NCBI RefSeq assembly: GCF_014189505.1
Contig: NZ_CP050301.1
Span: 1,557,501 to 1,621,500, forward strand
Length of the DNA: 64,000 bases
Source: Phyllobacterium sp. 628
Lineage (GTDB): Bacteria > Pseudomonadota > Alphaproteobacteria > Rhizobiales > Rhizobiaceae
Reading direction: 5' to 3'
Below, one piece after another: positions 1-64,000 of this stretch (the first letter of the stretch is position 1; each line of letters begins with the position of its first letter). The position numbers were made by a program, and so were the translations under genes. The notes beneath the pieces were generated by a model. That model was not told the origin of the DNA and searched no databases. It saw only the letters and a list, made by a program, of their open reading frames with translations.

Positions 1-473
1 GCTATCGCCTCGGCACCCACTACGAAGCACTGCCGGTCAACCAGCCGAAGTGCCCGGTCCATCATTATCACAAGGATGGCCAGATGAACTTCATTGGCCA
101 GAAAACCGGCAATGTTGATGCTTATTACGAGCCCAACAGCTTCTCCGGGGCCGTTGAACAGCCTTCGGCCAAAGAGCCGCCTCTGGCAATCTCCGGCAGT
201 GCGGACCGTTATAACCATCGCATCGGCAACGATGACTATGGTCAGGTGACAGCTCTGTTCAACCTGTTCGATGCGGGCCAGCGCTCGCGTCTGTTCTCCA
301 ACATCGCTGCGGCGATGGGCGGCGTTCCCGGTTATATCCTCGAGCGTCAGCTCGCGCATTTCCGGCAGGTTCACCCGGAATACGAAGCTGGCGTACGCGC
401 AGCCCTGAAGGAAGCGCATGGCTATGAAGCCAATGCGATTTCCAATGAAGAGAAGCAGACAGCGGCCGAATAA
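1..473 (+). CDS. katA: Catalase, C-terminal part (5' end outside window)
   Basis: The open frame enters from the left edge (first full codon at base 3) and gives about 156 residues. It begins [18 protein letters not shown], a conserved stretch of clade-3 haem catalases lying shortly after the haem-ligand tyrosine region, and continues through [11 protein letters not shown] and [15 protein letters not shown] to the usual C-terminal helices. The enzyme dismutates hydrogen peroxide; in Brucella relatives it is periplasmic or cytoplasmic. The catalytic histidine and haem tyrosine lie upstream of the window. A strong hairpin terminator follows 33 bases after the stop. The symbol katA is by family resemblance only. 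Confidence 0.93.
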
Positions 474-505
474 TCGCCGCCTGCGCCATCTTTGTTGTTC
501 AATGT

Positions 506-537
506 GAAAGCCGGAGCATCACGCTCCGGCTTTCTTT
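506..537 (+). terminator. Rho-independent terminator of the catalase gene
   Basis: A perfect 12-bp stem (gaaagccggagc / gctccggctttc) with a 5-base loop ends in a short T-rich stretch, directly after the catalase stop codon. Confidence 0.85.
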
Positions 538-587
538 ATCGGCTTTGCCATGTATGCGATGCCGGTAGATCAAAATAAGGAATTCCC

Positions 588-1877
588 ATGCGACTTGGCG
601 GACGCCTGCAGGCGGCAATCGAAGTACTGGACGATATTGAGACCCGTAAACGCCCGGCTTCCGATGCGCTCAAGGATTGGGGCCTGTCACACCGCTTTGC
701 CGGTGCGGGCGATCGCGCGGTTATAGGCAACATCGTCTACGACGCGCTGCGCCGCAAGTTGTCGCTCGGCTGGCGTATGGACAGCGATGCCGCACGCCAT
801 ATCGCGTTCGGCGTGCTTCTCTCCGATGCGGAACTGGTTATTGACGACATCAATGCCGCGCTGGAAGGCGACAAGTTCGCACCCGAACCGCTGGAGGCCG
901 AACGTATGGCCATCTGGCAGGCGCGTGATCTTGCCACTGCGCCGGATCATGTTCGTGCCGATGTGCCCGAATGGTGTATTCCACATTTTCAGGCGATCTT
1001 CGGTGATGCCTGGGTGGAACAGGCAGCGGCGCTCAGTGCCCGCCCGCCGGTCGATCTGCGCGTTAACACGCTGAAAGCTGACCGCGAAAAGGTGCTGAAG
1101 GAACTGGTGCGGGCAGGGGCCAACCCGGCGCCGCTGCTGGATACTGCCGTGCGCGTACCGCCATTGCGCGCCATGGGCCGTCACCCCAATGTGCAGGCGG
1201 AGCCGGCATTCCAGCGTGGTCTGTTTGAGGTGCAGGATCTTGGCTCACAGATTGCGGCCAGACTCAGCAATGCCAAGCCGGGTGAACAGGTGCTGGATTA
1301 TTGTGCCGGTGCTGGTGGCAAGACGCTGGCGCTCGCGGCCTTGATGGGCAACAAGGGCCAGATTCACGCCTATGACGCTGAGCGTGCCCGCCTCGCGCCG
1401 ATCTTCGACCGCTTGAAGCGGGCAGGGGTACGCAATGCGCAAGCTCATGCCAATCTCAGTGAACTTGTGCCGCTCGAAGGCCAGATGGACCTCGTTCTCG
1501 TAGATGCGCCATGCACAGGTTCCGGGACATGGCGCCGCCGCCCGGATGCCAAATGGCGTCTCAGCGATCAGCAGATGGAACGGCGTGAAGTCGAGCAGCG
1601 TGAGGTACTGGATGCAGCCAAGGCCTATGTCAAACCGGGCGGTCGGCTGGTCTATATCACCTGCTCGCTGTTTGCGCCGGAAAACGGCCGTCAGGTCGCT
1701 TCATTCCTCGAAAACAACACGGATTACAGCATAGTTGATACCCGTCCCCTCTGGCAGGAGGCTGTAGTAGCCGACGAGAAACTGGCGCCGCTGTTCAAGG
1801 ACGGAAGCACCATCCTGTCGCCGTTATCCACGTCCACAGATGGCTTCTTCATTTCTGTTCTCAGACGGGAAAAATAA
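588..1877 (+). CDS. rsmB: 16S rRNA m5C methyltransferase, RsmB/NOP2/Sun family
   Basis: 429 residues. The N-terminal third resembles the RNA-binding NusB-like part of RsmB. The C-terminal two thirds are a Rossmann SAM-dependent methyltransferase: motif I VLDYCAGAGGKT near residue 237, motif IV DAPCTGSGTW near 305 and motif VI YITCSLFAPEN near 357. The two cysteines in motifs IV and VI are the pair used by RNA m5C methyltransferases (release and nucleophile). Expected role is methylation of a cytosine in 16S rRNA. The ATG at 588 follows aaggaa. It is separated from catalase by the terminator and is probably its own unit with tspO downstream. Confidence 0.88.
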   Translation: MRLGGRLQAAIEVLDDIETRKRPASDALKDWGLSHRFAGAGDRAVIGNIVYDALRRKLSLGWRMDSDAARHIAFGVLLSDAELVIDDINAALEGDKFAPEPLEAERMAIWQARDLATAPDHVRADVPEWCIPHFQAIFGDAWVEQAAALSARPPVDLRVNTLKADREKVLKELVRAGANPAPLLDTAVRVPPLRAMGRHPNVQAEPAFQRGLFEVQDLGSQIAARLSNAKPGEQVLDYCAGAGGKTLALAALMGNKGQIHAYDAERARLAPIFDRLKRAGVRNAQAHANLSELVPLEGQMDLVLVDAPCTGSGTWRRRPDAKWRLSDQQMERREVEQREVLDAAKAYVKPGGRLVYITCSLFAPENGRQVASFLENNTDYSIVDTRPLWQEAVVADEKLAPLFKDGSTILSPLSTSTDGFFISVLRREK

Positions 1878-1925
1878 CAGTACAACTTTCCGCGATACCA
1901 GTTGTCGGCAGGAAAGGTTCCACCC

Positions 1926-2384
1926 ATGTCCCGGTCTATGGCGTTTCTGTTGTTTCTCGTGGTGACGATTGGTGGCGGCCTGGCCATCGGTTACATAACG
2001 CTGCCGGGTGAATGGTATGCGGGGCTGGTTAAACCCTCGTTCAATCCGCCCAACTGGATTTTTGCACCGGCCTGGACCATCCTTTACGTGCTGATCGCTA
2101 TTGCCGGCTGGCGCGTATGGGACCGGGACCTGACAACGTCCCAGCAATTCTGGTGGGCGCAGCTGGTGCTGAACTTCCTGTGGTCGCCCACATTTTTTGG
2201 CCTTCACCAGATGGGGTTCGGGCTTCTTGTCATTGCCTTGCTGCTGATCTCCATTGTCGGCTTTATCCGTGTGACATGGGCATCTGAGCGCCCTGCCGCG
2301 ATCATGTTCCTGCCCTATCTCGCTTGGGTGGCCTTCGCCACTGTCCTCAACGCCTCGCTATATCTGCTCAACCCGGTGGTCTGA
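1926..2384 (+). CDS. tspO: TspO/MBR family tryptophan-rich sensory protein
   Basis: 152 residues with five hydrophobic segments and the tryptophan-rich pattern of the TspO/translocator family (GEWYAGLVKPSFNPPNWIF, then PAWTILYVLIA, FLWSPTFFGL and LPYLAWVAFATVLN). The family binds tetrapyrroles in the membrane and modulates stress or pigment responses. A TTG at 1902 keeps the frame open further upstream, but the ATG at 1926 is preferred: ggaaagg lies just before it and the signature starts shortly after. The next gene begins one base after the stop, so the two are probably cotranscribed. Confidence 0.9.
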   Translation: MSRSMAFLLFLVVTIGGGLAIGYITLPGEWYAGLVKPSFNPPNWIFAPAWTILYVLIAIAGWRVWDRDLTTSQQFWWAQLVLNFLWSPTFFGLHQMGFGLLVIALLLISIVGFIRVTWASERPAAIMFLPYLAWVAFATVLNASLYLLNPVV

Positions 2385-2385
2385 C

Positions 2386-3030
2386 ATGAGTTTACCCTAT
2401 GCATTGGCCGCCATTGGCGGCAAGCAGCTTCTGTTTGTCATGGCAGTGGATGCCGAATATGGTCCGCATTTGCAACGCCTGTTCAAACCGCTGATCACCG
2501 GCGTTGGTCCGGTTGAAGCTGCGGTGAGCCTTGCCGCCAATCTTGCCGCTATCGAAGGCAGCAACATTGTTCCAGATCTCGTCGTCTCGCTCGGTTCGGC
2601 AGGGTCGCGTACGCTGGAGCAGACGGAAGTCTATCAGGTCACCAGCGTTTCCTATCGCGATATGGATGCCTCACCACTTGGCTTCGTGAAGGGTGCCACG
2701 CCCTTTCTCGATCTGCCGGTCACGGTGCCTTTGCCCCTGCGCATTCCCGGTGTGAAGGAAGCTTCCCTCTCAACCGGCGGCAATATTGTTTCGGGCAGCG
2801 CCTACGACCTGATCGATGCGGATATGGTCGAGATGGAAACCTTTGCCATTCTGCGTGCCTGCCAGCGCTTTGGCCTGCCGCTTATCGGCCTGCGCGGCAT
2901 TTCGGACGGCGCAGCCGAACTGCGCCATGTGGGCGATTGGACCGAATACCTGCATGTGATCGATGAAAAGCTCGCCAAGGCAGTGGAGGCTATGGGTAGC
3001 GCGCTTGAGGCCGGAGAGATCGTGCTGTAA
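2386..3030 (+). CDS. 5'-methylthioadenosine/S-adenosylhomocysteine nucleosidase-like protein
   Basis: 214 residues of the purine/uridine phosphorylase (PNP_UDP_1) fold. Visible motifs are VVSLGSAGS near residue 65, VEMETF near 145 (ribose-binding Met/Glu) and GISDGA near 173, where the conserved aspartate activates the purine. This matches MTA/SAH nucleosidases, which release adenine from methylthioadenosine and S-adenosylhomocysteine. It is slightly shorter than typical MtnN (about 230), so substrate preference is not certain. The ATG follows the tspO stop by one base and no other convincing start is seen. Confidence 0.8.
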   Translation: MSLPYALAAIGGKQLLFVMAVDAEYGPHLQRLFKPLITGVGPVEAAVSLAANLAAIEGSNIVPDLVVSLGSAGSRTLEQTEVYQVTSVSYRDMDASPLGFVKGATPFLDLPVTVPLPLRIPGVKEASLSTGGNIVSGSAYDLIDADMVEMETFAILRACQRFGLPLIGLRGISDGAAELRHVGDWTEYLHVIDEKLAKAVEAMGSALEAGEIVL

Positions 3031-3089
3031 TTTCTGCTGAATTTTAGTTGCTCTATATTTTTATTGATACTGAAAAGTGATACTACTAT

Positions 3090-3350
3090 ATGAAGCTCAG
3101 CAGGAAGCATCAGGCGACGCTTGCCGCCATATTTGCTGAACCAGTCCAAGCCGGGATTGTGTGGCGGGACATTGAAGCTCTTTTTGTGGCGTGTGGCGCG
3201 GATGTGACGGAAGGACAAGGTTCACGGGTACGCGTTGCTCTCAATGGTGCACGGGCCGTATTCCATCGTCCTCATCCGCAAAAGGAAACGGACAAGGGTG
3301 CAGTAAAATCGGTAAGGCGTTTCCTGCTGGAAGCGGAGATAAGACCATGA
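3090..3350 (+). CDS. hicA: HicA-like toxin of a type II toxin-antitoxin pair
   Basis: 86 residues, MKLSRKHQATLAAIF at the start and GSRVRVALNGARAVFHRPHPQ in the middle, the beta-sheet and histidine-containing motif of HicA mRNA interferases. It is somewhat longer than minimal HicA (about 60 residues), as in other alphaproteobacterial copies. It overlaps the antitoxin start in an ATGA junction, so the two are translationally coupled. Toxin-first order is usual for hicAB. It lies in the host part of the window, before guaA. Confidence 0.8.
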   Translation: MKLSRKHQATLAAIFAEPVQAGIVWRDIEALFVACGADVTEGQGSRVRVALNGARAVFHRPHPQKETDKGAVKSVRRFLLEAEIRP

Positions 3351-3676
3351 ACACAATGCACTACAAGGGCTATGAAGCCGTCATAGAGTTTGATGAAGAC
3401 GCCGGTCTTTTTCACGGCGAGGTTATCAATCTGCGCGATGTGATCACCTTTCAAGGGTCCTCGGCGGCGCAGTTGAAAGAGGCGCTTGCCGGCTCTGTCG
3501 ATGATTATCTGGCCTTCTGCACCGAGCGGGGCGAGGAGCCGGAAAAACCGTTCTCCGGTCAATTCGTTGTGCGTACGGAACCTCTTCTGCACAAGGCCAT
3601 ATCCAGTGCTGCGCGGCGGGCAGGGGTCAGCCTGAACAAATGGGTGGTAACAACATTGGAACGGTCGCTGGGTTAA
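3347..3676 (+). CDS. hicB: HicB-like antitoxin
   Basis: 109 residues from the ATG at 3347. The N-terminal half (YKGYEAVIEFDEDAGLFHG, then LRDVITFQGSSAAQLKEAL) is the partially degraded RNase H-like fold of HicB that binds HicA. The C-terminal end (SAARRAGVSLNKWVVTTLERSL) is a ribbon-helix-helix DNA-binding segment that would let the complex repress its own promoter. A longer open frame from 3191 is a shadow over hicA; the ATGA overlap fixes the start. Confidence 0.85.
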   Translation: MNTMHYKGYEAVIEFDEDAGLFHGEVINLRDVITFQGSSAAQLKEALAGSVDDYLAFCTERGEEPEKPFSGQFVVRTEPLLHKAISSAARRAGVSLNKWVVTTLERSLG

Positions 3677-3680
3677 GCGG

Positions 3681-3830
3681 TTGCATGAACTTTGTGCGTG
3701 GTTCGACAAGCTCACCATGAGGAATAGGGATGGGTTGCAAGCCAATCGGCAGCGTCGCAGAATCTAGCTCCCTGCAATTATCCATCTCCCTCATGGTGAG
3801 CGTGTCGAACCACGCACAAAGTTCATGCAA
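3681..3830. repeat. Palindromic intergenic repeat with about 42-bp inverted arms
   Basis: Left arm 3681-3722 and right arm 3789-3830 are reverse complements with a single mismatch; both contain gttcgacaagctcaccatga or its near-complement. The 66-base centre is unrelated. The whole 150-bp unit lies between hicB and guaA and contains no gene. The arm sequence resembles dispersed palindromic elements in alphaproteobacterial intergenic DNA; the family name is not asserted. In RNA it would fold into a very long hairpin and could act as a terminator for hicAB. Confidence 0.8.
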
Positions 3831-3929
3831 CTGATTCCAGATCCCCAAATTGTGAACAAATGAAACGAGCATCTGAGTGTGGTGGAGTGACCCATTGCAT
3901 CGACTCGGCAATTGCTTTAAAGGCCCGCC

Positions 3930-5493
3930 ATGAACACACCCACTCATCCCGATACAGTCCTCATCGTCGATTTCGGCAGCCAGGTAACGCAGCTGATTGC
4001 ACGCCGCGTGCGCGAAGCTGGTGCCTATTCCGAGATCGTTCCTTTCCAATCCGCTGACGAAGCTTTCCGCCGTATCAAGCCGAAAGCCGTGATCCTGTCC
4101 GGCAGCCCGCACTCCACCGTCGATATCGGCAGCCCGCGTGCGCCGCAGGGCGTGTTTGAAGCCGGCGTCCCGGTTCTCGGCATTTGCTATGGCGAGCAGA
4201 CCATGTGCGCCCAGCTTGGCGGCAAGGTGGAAAGTGGGCATCACCGTGAGTTTGGCCGTGCTTTCCTTGATATTCAGGAAGAATGCGCCTTGTTCGACGG
4301 AGTATGGGCCAAAGGCACCCGGCATCAGGTCTGGATGAGCCACGGCGACCGCGTTGTCTCCATTCCCGAGGGTTTCAAGGTTGTCGGTACATCGACTGGC
4401 GCGCCTTTTGCCGCCATCGCCAATGAAGCCAAGAAATTCTATGCGGTGCAATTCCATCCGGAAGTCGTGCACACGCCCGATGGCGCCAAGCTGCTGCAGA
4501 ATTTCGTGCACCGCATTGCCGGCATCAAGGGCGATTGGACCATGTCCGCCTATCGCGAACAGGCCGTTGCTGCAATCCGCAAACAGGTTGGCGACAAGAA
4601 AGTTATCTGCGCACTGTCCGGCGGTGTTGATTCCTCAGTTGCCGCGCTGCTTATCCACGAAGCAGTTGGCGAACAGCTGACCTGCATCCTCGTTGACCAT
4701 GGTCTGATGCGCAAGAACGAGGCGGCCGATGTGGTTGCCATGTTCCGCGAGCACTACAATCTGCCGCTCATCCTCGTGAATGCGCAGGACCGTTTCATTG
4801 ATGCGCTTGAAGGCGAGGCTGATCCCGAAAAGAAGCGCAAGACAATCGGCCGGCTGTTCATCGAAGTTTTCGAGGAAGAAGCCAAGAAGCTCGGCGGTGC
4901 TGATTTTCTGGCGCAGGGCACGCTCTATCCCGACGTTATCGAAAGCGTTTCCTTCACCGGCGGTCCATCGGTCACGATCAAGTCGCACCATAATGTTGGT
5001 GGTCTGCCGGAACGCATGAACATGCAGCTGGTCGAGCCATTGCGCGAACTGTTCAAGGACGAAGTGCGTGTTCTCGGCAAGGAACTCGGCTTGCCGGACT
5101 CCTTCATTGGCCGTCACCCGTTCCCCGGTCCGGGCCTGGCTATCCGCTGCCCGGGTGGCATTACCCGCGATAAGCTGGAAATCCTTCGGGAAGCTGACGC
5201 GGTCTATCTCGATGAAATCCGCAAGGCTGGTCTGTACGACGTGATCTGGCAGGCCTTTGCCGTGCTGCTGCCGGTGCAGACAGTCGGCGTCATGGGGGGA
5301 TGGCCGTACGTATGAATTCGTCTGCGCTCTACGCGCCGTGACTTCGGTCGATGGCATGACGGCAGATTTCTATCACTACGACATGAGCTTCCTCGGTCAG
5401 GCGGCAACGCGGATCATCAACGAGGTCAAAGGCATCAATCGCGTCGTTTATGACGTCACGTCCAAGCCTCCGGGCACCATCGAGTGGGAATGA
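3930..5493 (+). CDS. guaA: GMP synthase (glutamine-hydrolysing), apparent frameshift near 3' end
   Basis: The enzyme converts XMP to GMP using glutamine and ATP. The N-terminal class I glutamine amidotransferase domain shows [13 protein letters not shown], the nucleophile motif GICYGEQ near residue 87 and the HPEVVHT triad histidine. The ATP pyrophosphatase P-loop SGGVDSS is near residue 232, and the C-terminal dimerisation domain contains [15 protein letters not shown]. The first frame stops at 5315 (VMGGWPYV). The expected tail, [19 protein letters not shown] to KPPGTIEWE, continues in another frame from about 5297 to 5493. Removing one G from the six-G run at 5294-5299 restores a 520-residue protein, the normal length. 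Because guaA is normally important for growth, a sequencing error is likely. The gene's 3' end is the probable attachment site of the adjoining element. Confidence 0.93.
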
Positions 5494-5785
5494 TTCAGGC
5501 CTATCCGAACCCCACCGAATTTACGCTATAATACGACGTAAGTCACTGAAAACAAAAATAAATCATGTCGATAGCGATCGGCAGCTATCGGTGGGTAGAG
5601 TTTGGCGCTGGCGGTCCGCCTGACGGACCTCGGCCATATTGCTTAGCTGCATTTTTGAAAGTACCGTCAGGGGCAACGAGGCTCATGACGGTACTTTTTG
5701 CGGATTAAATCATTGAATTCAATGGAAAATATCGGTCGCTGAGCCCCGAATTTGTACTGACGGTACTTTTCAGGAGGCAGTAGGA
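5494..5785. other. Element left end: probable attachment region and integrase promoter
   Basis: 292 bases between guaA and the integrase with no gene. A perfect TATAAT at 5527-5532 is a possible -10 box, with no clear -35. An inverted repeat, aaagtaccgtca at 5658-5669 and tgacggtacttt at 5686-5697, is followed by a third copy, tgacggtactttt, at 5758-5770 just before the integrase ribosome-binding site (aggaggc). These could be integrase arm-binding or autoregulatory sites, and the first pair could also act as a terminator. A smaller hairpin, ggtccg/cggacc, lies near 5618-5634. Insertion of islands into the 3' end of guaA is an established pattern; the exact core is not visible because the other junction is outside the window. 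Confidence 0.55.
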
Positions 5786-7042
5786 ATGCTGACGGACGCC
5801 GCCCTTAAGGCATTGAAACCAAAAGAGAAGATTTACAAAATCGCCGACCGGGACGGCATGTATGTGCGCGTCATGCCCAGTGGTGCGATCTCATTTCGCC
5901 TGGACTACAGGCTCAACGGCCGCCGGGAGACCGTCTATCTGGGCAGGTACGGGCGAGACGGCATCTCGCTTGCCCGAGCGCGCGAGAAGTGCATCGACGC
6001 TAGGCGCGCTGTTGGCGAAGGACGATCGCCGGCGATAGAGAAGCAGCGCGATAAGCGCCGCTTGAAAGAGGCCAAGAGCTTCGGAGAGTTCGGGGAGAAG
6101 TGGCTCACCGCCGCGCCGATGGCAGACAGCACGCGTGCCATGCGGCGTTCCATCTTCGAGCGAGAGCTTCTGCCTGTCTGGCGAAATCGTCTCCTGACTG
6201 AGATCACGCCAGACGATCTAAGAGCCCATTGCGGCGGTATCGTTGAACGTGGTGCCCCGGCGACGGCTATCCATGTGCGAGACATCCTGAAGCAGATCTA
6301 CGGCTTCGCCATCCTGCATGGTGAGAAGGTCGCCAACCCAGCCGACGAAGTGGGGCCGGCATCAATCGCCACTTTTGTGCCGAAGGACCGCTCGCTTTCG
6401 CCCTCCGAAATTCGGGTGATGCTGAAGCAGCTCGAACACGTCGCCACGCTTCCCACGATCCGTCTGGGAATGCGGCTCTATCTCCTCACGATGGTACGGA
6501 AGAGCGAACTGCAGGACGCGGTTTGGGACGAAGTTGACTTCGAGAATGCGGTTTGGACGATCCCGAAGGAGCGGATGAAGCGCTCGAAGGCGCATAACGT
6601 TTACCTGTCGCGCCAAGTGCTCGACATCATGATTGCCCTGAAGACCTGCGCGGGAAATTCAAGATACCTTCTGCCGTCGCGGTACGATGCAGATGCCCCG
6701 ATGTCGCGTGCCACCTTCAACCGGGTGACCTACGCAGTTGTCGAACGGGCAAAGGCGGACGGTTTGCCCCTGGAACCGTTTACAGTGCACGATCTGCGGC
6801 GGACAGGTTCAACTCTGCTGAACGAACTGGGCTTCAACAGCGACTGGATCGAAAAGTGCCTGGCGCATGAGGACGGGCGCTCGTCGCGCGGCGTCTATAA
6901 TAAAGCCGAGTATGAGGTGCAGCGAAGGCACATGATGCAGGAGTGGTCGGACATCTTGGACGCCTGGGTCGATGGCAAGAAGTACGTGCCAACGCTTATT
7001 CCGCCGTCGATGCCGATCTTGGCGCCCGATCCTGCTCTTTGA
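5786..7042 (+). CDS. int: P4-type tyrosine recombinase (element integrase)
   Basis: 418 residues. The N-terminal arm-binding DUF4102-type domain begins MLTDAALKALKPKEKIYKI. A SAM-like core-binding domain spans roughly residues 100-185. The catalytic domain has the box I arginine in VRKSEL near 235, HDLRRTGST (H-x-x-R) near 333, the second histidine in LAHED and the nucleophile tyrosine in YNKAEYEV near 372. All active-site residues appear present, so the enzyme should be functional. It points away from guaA, immediately inside the element, as expected for an integrase that targets the guaA 3' end. It has aggagg before the ATG. Confidence 0.93.
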   Translation: MLTDAALKALKPKEKIYKIADRDGMYVRVMPSGAISFRLDYRLNGRRETVYLGRYGRDGISLARAREKCIDARRAVGEGRSPAIEKQRDKRRLKEAKSFGEFGEKWLTAAPMADSTRAMRRSIFERELLPVWRNRLLTEITPDDLRAHCGGIVERGAPATAIHVRDILKQIYGFAILHGEKVANPADEVGPASIATFVPKDRSLSPSEIRVMLKQLEHVATLPTIRLGMRLYLLTMVRKSELQDAVWDEVDFENAVWTIPKERMKRSKAHNVYLSRQVLDIMIALKTCAGNSRYLLPSRYDADAPMSRATFNRVTYAVVERAKADGLPLEPFTVHDLRRTGSTLLNELGFNSDWIEKCLAHEDGRSSRGVYNKAEYEVQRRHMMQEWSDILDAWVDGKKYVPTLIPPSMPILAPDPAL

Positions 7043-7292
7043 CCGGGCGGGCTCGACGTTGTTTCACGTCGGGGCCGGGCGCACGGAGAATTGGTTTTGA
7101 GCGACGGGCCGCGAGCCATGCCTGAACCTCGCCCAGATCCCAAACCACGCACCGTGGGGTCAAAGCGAAGCGCCGCGGAAATTCCCCCCGCTGTTCCATT
7201 TCGTAGATCGTGCTGTCAGCTAACGGCACCATCTCACGCAACTGCCGTCGTCTAATCGTTCTTCCGATGTGTGTGTTCGCCGTCGCGTTCAT
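6996..7292 (-). CDS. AlpA-like helix-turn-helix regulator / putative excisionase
   Basis: 98 residues. RRRQLREMVPLADSTIYEMEQ followed by GEFPRRFALTPRCVVWDLGEVQAWL is the winged-helix pattern of AlpA/Prophage CP4-57 regulators that pair with P4-type integrases. It is convergent with the integrase and overlaps its last 47 bases. Such proteins typically activate excision or regulate the integrase. The C-terminal 30 residues are polar and low-complexity and may be non-essential. Confidence 0.8.
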   Translation of the reverse strand: MNATANTHIGRTIRRRQLREMVPLADSTIYEMEQRGEFPRRFALTPRCVVWDLGEVQAWLAARRSKPILRAPGPDVKQRRARPVKEQDRAPRSASTAE

Positions 7293-7519
7293 GTTGCAAC
7301 TCCTCTCGATGGGTGGGTGAGGAGATAGAAAACAATAGATCGCGAACAGTGGAAGCCCTCACGTTGATCAATCGGGAAATAGAGGGCTATGGCGCGCACA
7401 TAGGACGGTGACGTTGTCGTTGAGGTAGGTGCCGCACAGGTGCGTGGATCACGGAAATCGGGATCTGTTGAAGCACCGGACTACAGCAACGGCGCCGCTT
7501 TTTTGTAAACGCGACTCCC

Positions 7520-7575
7520 TTCAAAATCCAGTTCCGAGAGGAGTGCCGGTTCGACCCCGGCCACCCGCACCACCA
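7520..7575 (+). pseudogene. 3' half of a tRNA-Leu-like gene (no 5' half)
   Basis: The segment contains an anticodon-loop-like ttcaaaa (CAA), a long variable arm and a perfect T arm, gccgg-ttcgacc-ccggc at 7545-7561. A 3' acceptor strand cacccgc, discriminator A and CCA follow at 7562-7572. The matching 5' acceptor strand gcgggtg is absent at the expected distance upstream, and the anticodon stem does not close. It is therefore a 3' tRNA fragment, the kind of sequence carried as an attachment site by elements that integrate in tRNA genes. Assignment to Leu rests on the long variable arm and anticodon and is moderate. Confidence 0.6.
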
Positions 7576-7639
7576 GTTATCTCAAGTGAACCCGACGGCC
7601 CCACGGGGTTCGGATCTCGCCCGGCTCGCCGGAGCCGAT

Positions 7640-8116
7640 GAAGCCGAGAAATACGAATTCGCTATTGCGCTACGGCGGAACCCGCCACAGCCGCACCAAA
7701 TGCGAAAACGTGACTGGGACCGCGCAGAAGCACTTGAAATGGATTTCTCACCGACAGAGCGTGAGATATTCCAGCTTCAAGTTGGCGAGATTTTGCTCGC
7801 AGAGGCATCTGGAAGCGGATCTGGCAAGGCGAGATACCAGACTGCTGCTTTCAAAACACAGTTATTCGGGTTCGTCCGCACGCTGTTATTCCAGAGTTCG
7901 CTCTTCTCGTTTTCCGGCATATGGCGGAAAGTGGCGCGTTTGCCGAAGCGGCACGTGGCGTAGGCATCCCGCATCTCGGCGCGGCTCGCTCAGATGCCTT
8001 TTCCTCTACGGCCCCTCGTCGAACAGCAACGGATAGTAGACGAGGCAGAGCGCCGCCTTGCCGACATCACGGTTGCGCAAGGAGCGCTTGCTTCGGCGCT
8101 AGCACGCACCATTTAG
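7640..8116 (+). pseudogene. Decayed type I restriction specificity gene (hsdS remnant)
   Basis: Pieces of one HsdS target-recognition region and its conserved spacer can be read in successive frames. First DFSPTEREIFQLQVGEILLA (about 7744-7803), then IWQGEIPDCCFQNTVIRVRP with VIPEFALLVFRHMAESGAF and GVGIPHLGAAR (about 7819-7990). Last comes PFPLRPLVEQQRIVDEAERR ending at the TAG at 8114. At least two frame changes separate them, and they are not in long homopolymers. The order matches an HsdS C-terminal half. It cannot make protein. It lies between the tRNA fragment and the phosphonate cargo and is unlike the intact hsdS at 61-62.6 kb as far as can be judged by eye. Confidence 0.75.
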
Positions 8117-8225
8117 CAAGATTCTGTGATTCTTGAAGCCGCCGTAACGGGGGCTCTCGTGCAGACAGAGGCGGCGCTAGCCGGACCGTGCCGCCGGTCA
8201 AAACAGCAGCAGATTTGATCACTCT

Positions 8226-8351
8226 ATCGAAGAAACCGCTCTTCGTCGGATTTGATCCGCTCCATGCCTTGGAGGCGAAAGATTTCTTCGACCGGAAGTA
8301 TATCCCGGTGAACGTTCTGGACACCTCCGTCGGCGATGACGCGGCGGAATA
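8226..8351 (-). pseudogene. C-terminal remnant of a second phosphonopyruvate hydrolase gene
   Basis: Read on the minus strand, this stretch encodes FRRVIADGGVQNVHRDILPV, EEIFRLQGMERIKSDEERFL, R and a stop. The last 41 residues of the intact gene just upstream (8406-9278) read FRRIISDRGVQNVHKDIVPV, EEVFRLQGMERVKADEKLYLR. The two tails are clearly paralogous but diverged, so this is the end of a second, tandem or previously resident copy and not a recent perfect duplication. Nothing of its first 250 codons remains. Confidence 0.85.
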
Positions 8352-8405
8352 GCGGCTGAGCGGGCTCCCATCGACGATTGGGCCGACCTTGCTTGTTGGT
8401 GCTGA

Positions 8406-9278
8406 CTACCTCAAGTAGAGTTTTTCATCGGCTTTGACCCTCTCCATTCCTTGAAGCCGGAATACCTCCTCAACGGGCACTATGTCCTTGTGGACGTTCT
8501 GCACACCTCGATCGGAGATAATCCGCCGGAACACCTCTTGCATGGCTGTCGTCGCAGCTCGAATGCCGTAATTGCCGTAGATCACCATGCGAATATTGCC
8601 GAGTGCCTCGATTCGGGCAGCGTCGAGTTCGGGATATGCATTCGGTACGATTGTGAGCGGCACATTGCCTTTCCAAGCGCGCGCAAAGCTCTCGATCTCT
8701 GCGGGATCCTTCTTTTTAGAATGGATCAAGATCATATCGGCGCCCGCGTCCTCATAGGCCTTAGCACGCGTGAGCGCTTCTTCCTCGCCGAGGCCTGCGA
8801 TCAGTGCTTCGGTGCGAGCAATCACCAAAAAGTCAGGATCGGTGCGGGCGCCGATAGCTGCTTCTACCTTGCCCTGAAATTCTTCGACCCGGAGCAGTTC
8901 CTGCCGACCACCGGCGGCGAGGCTTGTCACTTTCGGAAACGTCTTATCCTCGATGACGACTGCCGCTGCTCCAGCCCGCTCATATTCTGCAATGGTATGA
9001 ACGACATTAATTGCGTTACCATAGCCGGTATCAATATCTGCGACAATTGGGAGCGAAGAACGCCCAGCAATCGCCCGCAACATATCAAGATGCTGCGTCA
9101 TTGAAACAAGGCTCATGTCTGGCAGGCCGTAAAGGGCAGAAAGCTCAAAGCCCGAGGCCCAGAGGCCGTCGAAGCCGGCTTCCTCCGCAAGCACAGCAGA
9201 AAGAGGACTGTGGGCGGCCATGACATGAGTGAGGCCCTGCTTAGCGAGACGTTCACGCAGTTGCTTCGCTTTGCTCAT
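8406..9278 (-). CDS. palA: Phosphonopyruvate hydrolase (PEP mutase/isocitrate lyase superfamily)
   Basis: 290 residues, a TIM-barrel enzyme of the PEP mutase/isocitrate lyase superfamily. Visible signatures are ADIDTGYG near residue 83 (Mg-binding aspartates), VIEDKTFPKVTS near 112, VIARTEALIAG near 155 and LIHSKKKDP near 186. In this superfamily the EDKxFPK motif marks PEP mutase and phosphonopyruvate hydrolase. The latter carries Thr where the mutase has Asn, and Thr (PKVTS) is seen here. The expected reaction is phosphonopyruvate plus water to pyruvate plus phosphate. The ATG at 9278 is preferred over an upstream GTG because gaggtg lies six bases before it. It is divergent from the cargo operon and follows the GntR regulator gene. 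Carboxy-PEP mutase-like functions cannot be excluded. Confidence 0.8.
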   Translation of the reverse strand: MSKAKQLRERLAKQGLTHVMAAHSPLSAVLAEEAGFDGLWASGFELSALYGLPDMSLVSMTQHLDMLRAIAGRSSLPIVADIDTGYGNAINVVHTIAEYERAGAAAVVIEDKTFPKVTSLAAGGRQELLRVEEFQGKVEAAIGARTDPDFLVIARTEALIAGLGEEEALTRAKAYEDAGADMILIHSKKKDPAEIESFARAWKGNVPLTIVPNAYPELDAARIEALGNIRMVIYGNYGIRAATTAMQEVFRRIISDRGVQNVHKDIVPVEEVFRLQGMERVKADEKLYLR

Positions 9279-9319
9279 AAATTTCACCTCGCGGTTTGGG
9301 TTATTGTGTTCAAAAACGT

Positions 9320-10054
9320 TTAGAAGCTGACCTTGAATGACACTCGGCTGCTCGCGAACGCCATTTCCGCATAAGTGAGCGGAACTTCATCCGTGCCCAC
9401 TCCAATCGCCAGCGTCGTCAGCACGTATTCTATTGTGGGGATATTCAGATACCGGGTCTCTTCATTGGTTGGCGGACGCGAGCGGACTGTGACGTCCTTT
9501 CGGTGATAGTCGCGCACACTACATTGCTCGAAGAGAGAACGGAACGAAAACGCCTGCCGCTCTTTGCCAACGAGGGTTTTGAAAAGCGGTACGATGCCCG
9601 GCAGCCGATCACTTGCGATATAGTGGTTGCCGTAGTTGACGGTGATGCCATCCGCCTCGCCAAGCGTCGTCACCAGCAACACCTGTCTGCCTTTCGCAAG
9701 CTTCAGAGCTTCCGCTACTGGACCAGGTGCATGGCATTCGGCGACAGCTAGAACCGTGCGCGATGGCGCCATGTTACTGGCTGCTAAGTTCTGCTCAAAG
9801 AGCTGATGCGAGCCAATGTTGTAATCGAGCTTATTTACCACTGCGAAAGATCCGCGACCGCGCTCAATTCGCACTTTGCCTTGAGATTGCAAATGGTTGA
9901 TCGCCTTTAGGACAGTGTGCCTGTTAACTCCGAAGCGTGCCGCTAAAGCCTCGCTCGAAGGGAGGCGCTGATCAGGTGAAAGATCACCGTGTTCGATTTC
10001 GTCGCTCAGCACGTTGCCGATCTGCCGCCAAAGAGCCAGCCCTGAATCATCCAT
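9320..10054 (-). CDS. GntR-family regulator with UTRA domain (PhnF/HutC-like)
   Basis: 244 residues. The N-terminal winged helix (ALWRQIGNVLSDEIEHGDL, then LPSSEALAARFGVNRHTVLKA) spans residues 8-75, and the rest is a UTRA ligand-binding domain. The family includes PhnF, a regulator of phosphonate uptake genes, which fits the surroundings. The ATG at 10054 is preferred over an upstream TTG at 10093 because cggag lies six bases before it. It is transcribed with phosphonopyruvate hydrolase on the minus strand and divergently from the aminotransferase operon. The intergenic repeats at 10128-10168 are its likely operators. The effector may be a phosphonate or pathway intermediate; this is inference. 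Confidence 0.85.
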   Translation of the reverse strand: MDDSGLALWRQIGNVLSDEIEHGDLSPDQRLPSSEALAARFGVNRHTVLKAINHLQSQGKVRIERGRGSFAVVNKLDYNIGSHQLFEQNLAASNMAPSRTVLAVAECHAPGPVAEALKLAKGRQVLLVTTLGEADGITVNYGNHYIASDRLPGIVPLFKTLVGKERQAFSFRSLFEQCSVRDYHRKDVTVRSRPPTNEETRYLNIPTIEYVLTTLAIGVGTDEVPLTYAEMAFASSRVSFKVSF

Positions 10055-10127
10055 ATCGATCTCCGCCTTCCGTTTCTCGCTCGAAGCGGTCAAGTGTCAT
10101 ATTTCTTTCATATACGATTAGTAATAG

Positions 10128-10168
10128 CTGTCTAGAATGAAAAAGCATATAGTAGTCTAGAATGAAAG
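10128..10168. promoter_or_regulatory. Paired operator-like repeats between gntR and the aminotransferase
   Basis: The sequence gtctagaatgaaa occurs twice, with its palindromic TCTAGA core at 10131-10136 and 10157-10162, 26 bp apart. The GTxTAxA half-site resembles HutC/PhnF-type operators. The position between divergent genes suggests that the regulator controls both directions. Confidence 0.6.
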
Positions 10169-10181
10169 GTTTTTATCTCGG

Positions 10182-11323
10182 ATGTTCGGAAACCATGAGG
10201 CGAACCCACTTGGCAGCTTGATCAACAAGCCGATCGACTTCAGGCGTTCAGTGCCGCCTATGTTGCCCAATATCGGTAATGAGCTGAGAAAGGCTCTTGT
10301 TGCGCTCTCTCAAGGGGATGATCCAGGCGCTGTTGTGCATGTCGCCCAATCCGGCGGCAGCCTAGCAGATCGTCGTGCGGCAGCGAAGTGGTTGAAACCA
10401 AGGCTCATATTAGAGCCCGACGAAACGCGGATAACGGTCACAAATGGTACCCAGAGCGCTTTTCTAATTCTGCTAGAGGAATTGGTTGGTCAGGGGGGCT
10501 GATGCTGGCGGAGCGACTGTCGTGGGGTCCCATGGCTAGTCTGGCTCAGCGCGCTCATGTTCGTGTTCGGGGACTAGAGATAGATAGCGAAGGAATAATC
10601 CCCGACGCCTTCGAGGCAGCCTGCCTCAAAGAGAGGCCTAAGGCCCTCTACTGCAATCCCACGGACCACAATCCAACGACGGCAGTGATGTCGGAGACGA
10701 GGCGGCGTGAGCTCATCGATATCGCCCGACGCCATAGTGTTTTGATCATTGAGGACGATACTTTAGGCCGTCTGGTTTCAGACGCGCCGCCACCCTTGGC
10801 TGCCATGGCGCCAGATGTCGTTTGGTACATCATGGGACTTACGAAGTGCTTGGCTCATGGCTTGCGTATGGCCTATGTCGTTGCCCCTTCGGCTACCGAA
10901 ATGGAGAGTGTCTTCGGGCCAGCGCGTCGATTGTCGTTCTGGGCGCCTGCAGCGCTTTCAGCTGCAATCGCCACTTATTGGATAGAGCAGGGTACTGCTG
11001 AGGCCATCTGTGCGGCCATCCGGGACGAAAGCCGGGAGCGTGTCCAACTCGCACGTCGTATTTTAGATGGCGCTGACCTGGCAGCAACTTCCGAAGCACT
11101 GCATGTGTGGTTACGCCTGGACGCTTCTCGTGACCGTCACGATTTTGTGGCAAGTCTGGAACGGCAGGGTGTTCTCGTCCGCCCCTCTGATCTCTTCGCC
11201 GTCGATGGCGACCCGCCGGAAAACGCCGTGCGTCTATCGCTCAGTTCACCACCATCTCGAGCCGAAGTCGAATGTGGGCTCAGGACGGTTGCCTCAACCC
11301 TTGGACTAGTCTCAAGTTCCTGA
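10182..11323 (+). CDS. PLP-dependent class I/II aminotransferase, apparent frameshift; candidate phosphonoalanine aminotransferase
   Basis: Two overlapping open frames make one MocR-type aminotransferase domain without the DNA-binding part. The first, 10182-10502, contains ITVTNGTQSAFLILLEELVG. The second continues MLAERLSWGPMASLAQRAHV, ALYCNPTDHNPTTA, LIIEDDTLGRL and YIMGLTKCLAHGLRMAYV, where the lysine of TKCL is the expected PLP Schiff-base residue. The break is at the six-G run 10493-10498; one additional G (or two fewer) gives an uninterrupted protein of about 380 residues. In context it would make phosphonopyruvate from phosphonoalanine for the adjacent hydrolase; that substrate is inferred. 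It may be a sequencing artefact or a real loss. Confidence 0.75.
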
Positions 11324-11333
11324 AGGAATTCCC

Positions 11334-12587
11334 ATGCTGACAAAGTTTATCAGTTCCGCACTGTGGGTCTTGGCAATCTCGGTCCAAGCGGCCGCAGCCG
11401 AAGAAATAACCTTGCGAGTAGACGCTACGCCCTCGATCTTCAAATCGATGTTCGACGCTTTCGCCACTGATTTTGAACGAGATAATCCAGACATAAAAGT
11501 ACGCATCAACGCGTCCTTCCGATCCCAGGAAGACATCGTCCAAGCCACGTTGCGTCAGGCGGTGGTCAACGATTTGCCCGACGTTTCATTCCAGGGATAC
11601 AATTTTTTGCGCACGATTGTGGAGCGAGATATCCCCGTTCCGCTGGACGACTTTATTGCAAGCGATCCCGAGTGGACAGCGGAAACATTTTCCCCCTCTG
11701 TCGTGGGCAGCACCAAAATCGATGGGCAGATCCAAGGTATAGGTGTCGGATTTTCGGTACCGGTCCTTTACTACAATGCTGATCTGGTCCGACAGGCTAG
11801 CGGTGACGCGCCGTTCCCCAAAACTTGGGACGAGATCATCAAGCTTGCGAAGAAGATAGAAGGTTCGAACGAACGCGTTGTCGGAGGCTTTTATCGGACC
11901 GACGCCCTCTTCTTTCAAGCCCAACTCAATTCTAGGGGCACGGGCTACATGGACTCCAAAGAGACCGTTATCTTGCCCGATAATGACGCTGCGCAATCCG
12001 CGTTCGCATTGATCAAATCAATAGGTGAAGCCGGACAAGCAAAAGTGCCGATGCAGCGGGAACAGGCTCGCCAAGCATTTACAAGCGGTACCGTCGGGAT
12101 GCTGTCGGACATGAGTTCGCAAATTGCGAGCTTTAAAAAGCAGATTGCCGGCAATTTCGAATTGGGTGTAGCGAGATTTCCCATTCCGGCCGCTTCCGGC
12201 AGAATCCCGGCTGCTGGGATTGCTGCCATCATGAGTACAAAAGATCCTGTTCGCCAAAAGGCGGCGTGGAAGTTCCTGAAATATCTTGCTCGGGTTAACG
12301 GGCAAGAAATCTTGGCCCGTGAAACATCCTATATGCCGACCAACGAAGTCGTAGTCGAGCAGTCCAAGACTCTCAAGGCACAAATCGATGCGGAGCCGCT
12401 CCTCAGCCCGGTTCTCGAAAGTGCTCCTTACGCAACCTCTTGGTACGCTTTCCCTGGTGCGAACGCTGCGAAGATCGACGTGACTATAGGAGACATTGTC
12501 GAGCGCGTCTCTACTCTGAAGCTTGATCCAGAAGCTGCTGTCCAGGAGCTTCGGAAGAAAGTCGGGCAAATGCTTCCAAACAAGTGA
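11334..12587 (+). CDS. ABC transporter solute-binding protein, family 1 (first of two)
   Basis: 417 residues. A signal peptide (MLTKFISSALWVLAISVQAA, cleavage likely after AAA) directs it to the periplasm. The mature protein has the family 1 (MalE/UgpB-like) layout: VDATPSIFKSMFDAFATDF at the start, GVGFSVPVLYYNADLVRQA near residue 135 and the late QKAAWKFLKYLA hinge segment. Family 1 proteins usually bind sugars or glycerophosphodiesters, so its presence in a phosphonate cargo points to an organic phosphonate with a bulky organic part. It starts 8 bases after the aminotransferase stop behind aaggaa and is followed by a second, clearly related binding protein. Confidence 0.9.
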   Translation: MLTKFISSALWVLAISVQAAAAEEITLRVDATPSIFKSMFDAFATDFERDNPDIKVRINASFRSQEDIVQATLRQAVVNDLPDVSFQGYNFLRTIVERDIPVPLDDFIASDPEWTAETFSPSVVGSTKIDGQIQGIGVGFSVPVLYYNADLVRQASGDAPFPKTWDEIIKLAKKIEGSNERVVGGFYRTDALFFQAQLNSRGTGYMDSKETVILPDNDAAQSAFALIKSIGEAGQAKVPMQREQARQAFTSGTVGMLSDMSSQIASFKKQIAGNFELGVARFPIPAASGRIPAAGIAAIMSTKDPVRQKAAWKFLKYLARVNGQEILARETSYMPTNEVVVEQSKTLKAQIDAEPLLSPVLESAPYATSWYAFPGANAAKIDVTIGDIVERVSTLKLDPEAAVQELRKKVGQMLPNK

Positions 12588-12678
12588 GAACATTCATCGG
12601 GATCGCGGCGGCGACTAGATGTCCCGCGAGCCAGAACGAATGCCCTGAATGAACAGCCGAAACGAAAGGGACGTCTTT

Positions 12679-13947
12679 ATGCGCTCGAAGCTCTTTACAT
12701 CAACTCTCCTAGCAATCTCGATTTTGGTTCAGCCTGCGCTTGCGAGTGCTGTCGAAGCGAAAGAAGTGACTATCCGAGTCTCATCCACCCCTCTCATCTA
12801 TGCAAGCCTCTTCAAACAACTTGCCGCGGCATTTCAGGAACGTAACCCCGATGTCAAAGTCAAGCTCGAGACGCCGAATGGCGATCAAACCGATGCGATC
12901 CAATTAGCCTTGCGTCAGGGTCTTGTGAATGATCTGGCGGATGTCAGCTTCCAAGGGGTCAACTACACCACGCCGCTAGTGGATCGCGGGTATGTCGTTC
13001 CGCTCGATGATTTCATCGTCCACGATTCTGAATGGACCAATGAAAATTACTCCCCCTCTGTGAGCGAGATTGCCAAGGTTGGCGACAAGACCATGGGACT
13101 AGGTGTGGCCCTTACAGTGCCAATCATCTATTACAACGCCGATCTTGTTGCGGAGGCGCAAAACGGGAAGTCCGCGCTACCCGCTGACTGGACAGCGATG
13201 CTGGAGCTCGCAAAGAAGATCCAGGCTGCGCATCCGGATGTGCTTGGGATCTATACGCGCTACAACGCTCTCGTTGCGCAAGGTCTCATCATGAGCATGG
13301 GGGGAACGATCGGTAAGCCTGATGGTACGGCAGCAACTCTCACGGAAAAACCCGCGTTAGAGGCAATCCGGTTGATCGCCGATTTCGGCAAAGCCGGTCA
13401 GGGGAAGCTTGGCCTCAGCGACAATCAGGCCCGGCAGCAGTTCCTAGCTGGGAAGCTTGCTATCATGTTGGATTCGGCAAGCTCGCTGCAAAGTTACACC
13501 GAGAAGAGTTCCGGCGTCTTTCGTCTGGCAACAGCGCATTTCCCGTTCATCGAGAAATCCAAAATGCCGGCATTCGGGCTTATAGCGGTGATGCATACTC
13601 AGGACGCTGAGCGGCAAAAGGCGGCTTGGAAATTTATGAAATTCGTTGCAGGTCCGGAAGGGCAGAACATGGTTGGTCGGCAGACCGGCTATGTCCCGGC
13701 CAACAAGATAGCAATTCAGCGTAGCGACGTCTTGGGCGACTACTATAAGTCGGTTCCCGGTATTCAGGCCTCTCTGGATACGCTGCCTTTATCAGTTCCC
13801 TATTACGTGTTTCCGGGCGACGGTAACGCCGCTCGCGTTAACCAGATGTTCGTGGACGTGCTCCAGCGCGTGGTAGTCGGTCAGCTTAAGCCGGAAGATG
13901 GCGCACAAGAGCTGAACCAGCAGATCGATGCTGTCATCGGAAAATGA
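12679..13947 (+). CDS. ABC transporter solute-binding protein, family 1 (second of two)
   Basis: 422 residues from the ATG at 12679, which has aaggga nine bases upstream; an earlier ATG at 12649 would place ten charged residues before the signal peptide. The signal peptide is MRSKLFTSTLLAISILVQPA. The mature sequence parallels the preceding protein segment by segment: VKLETPNGDQTDAIQLALRQ with LADVSFQGVNY matches the VNDLPDVSFQGYN region, then LTVPIIYYNADLV and QKAAWKFMKFVAG. It is a diverged tandem duplicate. With only one permease/ATPase set downstream, the two binding proteins probably feed the same importer with different ligands. Confidence 0.9.
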   Translation: MRSKLFTSTLLAISILVQPALASAVEAKEVTIRVSSTPLIYASLFKQLAAAFQERNPDVKVKLETPNGDQTDAIQLALRQGLVNDLADVSFQGVNYTTPLVDRGYVVPLDDFIVHDSEWTNENYSPSVSEIAKVGDKTMGLGVALTVPIIYYNADLVAEAQNGKSALPADWTAMLELAKKIQAAHPDVLGIYTRYNALVAQGLIMSMGGTIGKPDGTAATLTEKPALEAIRLIADFGKAGQGKLGLSDNQARQQFLAGKLAIMLDSASSLQSYTEKSSGVFRLATAHFPFIEKSKMPAFGLIAVMHTQDAERQKAAWKFMKFVAGPEGQNMVGRQTGYVPANKIAIQRSDVLGDYYKSVPGIQASLDTLPLSVPYYVFPGDGNAARVNQMFVDVLQRVVVGQLKPEDGAQELNQQIDAVIGK

Positions 13948-13956
13948 CTTTCGGGC

Positions 13957-13985
13957 GGGGAGCCGTGGCGTTCGCCACGACTCCC
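13957..13985 (+). promoter_or_regulatory. Intercistronic hairpin after the second binding-protein gene
   Basis: A stem gggag-c-cgtggcg closes over a two-base loop with cgccacg-a-ctccc. It has no T tract, so it is more likely an mRNA-stabilising or attenuating hairpin that lets the binding proteins be made in excess than a full terminator. Confidence 0.6.
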
Positions 13986-14018
13986 TCCCACTCCCTTCCT
14001 GTAAAAAAGACGAGCGAT

Positions 14019-15116
14019 ATGGAACAATTACTAACGGGCGAATCCCTCACCAAAGCAGAAGGCTACCCTGCTCTGGTCTATTTTCGGCGCGGTTCGTCTG
14101 AGAAACCTCTCATTGTACTCCTGCCTGGCGGGTATCATCTCGCACGCGTGTTCTACGGACACTCCGAAGGGCAGTCGCAAGACTTCGTTGCTCATTGGCT
14201 TGGCGAGCTGGGGTTTTCGGTACTTGCTATTTCTTATCCGCTCGACCACCCAGTTTTCGAATCGTTGTACCCTGACATGGCAGTCGCTGATTGGAGCAGG
14301 ATGGTCGCGGCCGTGGTCGCTGACGTAGTCAAGCTGCAAAAACTCACCGGGCGGGTGGCCTACGCGGGCTGGAGTATGGCCGGGAGGGTGGTGCCCACTT
14401 TGAACCTGGCATCCGCGAAGCAAGGCCTGCAGGTAGAAGGTTTCGTCTCGTTGGCGGCAACGCCACCCCTTTTCGTTAATTCGGACGTCGACGATACCTT
14501 CTGGCTGGCTCCCAATGGCATGCGAGAAGCATTGAATCCGCCGGCTCATTACCGAGACCATCACAGGTTCGGCTGGATCGGTCCCGCTCTCGATGAACTC
14601 GCCCAGATCAATGGTCGGTCCATCTTAAGCGAGGTGGACTATCGGCGGGACTTTTGCGGCAATCATCCAGCTAACCTTAATGGCGAGGTGATGCGCTACA
14701 GGGCCGGTACCTTAGTCAAAGACATTGCTGAAGCTACGGAAGATATGCGCTCTTTCGACTTCGGCAGCTATTCTTTGGTTGGTTGTGTGATTCCAAACTC
14801 TCGCAATGATCTTAGGCATGCGCTTTCCGACGCCTCGACCTGGACGTTCATAAATCATCACGGAATTCTTTGGCGCATTCATCGAAGTCAAAGCCAGAAT
14901 GTGAGCGACACTTGCGTATCACATCTTAAGAAAATCTTCGATGCCATGCCTAGACTGCTGACGCGGACGGTACAAGGCAACCATATATTCTTTATTGGAA
15001 AGTTCGGTGCGCGGAAAACAGCGCGGGCTATTGCAGAACTAATCCAGGAGATTGCCGGTATTAGAGAAAATCTGTCGCGAGTATTGGATCAATCTCAGCC
15101 AGAACCGGGAGCATAG
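14019..15116 (+). CDS. Alpha/beta-hydrolase of unknown substrate
   Basis: 365 residues from the ATG at 14019 (MEQLLTGESLTKAEG). An in-frame ATG at 13944 overlaps the previous stop, but the extra 25 residues are translated hairpin sequence. The fold shows IVLLPGGYHLA (oxyanion-hole loop), LGFSVLAISYPLDHP, and a nucleophile elbow GWSMAGRV with the serine near residue 120. A late NHIFF may supply the histidine. No signal peptide, so it acts in the cytoplasm. In context it may hydrolyse an ester or amide of the imported compound before transamination. This is inferred; no closer family is recognised. Confidence 0.7.
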   Translation: MEQLLTGESLTKAEGYPALVYFRRGSSEKPLIVLLPGGYHLARVFYGHSEGQSQDFVAHWLGELGFSVLAISYPLDHPVFESLYPDMAVADWSRMVAAVVADVVKLQKLTGRVAYAGWSMAGRVVPTLNLASAKQGLQVEGFVSLAATPPLFVNSDVDDTFWLAPNGMREALNPPAHYRDHHRFGWIGPALDELAQINGRSILSEVDYRRDFCGNHPANLNGEVMRYRAGTLVKDIAEATEDMRSFDFGSYSLVGCVIPNSRNDLRHALSDASTWTFINHHGILWRIHRSQSQNVSDTCVSHLKKIFDAMPRLLTRTVQGNHIFFIGKFGARKTARAIAELIQEIAGIRENLSRVLDQSQPEPGA

Positions 15117-15167
15117 TACAAATGTATATGCATCAAACCACGTTACGATTACTGTAAGGAGTTTAAA

Positions 15168-16226
15168 TTGGAAGCCGCCGAACCTGGAGTACAACATGCT
15201 CCCGAGAAAACTCAACAGATGGGCCCATCGCGTATCTGGACAGACATCAACTTCGACGCCGAAGGCCGGCAGTTCGGCTATTTGCGACTAAACGTTTCAA
15301 CGCATGGCCGCGGCGCCGCGTTCGTTCCAATCCCAGTTGCTTCCTTCAAAAACGGCCCCGGCGCCAGGATTCTGCTTCTCGCCGGCGTGCACGGCGACGA
15401 GTACGAAGGCCAGGTAATGCTCATGAAACTTATGCGCACGCTAGACATAGCCAATGTGCGCGGGCAGATCTTGATCCTATCAGCGACCAACACGCCCGCG
15501 GTGCTCGCCGGAACACGAACCTCGCCACTGGATGGTGTCAATCTCAATCGGGCCTTCCCAGGCAATCCCAACGGTTCCCCAACTGAGGAAATAGCCTTCT
15601 TCATCAGCAATGTGTTGTTGCCGCGTGTTGAGTACCTGCTGGATTTCCATTCCGGCGAAGACGACCGTTTCATTACGCCCACCTCGCATATCTACCACAC
15701 GGATGACCGGCAGAAGTTCGAACAGCTCCTTCACATGATGTCTGTCTTCGGAATGCCGAAGAGTACCGTTCTGCAAGGCTTGATAGATCACGACAAGAAA
15801 GCAATCAACGTGTGTGACAGGCTGGGGGTTCTCCGGTTCGCAACTGAATTGGGCGGCGGAGGCGGCATCACGCTAGATGCGTTGAGGCTAGCGGAAACCG
15901 GATTGGCGCGCCTGCTCTTCGATCTAGGCGTTCTCCGCACCCCGATCACAGACGAGCCTGCCCCACCGACAGATTTCGTGCGCCGACTTCCGAACAAGCA
16001 ATACGTGTATGCCATGGCTTCTGGCATTTTTGAGCCCTTCGTGAAAGTTGGGCAAGATGTGCATTCCGGGCAGGAAGCAGGCGCAATCCATTTTCCCGAA
16101 GAGCCGTGGCGCGATCCTTGGATTGCCAAATTCTCCGATAACGGAACCGTTTACGCGATACGTACTCGTGCCCGCACCGAGATGGGAGATAACCTTTTCA
16201 TGCTTTCGGTGCCGTGGAGTGACTGA
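15168..16226 (+). CDS. AstE/AspA-type zinc deacylase (succinylglutamate desuccinylase/aspartoacylase family)
   Basis: 352 residues of the M14-like deacylase family. GVHGDEYEGQ near residue 75 gives the zinc-binding H-x-x-E, LNRAFPG near 128 the substrate-binding Asn-Arg and LLDFHSGE near 160 the third zinc ligand, followed by a C-terminal beta domain. Members remove acyl groups from the alpha-amino nitrogen of amino acids. Here it may release an N-acyl group from an amino-phosphonate such as phosphonoalanine, giving the aminotransferase its substrate (inference). The start is a TTG at 15168 supported by aaggag six bases upstream; an ATG at 15219 is the alternative. Confidence 0.8.
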   Translation: MEAAEPGVQHAPEKTQQMGPSRIWTDINFDAEGRQFGYLRLNVSTHGRGAAFVPIPVASFKNGPGARILLLAGVHGDEYEGQVMLMKLMRTLDIANVRGQILILSATNTPAVLAGTRTSPLDGVNLNRAFPGNPNGSPTEEIAFFISNVLLPRVEYLLDFHSGEDDRFITPTSHIYHTDDRQKFEQLLHMMSVFGMPKSTVLQGLIDHDKKAINVCDRLGVLRFATELGGGGGITLDALRLAETGLARLLFDLGVLRTPITDEPAPPTDFVRRLPNKQYVYAMASGIFEPFVKVGQDVHSGQEAGAIHFPEEPWRDPWIAKFSDNGTVYAIRTRARTEMGDNLFMLSVPWSD

Positions 16227-16282
16227 CAATCCCCACTACGGCAGAAGTTTCCTCACCATGGGCATGAAGGGGTAAAGCCGCC

Positions 16283-17458
16283 ATGGCATCGATCACCATC
16301 GAAAAAATCGTGAAGTCGTTTGGTACAATATCCGTTTTGCGCGAAGTTTCGCTGTCGATAGCAGACGGGGAATTCCTAACGCTGCTTGGCCCGTCGGGCT
16401 GCGGGAAGTCGACGCTATTACGCATCCTCGCAGGTCTCGAGGTGCAGACCGGCGGTTCGATTTCGATTGGCGATCGGGTAGTCGATGGAGTGCGCCCGAA
16501 GCGCCGCGACGTGGCGATGGTGTTCCAGTCCTATGCGCTTTACCCGCATATGACGGTTGCTCAGAATATGGCTCTGCCGTTGCGCATGCGGCGGCTTTCT
16601 TCTTGGCAGCGGCTGCCGCTGCTGGGTCGGTTTATGCCGGGAACGACCGCCACAACCGCGGAGATCGAGCGGGACGTCACCCGCACGGCCAAGTCGCTTG
16701 GCATCGGCCATCTGCTGGCCCGCAAGCCTGGCCAGCTGTCGGGCGGCCAGCGCCAGCGCGTCGCCGTCGGCCGTGCCATGGTGCGCGAGCCGGCGGTCTT
16801 CCTGATGGATGAGCCGCTCTCCAATCTCGACGCCAAGCTCAGAGTGCAGATGCGCGCCGAGATCAAGGAATTGCATAATCGACTCGGTGTCACCTTCGTC
16901 TATGTCACCCATGACCAGTCCGAGGCGATGACCATGTCGGACCGGGTCGCGGTCATGCTCGACGGCGAGTTGCTGCAGGTCGCCCCGCCGCAGGAAATCT
17001 ATGACGATCCCGACGACCGGCGCATCGCCGAGTTTATCGGCTCACCTAAGATCAACATGCTGGACGCAAGGCTGCGCGAAGACGGACTGGCCGATACGGC
17101 CGGCACGAGCTTTTCTATCGCCGGCAATATCGGACCGGGAACAGCCCTGACCCTGGGTATCCGCCCCGAAGCGTTCCATCTCGTCGATGCCGGTGGCCCG
17201 AATATCCTGACTGGCGCGGTGCGGCTGGTCGAGCACATGGGGTCTGACCTCTTCGTCCATCTTAACGTCCCGGGAACCGATCATCCGGTCATTGCCCGGC
17301 TCCTGGCCGAACGCGCACCGCAGATCGTCTCGGGCCAGACCCTGCATCTCGGCGTCAAGCCGGAGCGCCTGTTGCTCTTTTCCGCCGACGGACGCCGCCT
17401 GCGCGCCCATGACCATGCGGGCGCGACCGTGCTGCGGATCAAGGAGCACGTGCAATGA
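16283..17458 (+). CDS. ABC importer ATP-binding protein (UgpC/MalK-like, with TOBE domain)
   Basis: 391 residues. Walker A GPSGCGKST near residue 38, Q-loop VFQSYALYPHMT near 82, signature LSGGQRQRVAVGRAM near 152, Walker B VFLMDEPLSNLD near 172 and the switch histidine in VTHDQSEAMT. After residue 240 comes the TOBE regulatory domain of CUT1-type carbohydrate importers. An insertion of about 30 residues (SSWQRLPLLGRFMPG region, residues 103-130) lies between Q-loop and signature. It energises the two permeases that follow, the first of which overlaps its stop by four bases. Confidence 0.93.
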   Translation: MASITIEKIVKSFGTISVLREVSLSIADGEFLTLLGPSGCGKSTLLRILAGLEVQTGGSISIGDRVVDGVRPKRRDVAMVFQSYALYPHMTVAQNMALPLRMRRLSSWQRLPLLGRFMPGTTATTAEIERDVTRTAKSLGIGHLLARKPGQLSGGQRQRVAVGRAMVREPAVFLMDEPLSNLDAKLRVQMRAEIKELHNRLGVTFVYVTHDQSEAMTMSDRVAVMLDGELLQVAPPQEIYDDPDDRRIAEFIGSPKINMLDARLREDGLADTAGTSFSIAGNIGPGTALTLGIRPEAFHLVDAGGPNILTGAVRLVEHMGSDLFVHLNVPGTDHPVIARLLAERAPQIVSGQTLHLGVKPERLLLFSADGRRLRAHDHAGATVLRIKEHVQ

Positions 17459-18411
17459 GCAGCGCCGCTTCCACCGCAATCAAACCTGCCGGCTCCGCGG
17501 CAGACCGGCACGGCACCCGTAAGGCGCTGCGCAATCACAGGCTCGCCGAAATATTCGTGGCCTGGTCATTGGCCGGACCGGCGCTCGTCCTGCTTGTCGC
17601 TCTGTTCTTCCTGCCGGTCTTTGCCGTCTTTGGCATTGCGCTAACCGACTGGCAGTTCGGCGCCAACTCGCTCTCCTTCGTCGGGCTCGGCAACTTCGAG
17701 GAAGTTTTCGCCGACGAAGGTTTCCGCGCTTCGCTTGTCAACACCATCCTCTATGTCATCATCGTCGTGCCCGGAACGATCATCCTCGGCCTCGTGATCG
17801 CGCTTCTGATCGAAAGCGGCAAGTCTTGCCGAGCCTTCTACCGCGCCATCCACTTCCTGCCCTTCATGGCCACGCTGACAGCCATGGCGATCGCCTGGGA
17901 GGCGTTGCTGCATCCAACCATCGGCCTCGTCAACCAGGCGCTTATGAGCGTCGGCCTGCCGACCGCCAACTGGTTGCGCGACGAACAGACCGTGCTTCCA
18001 ACGCTCGCCATCATCGGCATCTGGCAGAACCTCGGCTATGCCATGGTGCTGTTCCTCGCCGGTTTGAAGTCGATCCCGCAGGACCTTTACGACGCTGCCG
18101 ACATCGACGGCGCTGATCTGTGGCTCGACCGGTTAAGGACGGTGACGCTGCCGATGCTTGGACCCGTCACCATGTTCGTCTTCATCGTCGTGGCGCTACG
18201 TGCCTTCGAGACCTTCGACACAGTGCAGATCCTCACCCAGGGCGGACCGGGCCACTCCTCCGAAATGCTGCTCTTCACCCTCTACCGCGAGAGCTTCCAG
18301 TACCTACGCACCGGCTATGGCGCCTCGGTTGCCGTCGTTTTCCTCTTCATCGTCGTGGCGCTCACCCTCATCCAGGTGCGCGTCATGGACAAAAGGGTTC
18401 ACTATCAATGA
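17455..18411 (+). CDS. ABC importer permease, MalF/UgpA-like
   Basis: 318 residues. About six hydrophobic segments, the first at residues 40-65 (LAGPALVLLVALFFLPVFAV). The EAA-type cytoplasmic loop that docks with the ATPase is near residue 215 (YDAADIDGADLWLDRLRTV, then TLPMLGP). The protein is a carbohydrate-type (CUT1) inner-membrane permease and forms a heterodimer with the next gene product. Both its ends overlap the neighbouring genes by four bases (ATGA), a tightly coupled operon. Confidence 0.93.
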   Translation: MSSAASTAIKPAGSAADRHGTRKALRNHRLAEIFVAWSLAGPALVLLVALFFLPVFAVFGIALTDWQFGANSLSFVGLGNFEEVFADEGFRASLVNTILYVIIVVPGTIILGLVIALLIESGKSCRAFYRAIHFLPFMATLTAMAIAWEALLHPTIGLVNQALMSVGLPTANWLRDEQTVLPTLAIIGIWQNLGYAMVLFLAGLKSIPQDLYDAADIDGADLWLDRLRTVTLPMLGPVTMFVFIVVALRAFETFDTVQILTQGGPGHSSEMLLFTLYRESFQYLRTGYGASVAVVFLFIVVALTLIQVRVMDKRVHYQ

Positions 18412-19253
18412 GCATATCCCAGCTCCGAGGCCTTGCCGTACCGGCTGCCATCACCCGCCATGCAATCCTGCTCGTAACCGGCGCACTGATCCTCATCCCC
18501 TTCGTGTGGATGGTCTCCCTGTCGATCAAGCCGCCGGGAGAGATCTTCCGCGCCTCGTTCTCCTTCTGGCCGCATCAGTTCTACGGCGTCGAGAACTACA
18601 CACGGGCGTTAACTGAGGTACCGCTGCCCCAGTACATGTTTAACGGTGTCATCGTATGCGCCATGATCTTGATCGCCCAGATCGCCGTCTGCGCGCCGGC
18701 CGCCTATGCGCTTGCCAAGCTCGATTTTTCGGGGAAGAACCTGCTGTTCGCCATGGTGCTAATCGCGCTGATCCTGCCGCACGAGGTTCTGTCCCTGCCG
18801 CTGTTCGTCCTCGGCTATCAACTCGGCATTCTCAACACCTATGCGGCGCTGATCTTTCCGTATGTCGTCTCGCCCTTCGGCATCTTCCTGTTCCGGCAGT
18901 TCTTCAAGACCATCCCCGATGACGTCATCCATGCCGCGCGTCTCGACGGTCTCTCCGAACTTGCTATCGTCTGGCGCATCATGGTGCCGATGGCACTGCC
19001 GGCCATCATCGCCTTTGGCATCTTTTCGGTTGTCGGCCACTGGAACAGCCTGTTCTGGCCGCTGATTGCCGTTCGGGACCAGAACCTCATGCCGCCGCCG
19101 CTCGGCATCATGGCTTTCAAGAACGAGGAAGCTGGCAACGACTACGGCCCCCTTATGGCTGCGTCCACCCTCGTCGTCGCTCCCCTCATCATCGCATTCC
19201 TCTCCGCACAACGATGGTTCGTCGAAGGACTGACAGGAGGAGCTGTGAAGTGA
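18408..19253 (+). CDS. ABC importer permease, MalG/UgpE-like
   Basis: 281 residues from the ATG at 18408, which overlaps the previous stop; the longer open frame from 18120 is a shadow of the upstream permease. Six hydrophobic segments are visible, beginning ILLVTGALILIPFVWMVSLS. The EAA loop HAARLDGLSELAIVWRIMV, PMALPA lies near residue 180. It completes the importer with the ATPase and first permease. Its stop overlaps a GTG start of the DUF1045 gene, tying transport to the phosphonate-specific genes downstream. Confidence 0.93.
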   Translation: MSISQLRGLAVPAAITRHAILLVTGALILIPFVWMVSLSIKPPGEIFRASFSFWPHQFYGVENYTRALTEVPLPQYMFNGVIVCAMILIAQIAVCAPAAYALAKLDFSGKNLLFAMVLIALILPHEVLSLPLFVLGYQLGILNTYAALIFPYVVSPFGIFLFRQFFKTIPDDVIHAARLDGLSELAIVWRIMVPMALPAIIAFGIFSVVGHWNSLFWPLIAVRDQNLMPPPLGIMAFKNEEAGNDYGPLMAASTLVVAPLIIAFLSAQRWFVEGLTGGAVK

Positions 19254-20005
19254 GAAGCGTCAAGGGATCCAAGCCGGGGCAGACGGCCGGTTTCCTGCCA
19301 GCCAAGGCACTTGAGCCCCGCTTTGCGATCTACTACACACCAGCACCGGAACATCCGTTGACGGTCGCGGCAAGGGCCTGGCTTGGGCGCGACGCTTTCG
19401 CGCCAGGGACAGGCACCGCCGACACCCGCGAGGCCGCTTTCATTTCCGAGCCCCGGCGATATGGGTTTCACGCGACCATCAAGGCACCCTTTCGGCTCAG
19501 GGAAGGAGCTTCCGGCGAAGCCCTCGAGCTGGCGCTTCGCGGCTTTGCGGCAAAGACGCAAGCCTGCCCAATCGGTCCCCTGCGGATCGACCTCCTGGGC
19601 GGGCTCTTCGCGCTCGTTCCGATCCACCCATTGCCAACGCTTCGGGGTTTCGCGACGCGCGTCGTTGAGGAATTCGATCGGTTCCGGGCGCCGATGGATA
19701 GAGACGACCTCAAGCGACGCATGAGCCATCAGCTCGACGACGTCGAGACGACCCATCTCGTCACCTGGGGCTATCCTTACGTCCGCGACCGCTTCCGCTT
19801 CCACATGACCTTGACGGATCGCGTACCGGAAAAACAGCGCGCTGGAATGCGGGATCGGCTGGATGCGGTCTTCCAACCGTATCTGTCAGAGGACTATCGT
19901 ATCGATGTCCTGTCGCTGTTTGTGCAGCAACGCCGCGATGCCGATTTCGTCGTCCGTTCGCAGTTCGCGCTGAAGACCGGCGCGGCTCTCAAGACGGCGG
20001 TCTGA
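19250..20005 (+). CDS. DUF1045 family 2H phosphoesterase of phosphonate operons
   Basis: 251 residues from a GTG at 19250 that overlaps the permease stop and has aggagg upstream. Two H-x-T motifs, RYGFHATIKAPF near residue 70 and RFHMTLT near 183, are the paired catalytic signatures of 2H phosphoesterases. DUF1045 proteins are found almost only in phosphonate utilisation operons, often beside phnN and in place of phnP. A role in opening a cyclic ribose phosphate of the C-P lyase pathway is plausible but inferred. It is unexpected here because no C-P lyase core genes are in the window. Confidence 0.85.
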   Translation: MRSVKGSKPGQTAGFLPAKALEPRFAIYYTPAPEHPLTVAARAWLGRDAFAPGTGTADTREAAFISEPRRYGFHATIKAPFRLREGASGEALELALRGFAAKTQACPIGPLRIDLLGGLFALVPIHPLPTLRGFATRVVEEFDRFRAPMDRDDLKRRMSHQLDDVETTHLVTWGYPYVRDRFRFHMTLTDRVPEKQRAGMRDRLDAVFQPYLSEDYRIDVLSLFVQQRRDADFVVRSQFALKTGAALKTAV

Positions 20006-20010
20006 AGGCC

Positions 20011-20574
20011 ATGGCGTCGCATGGCCGTGTTGTCCTTAATGTCGGTCCCAGCGGTGCCGGAAAGGACAGGCTGATCGACTATGCGCGCGACCGCCTTCGG
20101 GCCGATCCGCGCTTTCATTTCGTGCGCCGGATCATCAGCCGGCCGGCAGGGGCCGGCGAGGACCACCAGCCCGTGGACCGGGACGAGTTCGACCGTCGTG
20201 TTCTCGAAGGTCGTTTCGCCCTTCACTGGCAGGCGCATGGCCTCTCCTATGGCATTACGTCCGAGATCGACGGCTGGCTGGAACGCAGCGATGTCGTGGT
20301 GGCCAATGGCTCGCGCGCCGTTCTATCGGAAGCGCGGCGGCGTTACCCGCAACTGCTCGTGGTCCATGTCACCGCGCCAATGGATGTATTGGCGAAGCGC
20401 CTGGTCGAACGGGGAAGCGAAAACCTGGAAAGTGTGAGGCAGCGTTTGATCCGAGGCGACCAGCATCCGGTCGAAGGTGCTGATGTTGTCCAGATCGACA
20501 ATTCCGGCCCGCCGGAGATTGCCGAAGAATTCTTTCTTGCCGTGCTCACGGTGCAAATTGGCAAGAAATTATGA
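20011..20574 (+). CDS. phnN: Ribose 1,5-bisphosphate phosphokinase PhnN
   Basis: 187 residues, a P-loop kinase of the guanylate-kinase-like PhnN family. Walker A is NVGPSGAGKDRL near residue 11. The substrate-binding part FVRRIISRPAG, HQPVDRDEFDRRV and GRFALHWQAHGLSYGI follows the order seen in PhnN. The enzyme phosphorylates ribose 1,5-bisphosphate to PRPP, the last salvage step after C-P lyase. It starts six bases after the DUF1045 stop and closes the cargo operon. Either the host's own C-P lyase supplies its substrate or it recycles something else. Confidence 0.88.
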   Translation: MASHGRVVLNVGPSGAGKDRLIDYARDRLRADPRFHFVRRIISRPAGAGEDHQPVDRDEFDRRVLEGRFALHWQAHGLSYGITSEIDGWLERSDVVVANGSRAVLSEARRRYPQLLVVHVTAPMDVLAKRLVERGSENLESVRQRLIRGDQHPVEGADVVQIDNSGPPEIAEEFFLAVLTVQIGKKL

Positions 20575-20583
20575 GGTGCGTCG

Positions 20584-21591
20584 GTGGCAAAGGAGCATCC
20601 TTCTATCGAGTTTCGTCATCTGCGCTATTTCCTAGCCGCGGCGGAGCAGCGAAGCTTTCGGCGGGCTGCTCGCAGCCTTTCCGTCGAGCCATCGACGATC
20701 AGTCGCCGCATCCGCGATCTGGAAGACGACATTGGCGTTGCCCTGTTCATTCGCGCTCATGGTGGCGTCAGTCTCACTGTTGCAGGTGAGCGCTTCATCC
20801 GAAGGGCACGCAGAGCGCTGAACCAACTCACCCATGCTACCCTTGATGCCAACGCTATAGGGCGAGGCCAAGCGGGCATCATCAGGATCGGCCTGATGTC
20901 CTCGATTGCTTCCGGTTTCATCGCCACGCTTCTAGGTGCCTATGGTGTCACTCATGCCGAGGTGCGGATCGAATATGTCGAAGGTGAAGCTTCTCAACAT
21001 GTTCCGGCGATCCAGCAGCACCGGCTGGATGTCGCCTTCCTGACTGGCACGCCTGCGGCCGAAGACTGCGACGTTTTGCATCTGTGGAACGAGCGGGTTT
21101 TCGTAGCGATGTCGGGCAGACATGAACTGGCCGGAAAAGAGGGTATCGCGTGGAGCGATCTTCGAGACCGGGAGTTCATCGTCAGCGAAGCGCAGTCGGG
21201 GCAGGAGATTCACGACTACTTGGTGAAGCATCTTGCCGAACTCGGCCATAGTCCAAGTGTGCAACAGCATGCGGTCTATCGAGACACACTGATGCAGATC
21301 GTCGCCGGCGGAAGCAGTCTGACGCTCACCAGCGAAGCGACGATCGCTGCGCAGTTTCCCGGTGTCGTCTATCGCCCTCTTACCGGAGAAGTGCTGCCTT
21401 TCTGCGCGGTATGGTCGCCCCGCAATGACAATCCGGCCTTCCGGCGGCTTCTCAGCTTGGCCAAAGTCATTTCGAAACGCGGTGAGGCCAGCGTTGTCAT
21501 GACGGGCGTGACTGGTCCTTCGGAAAGCGGGATGAATGGTTCTGATCCAGCGCTCGCCGCACCTTTGCAAAGCCCCGATCCGTCGCAATAA
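20584..21591 (+). CDS. LysR-family transcriptional regulator
   Basis: 335 residues from a GTG at 20584. The N-terminal winged helix (FRHLRYFLAAAEQRSFRRAA, SLSVEPSTISRRIRDLE) covers residues 9-68 and a periplasmic-binding-like effector domain follows. A LysR-type gene beside trbI is common in Tn4371-like elements, so it may regulate transfer rather than the phosphonate genes, although it lies 9 bases after phnN. Its last 95 bases overlap the convergent DUF2274 gene; the final 25 residues have no clear domain and may be an extension. Confidence 0.85.
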   Translation: MAKEHPSIEFRHLRYFLAAAEQRSFRRAARSLSVEPSTISRRIRDLEDDIGVALFIRAHGGVSLTVAGERFIRRARRALNQLTHATLDANAIGRGQAGIIRIGLMSSIASGFIATLLGAYGVTHAEVRIEYVEGEASQHVPAIQQHRLDVAFLTGTPAAEDCDVLHLWNERVFVAMSGRHELAGKEGIAWSDLRDREFIVSEAQSGQEIHDYLVKHLAELGHSPSVQQHAVYRDTLMQIVAGGSSLTLTSEATIAAQFPGVVYRPLTGEVLPFCAVWSPRNDNPAFRRLLSLAKVISKRGEASVVMTGVTGPSESGMNGSDPALAAPLQSPDPSQ

Positions 21592-21763
21592 ACCGTTCCA
21601 GCATCGGCACGATCAGCCGCTTTGGATCGGCAGCGGGCTGACCGCTCTCCCTGGCCAGGGCCTCGGCATAGGCGGCGAGATCACGATGCAGGCTACCAGG
21701 CAAGTCTATTGTGATCTTGACTGGCTTGTCTTCGGTAATCGGGCCGAGTTTCAGCTTGGTCAT
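21497..21763 (-). CDS. DUF2274 protein of the trb operon
   Basis: 88 residues, MTKLKLGPITEDKPVKITID followed by LPGSLHRDLAAYAEAL, a short helical protein with a ribbon-helix-helix-like start. DUF2274 genes occur next to trbI at the end of trb operons of integrative conjugative elements. Function unknown. It begins one base after the trbI stop, so it is the last gene of the transfer operon, and it runs 95 bases into the convergent lysR gene. Confidence 0.82.
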   Translation of the reverse strand: MTKLKLGPITEDKPVKITIDLPGSLHRDLAAYAEALARESGQPAADPKRLIVPMLERFIATDRGFAKVRRALDQNHSSRFPKDQSRPS

Positions 21764-21764
21764 T

Positions 21765-23003
21765 TCAGCCCCTGTATGGTTCGAGGACGAGATCGCGGAT
21801 GACGATCACGCGGACTGGGAATCCAGGTCGAATGGTAAGCGTCGGCGCAATGTTGAGCTGTCGGCTAACGATCTGCTGACCGGTCTGATTGACGCTGTCC
21901 GATGCCCCTTGGCGCAACGCGCGCACGATGTCGCTGTCCTGGCCTGAAGATCCTGCCTCTGCACCGACGCTAAGGATGGTGGAGAGCGCGGCGGCCTTGA
22001 ACAGTTCGCCCCAGTGATAGTCGACGCCATCCTCCAGACCGGCATATCCCTCGGAGTCGGTGCCTGGTTGGCGTTCGAGCACGATCGAGCGTCCGTTCGG
22101 CATGATGAGCCGGTTCCAGACCAGCAGCACGCGGCGCTGGCCGAAGCCGACGCCGTTATCGTATTGGCCGATCAATCTGGTGCCTTGGGGCACAAGCAGG
22201 ATGCGGCCGGTCGGGCTGTCATAGATGTTCTCAGTGACCTGAGCAGTGATCTGGCCGGGCAGATCGGAGCGGATGCCGGTGATCAGCGCCGCCGAGATCA
22301 CCGCTCCGGCCTGCAGGATGTTCGGCGACGCCGGCGCAGCGACCCGATCCGGGGAGACGGTCCGTCGATCGGCGGCAGCGTTGAGGAAGGCGAGCTGGCG
22401 ATCCTGTGCGGTCGGTGTGGCCGGCTGTGGTGCAAGGCCGAGGCTGGTCAGGTCGGGCAGAGGCAGTTGGGGATTGCCGGCCGGTGTCGCCCCAGGTGAT
22501 GCCGCCGCGGGCGTGCTTGTCCTGGTTTCTGTCGAGGCGAACAGGCGCGCCGTGCGCGCGGCCTCCAATTCCTGCAGCCGGCGCTGTTCCTCGGCGCTGA
22601 GGCCGGGGTTGGGTGTCGCCATGCCAGGAACGGGGACCTGCTGCCCCCGGTTCTGAGCGTCGAGGATGGGACGGCCAAGGTCGCCGGGCAGCGGAGGGCC
22701 CAGCACCGGCCCCGTATAGTCCCGCGGCAGGCCGGCAAGGCCGTCGGCGGTGGCGCGATTGTCAGTCGAATACAGCTCCTCATTCGGCCGACCGCCGTCG
22801 CGGGTCTGGAGGGCGTAGATCAGCGCGCCGCCGATCCCGACGCTGGCGACGAAACCGAGACCGGTCAACACCTTCCTCGACAAGCGCGTGACACGCGGCG
22901 CCTCAGCGCGCAGCCGCATTGGCGGCACCGGTTCGCCGGTCAGGGGCTGCTCGACGTTTTCCGGCTCGGGCCCTTCCTCTTGTCTGGTTCCGATGTCGCT
23001 CAC
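21765..23003 (-). CDS. trbI: TrbI, conjugation channel outer-membrane spanning protein (VirB10-like)
   Basis: 412 residues. One transmembrane segment near residues 46-64 (VLTGLGFVASVGIGGALIYA), a long proline-rich periplasmic linker, and the C-terminal TrbI/VirB10 domain with QVTENIYDSPTGRILLVPQG, TRLIGQYDNGVGFGQRR and RLIMPNGRSIVL. It bridges inner and outer membrane in the type IV secretion core complex. Its start overlaps the trbG stop by four bases. Confidence 0.95.
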   Translation of the reverse strand: MSDIGTRQEEGPEPENVEQPLTGEPVPPMRLRAEAPRVTRLSRKVLTGLGFVASVGIGGALIYALQTRDGGRPNEELYSTDNRATADGLAGLPRDYTGPVLGPPLPGDLGRPILDAQNRGQQVPVPGMATPNPGLSAEEQRRLQELEAARTARLFASTETRTSTPAAASPGATPAGNPQLPLPDLTSLGLAPQPATPTAQDRQLAFLNAAADRRTVSPDRVAAPASPNILQAGAVISAALITGIRSDLPGQITAQVTENIYDSPTGRILLVPQGTRLIGQYDNGVGFGQRRVLLVWNRLIMPNGRSIVLERQPGTDSEGYAGLEDGVDYHWGELFKAAALSTILSVGAEAGSSGQDSDIVRALRQGASDSVNQTGQQIVSRQLNIAPTLTIRPGFPVRVIVIRDLVLEPYRG

Positions 23004-24049
23004 GATGCCGGCCTCCCGTCGGTACGGGTGATGCGCACGCGCTTCTGGTTTTTGGCGGCGCCGAAGCGCAGCTCGGCGGCGGCGAACAGGCGGTCGACGA
23101 TCATGTGGTTGCCGCGAACCCGGTAGTTCACCAACTCGGAGGTGTTGCCTTCAGGGCCGATGACGAAGAGTGGCGGCATCTCACCCTGACCAATGCCGCG
23201 CGGAAATTCGATGAACACCTGACGGCCGTCGTCGAAGGCGCGAAGCGGCCGCCACGGCGCGCGGTCGCCGTCGATCTCGTAGCGGAAATTGACGCGGGAA
23301 ATGTCGATGCCAGTGGCGACTGGCTGGACTGCCTGGGCCTCGGTATTTTGACGGCGCAGCGCGATGAGCTGATCCTGCGGATACTGCCAGGAAACGGACG
23401 CCATATATGTCCGCTCGGTCGAGCGCAGCTCCATGTAGTAGGTGCGCAGGTTGGTGTTGATGACCAGGTTGGTCATCAGCTCGACGCGGGTCGGTTTCAC
23501 CAAAATATGGATCTGTCGCGTCGCACCCGTTCCGCTTTCGGTGTCGCCGATGATCCAGCGCACGGTGTCGCCCGCGGCGACGGGACCGGAGCCGACGAGC
23601 TGCTCGCCGGGCTGGAGCGCGATGTCGGTGATCTGCCCGACGGCGGTGTAGACCTGATACAGCGCGCCTTGTGTGAACGGATAGATCTGCATCGAGTTGA
23701 TGAAGCCGTTGCGTACCGGCTGAATGCGAGCAGCGGCGTTGGCCTGGTTGACCCGCGCTGTCGGATCGGACGCCTCAGGCGCTCTCCGCTTCGTCTCGAC
23801 CGGCTTCATCTGGCCAGGTAGCGGCAGTGGCCGGGGAAGTTCGACCACGGTGACCGGCGCCGGCGGATCGACCGTCTGCACGGCCGGCGCGGCGTCGTCA
23901 TAGCTGATCTCGGGCGGCTTATGCGTCGTGGCGCAGCCGGCGAGTGCGGTCGTCGCCAGGAGGATGAGCGGCAACCCGGCTTTGCGCAAAACCGACGATG
24001 CGGATGTATGTGAAGCCGGGTTTCCGGCTTTACGGAAAGACGACTTCAT
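23000..24049 (-). CDS. trbG: TrbG, VirB9-like outer-membrane core protein
   Basis: 349 residues from the ATG at 24049, which overlaps the trbF stop (ATGA) and has gggag upstream; an in-frame TTG at 24070 is less likely. The lipoprotein signal LPLILLATTALAGCATT places the mature N-terminal cysteine at the outer membrane. The CagX/VirB9 part includes FTQGALYQVYTAVGQITDIA, LQPGEQL and the C-terminal FEFPRGI-type segment (VFIEFPRGIGQG). It forms the outer core ring with TrbI. Confidence 0.95.
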   Translation of the reverse strand: MKSSFRKAGNPASHTSASSVLRKAGLPLILLATTALAGCATTHKPPEISYDDAAPAVQTVDPPAPVTVVELPRPLPLPGQMKPVETKRRAPEASDPTARVNQANAAARIQPVRNGFINSMQIYPFTQGALYQVYTAVGQITDIALQPGEQLVGSGPVAAGDTVRWIIGDTESGTGATRQIHILVKPTRVELMTNLVINTNLRTYYMELRSTERTYMASVSWQYPQDQLIALRRQNTEAQAVQPVATGIDISRVNFRYEIDGDRAPWRPLRAFDDGRQVFIEFPRGIGQGEMPPLFVIGPEGNTSELVNYRVRGNHMIVDRLFAAAELRFGAAKNQKRVRITRTDGRPAS

Positions 24050-24735
24050 TGTCCCAGCTCCCGTGACCAATTGATGGCGTTGACGTAGATTCCGAGCGGA
24101 TTGGCCCGGAGTTTTTCGGCGTCGCGCGGCGGCTGCACGACGATGGTGAGGATGGCGGTCCAGCGTGATGTCTCGGCAAGCGCGCCGTCCTGATAGCGGC
24201 GCTCGACCCAGGCGACGCGGAAACTCGTGGGCGACGCACGGATGACCGACGAGACATCGACCGAGATCTGCTGCTTGCCGACCTTGGTGAAGGGGTCGTT
24301 GGCGCGGGCATAGTCGTTGAGCGCCATGGCGCCGGCCGAGGTCGTGAACTCATAGGCGCGCAGCCAGTTCTGCCGCACAATGATGGCGTCGGCCGGGATC
24401 GAGCGAACCTGCTCGATGAAGCGAGCGAGATGCCAAGCAACTTGAGGATCGGTCGGCTGATAGTCGGCAGTGGCGGGCGCGACAGCCTGCGACTGCCCGA
24501 GGCGATCGACCTGCACCACCCAGGGCACGATCGTTCCACGCGCCGACTGCCAGACAAGCGCTGCGGCAAAGCCGGCCGAGAGGATCAGCGAGCCGAACGC
24601 CATCCAACGCCAATTGTTCGCCTGCACACGGGCCGAGCCGATGCGTTCGTCCCAGACCTGGCCGGCGCGCTGGTAGGGCGTTTCGGGCTCAGGTGATGTG
24701 CCATAGTGGGTTGCCGGTCGTTTGAAGAGGCTCAT
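24046..24735 (-). CDS. trbF: TrbF, VirB8-like inner-membrane protein
   Basis: 229 residues. A cytoplasmic N-terminus (FKRPATHYGTSPEPETPYQR), one membrane segment near residues 45-65 and a periplasmic NTF2-like VirB8 domain containing WVVQVDRLGQSQAVAPA and FRVAWVERRYQDGA. It is an assembly factor of the conjugative channel. Its start shares one base with the trbL stop and its end overlaps trbG. Confidence 0.94.
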   Translation of the reverse strand: MSLFKRPATHYGTSPEPETPYQRAGQVWDERIGSARVQANNWRWMAFGSLILSAGFAAALVWQSARGTIVPWVVQVDRLGQSQAVAPATADYQPTDPQVAWHLARFIEQVRSIPADAIIVRQNWLRAYEFTTSAGAMALNDYARANDPFTKVGKQQISVDVSSVIRASPTSFRVAWVERRYQDGALAETSRWTAILTIVVQPPRDAEKLRANPLGIYVNAINWSRELGQ

Positions 24736-26042
24736 CAGCGTTCGCTTTCGGAAAGGTTGATGGAAGAGCCGCCGCCATGGCTGTCGCCGGAGCGGACGGC
24801 ATGCGCGGCGGCCTGGACGCCGTGCGTGATGTTCTGAGAGCGCTTCATGCGCTTGGCCCAGTCGGGCGGCCCCTGACGGGAAGACGCGTTCTGACTAGTA
24901 GAGGAGTCGTTGGCGGCCTCGGTGTCGCCGCCGATCGTGCCTGCGGTCGAAGAGCCGCCGGTTGCCTCGAAGGCGGACTTGGCTCCGGCGGAAAAGCTCG
25001 ACTTCATGCTGTCCGCCGCACGCGACGCGGCGCGTTTCAGCGGAGAGGCTGCAGCGGACGCGCCGGCGCGGGCAACGCCACCGAGGCCGGAAGCGACACC
25101 CGCCGCACCGGACTGGCCAGCCGCGCCGAGGCTGTAGGCGCTGGACGCTCCACCTGCGAGAGCGGCTCCACCGCGCGCGGCGGCGGCGACCATGCCCCCG
25201 GCGGCAACCCCGGTGCCGATCGCCGCGCCCGCGCCGAGCTGCGGTCCGCCGGAGACGAGGCCGTTGGCGATGCCAGGACCGAAGATGCCGAGGCCCAGCA
25301 GCGAGAGCGCTGCGAGCACGATCGCCATGGCCTGGTCGATCGTCGGTGTCGCGCCACCGAAGCCAGCGGTGAATTCCGAGAACAAGGTGGAGCCGATACC
25401 GATGATGACGGCGAGCACGAGCACCTTGATGCCGGACGATATGACGTTGCCGAGGACCCGCTCCGCCATGAAGGCGGATTTGCCGAAGAGGCCAAAGGGA
25501 ATGAGAACAAAGCCGGCGAGCGTCGTCAGCTTGAACTCTATGAGCGTCACGAAGAGCTGGATGGCGAGGATGAAGAAGGCGAGTAGCACCAGTGCCCAAG
25601 CAAAGAACATGCACGCGATCTGGATGAAATTCTCGAAGAAGCTCCAATAGCCCATTAGGCCGGAGATAGAATCGAGGAGCGGCCGGCCGGCATCGAGCCC
25701 GGTTTGCGCCACCTTGCCGGGACGCAGCAGATCCGCTGTGGTAAAGCCGGTGCCGCTCGCCTTCAGGCCGAGCCCGGCGAAACTCTCGAAAACGATGCGG
25801 GCGAGATTGTTCCAGTTGCCGATGATGTAGGCGAACACCCCGACGAACAGGGTCTTCTTCACCAGCCGCGCAATGATGTCGTCGTCGGCACCCCAGCTCC
25901 AGAACAGGGCGGCGAGCGTCACGTCGATGACGATCAGGGTCGTGGCGATGAACGCGACTTCACCGCTCAGCAGGCCGAACCCGCTATCGATGTAGCGGGT
26001 GAAGACCTCCAGGAAGTGGTCGATGACGCCGGAGCCGCCCAT
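24735..26042 (-). CDS. trbL: TrbL, polytopic VirB6-like channel protein
   Basis: 435 residues. At least six hydrophobic segments between residues 25 and 250, followed by a glycine/alanine-rich region (residues 255-360) and a polar C-terminal tail rich in Ser, Gly and Asn. This layout, polytopic membrane domain plus low-complexity tail, is characteristic of TrbL/VirB6, the inner-membrane component through which DNA passes. Confidence 0.93.
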   Translation of the reverse strand: MGGSGVIDHFLEVFTRYIDSGFGLLSGEVAFIATTLIVIDVTLAALFWSWGADDDIIARLVKKTLFVGVFAYIIGNWNNLARIVFESFAGLGLKASGTGFTTADLLRPGKVAQTGLDAGRPLLDSISGLMGYWSFFENFIQIACMFFAWALVLLAFFILAIQLFVTLIEFKLTTLAGFVLIPFGLFGKSAFMAERVLGNVISSGIKVLVLAVIIGIGSTLFSEFTAGFGGATPTIDQAMAIVLAALSLLGLGIFGPGIANGLVSGGPQLGAGAAIGTGVAAGGMVAAAARGGAALAGGASSAYSLGAAGQSGAAGVASGLGGVARAGASAAASPLKRAASRAADSMKSSFSAGAKSAFEATGGSSTAGTIGGDTEAANDSSTSQNASSRQGPPDWAKRMKRSQNITHGVQAAAHAVRSGDSHGGGSSINLSESER

Positions 26043-26046
26043 GGTT

Positions 26047-26400
26047 TTACCTGACTTCTTCGGGTTGGAGCGGAACGACAGGCGCCGGGATGGTCGCCGT
26101 CGGGTGCGGCGACTGCGGCGGGTCGGGCAACCGCTCGGCGGGGCGAGATCCGGGAGCCAGGAAGCGGCGGCGGTTCTCGGCCCAGGCGCTTAGGCAGGAC
26201 GGGTCGCGCGGACCGGCCTCGCCGATCCCTGCGCAGCGGGTGAGTTCGGCCCGCAAGGGGTCGGCGGCCTCGTCACTGGAACGATCGACACGTCGATAGA
26301 TCGGCGCGTCCTCGTGTCTGGTCATCTCGACCGCCGTGGCGGTGACGGCCACGGCGATGAAGACGATGGCACCGATGCGGACGAACATCTTTCCATCCAT
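26047..26400 (-). CDS. TrbK-like entry-exclusion protein
   Basis: 117 residues, MDGKMFVRIGAIVFIAVAVT, one N-terminal membrane segment and a short periplasmic part with two cysteines (LTRCAGIGE and PSCLSAW). This is the 'TrbK-alt' entry-exclusion family found between trbJ and trbL in Tn4371-type elements. The longer open frame on the same strand is a shadow of trbJ; the ATG at 26400 is the first after it and fits the family length. The role, blocking mating between cells that already carry the element, is by family. Confidence 0.8.
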   Translation of the reverse strand: MDGKMFVRIGAIVFIAVAVTATAVEMTRHEDAPIYRRVDRSSDEAADPLRAELTRCAGIGEAGPRDPSCLSAWAENRRRFLAPGSRPAERLPDPPQSPHPTATIPAPVVPLQPEEVR

Positions 26401-26410
26401 GATCGCACCC

Positions 26411-27175
26411 TCAGTTGCCGCTCTGGAACATCCGGGCATTGCCGGGCTGATAGCCGGAGCCGGGGGTAAGGAAGCGACGGCGCTGCTCGCGTCCCTGTTC
26501 GGCCGCCGTGGCTTGCTCGGCGGACTGGAGCGCCTGCGCCCGGCCATTGGCGGCGACGACGGCCGTGAGGTCGGCGAGTTGCTGCGCCTGCAGCGCGAGG
26601 AGCTGGTTGCCGGCCTGCGTGGCCTGAAGGGCTCCGGTCGCGCCCTGGCTTTGACCGACCAGCGCCGACATCTGCGTCCGGTTGGTGTCGATGTTGCCGA
26701 CGACGCCAGCTTGGACGCGCATGGAGTCCTGTAGGCCGCCGACCGTGTTCTGCCAGCGCGAACGCGCGTCAGCGACAAGCTGTTGGTCGGATGCCGATAG
26801 CGAGATGTTGCCGTATTTGGTCTGGAATGCCTTGTCGATATCCTGGACGCTGTAGGCGATGTTCTGCGCTTGGGTGAGGAGCTGCTGCGTTCGCTGGACG
26901 GATTGCTGAAGCTGCTGGAGCGATGAGAAGGGCAGACTTGCGAGATTGCGGGCTTGGTTGATCAGCATCGTCGCTTGATTTTGCAACGAGGTGATCTGGT
27001 TGTTGATCTGCTCAAGCGCGCGGGCCGCCTGAAGGACATTTTGCGCGTAATTGGTGGGGTCGAAGACGATGATGGCGTGCGCCGGCATGGTCAGCAGCGG
27101 CGCCAGCGCCAACGGCGCCGCCAGCATGGAGAAGACGAGCCGAGCGGCGCGCGTGCGGGAGCGATAACGGGTCAT
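26411..27175 (-). CDS. trbJ: TrbJ, VirB5-like minor pilus protein
   Basis: 254 residues from the ATG at 27175, overlapping the trbE stop by four bases. A signal peptide (LVFSMLAAPLALAPLLTMPA, cleavage after AHA) is followed by the conserved start IIVFDPTNYAQNVLQAARAL and a long glutamine-rich helical region. The protein is exported and acts at the pilus tip or in pilus assembly. Confidence 0.94.
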   Translation of the reverse strand: MTRYRSRTRAARLVFSMLAAPLALAPLLTMPAHAIIVFDPTNYAQNVLQAARALEQINNQITSLQNQATMLINQARNLASLPFSSLQQLQQSVQRTQQLLTQAQNIAYSVQDIDKAFQTKYGNISLSASDQQLVADARSRWQNTVGGLQDSMRVQAGVVGNIDTNRTQMSALVGQSQGATGALQATQAGNQLLALQAQQLADLTAVVAANGRAQALQSAEQATAAEQGREQRRRFLTPGSGYQPGNARMFQSGN

Positions 27176-29640
27176 GACGATACCTCCTGGCTGGTGGGGA
27201 TGGCGGTCTGGGGAATGACGTTGGTGAGATCGGCGATCAGATCCGACGCCCAGCCGAGCGAGCATTCGGCGAGCCACTCGTGCAGGAAGCCGTCACGGCC
27301 GGACCGGGCGAACACCTCGGCGATCAGAGCCTGGTGCTGCTTCGAGGATGCGGCGCAGAGCGCCAGCGCGACGTCGGACAGGCCCAGCTCGAACAGTCGG
27401 TTGCCGCGCCGTGACTGGCAGTAATAGTCGCGCTTCGGCGTGGCCCGAGCGAGAATCTCGATCTGGCGATCGTTGAGGCCGAAGCGGCGATAGATCGCGG
27501 TGATCTGCGGCTCGATCGCACGCTCGTTCGGCAGCAGCAGGCGGGTCAGGCAGCTCTCGATGATTGCTGGCGCGATCGCGGAATTGTCGATGTCCGACAG
27601 CGACTGCGTGGCGAAGATGACGCTGGCGTTCTTCTTGCGCAGCGTTTTCAGCCACTCGCGGAGCTGGCCGGCGAAGCCTTCGTCGTCGAGGGCGAGCCAG
27701 CCTTCATCGACAATTAGCAATGTGGGGCGGCCGTCGAGCCGATCCTCGATGCGATGGAAGAGATAGGCGAGAACGGCAGGTGCGGCGCCGGTGCCGATCA
27801 GGCCCTCGGTCTCAAAGGCCTGCATTGAGGCTTCACCCAGATACTCGGCCTCGGCATCAAGGAGCCGACCGTAGGGGCCGCCGACGCAATAGGGCCGCAG
27901 CGCCTGTTTCAGGTCGTTCGATTGCAGGAGGACGGCGAGGCCGGTGATGGTGCGCTCGTTGATCGGGGCGGAGGCCAATGAGGTCAGCGCCGACCACAGA
28001 TGTTCTTTCACATCAGGCGTGATCGGCACGCCCTCGCGCATCAGGATCGCGATAATCCAGTCGGATGCCCAGGCGCGTTCCGGCACCTCGTCGATGCCGG
28101 CCAGCGGCTGAAGCGAGACTGAGGTGTCCGATCCCTCGGTCAGCCCGCCGCCGAGATCGTGCCAGTCGCCGCGCATGGCGAGCGCCGCCGCGCGGATCGA
28201 GCCGCCGAAGTCGAAGGCGAAAACTTGGGCGCCAACATAGCGGCGGAACTGTAACGCCATGAGCGCCAGCAGCACCGACTTGCCGGCGCCGGTGGGGCCG
28301 ACGACAAGCGTGTGACCGACATCGCCGACGTGAAGGGAAAACCGGAACGGGGTGCTTCCCTCGGTCTTGCCGTAGAGCAAGGGGGGCGACCCGAAGTGCT
28401 CATCCCGTTCCGGCCCCGCCCACACCGCCGACAGCGGGATCATGTGGGCGAGATTGAGCGTGGAGATCGGCGGTTGCCGGACATTGGCGTAGACGTGGCC
28501 GGGCAGCGAGCCGAGCCAGGCATCGACGGCATTGATCGTCTCGGGCATTGCCGTGAAGTCGCGACCCTGGACGATCTTCTCGACCAGCCGCAGCTTCTCG
28601 GCGGCGATGCGCGGATCCTCGTCCCAGACCGTGACGGTCGCCGTCACATAGGCCTGGCCGGCATAATCGGCGCCGAGTTCCTGAAGCGCTAGATCGGCGT
28701 CGGCTGCCTTGTTGGCGGCATCGGTGTCGACGAGAGCGGACGTCTCGTTGGTCATCACCTCCTTCAGGATGGCGGCGATCGATTTGCGCTTGGCGAACCA
28801 TTGCCGCCGGATCTTCGTCAGCAGCTTGGTCGCATCGGTCTTGTCGAGCAGGATCGCCCGGGTCGACCAGCGATAGGAAAAGGCCAGCCGATTGAGATCG
28901 TCGAGCAATCCAGGCGTGGTTGCCGTCGGAAAGCCGACGATGGTGAGGATGCGCAGATGCGCCGTTCCCAATCTAGGCTCCAGCCCGCCGGTGAGCGTCT
29001 GGTCGGCGATCAGCGCATCGAGATACATCGGCGTCTCGGGAACGCGCACGCGGTGGCGTTTGGTCGAGACGCAGGAATGGAGGTAGGTCAGCGTCTCGCC
29101 GTCGTCGAGCCAGAGGCATTCGGGCATGAAACCTTCGACGAGCTGCAGCACGCGATCGGTGCGGTCGATGAAGCCGCGCAGGATCTCATGGGCATCGACG
29201 CCCGATTGTTCGCGGCCTTCGTAGAGCCAGGCTTCGGTGCGCGCGGCATCCTCGGCTGGCGGCAGATAGAGGAAGGTCAGGAAGTAGCCCGACTCGAAAT
29301 GCGTGCCCGCCTCCTCGAAGTCGGCTTTGCGCTCGGCATCCAACAGACCCGACGCTGAATCCGGGAACATGCTGGCGGGATAGGTCCCGGCCGCATGGCG
29401 CTGCGCTTCGACGAAGATCGACCAGCCGGAGCCGAGACGCCGGAAGGCGTTGTTGAGCCGGCCGGCGACGGCGACCAGTTCGGCCGGCACGGCGCTATCC
29501 ATATCGGGGCCGCGGAAACGGGCCGTGCGCTGGAACGATCCGTCCTTGTTGAGAACGACGCCTTCGCCGACCAGGGCGACCCAGGGCAGGAAGTCGGCAA
29601 GCCTTGTGTTACGATTGCGATATTCAGCAAGGTTTAACAT
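27172..29640 (-). CDS. trbE: TrbE, VirB4-family conjugation ATPase
   Basis: 822 residues. An N-terminal CagE/VirB4 domain precedes the RecA-like motor. Walker A VVGPTGAGKSVLLALMALQF is near residue 445 and Walker B LLIVDEGWLALDDEGF near 643, followed by IFATQSLSDI, an expected VirB4 motif. It powers pilus assembly and substrate transfer at the inner membrane. The gene is intact and closely packed with trbD and trbJ. Confidence 0.96.
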   Translation of the reverse strand: MLNLAEYRNRNTRLADFLPWVALVGEGVVLNKDGSFQRTARFRGPDMDSAVPAELVAVAGRLNNAFRRLGSGWSIFVEAQRHAAGTYPASMFPDSASGLLDAERKADFEEAGTHFESGYFLTFLYLPPAEDAARTEAWLYEGREQSGVDAHEILRGFIDRTDRVLQLVEGFMPECLWLDDGETLTYLHSCVSTKRHRVRVPETPMYLDALIADQTLTGGLEPRLGTAHLRILTIVGFPTATTPGLLDDLNRLAFSYRWSTRAILLDKTDATKLLTKIRRQWFAKRKSIAAILKEVMTNETSALVDTDAANKAADADLALQELGADYAGQAYVTATVTVWDEDPRIAAEKLRLVEKIVQGRDFTAMPETINAVDAWLGSLPGHVYANVRQPPISTLNLAHMIPLSAVWAGPERDEHFGSPPLLYGKTEGSTPFRFSLHVGDVGHTLVVGPTGAGKSVLLALMALQFRRYVGAQVFAFDFGGSIRAAALAMRGDWHDLGGGLTEGSDTSVSLQPLAGIDEVPERAWASDWIIAILMREGVPITPDVKEHLWSALTSLASAPINERTITGLAVLLQSNDLKQALRPYCVGGPYGRLLDAEAEYLGEASMQAFETEGLIGTGAAPAVLAYLFHRIEDRLDGRPTLLIVDEGWLALDDEGFAGQLREWLKTLRKKNASVIFATQSLSDIDNSAIAPAIIESCLTRLLLPNERAIEPQITAIYRRFGLNDRQIEILARATPKRDYYCQSRRGNRLFELGLSDVALALCAASSKQHQALIAEVFARSGRDGFLHEWLAECSLGWASDLIADLTNVIPQTAIPTSQEVSS

Positions 29641-29652
29641 CGATGCGTCTCC

Positions 29653-29934
29653 TCAGACCGCCAGGTGGCCGGGGATGCGCAGATGGCGGCGCACCACATC
29701 GACGAATTGTGGATCGCGCTTGGCTGCCCAGACGGCGGCGAAGTGGCCGATGGCCCAAAGGCCGAGGCCGACCAGCCAGAGACGCAGCCCGAGACCGAGC
29801 GCCGCCGCCAGCGTGCCGTTGAGGATGGCGATCGCGCGCGGGGCGCCGCCGAGCAGGATGTGCTCGGTCAGCGCCCGGTGGACCGGAACGGAGAAGCCCG
29901 GCACCTCGCCGGCATGTTCGGTCGGAACGGCCAT
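29653..29934 (-). CDS. trbD: TrbD, VirB3-like membrane protein
   Basis: 93 residues. PGFSVPVHRALTEHILLGGA followed by PRAIAILNGTLAAAL is the TrbD/VirB3 signature, with two adjacent hydrophobic segments at residues 33-66. It assists VirB4/TrbE at the membrane. Start overlaps the trbC stop by one base. Confidence 0.93.
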   Translation of the reverse strand: MAVPTEHAGEVPGFSVPVHRALTEHILLGGAPRAIAILNGTLAAALGLGLRLWLVGLGLWAIGHFAAVWAAKRDPQFVDVVRRHLRIPGHLAV

Positions 29935-30266
29935 CAGACGAGCGCCCCACCGCCGAACGAGAAGAACGACAGGAAGAACGAGCTGGCGGCGAACGCGATC
30001 GACAGGCCGAAGACGATCTGGATCAGTCGGCGGAATCCGCCTGACGTATCACCGAAGGCCAGCGTCAGACCGGTGACGATGATGATGATCACCGCCATGA
30101 TCTTGGCGACCGGGCCTTCGATCGACTGGAGGATCTGCTGGAGCGGCTGTTCCCACGGCATGGACGAGCCCGACGCATAGGCGGCGGGCGTCAGGGCGAT
30201 CGACAGGAAGGTGACGGCCGCCGCAGTTGCGATGTGACGGCGTATGCGGTGCGAATAACGGATCAT
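29934..30266 (-). CDS. trbC: TrbC, prepilin (VirB2-like)
   Basis: 110 residues. A long signal sequence ending near AYASGSSMPWE, then two hydrophobic helices (IMAVIIIIVTGLTLAFG and IVFGLSIAFAASSFFLSFF) as in TrbC/VirB2 pilins. The TraF-type peptidase at 38.5-39.0 kb is the likely maturation enzyme. The start overlaps trbB. Confidence 0.93.
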   Translation of the reverse strand: MIRYSHRIRRHIATAAAVTFLSIALTPAAYASGSSMPWEQPLQQILQSIEGPVAKIMAVIIIIVTGLTLAFGDTSGGFRRLIQIVFGLSIAFAASSFFLSFFSFGGGALV

Positions 30267-31246
30267 GGAGGATCTCCCGAGGGTTCGGATGCTGCGAGGG
30301 TTACGCGATAGTCGCCGGTCGGGCCGAGCCCATCGACACGGGCGAGTTCGGTCAGGCGTCGCTGGGTGCCGCGGCCGGAAAGGACGGCGACGAGATCGAT
30401 GGTCTCGGCGATCAGCGCGCGCGGGACGGTAACGACGGCTTCCTGGATGAGTTGCTCGAGGCGGCGCACCGCGCCGATCGCGGTGCCGGCGTGGATGGTG
30501 CCGATACCGCCAGGATGGCCGGTGCCCCAGGCTTTCAAAAGGTCGAGGGCTTCAGCGCCGCGGACCTCGCCGATCGGAATACGGTCTGGTCGGAGCCGCA
30601 GGCTGGAGCGCACCAGATCGGAGAGCGAGACGACGCCGTCTTTGGTGCGCAGCGCAACGAGATTGGGTGCTGCGCATTGCAGCTCGCGCGTGTCCTCGAT
30701 CAGGACGACGCGATCGTCCGTCTTGGCGACTTCGGCCAGGAGCGCGTTGGTGAGTGTCGTCTTGCCGGTCGAGGTGCCGCCGGCGACGAGGATGTTTTTC
30801 CGGGACGCCACGGCGTCTCGTAGCGCCTCGGATTGCGCCTTCGTCATGATGCCGGCGGCGACGTAATCATCGAGAGTAAAGACGGCGACTGCGGGCTTGC
30901 GAATTGCGAATGCAGGCGATGAGACGACAGGAGGCAGCAGGCCTTCGAACCGCTCCCCCGTCTCAGGCAGTTCGGCCTAAACGCGCGGGCTACCAGCATG
31001 GACCTCGGCGCCGACATGGTGCGCGACCAGGCGCACGATCCGTTCGCCGTCAGCGGGCGAAAGCCGCTCACCAGTATCGGAAAGCCCCTCGGAAAGTCGG
31101 TCGATCCAGAGCCGTCCGTCGGGGTTGAGCATCACCTCAACGATCGCGGGATCTTCCAGAAACCGGGCGATGGCGGGGCCAAGGGCGGCGCGCAACATAC
31201 GCGCACCCCGCACGATCGCTTCGGATTTCTGGTGAGTTGTCGCCAC
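30263..31246 (-). pseudogene. trbB: TrbB, VirB11-like ATPase, interrupted by an in-frame amber codon
   Basis: The whole frame would give 327 residues. Residues 1-89 (IVEVMLNPDGRLWIDRLSEG, VHAGSPRV) are followed by TAG at 30979-30977. The same frame then continues [33 protein letters not shown] (Walker A), LRLRPDRIPIGEVRG and GTIHAGTAIGAVRRLEQL (Walker B and His box) to the normal end. This is a nonsense substitution, most simply TCG to TAG, not a frameshift. Unless suppressed or bypassed by an internal start (ATG at 30847, which keeps the ATPase core but loses the N-terminal domain), the transfer system lacks its traffic ATPase. Confidence 0.88.
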
Positions 31247-31727
31247 GTCGTCCCCGTTCTATCGCGGGCGCGCACAACACGCGGCCCTGGATCGGGGTGA
31301 TTAAAAGAGCCAGAAATCAGGCCGGTTCAACAAGATTAGATCGTCGTAGTAGCCTAGCGTGCAAATACAGGAGAACGGCGGCATTGGTTCCGCCTTGACC
31401 GACGACTGGCGGACTCTATCGGCACTCCGCCATTGACAAGATTCTTATGCGTGCAACTCGACAACAACGACCAAGGTCGGTCAGGCTGGAAATCCGTCGC
31501 AGCCCAAGGCGGAAACAAGGGACCCGAAAGTAGCCGTTCCAGAGGAACGACACCAACGCGTAGTTCCAGAAGGCGGACATCGACAATATGGTGGTTTAAC
31601 GAACAACAGTGCGGTCCAGCGGGCTAACATTCACCAGAATTGCTCGGGCAAATTCTTGCGACCCTCAAGATAGAATTGTCGTTCAAGCAATCGCAGATCA
31701 GGCGCGCTCGGCAGAAACTCGACTATG
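31247..31727. other. Non-coding stretch at the end of the inserted cassette
   Basis: 481 bases between the cassette gene and trbB. No ORF with recognisable features was seen; the short plus-strand frames here have no family resemblance or ribosome-binding sites. Base composition is lower in G+C than the flanking transfer genes, which suggests imported or decayed DNA. It separates trbB from copG and its upstream promoter. Confidence 0.5.
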
Positions 31728-32772
31728 TCAGCCGGCGAGAAATCTAGCGTGTGGGGGGGCGGTGATACCGCCTTGGCGCTTCACGATCTCGATCAGTTCG
31801 TCGTCGCGATTGGCCCAATCTTGCTGGCACTGGATCAGCGCTGTGTGGGGATCGCGTTGCGGATTGCTGCCCATTTTCGCCTGCCAGGCCGCTGCGACGA
31901 TATCCTGTTTCAGGACAGCTAGTCCCGCAGCCAGATTTTTTGCGTCGGAACCTGGCCCGGTGTTCGAGTGGACAGCATAATAGAAGAAACTTGGATGGTT
32001 TGAGGCCATCACCGCGCAGCTCGCGCTATTGGCAAGCTTGATTATACCAACATCCCCGACATTAATGGCGAGGTTCCAGAGACGCAGGATCCACGTCCTG
32101 ATCGGCATGCCAAGCGCCATGAGGGGACGCTGGGCTCCTGAAACTTGAGACGCGGCAAGCAGCTCCAGTAGAGAAAGGCTGTAAGAGTCGAACGGCCCGT
32201 TATAGATACCGGACTTGTCGAGCACGGCACCGTCACTTGCTTTAGCGGCGACCGGGACGATGTCGCAGATGCAGCTATATCGTGCTTTCTCCGCCTCGCT
32301 GACCCCATTGGCGATGAGTAATTCCCACCAGCGGCTTGTGGTCTTGGATTTCAGATAGTCTTGATTGTTGATAAGTGTCAGCGGCGGGAAATCCATTATC
32401 TCAACCGCAAGCGCGAAGGCGATGGGGACCCCGAGCGGAAGCAGGAATTTCCAGGTCGTAGCCCAATGCCCGGTCGCCTTGAACACTTCTGCATCCTGGG
32501 AACCGATCAAACCAACGTCAAAAAAAGCCTGATAATGTGATCGAGATCTGCTCGGCGACGGAGGCGTCTGCGAGGGTAATCTGAACCAGATAGCCAGCGT
32601 CATCGCCGCCAGGCGCGATGGTGAAGTTGGCCAATCCCTCACGCGAAAGGCTATCACTGAAATAGTGGTGGATTGTCTCCTCGAGAGTATCATTCTCATG
32701 CCCCTCATTGGGGTATGCGAACAACCGTTCGGCGATGGCCTTATTCCGTAGATTGATGGCGATAGTCGGCAT
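31728..32772 (-). CDS. Unknown cassette gene, apparent frameshift at a T7 run
   Basis: The first open frame starts at the ATG at 32772 behind gggagggg, giving 84 residues (MPTIAINLRNKAIAERLFAY ... ITLSGFF) to a stop at 32518. The next frame continues FFDVGLIGSQDAEVFKATGH and then a hydrophobic segment FLLPLGVPIAFALAVEIM to the end at 31728. Removing one base from the seven-T run (32520-32526) fuses them into a 347-residue protein. The C-terminal part is soluble-looking with NPQRDPHTALIQCQQDWANR near the end. No family is recognised. It sits between copG and trbB, which are usually adjacent, and has a lower G+C content, so it is an insertion into the transfer operon. Two separate coupled genes are the alternative. 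Confidence 0.6.
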
Positions 32773-32855
32773 ACGCCCCTCCCAATTTGCTGGATAATAA
32801 CAGGTTGCGATACTATCCCCATTTGGCGTGGGCATGCTACGGCGAGCACTAATAG

Positions 32856-33293
32856 TTAGATTTTCCCTGTTGCTTCCTTAGCGTGAAGCTCTGCAACGAT
32901 ATCATCGGGGATTTCCCTGAGAAAACTTTGCCCCTTCTGAAGCCTTTTGCCGAGCGTCTCGACAAAGCCTTCGAAGCGCTCCCGACCTTTGATTTGGGCT
33001 GCGGCCTGCGCGTCACCCGGCAACGGCGGCGTGATCGTCAGCCAGAAGCGGACGAATAGCGCGAGCGTCTCGGCTGTAACGCCGAGATCGCGCTCGATCC
33101 GCTGGGCCTGGCGCGAGAGCCGATCCATCCGGCGGGTGAAGGCGGCCTCGCGTCGATCGGCGGCGTCGGGAGACAGGAACGACGCCACGGCCGCCTCGAC
33201 GATGGCCGATCGCGGTATCTTCTTGCGCTCCGACAGCTCGTTGATGCGGGAGATCATCTCGACGGGCAAGGTCAGGTTCAAGCGGTCTCGCAT
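32856..33293 (-). CDS. CopG-like ribbon-helix-helix protein of the tra region
   Basis: 145 residues. The N-terminal 45 residues (DRLNLTLPVEMISRINELSE, RKKIPRSAIVEAAVASFL) form a ribbon-helix-helix DNA-binding domain. The remainder is a helical domain rich in Arg/Glu. The second of two adjacent ATGs (33293) has better spacing from aggagg. A gene of this type lies between traG and trbB in related elements and is presumed to regulate the trb operon. Confidence 0.82.
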   Translation of the reverse strand: MRDRLNLTLPVEMISRINELSERKKIPRSAIVEAAVASFLSPDAADRREAAFTRRMDRLSRQAQRIERDLGVTAETLALFVRFWLTITPPLPGDAQAAAQIKGRERFEGFVETLGKRLQKGQSFLREIPDDIVAELHAKEATGKI

Positions 33294-33302
33294 CATCGCC
33301 TC

Positions 33303-35294
33303 CTACAGGTCCATGCCGTCATTGGGATCGAGCGTGACCTGACGGGCCACGCCGCTCATCTGGCGGCGTAGCGCCTGTCGCTGGCGGGCGACATCTTCGG
33401 TCTCCTCGTCGAGCAGAACCGCGAACTCCTCCGCCGGCTGCTGGTCGGTCGTCTCCTTGACGATGGCCACATGATCGGGAAGCTCGGGTTCGCGGCGCAG
33501 GCCGCTATTGGCCGGATCGCCTTCCGCCTTCTCCATTTCGGCGAGCAGCAGCGCGTCGGGTTTCTGTGGGGAGCGCGCCGACCAGCCGTCCGCGCGGGAC
33601 GTACGTCCGGACGTCTGCGGATCGGGTGGCGACAGCACCCGCTCCTTGAAGCGGGAGTCCTCATAATAGCGCGCCTTTTGCGCGCGGATCGGCGCGGTGC
33701 CGGCGATCATGACGATTTCTTCGGTCGGCGGAAGCTGCATCACCTCGCCTGGGGTCATCAGCGGGCGAGCGGTTTCGGAGCGCGAAACCATGAGGTGGCC
33801 GAGCCAAGGCGAAAGCCGGTGCCCGGCATAGTTCTTCATCGCCTTCATTTCGGTCGCGGTGCCGAGTGCATCGGAGACGCGTTTCGCTGTCCGCTCGTCG
33901 TTGGTCGCGAAGCTGACACGGACATGGCAGTTGTCGAGGATCGAGTTGTTCGCCCCGTACGCCTTCTCGATCTGGTTCAGCGACTGCGCGATCAGGAAGC
34001 TCTTGATGCCATAGCCGGCCATGAAGGCGAGCGCGGACTCGAAAAAGTCGAGACGGCCGAGCGCCGGGAACTCGTCCAGCATCATCAGCACGCGATGCTT
34101 TCGCTCCTTGGCGTGCAGGTCCTCGGTCAGACGGCGGCCGATCTGGTTGAGCACGAGGCGGATGAGCGGCTTGGTCCGTGAGATGTCGGATGGCGGCACC
34201 ACGAGGTAGAGCGTCGCCGGACGCGGATCGGTGATCAGGTCGGCGATCCGCCAGTCGCAGCGCCGCGTCACCTGGGCGACGACGGGATCGCGATAGAGGC
34301 CGAGAAACGACATGGCGGTCGAGAGCACACCGGAGCGTTCGTTGTCGGATTTGTTCAAGAGTTCGCGCGCCGTGGAGGCGACGACGGGATGCGGCCCGTT
34401 CGGCCCAAGATGCGGCGTCGTCATCATCGCCTTCAGCGTCGCCTCAATGGGCCGCTTCGGATCGGACAGGAAGCCAGCGACGCCGGCAAGTGTCTTGTCC
34501 GCTTCCGCGTAGAGGACATGCAGGATCGCGCCGACCAGCAGCGAGTGGCTGGTCTTCTCCCAGTGATTGCGCTTGTCGAGCGAGCCTTCCGGGTCGACCA
34601 GCACGTCGGCGACATTCTGGACGTCGCGGACCTCCCAGTCGCCGCGGCGGACCTCGAGCAACGGATTGTACGCGGCGGACTTCGGGTTGGTCGGATCGAA
34701 CAGCAACACGCGGCCATGCTTCGCCCGGAAACCGGCGGTGAGCTGCCAGTTCTCGCCCTTGATGTCATGGACGATGGCCGAACCCGGCCAGGTCAGCAGC
34801 GACGGCACGACCAGGCCAACGCCTTTGCCGGAGCGTGTCGGCGCGAAGCACAGGACGTGCTCGGGACCGTCATGGCGCAGATAGTCGCGCTCCAGCTTAC
34901 CGAGCACGACACCATCCGGGCCAAGGAGACCCGCCGCTTTCACCTCTCCCTTCTCGGCCCAACGCGCCGAGCCGTAGGTCTCGACATTCTTGGCTTCCCG
35001 CGCCCGCCAGACCGACATCCCGATCGCGACCGCGATCGAGATGAAGCCGCCCGACGCGGCGATGAAGGCGCCGTGTGTGAATATCTCCGGCGCATAGGCG
35101 TCATAGGAGAACCACCAGGCGAAGAAGGCCGGCGGGAAATACACCGGCATGCCGGCGAAGCTGAACCAGGGCGCTCCGAGCTGGGCCTGAAATCCGAGCT
35201 GCCAGGCGACATACTGCGTGGCGCCCCAAGTCGTGATCAGGACGATCAGGAACACAATGATGATCTGGCCCCAGAGGATTTTGGTCGCGGACAT
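33303..35294 (-). CDS. traG: TraG, type IV coupling protein (VirD4 family)
   Basis: 663 residues from the ATG at 35294; the frame is open upstream but that extension overlaps the relaxase gene and has no TraG character. Two N-terminal membrane helices (residues 8-30 and 75-95), Walker A FAPTRSGKGVGLVVPSLL near 155 and Walker B MMLDEFPALGRLDFFESA near 403, then SLNQIEKAYG and the VSFATNDERTAKRVSDALG segment typical of TraG. It brings the relaxase-DNA complex to the transfer channel. Confidence 0.95.
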   Translation of the reverse strand: MSATKILWGQIIIVFLIVLITTWGATQYVAWQLGFQAQLGAPWFSFAGMPVYFPPAFFAWWFSYDAYAPEIFTHGAFIAASGGFISIAVAIGMSVWRAREAKNVETYGSARWAEKGEVKAAGLLGPDGVVLGKLERDYLRHDGPEHVLCFAPTRSGKGVGLVVPSLLTWPGSAIVHDIKGENWQLTAGFRAKHGRVLLFDPTNPKSAAYNPLLEVRRGDWEVRDVQNVADVLVDPEGSLDKRNHWEKTSHSLLVGAILHVLYAEADKTLAGVAGFLSDPKRPIEATLKAMMTTPHLGPNGPHPVVASTARELLNKSDNERSGVLSTAMSFLGLYRDPVVAQVTRRCDWRIADLITDPRPATLYLVVPPSDISRTKPLIRLVLNQIGRRLTEDLHAKERKHRVLMMLDEFPALGRLDFFESALAFMAGYGIKSFLIAQSLNQIEKAYGANNSILDNCHVRVSFATNDERTAKRVSDALGTATEMKAMKNYAGHRLSPWLGHLMVSRSETARPLMTPGEVMQLPPTEEIVMIAGTAPIRAQKARYYEDSRFKERVLSPPDPQTSGRTSRADGWSARSPQKPDALLLAEMEKAEGDPANSGLRREPELPDHVAIVKETTDQQPAEEFAVLLDEETEDVARQRQALRRQMSGVARQVTLDPNDGMDL

Positions 35295-35322
35295 AGGCGT
35301 CCTCCTTGTCTCTTGTTCGTGG

Positions 35323-37080
35323 CTAGAGGCCGAGGTCGCGCTTGCGCCCCAGGCTCCACTCGATGCCGCCGCCATCGCGGGCGACGCCGGCGATGTGCTG
35401 GTCGAGCTTGCGTTCGATCTCGCGCGACCAGGGCACGAGTTGAAAGCCAAGCCCGTTGTCGATCATGGCGAAGCGGCCCGAGGAGAGCGTCAGCCGCCGG
35501 CGATAGGTGCCCGAGACATGCTCGCCGGCCGCAGCCTTCACATGAGGCAGGCCAGTCTCGGTCGACAGCTTCTCGCCCACGGCGTCCAACTCGCGGCGGC
35601 GCAGCGTGCTGAGGAGATCGCGCTGGAGCATGATGCGCTGGCCCTGGCGGCGACCGAGCCCTTCGTCAGCGAGATGTTCGGCACGGGCCTGCATTGCGTC
35701 GCGCGCCTCGCGGCCGAATCCACCCATGGAGAGCGGCATCTGCTCACGCTCCACCAGACGGTGGTCGAGCCACGTGGCGCCCGGCGCGGTGATCTGGCTG
35801 CGCAGATCGAGATCAGACCGGATGGCGAGCACCAGCGTTGGCCGCTGGTCCTCCGCCCCTCCAAAGCGCCGGACCTCGACAATGCCACCGGCAGGTGGCG
35901 TATGCTCAAAGGCTTCGATGCCGCGAAAGCGGACATGATGGGCGCGGCCGTCGATGCCGTCGATCACGGCATAGGCTTCGCCGGTCAGTTCGTCGTGGAG
36001 ACCCTTGTCGACCAGCCGGCCGATGATCGGCGAGCCGGCCCCGCCGTCGATCACATAGTCGGCGACGCTACGATCCTGGCCACGCTCTGTGAAGGCGCGG
36101 TGCATGGTCTTGATGACGTCGCCGCGCATGCCGAGGTCGCGAAGATGGGGTTCGGCTTCCATGCCGACCATCCACTCCCCGGAGCCAGCCGAGGTGGCGA
36201 GCCCCATCTTCTCCAGATGTTGAAGACGGCCGATCATCAGGCGGCGGATCTCCGGGTTGGCCGCACCGCTGGGATCGGGACGTAAGTCGATGGCGCCGAC
36301 ATCGTCGGCATGGCCCCGGATCTCGACATCGAGACGGGTCCACCGCTCCGCGGTGACCTCCTTCTCCAGGACGTTGCGAATTTCGTGCTCAGGTTTTGGG
36401 CCAAGCTCGATCGCCACCAGATCCTCGGCGCGTGACCGAAGGCCGCGGCTGATATAGTCGCGCGAGATCACGAGATCGGCCCCTCGCTCGTCCACACCGC
36501 GCACGAGCAGATGGACGTGCGGATTGTCGGTGTTCCAGTGATCGACTGCGACCCAGTCGAGCCGTGTGCCCAGATCGGCTTCCATTTGGCTCGCGAGATC
36601 ACGCGTGAAGGCCTTGAGGTCGGTCATCTCGCCGGCGTCCTCAGGCGAGACGATGAAGCGGAAATGGTGCCGGTCGTCCTTGCACCGGTCGGCAAAGGCG
36701 AGATCCTCAGTGCGATCGGAGCCGGCGTCGAACATCACGCCTTTTTCTCCGTCCCGGCTGACGCCTTCGCGCTTGAGGTAAGACAGATGCGCCGACAGCG
36801 GCGCGGAGCGGAAGGATCGGCCCTGATGGCGCACGACGCGCGCCTTGACGACGACGCGGCGGGTCGAGTTGAACAGGCGGCTGCGGCTGAAACTGCCGCG
36901 CCCCCGGCCAAAGGTCGAGCGACTATGCCCGGACGCGCGTCTGCCTGACGCCGAGGCGCCGGTATGGCCCGCCTTTTTCGCGGCCCGCAGCACCTGGTTG
37001 AGGAAGCTCTTCGCCTTCGGCGCACGCGTGGTTTTGATGCGGCCAGGCCGGACCCGAAAATCGCTGTCGCCCTTGGTCAT
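35323..37080 (-). CDS. DUF3363 relaxase (RlxS/VirD2-like)
   Basis: 585 residues. A basic N-terminus, then RHHFRFIVSPEDAGEM near residue 136 and DNPHVHLLVRGVDERG near 183, the histidine-rich metal-binding motif of MOB-type relaxases. A candidate catalytic tyrosine is in HLSYLKREG near residue 99. The C-terminal half (residues 290-585) is the DUF3363 region, including YAVIDGIDGRAHHVRF. It nicks the transfer origin and pilots the strand. The 28-base gap to traG suggests cotranscription. The 247 bases upstream are a candidate oriT. Confidence 0.92.
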   Translation of the reverse strand: MTKGDSDFRVRPGRIKTTRAPKAKSFLNQVLRAAKKAGHTGASASGRRASGHSRSTFGRGRGSFSRSRLFNSTRRVVVKARVVRHQGRSFRSAPLSAHLSYLKREGVSRDGEKGVMFDAGSDRTEDLAFADRCKDDRHHFRFIVSPEDAGEMTDLKAFTRDLASQMEADLGTRLDWVAVDHWNTDNPHVHLLVRGVDERGADLVISRDYISRGLRSRAEDLVAIELGPKPEHEIRNVLEKEVTAERWTRLDVEIRGHADDVGAIDLRPDPSGAANPEIRRLMIGRLQHLEKMGLATSAGSGEWMVGMEAEPHLRDLGMRGDVIKTMHRAFTERGQDRSVADYVIDGGAGSPIIGRLVDKGLHDELTGEAYAVIDGIDGRAHHVRFRGIEAFEHTPPAGGIVEVRRFGGAEDQRPTLVLAIRSDLDLRSQITAPGATWLDHRLVEREQMPLSMGGFGREARDAMQARAEHLADEGLGRRQGQRIMLQRDLLSTLRRRELDAVGEKLSTETGLPHVKAAAGEHVSGTYRRRLTLSSGRFAMIDNGLGFQLVPWSREIERKLDQHIAGVARDGGGIEWSLGRKRDLGL

Positions 37081-37327
37081 GACGCAGCTCCGAGGAGCAG
37101 CATTTCGGGGCCGTGCATCCCGAGGCTTTGAAATTCCTCAACAAAACCGGGCTTCATGCCCGCGACCGACCGCCATGCACGCCAAAACGCAAGCCTCTTC
37201 AGAGGCTTACAGCGTTTCGGGCATGCGCTTTTATCTCGCCGTCTGTTGGTCGTGTTTCCCTGCCATCTCCATCTTCCCGCCCAACCTGACCGGAAGCCCG
37301 CGACGCCGCGCCATAGTGCGAATGCCC
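37081..37327 (-). other. Relaxase upstream region with nested inverted repeat (oriT candidate)
   Basis: 247 bases without a gene between the lytic transglycosylase and the relaxase. An 8-bp inverted repeat, aagcctct at 37191-37198 and agaggctt at 37201-37208, is nested in an outer pair aacgc/gcgtt (37186-37190, 37212-37216). A transfer origin is usually next to the relaxase gene, and inverted repeats mark relaxase binding. A terminator for the preceding gene is the other reading, but there is no T tract on the minus strand. Confidence 0.4.
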
Positions 37328-38104
37328 TCATTGCGGCTCTCCCGGACGATTGCGGGCGACGAACAGGCCGCGCGACCGCGGGACGATGGCGGAGACATCG
37401 CGCACGGTCGTTGCGGTCGGCGCATCGTCCTGAGTACCGCGGCGCTGCACAGGATCGGCAGCCGTTGTGCGCTCGGACGGCCCGATGAACAGCGGCGCGC
37501 GCATCCAGGCGTGCGGACCAGCGGCGGCAACGACGGTCGCCGGAGCGGTCAGTTCACCGCCACTGAGGCTAGGGAGGAGGGCGGCCACATAGGCACGTGT
37601 CTCCGCCGGCAAGGGACGGCCGGCGAGATAGTTCTCATATCGACCGGGTCCCGCATTGTAGGCCGCGAGAAATCCGGGCGAGCCGTACCGATCGTGTAGT
37701 TCGCGCAGATACGCCGCGCCTGCCAAGATGTTGTCACGCGGATTATAGGGATCCCTGCCGAGCGAATAACGGACGCGCAGACCGGCCCAGGTTTCGGGCA
37801 TGATCTGCATCAGACCCATCGCGCCCTTCGGCGAGACGGCGCGCATGTCATTCGCACTTTCGACCCGCATCACCGCCCTGATCCACGCCGCCGGAATGCC
37901 GAAGCGCTGTACGGCCTCCGCGATGTGGACGGCATAGGGATCGATCTGACTGGGACGTTCCACGGGCGCACTCTGCGCCAGCGTGACGGCCGACGGCGCG
38001 CCGACAAGAAACAGGCCGGAAAGGAAAAGGAGGCCCGCTTGCCGGGCGGCGCGATGACGACCGGCAGCGGTGACACGGCGGCCTGATGGGGATGGCCAGC
38101 GCAT
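37328..38104 (-). CDS. Lytic transglycosylase (VirB1-like) of the transfer system
   Basis: 258 residues from the ATG at 38104. A signal peptide (AGLLFLSGLFLVGAPSAVTLA) exports it. The SLT domain shows AVMRVESANDMRAVSPKGAM with the catalytic glutamate in VES, then GLMQIMPETWAGLR, GAAYLRELHDRYGSPGFL and AAYNAGPGRYENY. It opens peptidoglycan locally for channel assembly. The longer upstream frame overlaps the DUF736 gene and is not used. Confidence 0.9.
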   Translation of the reverse strand: MRWPSPSGRRVTAAGRHRAARQAGLLFLSGLFLVGAPSAVTLAQSAPVERPSQIDPYAVHIAEAVQRFGIPAAWIRAVMRVESANDMRAVSPKGAMGLMQIMPETWAGLRVRYSLGRDPYNPRDNILAGAAYLRELHDRYGSPGFLAAYNAGPGRYENYLAGRPLPAETRAYVAALLPSLSGGELTAPATVVAAAGPHAWMRAPLFIGPSERTTAADPVQRRGTQDDAPTATTVRDVSAIVPRSRGLFVARNRPGEPQ

Positions 38105-38108
38105 CGGC

Positions 38109-38444
38109 TCAATCCCGATCGCCACGCTTGGGTGGGCGGTTCCAGTGTAGTCCCCAAGCCCTCTTGTCGTCGCCCGACTGGAACAGATTGGCGCGGATCG
38201 GCTGTGCGAAGACGGGATCGTCGAGCTGCAATGAGACGTAGTCGCCGGCACGTTCGCCAGTGCGTTTCCAGCCGGCGCCGACCTCCGGCCCGTCTTCATC
38301 GCGGAGGTGGATGCGGTAGTCAGGCGCGTTCTCGGCGTCTGACGGTTCGGCCGGAACGACCGTCAGTTCGATGTCGAGCGAGAAGGTCCGGATGCGGCCG
38401 GAATAGCCGGACTTCGTGCGGGTGAATTCTCCGATCTGGGGCAT
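38109..38444 (-). CDS. DUF736 family protein (first copy)
   Basis: 111 residues: MPQIGEFTRTKSGYSGRIRT, then PDYRIHLRDEDGPEVGAGWK and YVSLQLDDPVFAQPIRANLF. DUF736 proteins are small cytoplasmic proteins of conjugative elements with unknown function. A diverged second copy lies at 43718-44047. Start chosen at 38444, with aaggaa upstream. Confidence 0.88.
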   Translation of the reverse strand: MPQIGEFTRTKSGYSGRIRTFSLDIELTVVPAEPSDAENAPDYRIHLRDEDGPEVGAGWKRTGERAGDYVSLQLDDPVFAQPIRANLFQSGDDKRAWGLHWNRPPKRGDRD

Positions 38445-38490
38445 GGGAAGTTCCTTTGCTGTGCGGTTGAGGACGGGATGGGAGTGCGCG

Positions 38491-39036
38491 TCACCGCGTT
38501 GGCGCGCGCCATTCGAAGCGGCCGTTGCCGTCTTCATCGGTGTAGAGAGGCGTCGCGCGGCCGATGATCGTGTCGGTCGAGACGGGGCCGAAGTAGCGGC
38601 CGTCGAGGCTGTCGCGGACCTGCCAGTTCATCAGCAAGATGTCGCCAACTCCCAGCAGCCGGCAGCCTTGCCAACTCGGCAAGGGGCGGCCCGATCGGTC
38701 CCGCTCGAGCGCCTCGGCCATGTCCACGCCGTCGACCGAAACCATGCGGCCTATGCGACAGACGCGCTGCCCGGCAACGCCGGCGACGCGCTTCATCAGC
38801 GGCACACCGCGCGGCAGGTAACCGCGATCGGACAGGAAGGTCGCGAGCGGTTCGGGCGCATCGACGGCGACAAGGTCGGTGACCTCGGGCAGATCATCGG
38901 AATCGATGGCGTAGAGCCCGATCGGCACGCTCGCAGAGGCGTTCCAGATGAGCTTGAGCGGCAGTGGCAGGACGGCTGCCATGACGATGCCCATCGTCGC
39001 GAAATACGTCGCCATGACGTAGCCGAAGCGGCTCAT
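38491..39036 (-). CDS. traF: TraF-type S26 signal peptidase
   Basis: 181 residues. N-terminal membrane segment (ATYFATMGIVMAAVLPLPLK), catalytic serine in SASVPIGLYAID near residue 36 and catalytic lysine in GVPLMKRVAGVAGQRVC near residue 83. This S26 family protease matures the TrbC prepilin in related systems. Its start overlaps the DUF2840 stop by four bases. Confidence 0.92.
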   Translation of the reverse strand: MSRFGYVMATYFATMGIVMAAVLPLPLKLIWNASASVPIGLYAIDSDDLPEVTDLVAVDAPEPLATFLSDRGYLPRGVPLMKRVAGVAGQRVCRIGRMVSVDGVDMAEALERDRSGRPLPSWQGCRLLGVGDILLMNWQVRDSLDGRYFGPVSTDTIIGRATPLYTDEDGNGRFEWRAPTR

Positions 39037-39551
39037 GGCTCGGCCCTCCGGCGCAGCAGGAAGGCGCGATGCTGCTCGGCGCTGTAGGCGCGCGGCTCTT
39101 CGCCAGCGGTCAGGCGGTTGTGGACGTGGCGCCAGTGATCAGACGATACATCTGCCGGATCGACACCGATCGACTCGATCGCGTCGATCGCCTGCAGCAC
39201 CCGCTCGACCTTGGGCCAGCCTTCGATCTTCAGCAGGATGTCGCCACCGGGCCGCACGAAGGGCAGCGTCTGAAACGGCTCGCCAGTCCCGACAGCGCGC
39301 AAGATGTCGATGCGCGAGATGATCGTGCCGAACTCGTTCGACGCCCAGCGGACGAAGGCGAAAGTGCTGTTTGGCGCAAAGCCTATGACACGGCGGCGGC
39401 GATCGAGGATCTGCTCGTGGATGTCGTAGCCGAAGCGGATCCAGTTTTCGATTGTCTTCTCGATCCAGGTCAGCTCGACCAGTGTTGTGGACGGTGGCGG
39501 GCTGGCCGGCGCAGCGCTGCTGCGCACGCGAGGGGCCGCGATGCCGGTCAT
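39033..39551 (-). CDS. DUF2840 protein
   Basis: 172 residues with TLVELTWIEKTIENWIRFGY, RRRRVIGFAPNSTFAFVRWA and DVSSDHWRHVHNRLTAGEEP. DUF2840 genes accompany traF and parA in this class of elements; function unknown. It overlaps its neighbours on both sides by four bases, so it belongs to the parA-traF operon. Confidence 0.85.
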   Translation of the reverse strand: MTGIAAPRVRSSAAPASPPPSTTLVELTWIEKTIENWIRFGYDIHEQILDRRRRVIGFAPNSTFAFVRWASNEFGTIISRIDILRAVGTGEPFQTLPFVRPGGDILLKIEGWPKVERVLQAIDAIESIGVDPADVSSDHWRHVHNRLTAGEEPRAYSAEQHRAFLLRRRAEP

Positions 39552-39802
39552 GACGGGTCTCCCTCGATGGTGGGGAATTCACGCGCGAGCAGCTCGCGCA
39601 GCATCTCAGTGACGGTGATGCCGCGCTGGAAGGCGGCGATCTTGATGCGCCCGCGCAGGTCGGGCGTGATGTCGATGGTCAGTCGGGCGCTGTAACCGCC
39701 ATCGGCCGATCCGCGCGCCGAGGGCGTATCGGGCGCCTTGATCCAGCTTTCGGGGTCGGCGGGACGCGCGGCGAAACTGCGCTTCGAAATTCGCTCGGTC
39801 AT
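39548..39802 (-). CDS. Small ribbon-helix-helix protein next to ParA
   Basis: 84 residues. YSARLTIDITPDLRGRIKIA followed by AFQRGITVTEMLRELLAREF is a ribbon-helix-helix DNA-binding domain at the C-terminus; the first 40 residues are polar and probably disordered. In gene order (parA then RHH) it resembles ParG/Omega-type centromere-binding partners. It may therefore be the partition adaptor in addition to the large ParB-like protein at 53-55 kb. Overlaps both neighbours by four bases. Confidence 0.78.
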   Translation of the reverse strand: MTERISKRSFAARPADPESWIKAPDTPSARGSADGGYSARLTIDITPDLRGRIKIAAFQRGITVTEMLRELLAREFPTIEGDPS

Positions 39803-40437
39803 GACGCGATCCTTCCGACCTCGGCGCAGAGCGCAGCGATTTCACGGGCGGCGGGGCTGTCCTCATCCACTTCGGAAACGAGGCGGCCAGATTGCGCGGC
39901 GTCCGCGAAGGCAACGCGCTGGCCAACGGTGGCGGCGAGCACCGGTGGGTCGTGATCGGCAAGGGTCTCGGCCGTCGCGCGGGCGATGACGGTGCGCGCA
40001 GCACAGCGGTTCAGCACGAAGCGGGCGATGAGTTGCGGGCGATAGATGCGCGCCTCGCTGAGCAGCGATAGCATCTCGGCCGAGGCCCAGCCGTCGAACG
40101 GCGACGGCTGCACCGGGATCAGCACCAGATCGGCGGCGAGCAGCGCCGAGCGCATCAGCCCTGCGACACGCGGCGGACCGTCGATGACGATGTGATCGGC
40201 GTCGCGCGCCAGCTCCGGGGCCTCGCGATGCAGCGTGTCGCGCGACAAACCGACGACGCCGAAGAGCCTTGGATGCGCTTCGCGAGCGCGCTGCTGTGAC
40301 CAGTCCAGCGCGGAGCCTTGTGGATCCGCGTCGATCAGGGTGACGCGCTTCCCCTTGGCGGCCCATTCGCCGGCGAGATGCAGGGCCAGCGTCGTCTTGC
40401 CGACGCCGCCCTTTTGATTGAGGAGCGCGACGATCAT
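39799..40437 (-). CDS. parA: ParA-family partition ATPase
   Basis: 212 residues. Deviant Walker A NQKGGVGKTTLALHLAGEWA at residues 7-26, LIDADPQGSALDWSQQR near 36, and VIDGPPRVAGLMRSAL near 77. It lacks a DNA-binding N-terminus, the short type Ib form usually paired with a small RHH protein, as found next door. It keeps excised or replicating forms of the element stable. Start overlaps the repA stop. Confidence 0.93.
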   Translation of the reverse strand: MIVALLNQKGGVGKTTLALHLAGEWAAKGKRVTLIDADPQGSALDWSQQRAREAHPRLFGVVGLSRDTLHREAPELARDADHIVIDGPPRVAGLMRSALLAADLVLIPVQPSPFDGWASAEMLSLLSEARIYRPQLIARFVLNRCAARTVIARATAETLADHDPPVLAATVGQRVAFADAAQSGRLVSEVDEDSPAAREIAALCAEVGRIAS

Positions 40438-41558
40438 TCCGACTCTCCCGATGCTCGATCGAGAGGGAGACGCGGCGTGCTAGAAGTATCGGTGCGCGTG
40501 CCTTTCGATAGCGTCCCGGATGTCTTTTTGGGACGGTCGGCGATGTTTTCCACATCGCGCGCGTGTCTTCTAAAGTTAGATTCTGGGTTAGACTCTAAGT
40601 TAAGGGCGCGATTCCGGCTTTGTTTTTCGTGGCTTATGCCCTGTTTGGGTTCCCGATAGCACGTGCCAGCGGTTCCCGATGGCACGATAGTTCGGGTTCC
40701 CGATAGCACGAGGCTATCCACAGCTTGTCCACAGGGCACTGACGGTTCAAATGCCAGCAGCACGCGGCCGCCGATTTCGACCTCGATGAACAGCGTGTAG
40801 CCAGGCAGCGGCTGGCGGCGGATGATGTCGCGTAGTTCGAAGGCGAAGCGCTTGAACGGCGAGAGGCTGCCGGATTTCTGGTAGAGATGCCGGAAATCGA
40901 AGCGCCAACCGTTGCGCTGCTTGCCGCCGTGTTTGCGCACCAGACGGTAGAGCCAGCGGTCGAGGCCACCCGTGAGATCGAAATAGGCCCGGTCGATCGT
41001 AAGCACGAGCGCGTCATCGAGGACGGCGCGATAGAACCAGTCGGGGACAATCAGCTCGATTCCGGCCGGCTTGCCCTGGCGGTCGGTGCGCTCCTGCCAT
41101 TCGTTGATCCAGGAAAAGCGATGCCGGCGACCTTCCGTCGGCTGGCGGATCGAGGTGGCGACGGTGGTCGACTGGAGCCGGTCGAGGGCGGCCTTCAGCC
41201 GCTGGTAGTCACGCAGCCCGACGCCGCGGCCGATGAAGTTCAATATCTCATAGGGCGTCGCCGCCATCAGGCGCGAGGTGCGTAAGCCGGCGTCGCGTGC
41301 CTCGACGATCTGGCTTGCCGCCCAAATCAGGATGTCGGCATCCCAGATGGTGGCCATGCCATGATCGGGTACAGCCTCGACGCGGATCGACACGTCGCCG
41401 GCGACGAAGTCGATCGGCGCGGTGCGATGGGATTTGGAGAGGGAGAAGAACGGATAGGCCATGAGATCCTGCGTATCGCGAGGCGCGAAGTCGCCGGGAA
41501 GTGCGTGGAACAGATCGAGCTGTCCGCGCTCCGAGAGTGGGCGATATCGCGTCGTCAT
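40434..41558 (-). CDS. repA: RepA-type replication initiator
   Basis: 374 residues. Conserved start ERGQLDLFHALPGDFAPRDT, then MAYPFFSLSKSHRTAPIDF and the winged-helix part GRGVGLRDYQRLKAALDRLQ, RWLYRLVRKHGGKQRNGWRF, of the 'replication initiator protein A' family. The last 90 residues are polar, less conserved and encoded by DNA that contains iteron repeats and DnaA-box-like sequences. It should allow limited autonomous replication of the excised element. It is the first gene of a tightly overlapping operon with parA. Confidence 0.9.
   Translation of the reverse strand: MTTRYRPLSERGQLDLFHALPGDFAPRDTQDLMAYPFFSLSKSHRTAPIDFVAGDVSIRVEAVPDHGMATIWDADILIWAASQIVEARDAGLRTSRLMAATPYEILNFIGRGVGLRDYQRLKAALDRLQSTTVATSIRQPTEGRRHRFSWINEWQERTDRQGKPAGIELIVPDWFYRAVLDDALVLTIDRAYFDLTGGLDRWLYRLVRKHGGKQRNGWRFDFRHLYQKSGSLSPFKRFAFELRDIIRRQPLPGYTLFIEVEIGGRVLLAFEPSVPCGQAVDSLVLSGTRTIVPSGTAGTCYREPKQGISHEKQSRNRALNLESNPESNFRRHARDVENIADRPKKTSGTLSKGTRTDTSSTPRLPLDRASGESE
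40647..40735. promoter_or_regulatory. Iteron cluster and DnaA-box-like sites inside repA (oriV candidate)
   Basis: Three direct repeats of ggttcccgatagcacg start at 40648, 40671 (one mismatch) and 40695, spaced 23-24 bp, about two helical turns. Two DnaA-box-like sites, ctatccaca and ttgtccaca, follow at about 40714-40731. All lie within the 3' part of the repA coding sequence. Direct repeats at this spacing beside DnaA boxes and an initiator gene are the standard layout of an iteron origin. Confidence 0.72.
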
Positions 41559-41578
41559 TGAGAGGGAGCCCGAGACGA

Positions 41579-41860
41579 TCAGCGCGCGTAGCGGCCGGTG
41601 TGTGCAGGCGGCGCGGGCTCATGGCGCTTGGCGGGAAGCAGCGTGCCGCGCGGATCGGAGGTCGAGGTGACGGCGCCGCGTTCGGTCCAGGCCTGCAGGT
41701 CATCGACGGCGTAGACGACGCGGCCGCCGAGCTTGCGATAGGACGGGCCGGTCCCGTAGGTGCGATGCTTCTCCAGCGTGCGGGCGGACAGGCCCAGGAA
41801 GTGCGCTGCTTCCTGGGTGCGTAGAAAACGCGGCGGCAATGCGCTGAGATTGGGTGTCAT
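41579..41860 (-). CDS. AlpA/MerR-like helix-turn-helix protein
   Basis: 93 residues. PRFLRTQEAAHFLGLSARTL followed by EKHRTYGTGPSYRKLGGRVV and YAVDDLQAWTERG is the excisionase-type winged helix. It lies upstream of repA and may regulate the repA-parA operon or excision. The C-terminal tail is proline- and arginine-rich and unstructured. Confidence 0.85.
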   Translation of the reverse strand: MTPNLSALPPRFLRTQEAAHFLGLSARTLEKHRTYGTGPSYRKLGGRVVYAVDDLQAWTERGAVTSTSDPRGTLLPAKRHEPAPPAHTGRYAR

Positions 41861-42000
41861 GATCGGGCCTCCGTGGTGTCCGTGGGGGCCGCTGGCGTTC
41901 AGCGGCTGACGAAGGCCACGATGGCGAAGGGAAACCGGCGAGTTGCAGCGGGATTTTGGGGGGTACTAAATCCCCACACCATGAGCCGCGTGCGATCCGG

Positions 42001-42775
42001 CTAGGATCGGCGGCGATGACGAAGCAGTTTGCGATAGCCGCCCGCGATCATCGCGCGTGCACCGCCGAGGAGGCCTGCGACGACGTGGCGGGCGGAAGCG
42101 GCTTGCCATTCGTCACGGGTGAGTTTGCCGATGCGCAGTATAACCTCGGCGATCTCCTGCTGGGTCGCTCCGGCCCGAAATCCATCGATTGCTTGCAGCA
42201 TGCGCCGCGCGCGGGCCAGTTGCTGACGCGTGAGGCGCGTGTCGGGTGGAACGGCGCGCCCGTGAAGGGAGGCAAGCAGCCGAGCAACGGCTTCCATGCG
42301 ATCGAATCCCTCCATGCCGAGTGGGATCACCGCTACGAGTGGCTGCGCGGCCGATCCGTCGCGGGGAAGCGCCAGGTGCAGGCGTTGCCCGTTGCTCAGG
42401 TCGTGCAGGATGTGAAGGTTGTGTTCGGTGGGGTGATCCAGCGGTCGGCCGGGCTGCAGGAAGGGCGTGCTATCGGCAGCGATGGAGGCCGGCGCCGGCG
42501 TCAGTATCACCGATCCGGTATTCTCTTCCGGAAGCCAGAATACTTGCGCCTCGGCGGAGTTCAGAGCAGGGGCGACAAGGAAATCGCAACCCCCATTGGC
42601 TGCCGGCGCGCGCGATCAGCGATGGTGACTCTCTCGGCGCACCGCTGAGTTCGGCATAGTCGCGTTGATAGTCCTCGTTTCGTCGCAGCCATTCCCAGCC
42701 AATGTCTGGAGCGGTGAGCTGGTCGACGTAATCGTAACTTGATGACGATCGCCACCGGGATGTGTCGGGCGACAT
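42001..42775 (-). CDS. DUF6499/DUF2285 protein, apparent frameshift
   Basis: The first frame begins at the ATG at 42775 with SRWRSSSSYDYVDQLTAPDI and WEWLRRNEDYQRDYAEL, the DUF6499 module. The second frame, ending at 42001, has NSAEAQVFWLPEENTG, PLVAVIPLGMEGFDRMEA and RLTRQQLARARRMLQAID, the DUF2285 domain. The frames change between about 42575 and 42600, next to a five-C run at 42590-42594. Removing one base gives 257 residues, the normal size. DUF2285 proteins are predicted DNA-binding proteins of conjugative elements. Its break resembles the other homopolymer-linked breaks in this window. Confidence 0.75.
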
Positions 42776-42892
42776 CGAAATCCTCCTAGCTCGCATTATT
42801 CGTGCGTTTTGAGCTGGATACGATTCCCAGTTAAGCGACGGTGAGGAAGTCCCTGAGCCGGCAACGGGTGTTGCCGCAGCGGCATCACCGCC

Positions 42893-43159
42893 TTAGTGGC
42901 GGTAGCCTTCACGCACGAGCTCGCGATAGCCGTGGGTGGTCATCCAGCGGGCGCGGGCGAGATGGGTGTCGTGGACGCGCCGCGCCCGGTCAGGGTCGCA
43001 TTCTGGATCGAGACCGAAGAGAATATGGACAGCTTCGCGCCAGTCGGCACCGTCCGTGGCGGCGTCGAGCAGCCGCAGATAGAGCTTCATGTGCTCACGA
43101 TCATATGTCGTGAGCACCGCGCTCTCTGGCGGCTCATCTAAAAAGTCTGTCTTGGTCAC
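42893..43159 (-). CDS. Short DUF2285 protein
   Basis: 88 residues: LTTYDREHMKLYLRLLDAAT, DGADWREAVHILFGLDPECD and ARRVHDTHLARARWMTTHGY. It is the compact DUF2285 type, predicted to bind DNA. Its exact role is unknown; it lies between the XRE regulator and the larger DUF2285 gene, all in one direction. Confidence 0.85.
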   Translation of the reverse strand: MTKTDFLDEPPESAVLTTYDREHMKLYLRLLDAATDGADWREAVHILFGLDPECDPDRARRVHDTHLARARWMTTHGYRELVREGYRH

Positions 43160-43282
43160 AACCGTCCCCTGGAATCATTCTTATCCATTCCGGAGGGATT
43201 TGTTAACCGTTCTTCGGTTGCACCGCAGCGCAACCCGCGCCGCCAGTGACAACGCCAGGGCGAGCCAATGGTCAAAGGGGCT

Positions 43283-43528
43283 CTATCGCTTGTTGGTTTT
43301 TCCACGGATCACCATCACTCCTTCGCCCTGGTCGGTGGTCAGGAGGAGGATACCGTGGCTTTCAAGCGCCCGCCGGACCTGGTCGCGCGTGGTCTCATAC
43401 ACCTCGAGACCGCTTAAGGATTCGAGGCGTTTCAGCGCGGTCAGTGATACCTGGGCCTTGTCAGCGAGCGTCTCCTGGTTCCATCCGAGCAACGCGCGTG
43501 CGGCCCGTGATTGTTGGGCGGTGATCAT
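43283..43528 (-). CDS. XRE-family helix-turn-helix regulator
   Basis: 81 residues from the ATG at 43528 (MITAQQSRAARALLGWNQET). The HTH is LADKAQVSLTALKRLES, and the C-terminal part RALESHGILLLTTDQGEGVM is common in short element regulators. A start at 43552 would add eight residues. It may control the downstream DUF2285 genes. Confidence 0.85.
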   Translation of the reverse strand: MITAQQSRAARALLGWNQETLADKAQVSLTALKRLESLSGLEVYETTRDQVRRALESHGILLLTTDQGEGVMVIRGKTNKR

Positions 43529-43717
43529 GCATTGATCACCTCCCACCGACACGAACGCACACGCCAGAACTACGACTATAATAGTCGTTCTAGCCGCCTG
43601 ACGCTACCTGATACTGCCTTCTGAAATCCGAACCCACGCCTTTTGTCGGAAACTGATTCGGTCGCCCCTAGGCATTTGGCCCCGCCCGGACTGTCCGGGC
43701 GGGGCGTCGCGCTGACC

Positions 43718-44047
43718 TTACTCGCCGTTGCGGCGGCCGTTCGGACGGGACCAGATGAGGCTGAAGCCTTCGCCTTCCTCGTCGTCGAAGAGGTTGGCGT
43801 AGATCGGGGCGTTGAAGCTGGGATCGTCGAGCTTCAGGCCCAGATAGGCGCGCCCCTCGTTGGAGGTCTTGGACCAGGCGGCGCCGATCTCGGCGCGGCC
43901 GACGAAGACGCGGTGGCTGGGGGCGTTCTCGCCGGTGGCGCGGGCCTCGGGGACGATGCGGACGTTCTTGGTCTGCAGGCTGAGGGTGACGATTTCGCCG
44001 GTGAAGTCGTTGTTGCCGGTCTTCTTGAAAGTGCCGATGGTCGCCAT
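43718..44047 (-). CDS. DUF736 family protein (second copy)
   Basis: 109 residues: MATIGTFKKTGNNDFTGEIV, PSHRVFVGRAEIGAAWSKTS and YLGLKLDDPSFNAPIYANLF. It is a diverged paralogue of 38109-38444 and keeps the same order of motifs. The strong aaggagaa before the ATG at 44047 suggests high expression. Function unknown. Confidence 0.9.
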   Translation of the reverse strand: MATIGTFKKTGNNDFTGEIVTLSLQTKNVRIVPEARATGENAPSHRVFVGRAEIGAAWSKTSNEGRAYLGLKLDDPSFNAPIYANLFDDEEGEGFSLIWSRPNGRRNGE

Positions 44048-44657
44048 GGTCGTTCTCCTTGAACTCTGTTCCGAGCCCGCACTATTGCGGCCTCGATGGC
44101 GATCGACAGGCCGGAGGCGATTGACGGCGCACCCCGCAGGGGCCTGACAGCAAAGGAGGGGCTTTCTTGGCTCGCGAGGAATGACGGCGATCCGGGGTCC
44201 CCGCGCAGCTTGCTGCGTGGGGTGGGTTCCGGCAGGGGAAGAAAGTTTCGACGCCGCTGTTGCGGCATAGGCGATCGAGGCGCAGCCGACCTTCGGCCAG
44301 ATCAGCCCATTGAAGAGGCCGTTTTGGAGCGGTCGACCTGACAGAGATGCATCACAGGAGAACGTGGCGACCACCCGGGACCGATATGACCGTGACGACG
44401 CCCGACACCGCGGTTCAACCAGCTCCGTCAGACGCTACGTCCCGCCGTCTCCTTGCCGCCGCCCGCGAGATCGCCCCCTCCCGGCACTCGCACCGTCGGG
44501 AGCGTGTCAAAGCATTGCCTCCAGCACCGTCACCGAGGGCACAGCGCGTCGGTTGGGTCAGCCGTCGATCCGATCAACGCGATTGCAAACGACCCTGACG
44601 AGGCGAGCGCGACAGGTAAGACATCAACTCGCCGTCCTGCCGCCGCCTGCAACGATG
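44048..44657. other. Intergenic region with stable hairpins upstream of the second DUF736 gene
   Basis: 610 bases without a convincing gene; open frames here lack ribosome-binding sites and family resemblance. A 10-bp hairpin ccccgcgcag/ctgcgtgggg (one G-U pair) with a CTTG loop lies at 44199-44222, and a smaller ccgca/tgcgg hairpin lies near 44079-44092. It probably contains the promoter and leader for DUF736. Nothing else is seen. Confidence 0.5.
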
Positions 44658-45098
44658 TCAGGCGCGCGCGACGTTCTGCCCGGTTGGCCCGGGCGCGGCC
44701 ATTGCTGTCACTCGGATCAGCGCCGTGGCGCCAACGGCGATTGCGCCGATGACGGAGAAGATAATCTGCCAGGTGTCGGAGGGCATGGTGTGTTTCACGA
44801 TGCCGTGCGTCGCGTGGTAGCCGGCGAGCGCTGCGGGTGCGACGAAGGCGAGTGCGATCGCGAGGCGCATCCAGAGCGGACGGATGAAGGCGAGCAGGAC
44901 CTGCCCGAGCCCCAGCGTCAGTGCGGCGGCGACAAGGCCGACGATGATCGTGCCGAGCCAGCCGGCGCCGGTCTGATAGGCCCATGTCCCGGCGCTGACG
45001 CCTGCAAAGAACGGCAGTGCGAAGACAGCCAGTGTGAACAACAGCCAGCACAGAGCGCCGATTGCCGCGATGCTGGAGAGGATGCCGATGAAGATCAT
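44658..45098 (-). CDS. Small integral membrane protein of unknown function
   Basis: 146 residues from the ATG at 45098 with four or five hydrophobic segments (MIFIGILSSIAAIGALCWLL, LGTIIVGLVAAALTLGLGQV, LAIALAFVAPAALAGYHA, IIFSVIGAIAVGATALI). No family is recognised. It is conserved-looking and lies in the backbone between DUF736 and the small protein at 45243-45410. A role in mating or exclusion is possible but unsupported. Confidence 0.65.
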   Translation of the reverse strand: MIFIGILSSIAAIGALCWLLFTLAVFALPFFAGVSAGTWAYQTGAGWLGTIIVGLVAAALTLGLGQVLLAFIRPLWMRLAIALAFVAPAALAGYHATHGIVKHTMPSDTWQIIFSVIGAIAVGATALIRVTAMAAPGPTGQNVARA

Positions 45099-45242
45099 GA
45101 TGGTGGTCTCCGTGAGAAAAGGTCCGACGGTTGCGCCTCCACCACCACCACGGCGCGACAACAGTATAGCCGAAGAGAAGGCGGGGCGGGAGCGGAAATC
45201 CAGTCGGATCCCCGCTTGCTGCCGTGACGCCTTTGCCCGCGA

Positions 45243-45410
45243 TCAGCGGGCGAAGGGATCGACCTCGTGAACGATGGCGGCGGCTTCGCCATCATATTCG
45301 CCGGCGGGCATGACGCCGATGGTGCCATCGCCGGCCTGGAAGATGACGATCGAGACCATGAGGGTGGTGGCGAGGCTGAAGGCGAAGGCGTGAGCTTGCT
45401 TGAGGGACAT
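45243..45410 (-). CDS. Single-span membrane peptide (55 residues)
   Basis: 55 residues, MSLKQAHAFAFSLATTLMVS and a membrane segment, then an acidic periplasmic tail (GEYDGEAAAIVHEVDPFAR). The ATG at 45410 has aggag partly inside a hairpin leader (45421-45459). No family is recognised; the combination of a good start, a membrane span and a structured leader supports it being real. Confidence 0.55.
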   Translation of the reverse strand: MSLKQAHAFAFSLATTLMVSIVIFQAGDGTIGVMPAGEYDGEAAAIVHEVDPFAR

Positions 45411-45420
45411 CTGACCGGCT

Positions 45421-45459
45421 CCTGTCTTGGAGGCGGGAGACCATCTCCCGCGCGACAGG
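45421..45459 (-). promoter_or_regulatory. Hairpin leader of the 55-residue membrane peptide gene
   Basis: Outer stem cctgtc/gacagg (45421-45426, 45454-45459) encloses inner stem gggaga/tctccc (45435-45440, 45444-45449) with a 3-base loop. On the minus strand the outer stem ends where the ribosome-binding aggag begins. The architecture matches the leaders before parB and DUF932. Confidence 0.55.
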
Positions 45460-45744
45460 CGCCCGATGTGTCCGGCCGGGGGCCGCAATCACCGTGTAGG
45501 CGAAGCTGGAGCGGCGGCATGCTCGCATAGCCGACCCTTTACGGGTTGATGGCGTCAGGCCAGCGGCTGGACCAAGGATTAGCGCAATGGAAGCGGGAGA
45601 TGGTTTTCCGCCATGACCAGGGCCACGATGGAAACGCCCGTTCAATGCTTTCACGCCCTAGCATCGTCGCCGTGCTGCCGGTCGTGATGCTGCCGACACG
45701 GGCCGGTATGGTCATGCAAAGCGCAACAGCCGAAGAGAACGCCA

Positions 45745-46449
45745 GTGCCGAAGCTTCCCAAGAAGACCGATTTCCCCGTCAGCCAGGTCCGGCGCTATCT
45801 GGAGCCAGGCCCGATCGTGCTGGTGTCGTCAAATTGGAAGGGCGCGACCAACATCATGACGCTTGGCTGGCACACGATCCTGGAGTTTTCGCCGTCGCTT
45901 GTCGGCCTGATGATCTCCGGCGGTAATCACAGCCACCGCATGATCCGCGAAAGCCGGGAATGCGTGATCAACCTGCCGACGACGGCGCTGACCGATACGG
46001 TGGTCGGGATCGGCAACACATCGGGGGTCGAGATCGACAAGTTCGCCAAGTTCAATCTCACGGCGCAAGACGCGAGCGAGGTTGATGCGCCGCTGATCGG
46101 CGAATGCCATGCCAGCTTCGAATGCCGCCTTCACGACGATGCGCTGGTCGAGAAGTACAATTTCTTCATCTTCGAGGTGGTGAAGGCGCATGTCGCCGCA
46201 TCGCCAAAACATCCCGAGACGCTGCATTACACCGGCGATGGCGTGTTCATGGTGTCCGGCAAGATCATCAGTCGCAGGTCGCTGTTCCGACCCGAGATGC
46301 TGCGAGAGAACGGCGCTTACGCGCCGCCTCCCTTCGGACGGAAATCGAACAGCGGGATGCCGAGCTTCCTCGCCTTGTCGGCGAGATTGTCCTGGATGCC
46401 GGTGCCGGGGAAGACAATGACCCCGATCGGCAGGACGTCGAGCATCTGA
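45745..46449 (+). CDS. Flavin reductase-like FMN-binding protein with aberrant C-terminus
   Basis: 234 residues from a GTG at 45745. Residues 1-188 are a flavin reductase-like split-barrel domain: PGPIVLVSSNWKGATNIMTL, GWHTILEFSPSLVGLMISGG, NHSHRMIRESRECVINLPTT and FMVSGKIISRRSLFRPEML. The last about 45 residues read through the antisense strand of the DUF2493 gene and have no family resemblance, so the normal end was probably near 46310 and its stop was lost. It is the only plus-strand gene in this part of the backbone. A cargo gene; role unknown beyond FMN binding. Confidence 0.75.
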   Translation: MPKLPKKTDFPVSQVRRYLEPGPIVLVSSNWKGATNIMTLGWHTILEFSPSLVGLMISGGNHSHRMIRESRECVINLPTTALTDTVVGIGNTSGVEIDKFAKFNLTAQDASEVDAPLIGECHASFECRLHDDALVEKYNFFIFEVVKAHVAASPKHPETLHYTGDGVFMVSGKIISRRSLFRPEMLRENGAYAPPPFGRKSNSGMPSFLALSARLSWMPVPGKTMTPIGRTSSI

Positions 46450-47252
46450 TCGTTGCGCTTGAACGGTGCGGCCTTGGCGTGTTTCGTCCAATCGGGGGCG
46501 AAGCCGACCTGGGGCACCTTGCGGGCGTCGGCCCATTTGGCCGCGATCTTCTCGGCGCCCTTCAGCGACTTGCCGTGCAGCAGCACCATGTCGGGATGCT
46601 TGGCGTGGACCTGATCGAGCTTGGCCCAGATAAGGTGGTGATCGTTGAAGTCGAGCCCGCCGGTGAAGGCGATTTTCGGACCGGCGGGGAGCAGCACCTG
46701 ATTGTCGGCACGCTTCTTGGCAGCGAGGAAGTCGCGGCTGTCGATCATCGCCGAGGTCAGGTTGCGGTGGTTGACCATCGATCCGCTGCGCGGTCGCCAG
46801 TTCGAGCCCGTGTGGCGTTCGTAGTGTTCGGCGGCCTGGTCGCGCATCAGCTCGAAGGCGTTGCGGCGTTCGATCATGGTCTGGCCCTCGGCCGTCAGGC
46901 GTTCCAGCTCGACGGCCTTCACTTCGCTACCGTCCTGTTCGCGCTGGCCGCGACGCTGCGCCTGTTCATTGTCGTCCAACTCGCGCTCGATCCGGTCGGT
47001 GGCCCGGTGGAAGACGTTGACCGTCGACCAGAGGAGATCGTCGAGATCGGGCTCGAGGCGGGTGTCTTCCAGGGTGGCGATCAGGGCGTCGAAGATGTCG
47101 GCGATGGCGCCGGCGACGTGGTCGCCCTCCGGAAGCGGTCGGGGATCGGGCTCATCCGTGAAGGGACGGTAGCCGTAAAGCTGGAGTTCGCTGAGGACAT
47201 GGTCGGTGGGGGAAGAGGCGTGGTGCGGTTCGTAGTCGTCGTGCTCGCTCAT
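46317..47252 (-). CDS. DUF2493 protein (SLOG superfamily)
   Basis: 311 residues. An N-terminal acidic helical region to about residue 170, then the DUF2493 domain: KIAFTGGLDFNDHHLIWAKL, MVLLHGKSLKGAEKIAAKWA and IGVIVFPGTGIQDNLADKAR. SLOG-type domains bind nucleotide-derived ligands, and this family is widespread in conjugative elements. Its last 133 bases overlap the convergent flavin reductase frame; the conserved domain here shows that this strand is the genuine one. Confidence 0.87.
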   Translation of the reverse strand: MSEHDDYEPHHASSPTDHVLSELQLYGYRPFTDEPDPRPLPEGDHVAGAIADIFDALIATLEDTRLEPDLDDLLWSTVNVFHRATDRIERELDDNEQAQRRGQREQDGSEVKAVELERLTAEGQTMIERRNAFELMRDQAAEHYERHTGSNWRPRSGSMVNHRNLTSAMIDSRDFLAAKKRADNQVLLPAGPKIAFTGGLDFNDHHLIWAKLDQVHAKHPDMVLLHGKSLKGAEKIAAKWADARKVPQVGFAPDWTKHAKAAPFKRNDQMLDVLPIGVIVFPGTGIQDNLADKARKLGIPLFDFRPKGGGA

Positions 47253-47374
47253 CGGGATGCTCCGTCGATTTGACCGCGACCCTCGCGGCCTTCATGGCGA
47301 CGAAAGCCGGCGGGCGGGCCGGACCTGCATCCGCAGCGGAGCGGAGGGCCGGAGCACAGCGGAGGATGACGAAG

Positions 47375-47433
47375 GCGGGCTATTTTGTTTCGCGATGGAA
47401 AGCGGCCGTCGGCCGCGCCGGAAAATAGTCCGC
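47375..47433. other. Predicted structured RNA in the DUF2493-Toprim gap
   Basis: gcgggctatttt (47375-47386) pairs with aaaatagtccgc (47422-47433) over 12 positions including one G-U, enclosing a 6-bp hairpin gcggcc/ggccgc (47402-47416). The surrounding gap 47253-47567 (315 bases) has no supported gene. It could be a small RNA, a leader for DUF2493 or a terminator between the genes; strand is unknown. Confidence 0.45.
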
Positions 47434-47567
47434 CGCAGACATTGCGGGTCCGGGCCGTTTGCTGGCCGATCGCCCTCTCGAAGGCCGGGGCGCGGTTCTC
47501 TCCGACATGGGGATCATCCGAGCGATGCCGACGACGGCGCTCCCGCCGCCTGCATTCTCCTGTCGGC

Positions 47568-48614
47568 CTATGCCGCAAGCGCCATGAAGCGCGCGACGTC
47601 CTGTGGCGCGATCTGCACCCGGGCCGCTGCCCGGAGGCTGCACAGACCCGCCAAGCGGAGATCCTCGTTGAAGTCGCTTAAGGCTGGAGACACCACGACC
47701 GCCTCGATCCCGGCCGCGTTCGCCCGTTCGATCAACGTTGCCATCGCACCGTCGCCGGCCGGATCATTGTCGCGGGCGATGTAGAGCCGGCGCAGCGTGT
47801 CGGGGAACAGGATGGCCGAGAGATGTGCCGCCGAGAGCGCCGCCGCCATTGGCATGGAGGGCAGCGCCATCCTGAGCGATAGCATCGTCTCGATACCTTC
47901 GCCTGCCGCCATCACTTCACCCGCCACACCGAAGCGAACGGCATGCCCCAGGAGGTCGCCCATCGCTCGCCTCGGCGTGTCGACAGGGGCCTTGTCCGTC
48001 CCGTCCGGGGCGAGCCAGGTGCGATGCGCGCCGGTCTGACGCCCGTCGAGATCGGTGACCGATGCAATCATCGCCGGCCAGGTCTCAGTCGGGGAATGCT
48101 CGTCGGGCCGATAATAGCAGCGGGGATGGAAGCGAAGGCTTCCGGTTTCGTGCAAATCGGTAATGCCGCGTGTGCGGAGATACGTCTTTACGAGTGTGCC
48201 CGAAATCGGCTGCGCCATGGCAAAGAGCCGTCGTGCCGCTTCCGGTGATCCTGATGGCGCCGGTGACTTACGCTCGCCACCATGCGGACGGTCCGGTTCA
48301 GGATGCGGCATCGACAGGAATGTGCGCGCCTCATCGGCGACGTCCTTGAAGTCGACAAAGCCGCAGCTCTCACGGATGACGTCCAGCAGGTCGCCATGCT
48401 CGCCAGTGGCGGCGTCGGTCCATTTTCCGGCTGCGCCCTTGCCGGTTTCGCCGCCCTTCAGCCGCACGAACATCGAGCGGCCGGGGGTGTTGCGCACGTC
48501 GCCGACCATCCAATAGCGGCCCTCGCGATGGCCGGAAGTCAGGTAATGGCGGCACACCGCCTCGGCCTGTCGGCCGAGACGGATCGCCAACTCGGAAGCG
48601 TCGTGCCGTGCCAT
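47568..48614 (-). CDS. Toprim-domain protein (primase-like)
   Basis: 348 residues from the ATG at 48614, which overlaps the helicase stop. An N-terminal zinc-finger-less primase-like part (YWMVGDVRNTPGRSMFVRLK) is followed by the Toprim fold: GVAGEVMAAGEGIETMLSLR with the catalytic glutamate, and RRLYIARDNDPAGDGAMATL with the D-x-D metal site. Such proteins are predicted DNA primases of mobile elements and probably act with the methylase/helicase that precedes it. Confidence 0.88.
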   Translation of the reverse strand: MARHDASELAIRLGRQAEAVCRHYLTSGHREGRYWMVGDVRNTPGRSMFVRLKGGETGKGAAGKWTDAATGEHGDLLDVIRESCGFVDFKDVADEARTFLSMPHPEPDRPHGGERKSPAPSGSPEAARRLFAMAQPISGTLVKTYLRTRGITDLHETGSLRFHPRCYYRPDEHSPTETWPAMIASVTDLDGRQTGAHRTWLAPDGTDKAPVDTPRRAMGDLLGHAVRFGVAGEVMAAGEGIETMLSLRMALPSMPMAAALSAAHLSAILFPDTLRRLYIARDNDPAGDGAMATLIERANAAGIEAVVVSPALSDFNEDLRLAGLCSLRAAARVQIAPQDVARFMALAA

Positions 48615-51600
48615 CACGCCACCTCTCGCTCACTGACGCGCTCGACGGGATAGCGCTCCAACACCTTGGTCAGGATCGCGCGGCCGGTCGTATCGGTCGG
48701 CACGAACATCCGCAGCTTCCACGAGATGATCTCGTGAAACAGGCCATAGGCGCGCAGGCGATCGCGCATGGCGTCGGTGAAGCCGGACAGCTCGATGCGG
48801 TTGGCGCCCATGACCCGGACACGACGAAGCTGGAGCCGCTCGGCGAGGTCGAGGATGGTCTTGCCGTCCATCAGCGCCATGAAGGCGTCGTCCGGCGTCA
48901 GGGTCGATGTGCCGGTGGCGAGCGCGCCGGCCACCCATGCGGGAGAGACCCGACGGCCGACGATGCGCTCGCCGTCGTCGGTCTGGAGCCGATAGACCCG
49001 CGTCGACTCGTTCGGCAGCCGCTTCCAGATCGGCAGCAACAACCCGCTGACGACGTGAATGGTGCTGTCGGCATACTCCGGCACTTCGGCCACCTCGGCA
49101 TCCCATGCCGCGGTGAAGCCCGTCCGGTCCGCGTCGATCCAATGGGTCTCGTCCATCATCCTGATGGGGAGGTTGTGCGCCTCCATCGGCCGGATCAGCC
49201 GGACGCGCCGTTCGATCTCGCCGTCGTCCAGCATGATGCTGGTGGTCGGGATCTGCACGGCGGCGCGGCCCGAGCGTTCGTTGATCAGCAGCCTGGCGCG
49301 CGGATCGTCGAGATGGTCGAGCGCCTCGGCCAGCATCACCGGCCGGTTGCGCTGGCGCTGGGTGATGGTCAGCAGCCGGGCTTCGGCTCCGGTGCCGGGA
49401 TGGACATGAATGGTCCGGCGATCGGTGACGATGAAGCTCTCGGCCTGCAGGGTCTCCAGCCCGACGTCATAGCTGCCCGACGCGATAGCGCCTTCTATCT
49501 TGGCGTTCAGCAGCCGCTCGAACGCCGTGAACAGGACACCCTGGAGTTCGATGGTCAGCGCCAGCAGCCGGTTGAGGAAGGTGGTGATCGGCGGCAACTC
49601 GTCCTTGATGCCGGTGGAATCGGTCAGCGACAGGCCGGTGGCGTCCTCGAACATCTGGAGCGAGCAGCCGTCGACCTTGCCGCGCACCAGCAGCAGATAG
49701 AGCTGGCGCAGCGCGTCGCGCGCATAGTGCGATTCCAGATTGTCCTCGGGCCGGAACAGGCCCTGACCGCCGGTCTGGCGCTGGCCGCGCGTGATCGCGC
49801 CCAGGGTGTCGAGCCGGCGGGCGATGGTCGACAGAAACCGCTTTTCCGCCTTCACGTCCGTCGAGATCGGCCGGAACAGCGGCGGCTGCGCCTGATTGGT
49901 CCGGTTGGTGCGGCCCAGGCCCTGAATGGCGGCGTCGGCCTTCCAGCCTGGCTCCAGCAAATAGTGGACGCGCAGCCGCTGGTTCCGCGCCGACAAATCG
50001 GCGTGGTAGCTGCGCCCGGTGCCGCCGGCGTCGGAGAAGATCAGGATACGCTTCTGATCGTCCATGAAGCCTTGCGTCTCGGCGAGGTTGGCCGACCCGG
50101 CACGGTTCTCGACGGCGAGGCGATCGATACCGCCGGGGCTGATCTTGCGGACGATGCGGCGCGAGCGTCCGGTCACCTCCGCCACGACGTCGGTGCCGAA
50201 GCGCTGGACGATCTGGTCGAGCGCCCCCGGGACCGGCGGCAGCGAGGCCAGCGTCTCGATCAGGCGGTCACGGCGGGCGACGGCGTCGCGGCTCTCGACG
50301 GGTTGGCCGTCGCGAAACACCGGCCGCGACGACAGGTTACCCTCGCTGTCGGTGAAGGGCTCGTAGAGCTGCACCGGGAAGGAATGGGCGAGATAATCCA
50401 GGACATATTCCCTGGGCGTGATGTCCACCCGGACGTCGTTCCATTCCTCGGTCGGGATCTCCGCAAGGCGGCGCTCCATCAGGGCTTCGCCGGTCGACAC
50501 GATCTGGATCACGGCGGCATGGCCGTCGGCCAGGTCCTGCTCGATCGAGCCGATCAGGGTCGGCGTCTTCATCGAGGTCAGGAGATGACCGAAGAACCGC
50601 TGCTTGGCGGATTCGAAGGCCGAGCGGGCGGCGGATTTCGCCTGGCGGTTCAGCGTGCCGGTGTCGCCGGTGATATTCGCCGCCTGCATCGCGGCGTCGA
50701 GATTGTTATGGATGACCGCGAAGGCCCCGGCATAGGCGTCGTAGATGCCGGTCTGCTCAGGCGTAAGCTGGTGCTCGAGCAGCTCGTATTCGACGCCGTC
50801 GTAAGAGAGCGACCGTGCCGTGTAGAGGCCGAGCGAGCGCAGGTCGCGGGCCAGCACCTCCATCGCCGCCACGCCGCCGTCCTCGATCGCCTCGACGAAT
50901 TCGGCGCGGGTCGAGAACGGGAAGTCCTCGCCGCCCCAGAGACCGAGGCGCTGGGCATAGGCGAGATTGTGAACGGTGGTTGCGCCGGTCGCCGAGACAT
51001 AGACAATACGGGCGTTCGGCAGGGCGTGCTGAAGGCGCAAGCCCGCTCGTCCCTGCTGTGAGGCGGCGACATCGCCGCGTTCACCTTTGCCGCCCGCGGC
51101 GTTCTGCATGGCATGGCTCTCGTCGAAAATGATCACTCCATCGAAGTCGGAGCCCAACCATTCGACGATCTGCTTGACGCGGGAAAGCTTACTCCCGCGG
51201 TCGTCGGACCGTAGCGTGGCGTAGGTGGTGAATAGGACGCCTTCCGAGAGGCGGATGTCCTTGCCCTGCGAGAAGCGCGACAGCGGCGTGACCAGCAGGC
51301 GCTCCATGCCGAGCGCCGACCAGTCGCGCTGGGCGTCCTCCAGCAGCTTGTCGGATTTGGAGATCCACACCGCCTTGCGACGGCCCTGCATCCAATTGTC
51401 GAGGACGATGCCGGCCGACTGGCGACCCTTGCCGGCGCCAGTGCCATCGCCGAGCATGAAGCCCCGGCGGAAGCGCACGGCGTTGGGCGCATTGTCCGGC
51501 GCGGCCGAGACGATGTCGAAGGTGTCGTCGAGCGTCCACGAGCCTGCGAGGAAGTCGGAATGCGCCTCGCCGGCGTAGATGACGGTTTCGAGTTGCGCGT

Positions 51601-52964
51601 CGGAGAGAAGGCCGTCGGTGACGATGTTGGTGGGCAGCCTGGGCCGATAGCTCGGCTTCGGCGGCGCGACCGAGGCCATCGCCACCGACTGCACGAGCTT
51701 GGTCGGGTGAGCTTGAGCGTCGGGAATACGGATCGCCTGCAATCCGTACTCTTCATAGATCGCGTCGGTGATGCGGCCGTCTTCGGCGGGCGTCCAGTCC
51801 ACGGTCTCATAGGCGAGTTCGACGCCCGCAAGCTCGGTAACGGTGCGGGCTGCTGTGGCGGCGGCGCGGGCGACATAGCCGCGAACGGTCCGCGGAGCCT
51901 GCGCGGGCGAAGCCACGGCGACGGCCACGGCCGGATCGATGGGCAGCCGCGCGGGGACGTGTTCGCCGATCCAGGTGATGAGTGTTGCGACATCGGGCGC
52001 GACGCCAGGCGAAGCCGGGAATGCCGCCGCATCATCGGCCGGCGCCTTGTCGATGACGGTCAGGCGGGTGTCGATAGTCGTGCCGTGCTTGGCATAGACA
52101 GCGCCGTCGATCGCGGCCGTGAATACGACCCGGCCTTGTTCCTGCAGGCGGGTGAATGCGGTCCGCCATGCCGGCGCATCGGGTGCGAAGCTCGCTCCGG
52201 TGATCGTCACGAGGCGCCCGCCGTCGACCAGGCGAGCGAGAGCCGAGGCGACGTGTCGATAGGCGGCCTCAGTCATCCGGCCCGTGACGTTCGCCATCAC
52301 GGAGAACGGCGGGTTCATCAGGATGACGCTCGGCACGATGCCCGCGTCGAGATGATCGTCGATCTGGGCCGCGTCGAAGCGGGTGACGGGAATGGCCGGA
52401 AAGAGGTGGGACAGGAGATCGGCCCGGGTGTCGGCCAGCTCGTTCAGGACGAGCGCGCTCCCGGTGATCTCCGCTAGGACAGCGAGAAGGCCCGTGCCGG
52501 CGGACGGCTCCAGCACGCGATCGGCTGGTGTGATAGCCGCAGCGGTTAGCGCGGCGACGCCGAGCGGGAGTGGCGTCGAGAACTGCTGGAAGGACTGGCT
52601 TTCCTCCGATCTCCGCGTGTGGGTGGGAAGAAGGCTGGCGATCTTCACCAGCATCGGCAGGGCAGCAGCCGGAGACCCGGCTTTGCGTAAAAGCGCGTTG
52701 CCGTATTTGCGCAAGAAAAGGATCGTCGCTACTTCGCAGGCCTCATAGGCCGTCTTCCAGTCCCAGGCGCCGGAGGTGTCGGATGCGCCGAAGGTGGTTT
52801 TCATGGCGGTGCGCAGGGCAGCGGCATCGACCCGCTGGCCGTGTTCGAGATGGGGAAGCAGTAGCTGCGCGGCCTGGAAAATCGCGGCAGAAGGATCGGG
52901 GACATGGCCGAGGGGGAAGCAGCGCGGCGAGCGGAGCTGCCGCGGATACAGGGATCGTCGTCAT
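48614..52964 (-). CDS. N6-adenine methylase/strawberry notch-type helicase fusion, apparent frameshift near start
   Basis: One 1,396-residue frame runs 48614-52804. The native start appears to be the ATG at 52964: MTTIPVSAAAPLAALLP is followed in the next frame by LGHVPDPSAAIFQAAQLLLP and RVDAAALRTAMKTTFG. The frame change is in the five-G run 52912-52916, and removing one base gives 1,449 residues. Domains: methylase motif I LEPSAGTGLLAVL and IV VILMNPPFSVM (about residue 215), SF2-type helicase Walker A LGDGTGAGKGRQSAG (about 508) and IIFDESHAMQNA (about 611), then GLGRTNRTNQAQPPLF of the strawberry notch C-terminal helicase. Such proteins are common in conjugative element backbones and may modify or remodel incoming DNA. 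The internal ATG at 52804 could be used if the break is real. Confidence 0.85.
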
Positions 52965-52988
52965 CGGAAGAACCTCGGAGAGCGGATC

Positions 52989-53039
52989 GGGACGAACCGG
53001 CGGCGCTCTCTCTCGACCGGACCGGCTCGAACCCGTCCC
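52989..53039 (-). promoter_or_regulatory. Hairpin leader of the methylase/helicase gene
   Basis: gggacg (52989-52994) and cgtccc (53034-53039) can form an outer stem around a ctctctctcg core, followed by the ccgtcctctcactct stretch that resembles the segment beyond the parB and DUF932 leaders. It lies 25 bases from the ATG at 52964. Weaker than the other two leaders. Confidence 0.4.
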
Positions 53040-53108
53040 GGCCGTCCTCTCACTCTGGCTTGGGCATGAAGGAAGGTGCGGGGCGGCCGAAACCGCCCCG
53101 CAAGCCCA

Positions 53109-55244
53109 TCATTCGGCGGCGATGAGGTGACCTTCGTCGTCCTCGGAATCGGCCGGGGCTTCCTCTTCGTCATCGGTGCTGAGGAATTCCGGCAGCTCGG
53201 CCCCCTCAGTTTCTCCGCCGCTCTCAGCGTCCGATGCAGAATCGCCTGCGAGGTCTGCGAGCCGAAGCGGCTCGGGCAGCCAGCCGGTGTCGGCCAACAG
53301 CCGCTCAGCCTCCTTGGCCATGTCACCCTTCTTCAGATGATCGATGAGCTGCGCCGACGCCTCGCCCTTGGCTTCCCGCACCGCTTCGAGGATGCGTGGC
53401 TTGGTCACCCGACCGAGATAGTTGTCGATGGTCGGGCGCCATCCCACTTCCGCCATGTCGAGACCGACGGCGCGCGCGATCCGGTCGGCCTGCTTCAGCC
53501 GACGTTCCAGCCCGTGCTGTGAGATGCCGGAGCCGCCATAACGGTCGACTTTCTCGGAGAGCGCATTGACGCCGTAGGAGACGCAATGCGCCAGCAGGGC
53601 GGTCCGGCTGACGTCGTCGAGATCGACAAGCCAGTCCCAAAGGGCATCCTCGTCCTGCGGGATGTCGGCCTCCCAGCCTTCCTGCCGTTCCGCCACCGAC
53701 TTGGCGGACGTGCTGTCCTTTAGGTCGGCGGCCTGGGCGGAGAAGAAGACGTGGCGGACCGACACCTCCAGGCACCCGCCGGAAGACGAGGTCCGGTGGA
53801 AGGTGTCGAGCACGAGCTTATGCAGCAGCGCCGTGATCGCGACGTGCGGGTTGCCGGCGAGCGCATCCCGCAGAGCGAGGGTGCGGTGCGCCGTCAGTTC
53901 GCTGACCAAGCGTTCGGGCAGCGGCTTGATGACATCGTCCTCCTCATCCTCCGGTTCGGGCTTACCGCCGATGGTGATGACCGCCCGCATCGGCTGCGCG
54001 TTCGGCGCCGCGCCTTCGGTCTCGCCGTCGCCGTCGATCTGAGACGCGATCGGCGCCTCGTCCTCGGGACGGACATAGCCGCGCTCGATGGTCAGTCGGC
54101 CCGAGCTGTCGATGCTGACGAAGGCGCCGGCGCGCGCGATCTCGGCCGGATCGTAGAGGGTCGGCCAGTTCTGGAAGGCGGCGATCGCGGTCTCGATCTC
54201 CTCGAGCCGCAGATCGACCGCCTCCGGCAAATCCTCGCCATCGTCATGCTCGGCGTAGAGCCGATCCAGCTCCTCGGTCAGGGCCTCGTAGGCGGTCTGC
54301 TCGTCGGCGGTGAGTTCGGGGCGCTCGCCCGCGATCCGGCGCAAGCCGGTGGTGTGGCCGTAGGGGAAGTCCAGCGCGGCATCGATCCAGCGCCAGCCTT
54401 CGGCCGCGATCTCCTCAGCGGCTGTGCCGAGCTTCGCGGTGGCGAGGCTGTCGAGCAAGGCCGGGTCCTGCAGCCACCCGCCGTCGTCGGCCTGGAACAG
54501 GTCGCGAAGGGTCGCGCCGCCGGCCGCCTCATAGGCTTCGACCCCCACGAACTGCGCACGACGATCGGACGCGCGGACAGCACCCTCAGTCAGCATGCGG
54601 CGGATCTCATAGGGCTGGCGGCTGTAGGATCGCTGGATGGTTTCCCAGACCTCCATCTGCCGGGCATGGTCATGCGACACCGTGAAGGCCATGAGCTGGT
54701 CAAGCGCGATGCCGTCCTCGGCATAGACGTCAAGCAGCGCCGGAGCGACCGAGGCGAGCCGCAGGCGCTGACGGACCACGGCCGGGGTCACGTAGAAGCG
54801 GGCGGCGATATCCTCCTCGCCCATGCCGCGCCCGATCAGCGCCTGGAAGGCCTTGAACTGATCGAGCGGATGGAGCGCCTCGCGGTGGACGTTCTCGGCG
54901 AGGCTGTCTTCCTCGGCCGGGATCGCGGAGGTCGCGTCGCGGACGTTGCAGGGGATCGGTGCGGTCTTCGCGAGACGCTTGGCCTTGACCAGCAGTTCGA
55001 GCGCCCGGAACCGGCGACCGCCGGCCGGGACCTCGAAGATGCCGGTTTCCACGCCCTCGCCGTCGAGCACAGGGCGAACGTTGAGGTTCTGAAGAAGACC
55101 GCGGTGGCCGATATCCTCGGCTAGTTCGGGGATCGAGACGCCGGCCTTGGTCTTGCGGACGTTGGCCTGGCTCAGGATGAGCTTGTTGAAGGGGATGTCG
55201 CGACGCTCGCCAAGGGACGCGATCTTCTGAACGGCGGTTGCCAT
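53109..55244 (-). CDS. parB: Large ParB/RepB/Spo0J-family protein
   Basis: 711 residues. ParB N-terminal domain: LILSQANVRKTKAGVSIPEL, VPAGGRRFRALELLVKAKRL and SLAENVHREALHPLDQFKAF. The HTH part contains IAARFYVTPAVVRQRLRLAS. The long C-terminal region (residues 250-711) is acidic at the end (DDEEEAPADSEDDEGHLIA) and much longer than in chromosomal ParB (about 300). This long form is typical of the DUF932/helicase cluster of these elements; a role in DNA modification or replication as well as partition is possible. The start has ggag upstream and a structured leader. Confidence 0.88.
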   Translation of the reverse strand: MATAVQKIASLGERRDIPFNKLILSQANVRKTKAGVSIPELAEDIGHRGLLQNLNVRPVLDGEGVETGIFEVPAGGRRFRALELLVKAKRLAKTAPIPCNVRDATSAIPAEEDSLAENVHREALHPLDQFKAFQALIGRGMGEEDIAARFYVTPAVVRQRLRLASVAPALLDVYAEDGIALDQLMAFTVSHDHARQMEVWETIQRSYSRQPYEIRRMLTEGAVRASDRRAQFVGVEAYEAAGGATLRDLFQADDGGWLQDPALLDSLATAKLGTAAEEIAAEGWRWIDAALDFPYGHTTGLRRIAGERPELTADEQTAYEALTEELDRLYAEHDDGEDLPEAVDLRLEEIETAIAAFQNWPTLYDPAEIARAGAFVSIDSSGRLTIERGYVRPEDEAPIASQIDGDGETEGAAPNAQPMRAVITIGGKPEPEDEEDDVIKPLPERLVSELTAHRTLALRDALAGNPHVAITALLHKLVLDTFHRTSSSGGCLEVSVRHVFFSAQAADLKDSTSAKSVAERQEGWEADIPQDEDALWDWLVDLDDVSRTALLAHCVSYGVNALSEKVDRYGGSGISQHGLERRLKQADRIARAVGLDMAEVGWRPTIDNYLGRVTKPRILEAVREAKGEASAQLIDHLKKGDMAKEAERLLADTGWLPEPLRLADLAGDSASDAESGGETEGAELPEFLSTDDEEEAPADSEDDEGHLIAAE

Positions 55245-55259
55245 ATCGGGATACTCCAG

Positions 55260-55300
55260 GACGGGCGGCCGAGAGCCTCTCTCTCGACCTCCAACCCGTC
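55260..55300 (-). promoter_or_regulatory. Structured leader of parB
   Basis: Outer stem gacggg (55260-55265)/cccgtc (55295-55300) and inner stem gagag (55271-55275)/ctctc (55281-55285) around a cctct loop, 15 bases upstream of the ATG. The same outer stem, loop and spacing occur before DUF932, with compensating changes in the inner stem. Confidence 0.62.
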
Positions 55301-55419
55301 ACGAAGCGCAGCGCCGCCCTCTTCCTCTAAAGGGGGCAGCGCCACGGACCGGCAAACCGGAAAGACACGGAAGCGCAAAGCCGGAGACACGGAAAACCGC
55401 ATCCCCGGCTTCACGGAAA

Positions 55420-56614
55420 TCAGGCCGCTCGGTCGAGCAGCTTCTTCGCCTTGGCCTCCATGTCGAGGCGGGCGTCCTGATGGGGCTTGTCGCGCGCGAC
55501 GGCGGTGATGCCCTGCACGAAATCGAAGATGCTCTCGGGCGGGCGACCTTCCTCGGCCAGCACCGTGTCGATGATCTTGCCGGTCTCGGCCTTGGAGAAA
55601 CCACGACGACGCAGGAAGTCGGTGCGGTCTTCGTCGGTCTTCGCCACGATCCGTTCGCGCGCCGCCTTGATGCCGTTGACGAAGGGTTGCGGCGACGAGT
55701 TCGCGAAGTTCAGGAGCGCCGGGGCCGCCTCATGGGCGAACCGATTGGCGGCATATTTGGAATGGCGGATGGTGATCTCCTCGAAATCCTCAACGCCCCA
55801 GAGATTTCGATTCTGGCAAACCGCGCGCAGATAGAAGCTCGCCATGCCGAGGGTCTTGGCGCCGACCTCGGAATTCCAGCAATAGAAGCCCCCGGAAATA
55901 GAGGTCGGGCGATCCGTCCGGCAATCGGCCGGCCTCGATCGGATTCAGGTCGTCGACCAGGAACAGGAAGACGTCGCGATCGGAGGCATAGAGCGTCGTC
56001 GTGTCCTTGGTGATATCGACCCGCGGATTGTAGACGCCGGTCGACCAGTTGAGCACGCCGGGCACCTTCCAGCGGGTGTCGCCCGTGCCGTTGCCGGCAA
56101 TGCGTTGCACGGCTTCCACGAGTTCTGCATCGAATATCCTCCCATAATCTGGGCCGGTGACGGCGCGCAGCTCCGTGCGGCCATCGTCGGTTTCCAGCGT
56201 CTTGATCTGCTCGGCCCGGTTGGAGGTGAGGCCGTATTGCAGGTTGATGGCGGCGAGCGCCGCCGGGAGCTGGCGCAGGTAGGCGGCGGGTGCGCCGACC
56301 AGGCTGGCGAGCTGTCCGAAGGACCAGTGTGTCGGCGCGATAGGCACATCCGTGCCCGGGAGAATCAACGCCAGCCGCTCCGGGTCATTGCGGTTCGCCT
56401 CAACATGGATCAGCGCGCTCTCCACCACGCAGGTCCGGCTGCGATCGGCGCGGTCGCGGACCGAGCGCGCCAACTCGGACAGCGACAGATAACGCTCGTC
56501 GGCCGGACGCGAGAACCATTCGGACGAGACGCGGCCGACCCGCTCGCCGCGGTTGACATCGACTTTGTAACCGCCGGTCGTGTCGCAGCGTGCATCGAGA
56601 ACTTGCATGTTCAT
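55420..56614 (-). CDS. DUF932 protein, apparent frameshift
   Basis: The start is set at the ATG at 56614, which has ggag eight bases upstream. The first frame carries VDVNRGERVGRVSSEWFSRP, LNWSTGVYNPRVDITKDTTT and SDRDVFLFLVDDLNPIEAGR. The next frame resumes as FYCWNSEVGAKTLGMASFYL, RAVCQNRNLWGVEDFEEITI and HSKYAANRFAHEAAPALL to 55420. The break is in the five-C run 55889-55893; removing one base gives a 397-residue DUF932 protein of ordinary size. DUF932 proteins occur with ParB and helicase genes on phages and conjugative elements; function unknown. Confidence 0.85.
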
Positions 56615-56629
56615 GGGACCAATCTCCAT

Positions 56630-56669
56630 GACGGGCGCCGGAGACCTCTTCTCCAGCCCTCAACCCGTC
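56630..56669 (-). promoter_or_regulatory. Structured leader of the DUF932 gene
   Basis: Outer stem gacggg (56630-56635)/cccgtc (56664-56669), inner stem ggaga (56640-56644)/tctcc (56650-56654), loop cctct, and 15 bases to the ATG. Inner stem sequence differs from the parB leader yet stays paired. Confidence 0.62.
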
Positions 56670-56809
56670 ACGGCAAAGCCGGTCCGTCCTCTTCCTCTCA
56701 AAGGGGCGTTGCGGGGCCTCCCGCAGAAGGGGGTCGGCCGAGACCGCAGGGCTCGGACGCAGGGGAAGGCGTTCCCCTCCCGGTGCGGACGTCGAAGGTT
56801 CTGCAAAGA

Positions 56810-57103
56810 TCAGTCGTCGCTCTTTGGTCCAGGTGTCCGTTTGATCCGAACGCGTTTCGGCAGATCTCCGCTGGCCAAAACTTGCCCCACAGGATCACGG
56901 CTGATGTCAGCGATTTCCTGCAGGTGGGCAAGAAAGCCAAGAGCATGCATGACTGCGGCATAGATGCCGATACTCACGCCGGTATCGCCAGCTTCGACGC
57001 GTTGGAGTGTGGATCGGGATGTGAATGCGCGCTCCGCGACGACCGCCATCGGCAAGTGACGTCGCCGGCGGGCATCCCGTAGGTCGGCCCCAAGCTTGCG
57101 CAA
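56810..57103 (-). CDS. XRE-family helix-turn-helix protein
   Basis: 97 residues. RKLGADLRDARRRRHLPMAV with VAERAFTSRSTLQRVEAGDT is an XRE/HipB-type HTH. The C-terminal helix ends QVLASGDLPKRVRIKRT. The only start in frame is a TTG at 57103 and there is no obvious ribosome-binding site, so the N-terminus is uncertain. No HipA-like toxin partner is adjacent; it may be an orphan antitoxin or the regulator of the DUF932 side. Confidence 0.7.
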   Translation of the reverse strand: MRKLGADLRDARRRRHLPMAVVAERAFTSRSTLQRVEAGDTGVSIGIYAAVMHALGFLAHLQEIADISRDPVGQVLASGDLPKRVRIKRTPGPKSDD

Positions 57104-57346
57104 AGCGCGTCTGACCCCGACAGATGGGTAATGCGGTGTGGCATCTGATATCTTCGTGCGACGTTATCATCTTTAATGTAGCACGAAGCTGACATAAGGT
57201 GTCATCGCTTCCTGCCTCCAACGGCTTGAGCTCGAACCAGAGCGACAACCTCTTTGATCTGGCACCTTTCCTCGCCATACGAAGAGTGATACAAATCCTC
57301 GGATAACAACTCCTATGTTCCGAGTTTTCGTATCGTGCCACCATCC

Positions 57347-57952
57347 ATGTCCCAACGCCAGATTGCCCATACCGTACTGACCGCGCGCGGAATTTCGCGC
57401 CTGGCGGAGCTGCGCGAGGCGGGCGTAACGGCCGCAACCATGAGTCGCATGGAACGCGACGGAGAGGTGCTTCGGCTCGCGCGAGGACTTTATCAACTTT
57501 CCGATGCGCCCCTCGACGTTCACCACAGTCTCGCAGAGGCCGCCAAACGGATTCCCAAAGGCGTGGTTTGCCTCGTTTCGGCCCTGGCTTTCCATGGTCT
57601 GACCGATCAGCTCCCGAGGCAGGTTTGGCTCGCCGTGGGTCAGAAGGACTGGTCCCCGAAAGCCGAAGGCACGCCCATTCGGCTGGTACGTTTCACGGAT
57701 CGCCTCCTAACGGAGGGTGTTGAAACCCACGCTGTCGAGGGAGTGGCCGTGAAGGTCTTCGGCGTCGCGAAGACGGTCGCCGATTGCTTCCGCTATCGGA
57801 ACAAGATTGGCCTGTCCGTGGCGATCGAAGGCCTTCAGGAAGCGCTGCGTCAGCGCAAGACGACGCCGGGCGAGATTGCCAGGCAGGCTGAGCGAGGAAC
57901 AGTCGCCACGATCGTTCGGCCCTATCTCGAGGCGCTGACCGCCAATGGCTAA
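57347..57952 (+). CDS. abiEi: AbiEi antitoxin of a type IV toxin-antitoxin system
   Basis: 201 residues. An N-terminal winged helix (LTARGISRLAELREAGVTAA, MSRMERDGEVLRLARGLYQL) is followed by the AbiEi C-terminal domain with ALAFHGLTDQLPRQVWLAVG and KTVADCFRYRNKIGLSVAIE. AbiEi represses its own operon and neutralises the toxin without direct contact. The ATG at 57347 is preferred over a GTG at 57335. Upstream inverted segments atacgaa (57277) and ttcgtat (57327) may be operator half-sites. It overlaps abiEii by eight bases. Confidence 0.88.
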   Translation: MSQRQIAHTVLTARGISRLAELREAGVTAATMSRMERDGEVLRLARGLYQLSDAPLDVHHSLAEAAKRIPKGVVCLVSALAFHGLTDQLPRQVWLAVGQKDWSPKAEGTPIRLVRFTDRLLTEGVETHAVEGVAVKVFGVAKTVADCFRYRNKIGLSVAIEGLQEALRQRKTTPGEIARQAERGTVATIVRPYLEALTANG

Positions 57953-58817
57953 GGAGATCAAGAATATCGGCGCCTCGGTTCGCGCCCGCCTGTTGCAGGT
58001 CTCCAAGACGAGCGGCCAGACCTTCGATCTTGTCCTGACCCGTTTCGCGCTGGAGCGGCTGCTCTTCCGGCTCAGCCAGTCACCCCACGCCGACCGCTTC
58101 GTTCTGAAGGGCGCGATGCTGATGATGAGTTGGTTCGATGACCCGCACCGCGGCACGCGCGACCTTGATCTGCTGGGCTTCGGCGATCCGAGCGCGGAGC
58201 CGATGCTGGCGACGTTTCGGGATATCCTGGCGCAGGGTGCGGCCGACGGTGTGGAGTTCGACGTCGATGCGCTTCGTGTCGATCGAATCCGCGAAGAACG
58301 GGAATATGGCGGCCTGCGACTGCGGACAACAGCATCGATCGGCGGCGCCCGGATCAGTCTGACGATCGATATCGGCTTTGGCGATGCGGTGGAGCCCGGC
58401 GCCGAAGAACTGGACTATCCGTCCATGTTGGACTTTCCCATGCCCCGGCTGCGGGGTTATGCGCGCGAGACCGTCATTGCCGAGAAATTCCAGGCGATGG
58501 TGGCGCTGGGACGGGCTAATACCCGGATGAAGGACTTCTACGACATCTGGATTCTCAGCCGGTCTTTCACCTTCGACGATGACAGGTTGCCCCGCGCGAT
58601 CGCCGCCACTTTCGCGCGGCGCGGAACGGCAATACCTCAAGACCTGCCGGATGCGCTGACGTCGGTCTTCGCCGAGGACGCGCAGAAGAAGCGACAATGG
58701 CGCGCTTTCGTCGAGGGAGTAGTAGCCCACGATCCGGGGGAACTTGCCGTTGTCATTAAAGATATTGCCACTTTCCTCATGCCTCGAGTGACCTCCACCC
58801 GGAGCTTGGGTCAATGA
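57945..58817 (+). CDS. abiEii: AbiEii nucleotidyltransferase toxin
   Basis: 290 residues. The nucleotidyltransferase core shows RFVLKGAMLMMSWFDDPHRG and TRDLDLLGFGDPS (D-x-D) near residues 51-77, then ISLTIDIGFGDAVEPG and AETVIAEKF-type helix (ARETVIAEKFQAMVALGRAN, TRMKDFYDIW). The family transfers nucleotides to RNA and causes abortive phage infection or growth arrest. Together with abiEi it is a complete AbiE pair. It is the first gene block of the defence island. Confidence 0.9.
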   Translation: MAKEIKNIGASVRARLLQVSKTSGQTFDLVLTRFALERLLFRLSQSPHADRFVLKGAMLMMSWFDDPHRGTRDLDLLGFGDPSAEPMLATFRDILAQGAADGVEFDVDALRVDRIREEREYGGLRLRTTASIGGARISLTIDIGFGDAVEPGAEELDYPSMLDFPMPRLRGYARETVIAEKFQAMVALGRANTRMKDFYDIWILSRSFTFDDDRLPRAIAATFARRGTAIPQDLPDALTSVFAEDAQKKRQWRAFVEGVVAHDPGELAVVIKDIATFLMPRVTSTRSLGQ

Positions 58818-58838
58818 AGGTGACATTCTTCTTGATAG

Positions 58839-58868
58839 CTGTCAGAAAACGTCATAGATTTCTGACAG
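58839..58868. promoter_or_regulatory. Palindromic operator before the DUF6088 gene
   Basis: ctgtcagaaa (58839-58848) and tttctgacag (58859-58868) are perfect 10-bp inverted arms, 10 bases apart, and the right arm overlaps the ribosome-binding aggag of the gene starting at 58878. The position fits autorepression by the DUF6088 product. Confidence 0.65.
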
Positions 58869-58877
58869 GAGAATGGC

Positions 58878-59471
58878 GTGCAACGGTTGACCGAACAGAT
58901 TCTTGATCATGCAGGTGGGCTGCCCGAGGGAAGTCCTATCGCGGCAAAAAGCTTGCTCCACCTCGGCAACCGCGCTGCAGTGGACCAGGCATTGTCGCGC
59001 CTTGCCGAGCGAGGTCAGTTGATCCGCGCCGGGCGCGGCCTCTATCTACGTCCCGTTTCGAGTCGACACGGCATCCGCTCGCCCTCGGTGCAAAAGGCCG
59101 TCGAGGCGCTCGCAAGCCAGAGAGGCGAGGTCATCGTGTCTAGCGGTGCCGCGGCTGCCAATACGCTTGGTCTTACGACGCAGGTGCCGGTGCGGTTGGT
59201 CTACCTGACGTCGGGCCGTAGTCGGACCATGTGTTTCGGCAAGCAAACAATCGAACTGAGACATGCGCCTCGCTGGCAGCTTGCTCTGGCGAATAGGCCT
59301 GCTGGCGCGGTAGTTCGAGCGCTTGCCTGGCTTGGTCCTGAGAAGGCCGATGCTGCTCTCGTGGCACTGAAGCGTAAGATTCCGCCGTCCACGTTTAACG
59401 AACTTGTTGCGGTAGCGCCGCAGCTACCGACTTGGCTCGCGCGCAGCGTGGGAAAGGCCGCTCATGGCTGA
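58878..59471 (+). CDS. DUF6088/AbiEi-like antitoxin without a full toxin partner
   Basis: 197 residues from a GTG at 58878 with caggaga upstream. Winged helix (SLLHLGNRAAVDQALSRLAE, RGQLIRAGRGLYLRPV), then ALASQRGEVIVSSGAAAANT, LGLTTQVPVRLVYLTSGRSR and ALAWLGPEKADAALVALKRK, the DUF6088 pattern. These are normally followed by an AbiEii-type toxin. Here only a 55-residue frame follows before hsdM, so the toxin has been lost or replaced. It could still act as a regulator of the hsd operon. Confidence 0.85.
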   Translation: MQRLTEQILDHAGGLPEGSPIAAKSLLHLGNRAAVDQALSRLAERGQLIRAGRGLYLRPVSSRHGIRSPSVQKAVEALASQRGEVIVSSGAAAANTLGLTTQVPVRLVYLTSGRSRTMCFGKQTIELRHAPRWQLALANRPAGAVVRALAWLGPEKADAALVALKRKIPPSTFNELVAVAPQLPTWLARSVGKAAHG

Positions 59472-59631
59472 TCCCCACCTCCGGCAGTTGATCTTCGCCC
59501 GGGGTTCATTCCCTCCGGCTTTAATTCCACAAGAGACTATGTATTCCGCTGTTCTGCCGCAGATGCCTGAAGGCTGTTCGCCTGATCGAATGCGAGATCA
59601 GGAAATAGCCAATATCGGAGAAATAGAATGA
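59464..59631 (+). CDS. Short ORF bridging the DUF6088 and hsdM genes
   Basis: 55 residues (MADPHLRQLIFARGSFPPAL ...) starting in the end of the DUF6088 gene and ending with a TGA that overlaps the hsdM ATG. It has no recognised family and may be the stub of the missing toxin gene or a translational bridge. The double overlap is the only support. Confidence 0.35.
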   Translation: MADPHLRQLIFARGSFPPALIPQETMYSAVLPQMPEGCSPDRMRDQEIANIGEIE

Positions 59632-61043
59632 AGGCGGCGCAGATAAAAACTAGCGGAGACTTAGTCAAGAGAATTTGGGGTCTTTGTCATATACTGAGAG
59701 GTGATGGGGTTAGTTATCACGAGTACATTTCTGAGCTAACCTATCTCCTGTTTTTAAAGATCGCGGAGGAAACTGATACCGATAGAGCTTTACCAGAGGG
59801 CTACCGCTGGCGAGATCTTATAGAGTACCGCGGGCCTGACCTGCTGACTTTCTATCGCGACATGCTGACATACTTAGGTGGTCACGCAGAGAATCGCGTG
59901 GTCCAAGAGATTTATGCATTCCCGACGACAGTTTTTTCGCATTCGGAGAACTTGCGTGCAGTCATCGATGGAATCGCCAAGCTTGACTGGCATTCCGTTG
60001 ATGCCGACGGGATGGGGGATATCTATGAGGGGCTCCTCGCCCGCAACTCTCAGGATGCGCGATCGGGAGCCGGGCAATACTTTACGCCCCGGCCCTTGGT
60101 CGACTCAATGGTACGCCTGATGCGTCCTGCTGCTGGTGAGCTCGTGCAAGATCCGTCCTGCGGAAGTGGCGGCTTCTTGATCTCAGCTCAGCAGTTCTCC
60201 AAAGCGGCTTCTCCTGGATCTACCCCACCTCGTTTCGAGGGTGTCGAGATCGAGAAAGGGACCTACCGCATCTGCCAAATGAACTCGTTCTTGCATGGGC
60301 TAAATGCAGGACTGATACTTGGCGATGCCCTAACCGCGGACGCGGCGGCACTCGCGCCCGCCGACGTGATTTTAGCTAACCCCCCATTCGGCAACAAAGC
60401 AGGCAGCGCGCGAAAAATAAGAGAGGACTTGCCGCATCGGACTACCAATAAGCAGTTGGCATTTCTTCAGCACATTAGGCTTGCGCTGAAGGAAGGCGGC
60501 CGCGCTGCAGTAGTCGTTCCGGACAACGTCCTGTTTGAAGGGGGAGTGGGGCGGGCAATCCGCGTCGACCTCATGGCAGAATGCGACCTCCATACTATTC
60601 TCAGACTGCCGAATGGGATATTTTATAGCCAAGGCGTGAACACGAACGTCCTTTTCTTTACGCGTCGGACAAGGAATCCGCAAAACTCGAGCCGTATCTG
60701 GGTCTACGACTTACGAACGGAAATGCCACGTTTCGGCAAGACACGTCCCTTGCGGCCTGAGCACTTTGAAGAGTTCGAGGATGTCTACGGAGCAGACCCT
60801 TTTGGTAGGGAGCGCCGTCCCGAATCTACCGACATTGCCCGTTGGCGGTCATTCAAACGCGAAGACATTGCGGCAGCGGGAGACAATCTCGACTTGATAT
60901 GGATGACACCGCGTGACGCTGACGAACCGGACAGTTCGACGTTGCAGGACGTGGCATCGACCATTCTCTTTCATCTCCAGTCCGCGATAGCAGAGATTGA
61001 ATCGCTGATGGAAGATCTGCCGGCGGACGAGGTGGAGCGATGA
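59628..61043 (+). CDS. hsdM: Type I restriction-modification DNA methyltransferase subunit HsdM
   Basis: 471 residues. N-terminal HsdM helical domain (YHEYISELTYLLFLKIAEET), then SAGQYFTPRPLVDSMVRLM-like GAGQYFTPRPLVDSMVRLMR near residue 145, motif I QDPSCGSGGFLIS near 175, and motif IV DVILANPPFGNKAG near 245. It methylates adenine in the recognition sequence set by HsdS. Base composition is lower than the conjugation backbone. It overlaps hsdS by four bases. Confidence 0.95.
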   Translation: MKAAQIKTSGDLVKRIWGLCHILRGDGVSYHEYISELTYLLFLKIAEETDTDRALPEGYRWRDLIEYRGPDLLTFYRDMLTYLGGHAENRVVQEIYAFPTTVFSHSENLRAVIDGIAKLDWHSVDADGMGDIYEGLLARNSQDARSGAGQYFTPRPLVDSMVRLMRPAAGELVQDPSCGSGGFLISAQQFSKAASPGSTPPRFEGVEIEKGTYRICQMNSFLHGLNAGLILGDALTADAAALAPADVILANPPFGNKAGSARKIREDLPHRTTNKQLAFLQHIRLALKEGGRAAVVVPDNVLFEGGVGRAIRVDLMAECDLHTILRLPNGIFYSQGVNTNVLFFTRRTRNPQNSSRIWVYDLRTEMPRFGKTRPLRPEHFEEFEDVYGADPFGRERRPESTDIARWRSFKREDIAAAGDNLDLIWMTPRDADEPDSSTLQDVASTILFHLQSAIAEIESLMEDLPADEVER

Positions 61044-62593
61044 AGAAGCTTCCTCCCGGCTGGGTGCAAACCTCCATTGGCGCAATCGCGGATCTTATAA
61101 ACGGTCGGGCCTTTAAGCCCTCCGACTGGGGAACGAAGGGTCTGCCGATCATACGTATCCAAAATCTCAATCGTCAGAATACACCCTTCAACCACTTCCC
61201 GGGAGACGTCGATGAGAGGCATCTCGTCCGCGATGGTGATCTGTTGTTTGCGTGGTCGGGTACGCCGGGCACGTCCTTTGGCGCGCACATCTGGCGCGGC
61301 CAGGAATCGGTGCTCAACCAGCACATATTCAATGTCCGTGTAGATCCAGAGGCGATCAACCGCGAGTTCTTTAGAGCCGCAATCAACCACACCCTCGATC
61401 AGCAGATCGCTAAGGCTCATGGCGGGGCTGGGCTACGACATGTCACAAAAGCAGCTTTCGAGGCCACGCCGATTGTGCTTCCTCCTCTGGCCGAGCAGAA
61501 CCGCATCGTGGAGCGGCTCAATGCCTACGAGCAGCGGATAGCCGCGATCCGCTCTAGCCTTGATGAGGGGGCCGTCGCTGTGGAGAAGGGGCGCTCCGCG
61601 CTCCTGGCAGCAGCTTACGATTTAACTCTACTTCCTTCCGGGAGAGCATATAGCTCCATTGATAAGGCGCCGTTGGTTTCGGTCGGGGATATCGCCCTTA
61701 GCATCGCCTACGGCTCAAGCGCGAAGTCTGCTCCGACAGGCAAGGTTGTTGTTCTTCGAATGGGTAATATTCAACGCGGGGAACTCGACTGGACTGATCT
61801 CGTCTTTACATCGGACGAGAAGGAAATCGATCGTTACCTGCTAGAGCCGGGTGATGTTCTGTTCAACCGTACCAACGGAAGTCCACAACTGGTCGGAAAG
61901 ACGGCGGTCTACCATGGGGAGAAGCCGGCGATCCATGCGGGTTACCTCATTCGGATTAGATGCGCCGAACGCGTTCTTCCAGATTATCTTGGTTACTGCT
62001 TAAACAGTCCCGCTGGTCGCGAACACTGCTTCGCCGTTAGAAGCGACAGTGCAGGCCAATCAAATATCAACGCGAAGAAACTGGCGGCATTTCAGTTGCG
62101 GTGTCCCGGTCTTGAGGAACAGCAAGCCATCGTGGATTTGGTGCGATCTGGCATGCGACGGCTTGCGACCGGCGAGGCCGCTGTGGCGCAGGCCTTTCAG
62201 ATGCTAGAGCGACTGAATGGTCGCATGCTGGACGAGGCCCTGACGGGTCGGCTTAGCACCAATCACAGCAGCGACGAGCCAGCGAGCATGCAACTCGATC
62301 GACTAATCGCCATGAAGCAAAAACCCAAAATCCGCGCACTAACACGGCGGATCGGAGCGAAGACTATGAAGCGCACGGTATTGGAGATCTTGCAGGAAGC
62401 CAAAGCGCCGGTCTCAGCCCAGCAAGTTGCGGAGCTCTATGGCATAAAAGAAGGGGCGGCGCCTGAGGAGGTGGAGCCGTTCTATGCCGAGCTTCGGGCG
62501 CTTGACCAGGATGGACGGCTGGTAGCGGAGCCCTTCAAAGATGCTGACGGCGCGAAACTCGGTGACCGCCTCCAACTGAAAGCTGCCGGCTGA
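61040..62593 (+). CDS. hsdS: Type I specificity subunit HsdS with a C-terminal extension
   Basis: 517 residues. Target-recognition domain 1 (residues 1-150), central conserved helices (PLAEQNRIVERLNAYEQRIA, residues 150-200), target-recognition domain 2 (200-345) and the distal repeat (LEEQQAIVDLVRSGMRRLAT). An additional about 95 residues follow: a basic linker and TMKRTVLEILQEAKAPVSAQ, QVAELYGIKEGAAPEEVEPF, a winged-helix-like domain not part of ordinary HsdS. It may be a module for binding the ATPase next door. It ends one base before the ATPase start. Confidence 0.92.
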   Translation: MKKLPPGWVQTSIGAIADLINGRAFKPSDWGTKGLPIIRIQNLNRQNTPFNHFPGDVDERHLVRDGDLLFAWSGTPGTSFGAHIWRGQESVLNQHIFNVRVDPEAINREFFRAAINHTLDQQIAKAHGGAGLRHVTKAAFEATPIVLPPLAEQNRIVERLNAYEQRIAAIRSSLDEGAVAVEKGRSALLAAAYDLTLLPSGRAYSSIDKAPLVSVGDIALSIAYGSSAKSAPTGKVVVLRMGNIQRGELDWTDLVFTSDEKEIDRYLLEPGDVLFNRTNGSPQLVGKTAVYHGEKPAIHAGYLIRIRCAERVLPDYLGYCLNSPAGREHCFAVRSDSAGQSNINAKKLAAFQLRCPGLEEQQAIVDLVRSGMRRLATGEAAVAQAFQMLERLNGRMLDEALTGRLSTNHSSDEPASMQLDRLIAMKQKPKIRALTRRIGAKTMKRTVLEILQEAKAPVSAQQVAELYGIKEGAAPEEVEPFYAELRALDQDGRLVAEPFKDADGAKLGDRLQLKAAG

Positions 62594-62594
62594 G

Positions 62595-64000
62595 ATGCGT
62601 GTAGATAAGCTCACGATTGGATCCCCGAAGGATAGCCCCACCCACAGGTTCAAAAACCTGAAGGACGTCACTATCGACTTTGATCAGGATGACTGGGTGA
62701 CGATCGTTATCGGTTGGAATGGCACCGGGAAGTCGAACGTACTTGAAGCTCTCGCAGTGATATTCCGGGAGTTAATCGATACCAGGCGTTCTCCAAAGAT
62801 CGAGTTTGCGTTTGTTCTCAAGTATCGGATCGGCAGTGGTGACCTCCATCGATCAGTTACCATATCACATGATCCCGACGAAAAAGAACCATTCAACATT
62901 GTCGTAACCTTCGCCTCTCTTACAGAAGATGCGCCGGCACTGCCTCCGAAGCGCATGAGGATTGGAACCTTCCTCAAAGACGACTCAAACCTACCACGCT
63001 ATGTCTTTAGCTACTACTCAGGCGAGAGCCCTCGGATGGGTGAGGTCTTCGCTCCCTATCTTCAATGGTACGATGAGCAGTTGCGGAAAGGTCGAGATCC
63101 CGGGCTCAAGAGACTGTTTTACGCTCTTCCCGTCCATAGCCAATTCGTCCTTCTTGCTTTTCTTATTGGAGGATCGTCCGCGGCCGAAAGCCTACTACGC
63201 GATCATCTGGGTATCGATCCGGAGCACGGCTTCGAGTCGGTTCTCTTCGTGTTGCGGCAGCCGCCCTGGCCTCCTCACCGAGACGGGGATGCGCGGTTTT
63301 GGGGCGCCCGCGGGGTTGTAAGCAGCTTCCTCGATAGGCTTCAGGAGGTAGCGCTCGCGCCGATCAATGTGCAGCGGCGCGTGAACACGTCACTTTGGAA
63401 CAAGACTCGGCTGGAGTTCAAATATTTATACATCAAGGATATCGCGGCACTGCGCCAGCTGGTGGGTGATCAGCCCCCGGGGCACTTTTTCCGCGACCTT
63501 GAGAGTACCTACGTCTCTCAGTTGGTCGAGGAAGTGCGGATAAAAATTAAGGTCGACAGCGGGGATGGGACCGTGACCTTTCGTGAGCTGAGCGAAGGCG
63601 AGCAGCAGCTTCTCACGGTGCTCGGCCTGCTTCGCTTCACCGCGGAGGAAGAAAGTCTAATCTTACTCGATGAACCCGACACCCACCTTAATCCTAAATG
63701 GAGTGTGAAATACCTAGAGTTTCTTCGACAATTCATCGGCAATACAGCCAGCGAGCAAGAAACAAGCCATGTGATCATGACGACACATAATCCAATCGCG
63801 ATTGCTGAATTGTCTCTGCAACAAGTTCAAATTCTTCAGACAAAGATCGAGTCCGGGCGGCGCAAGGTGATGGTTTCGTTCCCAGACGAACATCCGCGAG
63901 GGATGGGATACGCTTCAATTGTGACGAGCAGTATGTTCGGAATAGCGTCACAACTCGATGAAACGACACAGCTCGATCTTGAGCGTCAACGCCACCTAGC
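62595..64000 (+). CDS. Restriction-associated AAA-family ATPase, 3' end outside window
   Basis: At least 468 residues, still open at the right edge. N-terminal MRVDKLTIGSPKDSPTHRFK, Walker A VIGWNGTGKSNVLEALAV near residue 39, a long middle region, then an ABC-type signature RELSEGEQQLLTVLGLLRF near 335, Walker B LILLDEPDTHLNPKWSVKYL near 355 and a switch histidine in VIMTTHNPIAIAELS near 393. This is the RecF/SMC-like ATPase type found inside type I loci and in PtuA- or RloA-like defence systems. It follows hsdS by one base. An hsdR gene and possibly a nuclease partner are expected just past the window. Confidence 0.88.
   Translation, partial: MRVDKLTIGSPKDSPTHRFKNLKDVTIDFDQDDWVTIVIGWNGTGKSNVLEALAVIFRELIDTRRSPKIEFAFVLKYRIGSGDLHRSVTISHDPDEKEPFNIVVTFASLTEDAPALPPKRMRIGTFLKDDSNLPRYVFSYYSGESPRMGEVFAPYLQWYDEQLRKGRDPGLKRLFYALPVHSQFVLLAFLIGGSSAAESLLRDHLGIDPEHGFESVLFVLRQPPWPPHRDGDARFWGARGVVSSFLDRLQEVALAPINVQRRVNTSLWNKTRLEFKYLYIKDIAALRQLVGDQPPGHFFRDLESTYVSQLVEEVRIKIKVDSGDGTVTFRELSEGEQQLLTVLGLLRFTAEEESLILLDEPDTHLNPKWSVKYLEFLRQFIGNTASEQETSHVIMTTHNPIAIAELSLQQVQILQTKIESGRRKVMVSFPDEHPRGMGYASIVTSSMFGIASQLDETTQLDLERQRHL

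Follow-up and report, generated by a model that had tools for sequence, protein, structure and literature searches.

Iteron origins such as those of mini-F, R6K and RK2 are served by initiators of the Rep_3/RepE/pi type, and their arrays usually lie upstream of, or apart from, the rep gene. Mini-F and R6K share with the locus described here, which lies in a 64,000-nucleotide stretch of the Phyllobacterium sp. 628 genome (the window), a two-winged-helix initiator fold, short direct repeats, DnaA boxes and AT-rich 12- or 13-mers; the window array differs from theirs in having three copies only, at fixed steps of 24 and 23 nt, in the 3' coding part of the initiator gene. An origin within the initiator gene is known from phage lambda, where iterons and an AT-rich region lie inside gene O; lambda is a different kind of element, likened to the window by layout and not by comparison of initiators. 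The DnaA-like plasmids of Rhodobacterales are also said to carry oriV within the replicase gene, as in the window, their replicase being named apart from the RepA type; we set them beside the window by description only.

In repABC plasmids, oriV lies within repC and its AT-rich part is essential, according to the relevant passages of PMC3155836. Both these plasmids and the window thus place the origin inside the initiator gene, but the same passages report the repC origin without iterons or DnaA boxes, and its initiator is of another family. For the IncU plasmid RA3, the relevant part of PMC9455977 maps oriV to the 3' end of repB, where, as in the window, an iteron-like repeat (r3) at the end of the initiator gene is followed by an AT-rich region; unlike in the window, a single truncated r3 suffices and transcription activates it, and the likeness is drawn from layout. 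Tn4371-family ICEs have in common with the window a backbone of repA, parA, an S26 peptidase, a VirD2-type relaxase, TraG and trb genes (PMC2789088, in its account of the backbone), and no origin is described for them in the relevant passages of that paper. Their beta- and gammaproteobacterial relatives carry the same array, but between repA and parA, a comparison made through relatives and not with Tn4371 itself. A mini-replicon of pPDL2 with an RPA-domain RepA replicates, and its oriV is reported to precede the repA gene (PMC3516476, in part); replication of SXT/R391 ICEs has also been published (PMC4489591, in part). Among the matches listed in the open-licence literature, we found no origin described for the Tn4371 repA module and no paper combining Tn4371 with iterons. 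Origins inside initiator genes are already in print (repC, IncU repB).

On sequence and fold evidence, the array, its DnaA-like boxes and its AT-rich part are very probably the RepA-dependent oriV of a Tn4371-like ICE. In this reading, the three repeats at 24/23 spacing would be bound by RepA, whose two-winged-helix fold is that of initiators such as RepE and pi, with host DnaA at the flanking boxes; RepA would melt the AT-rich 12-mers next to the array and bring the replicative helicase onto the excised circle. In the lineages with an overlap, the repA frame crosses the array and ends where parA, or whichever gene comes next in the operon, has its overlapping start codon, and ribosomes would bridge the origin. 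We assign a probability of roughly 0.83 to this reading as a whole, that is, an oriV of a Tn4371-like ICE with RepA at the iterons and a lineage-specific repA overlap bridged by ribosomes to the next start codon.

Parts of the candidate origin and its initiator

The original prediction held that three repeats at 23-24 spacing lie inside the 3' coding part of repA with two DnaA-box-like sites beside them, and both statements hold. Three exact copies of GTGCYATCGGGAACC (repA strand) occupy 40648-40709 inside the repA frame and beyond the RPA domain, at steps of 24 and 23 nt, and the array starts 81 nt past the end of the Pfam domain match (Table 1). These iterons have no mismatch to GTGCYATCRGGAACC, and the remaining seven matches in the window carry 3 mismatches each. 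Across the 5.25-Mb genome, the exact copies are these three only, with one-mismatch sites at three other places. A de novo triple-repeat finder gave the array a score of 26 out of 28, against a maximum of 19 in 60 mononucleotide shuffles of the region. A search for an RNA element across 39000-42500 gave no Rfam match at the gathering score.

Table 1. Positions in the window of the candidate origin, repA and associated genes
Feature	Position	Strand	Remarks
Tyrosine integrase	5786..7042	+	Arm-DNA-bind_3 and Phage_integrase; candidate ICE integrase
DUF3363 protein	35323..37080	-	weak Relaxase match (below Pfam cut-off); presumed relaxase
parA	39799..40437	-	parA-type partition ATPase; next operon gene
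ATGA	40434..40437	-	repA stop overlapping parA start codon
repA	40434..41558	-	RPA-family replication initiator, 374 aa; domain at residues 27-256, then C-terminal extension through the origin
Third DnaA-like box	40546..40554	+	TTTTCCACA; beyond the AT-rich stretch, on the opposite side of the array from the first two boxes
AT-rich stretch	40567..40606	-	three tandem 12-mers (approximate length) TTAACTTAGAG / TCTAACCCAGAA / TCTAACTTTAGA; presumed DNA-unwinding element
Iteron 3	40648..40662	-	GTGCTATCGGGAACC; repA frame 2
Iteron 2	40671..40685	-	GTGCCATCGGGAACC; repA frame 0
Iteron 1	40695..40709	-	GTGCTATCGGGAACC; repA frame 0
DnaA-like box	40714..40722	+	CTATCCACA; 5' of the array in repA orientation; from sequence and conservation
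DnaA-like box	40725..40733	+	TTGTCCACA; from sequence and conservation
HTH_17 gene	41579..41860	-	upstream of repA

The DnaA box consensus is TTATNCACA, from which the boxes CTATCCACA and TTGTCCACA each differ at one position; the third box was absent from the original prediction. Read along repA, boxes TGTGGACAA and TGTGGATAG come first, followed by the iterons, the AT-rich 12-mers, box TGTGGAAAA and ATGA. The AT-rich stretch begins about 40 nt past the last iteron copy, and the GC minimum of the profiled region (40300-40999) falls at 40575-40624. Regularly spaced direct repeats near rep, adjoined by DnaA boxes and an AT-rich unwinding region, are what is found in an iteron-type oriV, and the candidate origin is narrowed to about 190 bp. 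Taken singly, boxes do not exceed chance in the window, where TTWTNCACA has 1 exact match (TTTTCCACA) against 1.02 expected, and the DnaA-like boxes are credible because they are conserved across relatives. The array has a box within 1 mismatch of TTATCCACA on its 5' side in 68 of 92 distinct in-gene cases and in 13 of 30 cases downstream of repA, and best matches in control windows average 3.65 and 4.01 mismatches. At the position of the third box, beyond the AT-rich part, at most 1 mismatch is seen in 52/92 in-gene arrays and in 2/30 downstream arrays, where this box is weak; these are figures without control windows. The maximum AT fraction in 30 nt past the array averages 0.70 for in-gene and 0.68 for downstream arrays, compared with 0.48-0.49 in controls.

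RepA matches the RPA family (PF10134) with 302.7 bits against a cut-off of 27, over profile positions 1-228 of 228. This is the only Pfam family matched, and RepA does not fall with the RepC (RP-C) initiators of repABC replicons. An AlphaFold2 (AF2) model of the RPA domain (pLDDT 79.7, pTM 0.79) matches domains 2-3 of RctB (Z 17.4), a plasmid Rep with iteron dsDNA and DUE ssDNA (8aan_A, Z 12.9), RepE54 on its iteron (1rep_C, Z 12.7) and pi on its iteron (2nra_C, Z 11.6); unrelated structures score 5.5-5.8 in the same comparison. By fold comparison, RepA thus belongs to the two-winged-helix (WH1-WH2), Rep_3-like initiators. At the sequence level the Rep3_N profile is weak (9 of 12 members at E up to 10, best 0.002), and only the fold comparison was informative: a search of solved structures by sequence returned two unrelated matches (E 0.24 and 0.69) and a second search none. 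Since the fold resembles those of iteron-bound RepE and pi, it supports the predicted binding of iterons, and we infer from the model that RepA binds the repeats.

Geometry of the array and selection on its DNA

Searching genome contigs with the RPA domain as query yielded 584 confirmed relatives, of which the best 80 (88-96% identical) were kept. The original prediction pointed to homologous repA genes as the place where the repeats should recur, and they do so in 80/80 of these best 80 of 584 loci, with the same spacing and frames. Their offsets past the domain are +81/+105/+128 in 77 of these best 80, with two starting at +78 and one at +72. Further loci came from 149 related genomes (29 loci; 41 genomes with a match), from plasmid records (13 loci), and from 385 class genomes (27 with a match) and 398 phylum genomes (36 with a match), which together gave 57 loci. 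The 41 of 149 related genomes with RPA repA genes are a count of the whole PF10134 family. Many loci are closely related and some were entered twice (e.g. G122, G481, G121 and G254), and three rows (L001, L125 and L165) are the window itself.

The geometry is near-invariant. Among 148 rows with RepA at least 55% identical, a motif-free finder recovered steps of exactly 24/23 in 141 and of 23/24 or 23/23 in two, and no accepted array in five (L097, L103, L112, L172 and L176). Below 55% identity, an array was accepted in 5 of 32 rows, at different spacing, and the other 27/32 had none accepted. The sequence of the repeat shifts with RepA (GTGCYATCRGGAACC, then versions ending in GGGACC or beginning with TCGTGCTATCAGGA and ATCGGGACTTCGGG), and the geometry stays nearly constant.

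The repeats could in principle reflect a protein repeat in the RepA C-terminus, since copies 1 and 2 share frame 0 and both encode V-L/P-SGT. The original prediction named conserved protein repeats as its refutation, and we exclude them because copy 3, in frame 2, encodes CYREP and because the array region has no codon periodicity. In 76 distinct in-gene arrays, the commonly variable iteron positions are 5 and 9 in all three copies, despite their differing codon positions; the third codon positions of copies 1 and 2, except position 9, are at least 97% fixed, and copy 3 varies additionally at position 7 (7/76). In 11 arrays downstream of repA, where the array is non-coding, a single row varies at position 5, and a single row at position 9, in copy 1 and likewise in copy 3; copy 2 is invariant at both and varies at position 10 (4/11). 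An earlier AF2 model built from 34 close sequences places tail residues 275-374 below pLDDT 50, which is weak evidence because that model was poor overall (pLDDT 42.7). The chance that the array is a protein repeat is next to nil.

Substitutions likewise show that selection acts on the DNA. Across 84 distinct sequences (one of which, L065, was counted with 20 fewer domain codons), differences at fourfold sites were 0.454 in the RPA domain; the boxes and iterons gave 0.146, the spacer 0.472, the AT-rich part 0.071 and the tail beyond it 0.410. Strong codon periodicity is confined to the RPA domain in this set, where differences at codon positions 1/2/3 were 0.084/0.052/0.392, compared with 0.174/0.150/0.178 over the iteron part and 0.176/0.160/0.164 over the AT-rich part. 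The tail beyond the AT-rich part shows little periodicity (0.478/0.444/0.543), and its amino acids are hardly constrained.

The repA frame across the array

The array is not inside repA in all relatives. The window's clade has a frame that crosses it, and so do L168 and a clade of about 60% identity. One group of alphaproteobacterial relatives has its repA stop some 120 nt past the domain (about +120), with the same array starting at about +128. The beta- and gammaproteobacterial relatives, among them Cupriavidus, a Klebsiella plasmid and pKAZ5, are in our view the Tn4371 group proper; there the repA stop lies at +72 to +78, with the array next and parA after it. A state (array in or out of the frame) was given to 150 of 180 rows, with a score of at least 22 as threshold and with L097, whose array is doubtful, and L103 (score 21) kept as out. 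On a tree of 56 rows clustered at 92%, three changes of state suffice, against a mean of 18.7 for shuffled labels, with 0 of 500 shuffles as low; the starred branches of the tree force two changes. The tree is a quick one, with long outgroup branches, open forks and the out row L166 beside the window's clade, and the downstream position in outgroup plasmids is no more than a hint that overlap is the derived state. Having the origin overlap repA is a trait specific to certain lineages, and it is not needed for function because many relatives have the same origin after the repA stop. The prediction of an iteron origin lying within the coding sequence of repA is supported: the array falls inside the repA frame, is conserved and is accompanied by boxes and an AT-rich part. 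The accompanying claim that the overlap by itself links RepA translation to occupancy of the origin is not supported as worded, in view of those same relatives, and having one origin inside and outside its gene offers a natural comparison.

L168 combines features of both arrangements. Its RepA is 72.7% identical and its array starts at +126, as in the downstream-origin type, and its frame still crosses and ends in ATGA at a DUF2840-like gene. It looks like an independent gain of overlap.

Where the frame crosses the array, its end is uniform. Six of 112 in-gene rows run off the contig, and each of the 106 others (89 distinct) has its first in-frame stop on an overlapping ATG or GTG, as ATGA or GTGA in 101 and as TGATG in five. 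The gene started there is parA in 92 rows and DUF2840-like in nine; in the remaining five (L089, L100, L135, L164 and L175) it is unidentified, short or damaged, and that of L100 may be DUF2840. Since the repA frame is by definition open as far as its first stop, only the place of the stop and the closure of other frames count as evidence here. Over the stretch from array to stop (mean 98 codons), the other two forward frames average 2.67 and 5.31 stops and are open in none of 81 distinct window-type sequences; in the 60% clade they average 2.12 and 5.25 stops and are open in none of eight. Of the reverse frames, one is open there in 13/81 and 4/8, respectively. In 38 out rows, the repA frame averages 3.03 stops over 270 nt from the array.

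These figures bear on whether the overlap is mere read-through, with a stop lost by chance and the frame left open through composition. Such an account would fit the small codon periodicity of the tail, the scarcity of stops in high-GC sequence and the occasional open reverse frame, but it sits badly with the stops in both other forward frames, with a first stop on the next start codon in every row that has one and with the three changes of state that the tree requires, and we consider it unlikely. Under the bridging reading, translation would cross an otherwise untranslated origin and couple repA to parA or the next gene, and the C-terminal extension seems to be selected for reaching that start codon and not for its amino acids. 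A further and rather doubtful suggestion is that in several ICE lineages the frame was stretched over the origin so that ribosome and transcript traffic became part of origin control. Such an interlock would hold the origin closed during repA-parA expression and open it once RepA shuts down its own operon; it would keep the origin silent in the chromosome and let it fire after excision, and it would leave the encoded tail nearly free and the frame constrained.

The surrounding element and related plasmids

The repA neighbourhood has the layout of Tn4371-type ICEs as set out in the relevant parts of PMC2789088 and PMC8627217. Around repA lie the HTH gene, parA, a small RHH gene, DUF2840, an S26 peptidase, SLT, the DUF3363/relaxase gene and TraG, with a TrbE/VirB4-type protein, TrbK, TrbL, VirB8, CagX and TrbI, and the family's backbone order of repA-parA, TraF-like peptidase, VirD2-type relaxase, TraG and trb (PMC2789088, in its account of that order) is present, as it is in the pCHQ1 and Indioceanicola regions. 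The order from HTH through repA and parA to DUF2840 and the S26 peptidase is common to the window, pCHQ1 and an Indioceanicola plasmid. No useful att repeat was found in the 80 kb beyond the window, nor were the ICE ends found, so the ends and excision are unproven. Repeats of 17-29 nt at 3694-3801 recur at two places 59-75 kb past the end of the window, and with more than two occurrences they resemble dispersed repeats and not att sites.

With parA starting at the array and an RHH-fold gene following parA, the array might instead be a parS-like partition site for ParA and a small partner, and not an origin. The array and AT-rich part are, however, kept where no parA follows repA (pMLb), and the RepA fold fits iteron binding, which makes a partition site very improbable.

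Another possibility is that RepA binds the repeats solely in copy control, incompatibility or autoregulation and that replication of the ICE takes another route, such as rolling circle from oriT. Iterons commonly serve in control, and a ParA gene adjoins the array. A further rep gene is present in three of four related plasmids checked (three families): pMLb has an RP-C gene besides the RPA repA, the Indioceanicola plasmid has a second RPA gene that also matches Rep3_N, and pCHQ1 matches Rep3_N above the cut-off and, in part, RPA a second time. The repA-array module therefore need not replicate these plasmids, and the relevant part of PMC2789088 proposes Rep/Par as a stabilisation system, with rolling-circle synthesis at transfer. 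A control site, however, needs neither DnaA boxes nor AT-rich 12-mers, and the AT-rich part, at its fixed distance, exceeds even the iteron part in fourfold-site conservation; we regard a purely regulatory role as quite unlikely. For the origin reading, replication of the excised ICE is a reasonable inference, and if the origin is conserved and complete, Tn4371-like ICEs would retain a way of replicating like that of plasmids.

Several records carry the module, or parts of it, in other settings. The fourth of the plasmids checked, the 28.6-kb Rhizobium plasmid T1470, recorded as circular (L112:3330-3524, NZ_CP148097.1), encodes a RepA 75% identical and has no iterons; an IS5 transposase gene starts directly after its repA, and searches for RP-C, RPA and Rep3 gave no other initiator. 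The 17.85-kb BAL398 record (NZ_CP133113.1), marked linear and accompanied by a second matching record of 17.93 kb from the same strain, looks like part of an ICE, either an assembly product or a free ICE form, and because it is linear and resembles a part of an ICE we do not count it as proof of replication. Modules of repA and array also occur on large clinical enterobacterial plasmids: a large clinical Klebsiella plasmid (NZ_CP147600.1) carries repA, array and parA beside other replicons, and others were found by tblastn.

Elsewhere in the window, the region near the integrase (8406-19253) encodes a PEP mutase-family enzyme, a GntR/UTRA regulator, a class I/II aminotransferase and an ABC transporter ATPase and permease, likely cargo for phosphonate use. 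A large Strawberry-notch-like helicase protein (AAA_34 and Helicase_C_4; 48614-52804) and a ParB_N-like protein (below the Pfam cut-off; 53109-55244) lie on the same strand as the transfer genes. At 57335-62593, an AbiEi/AbiEii type IV toxin-antitoxin pair is followed by the type I restriction-modification genes HsdM and HsdS.
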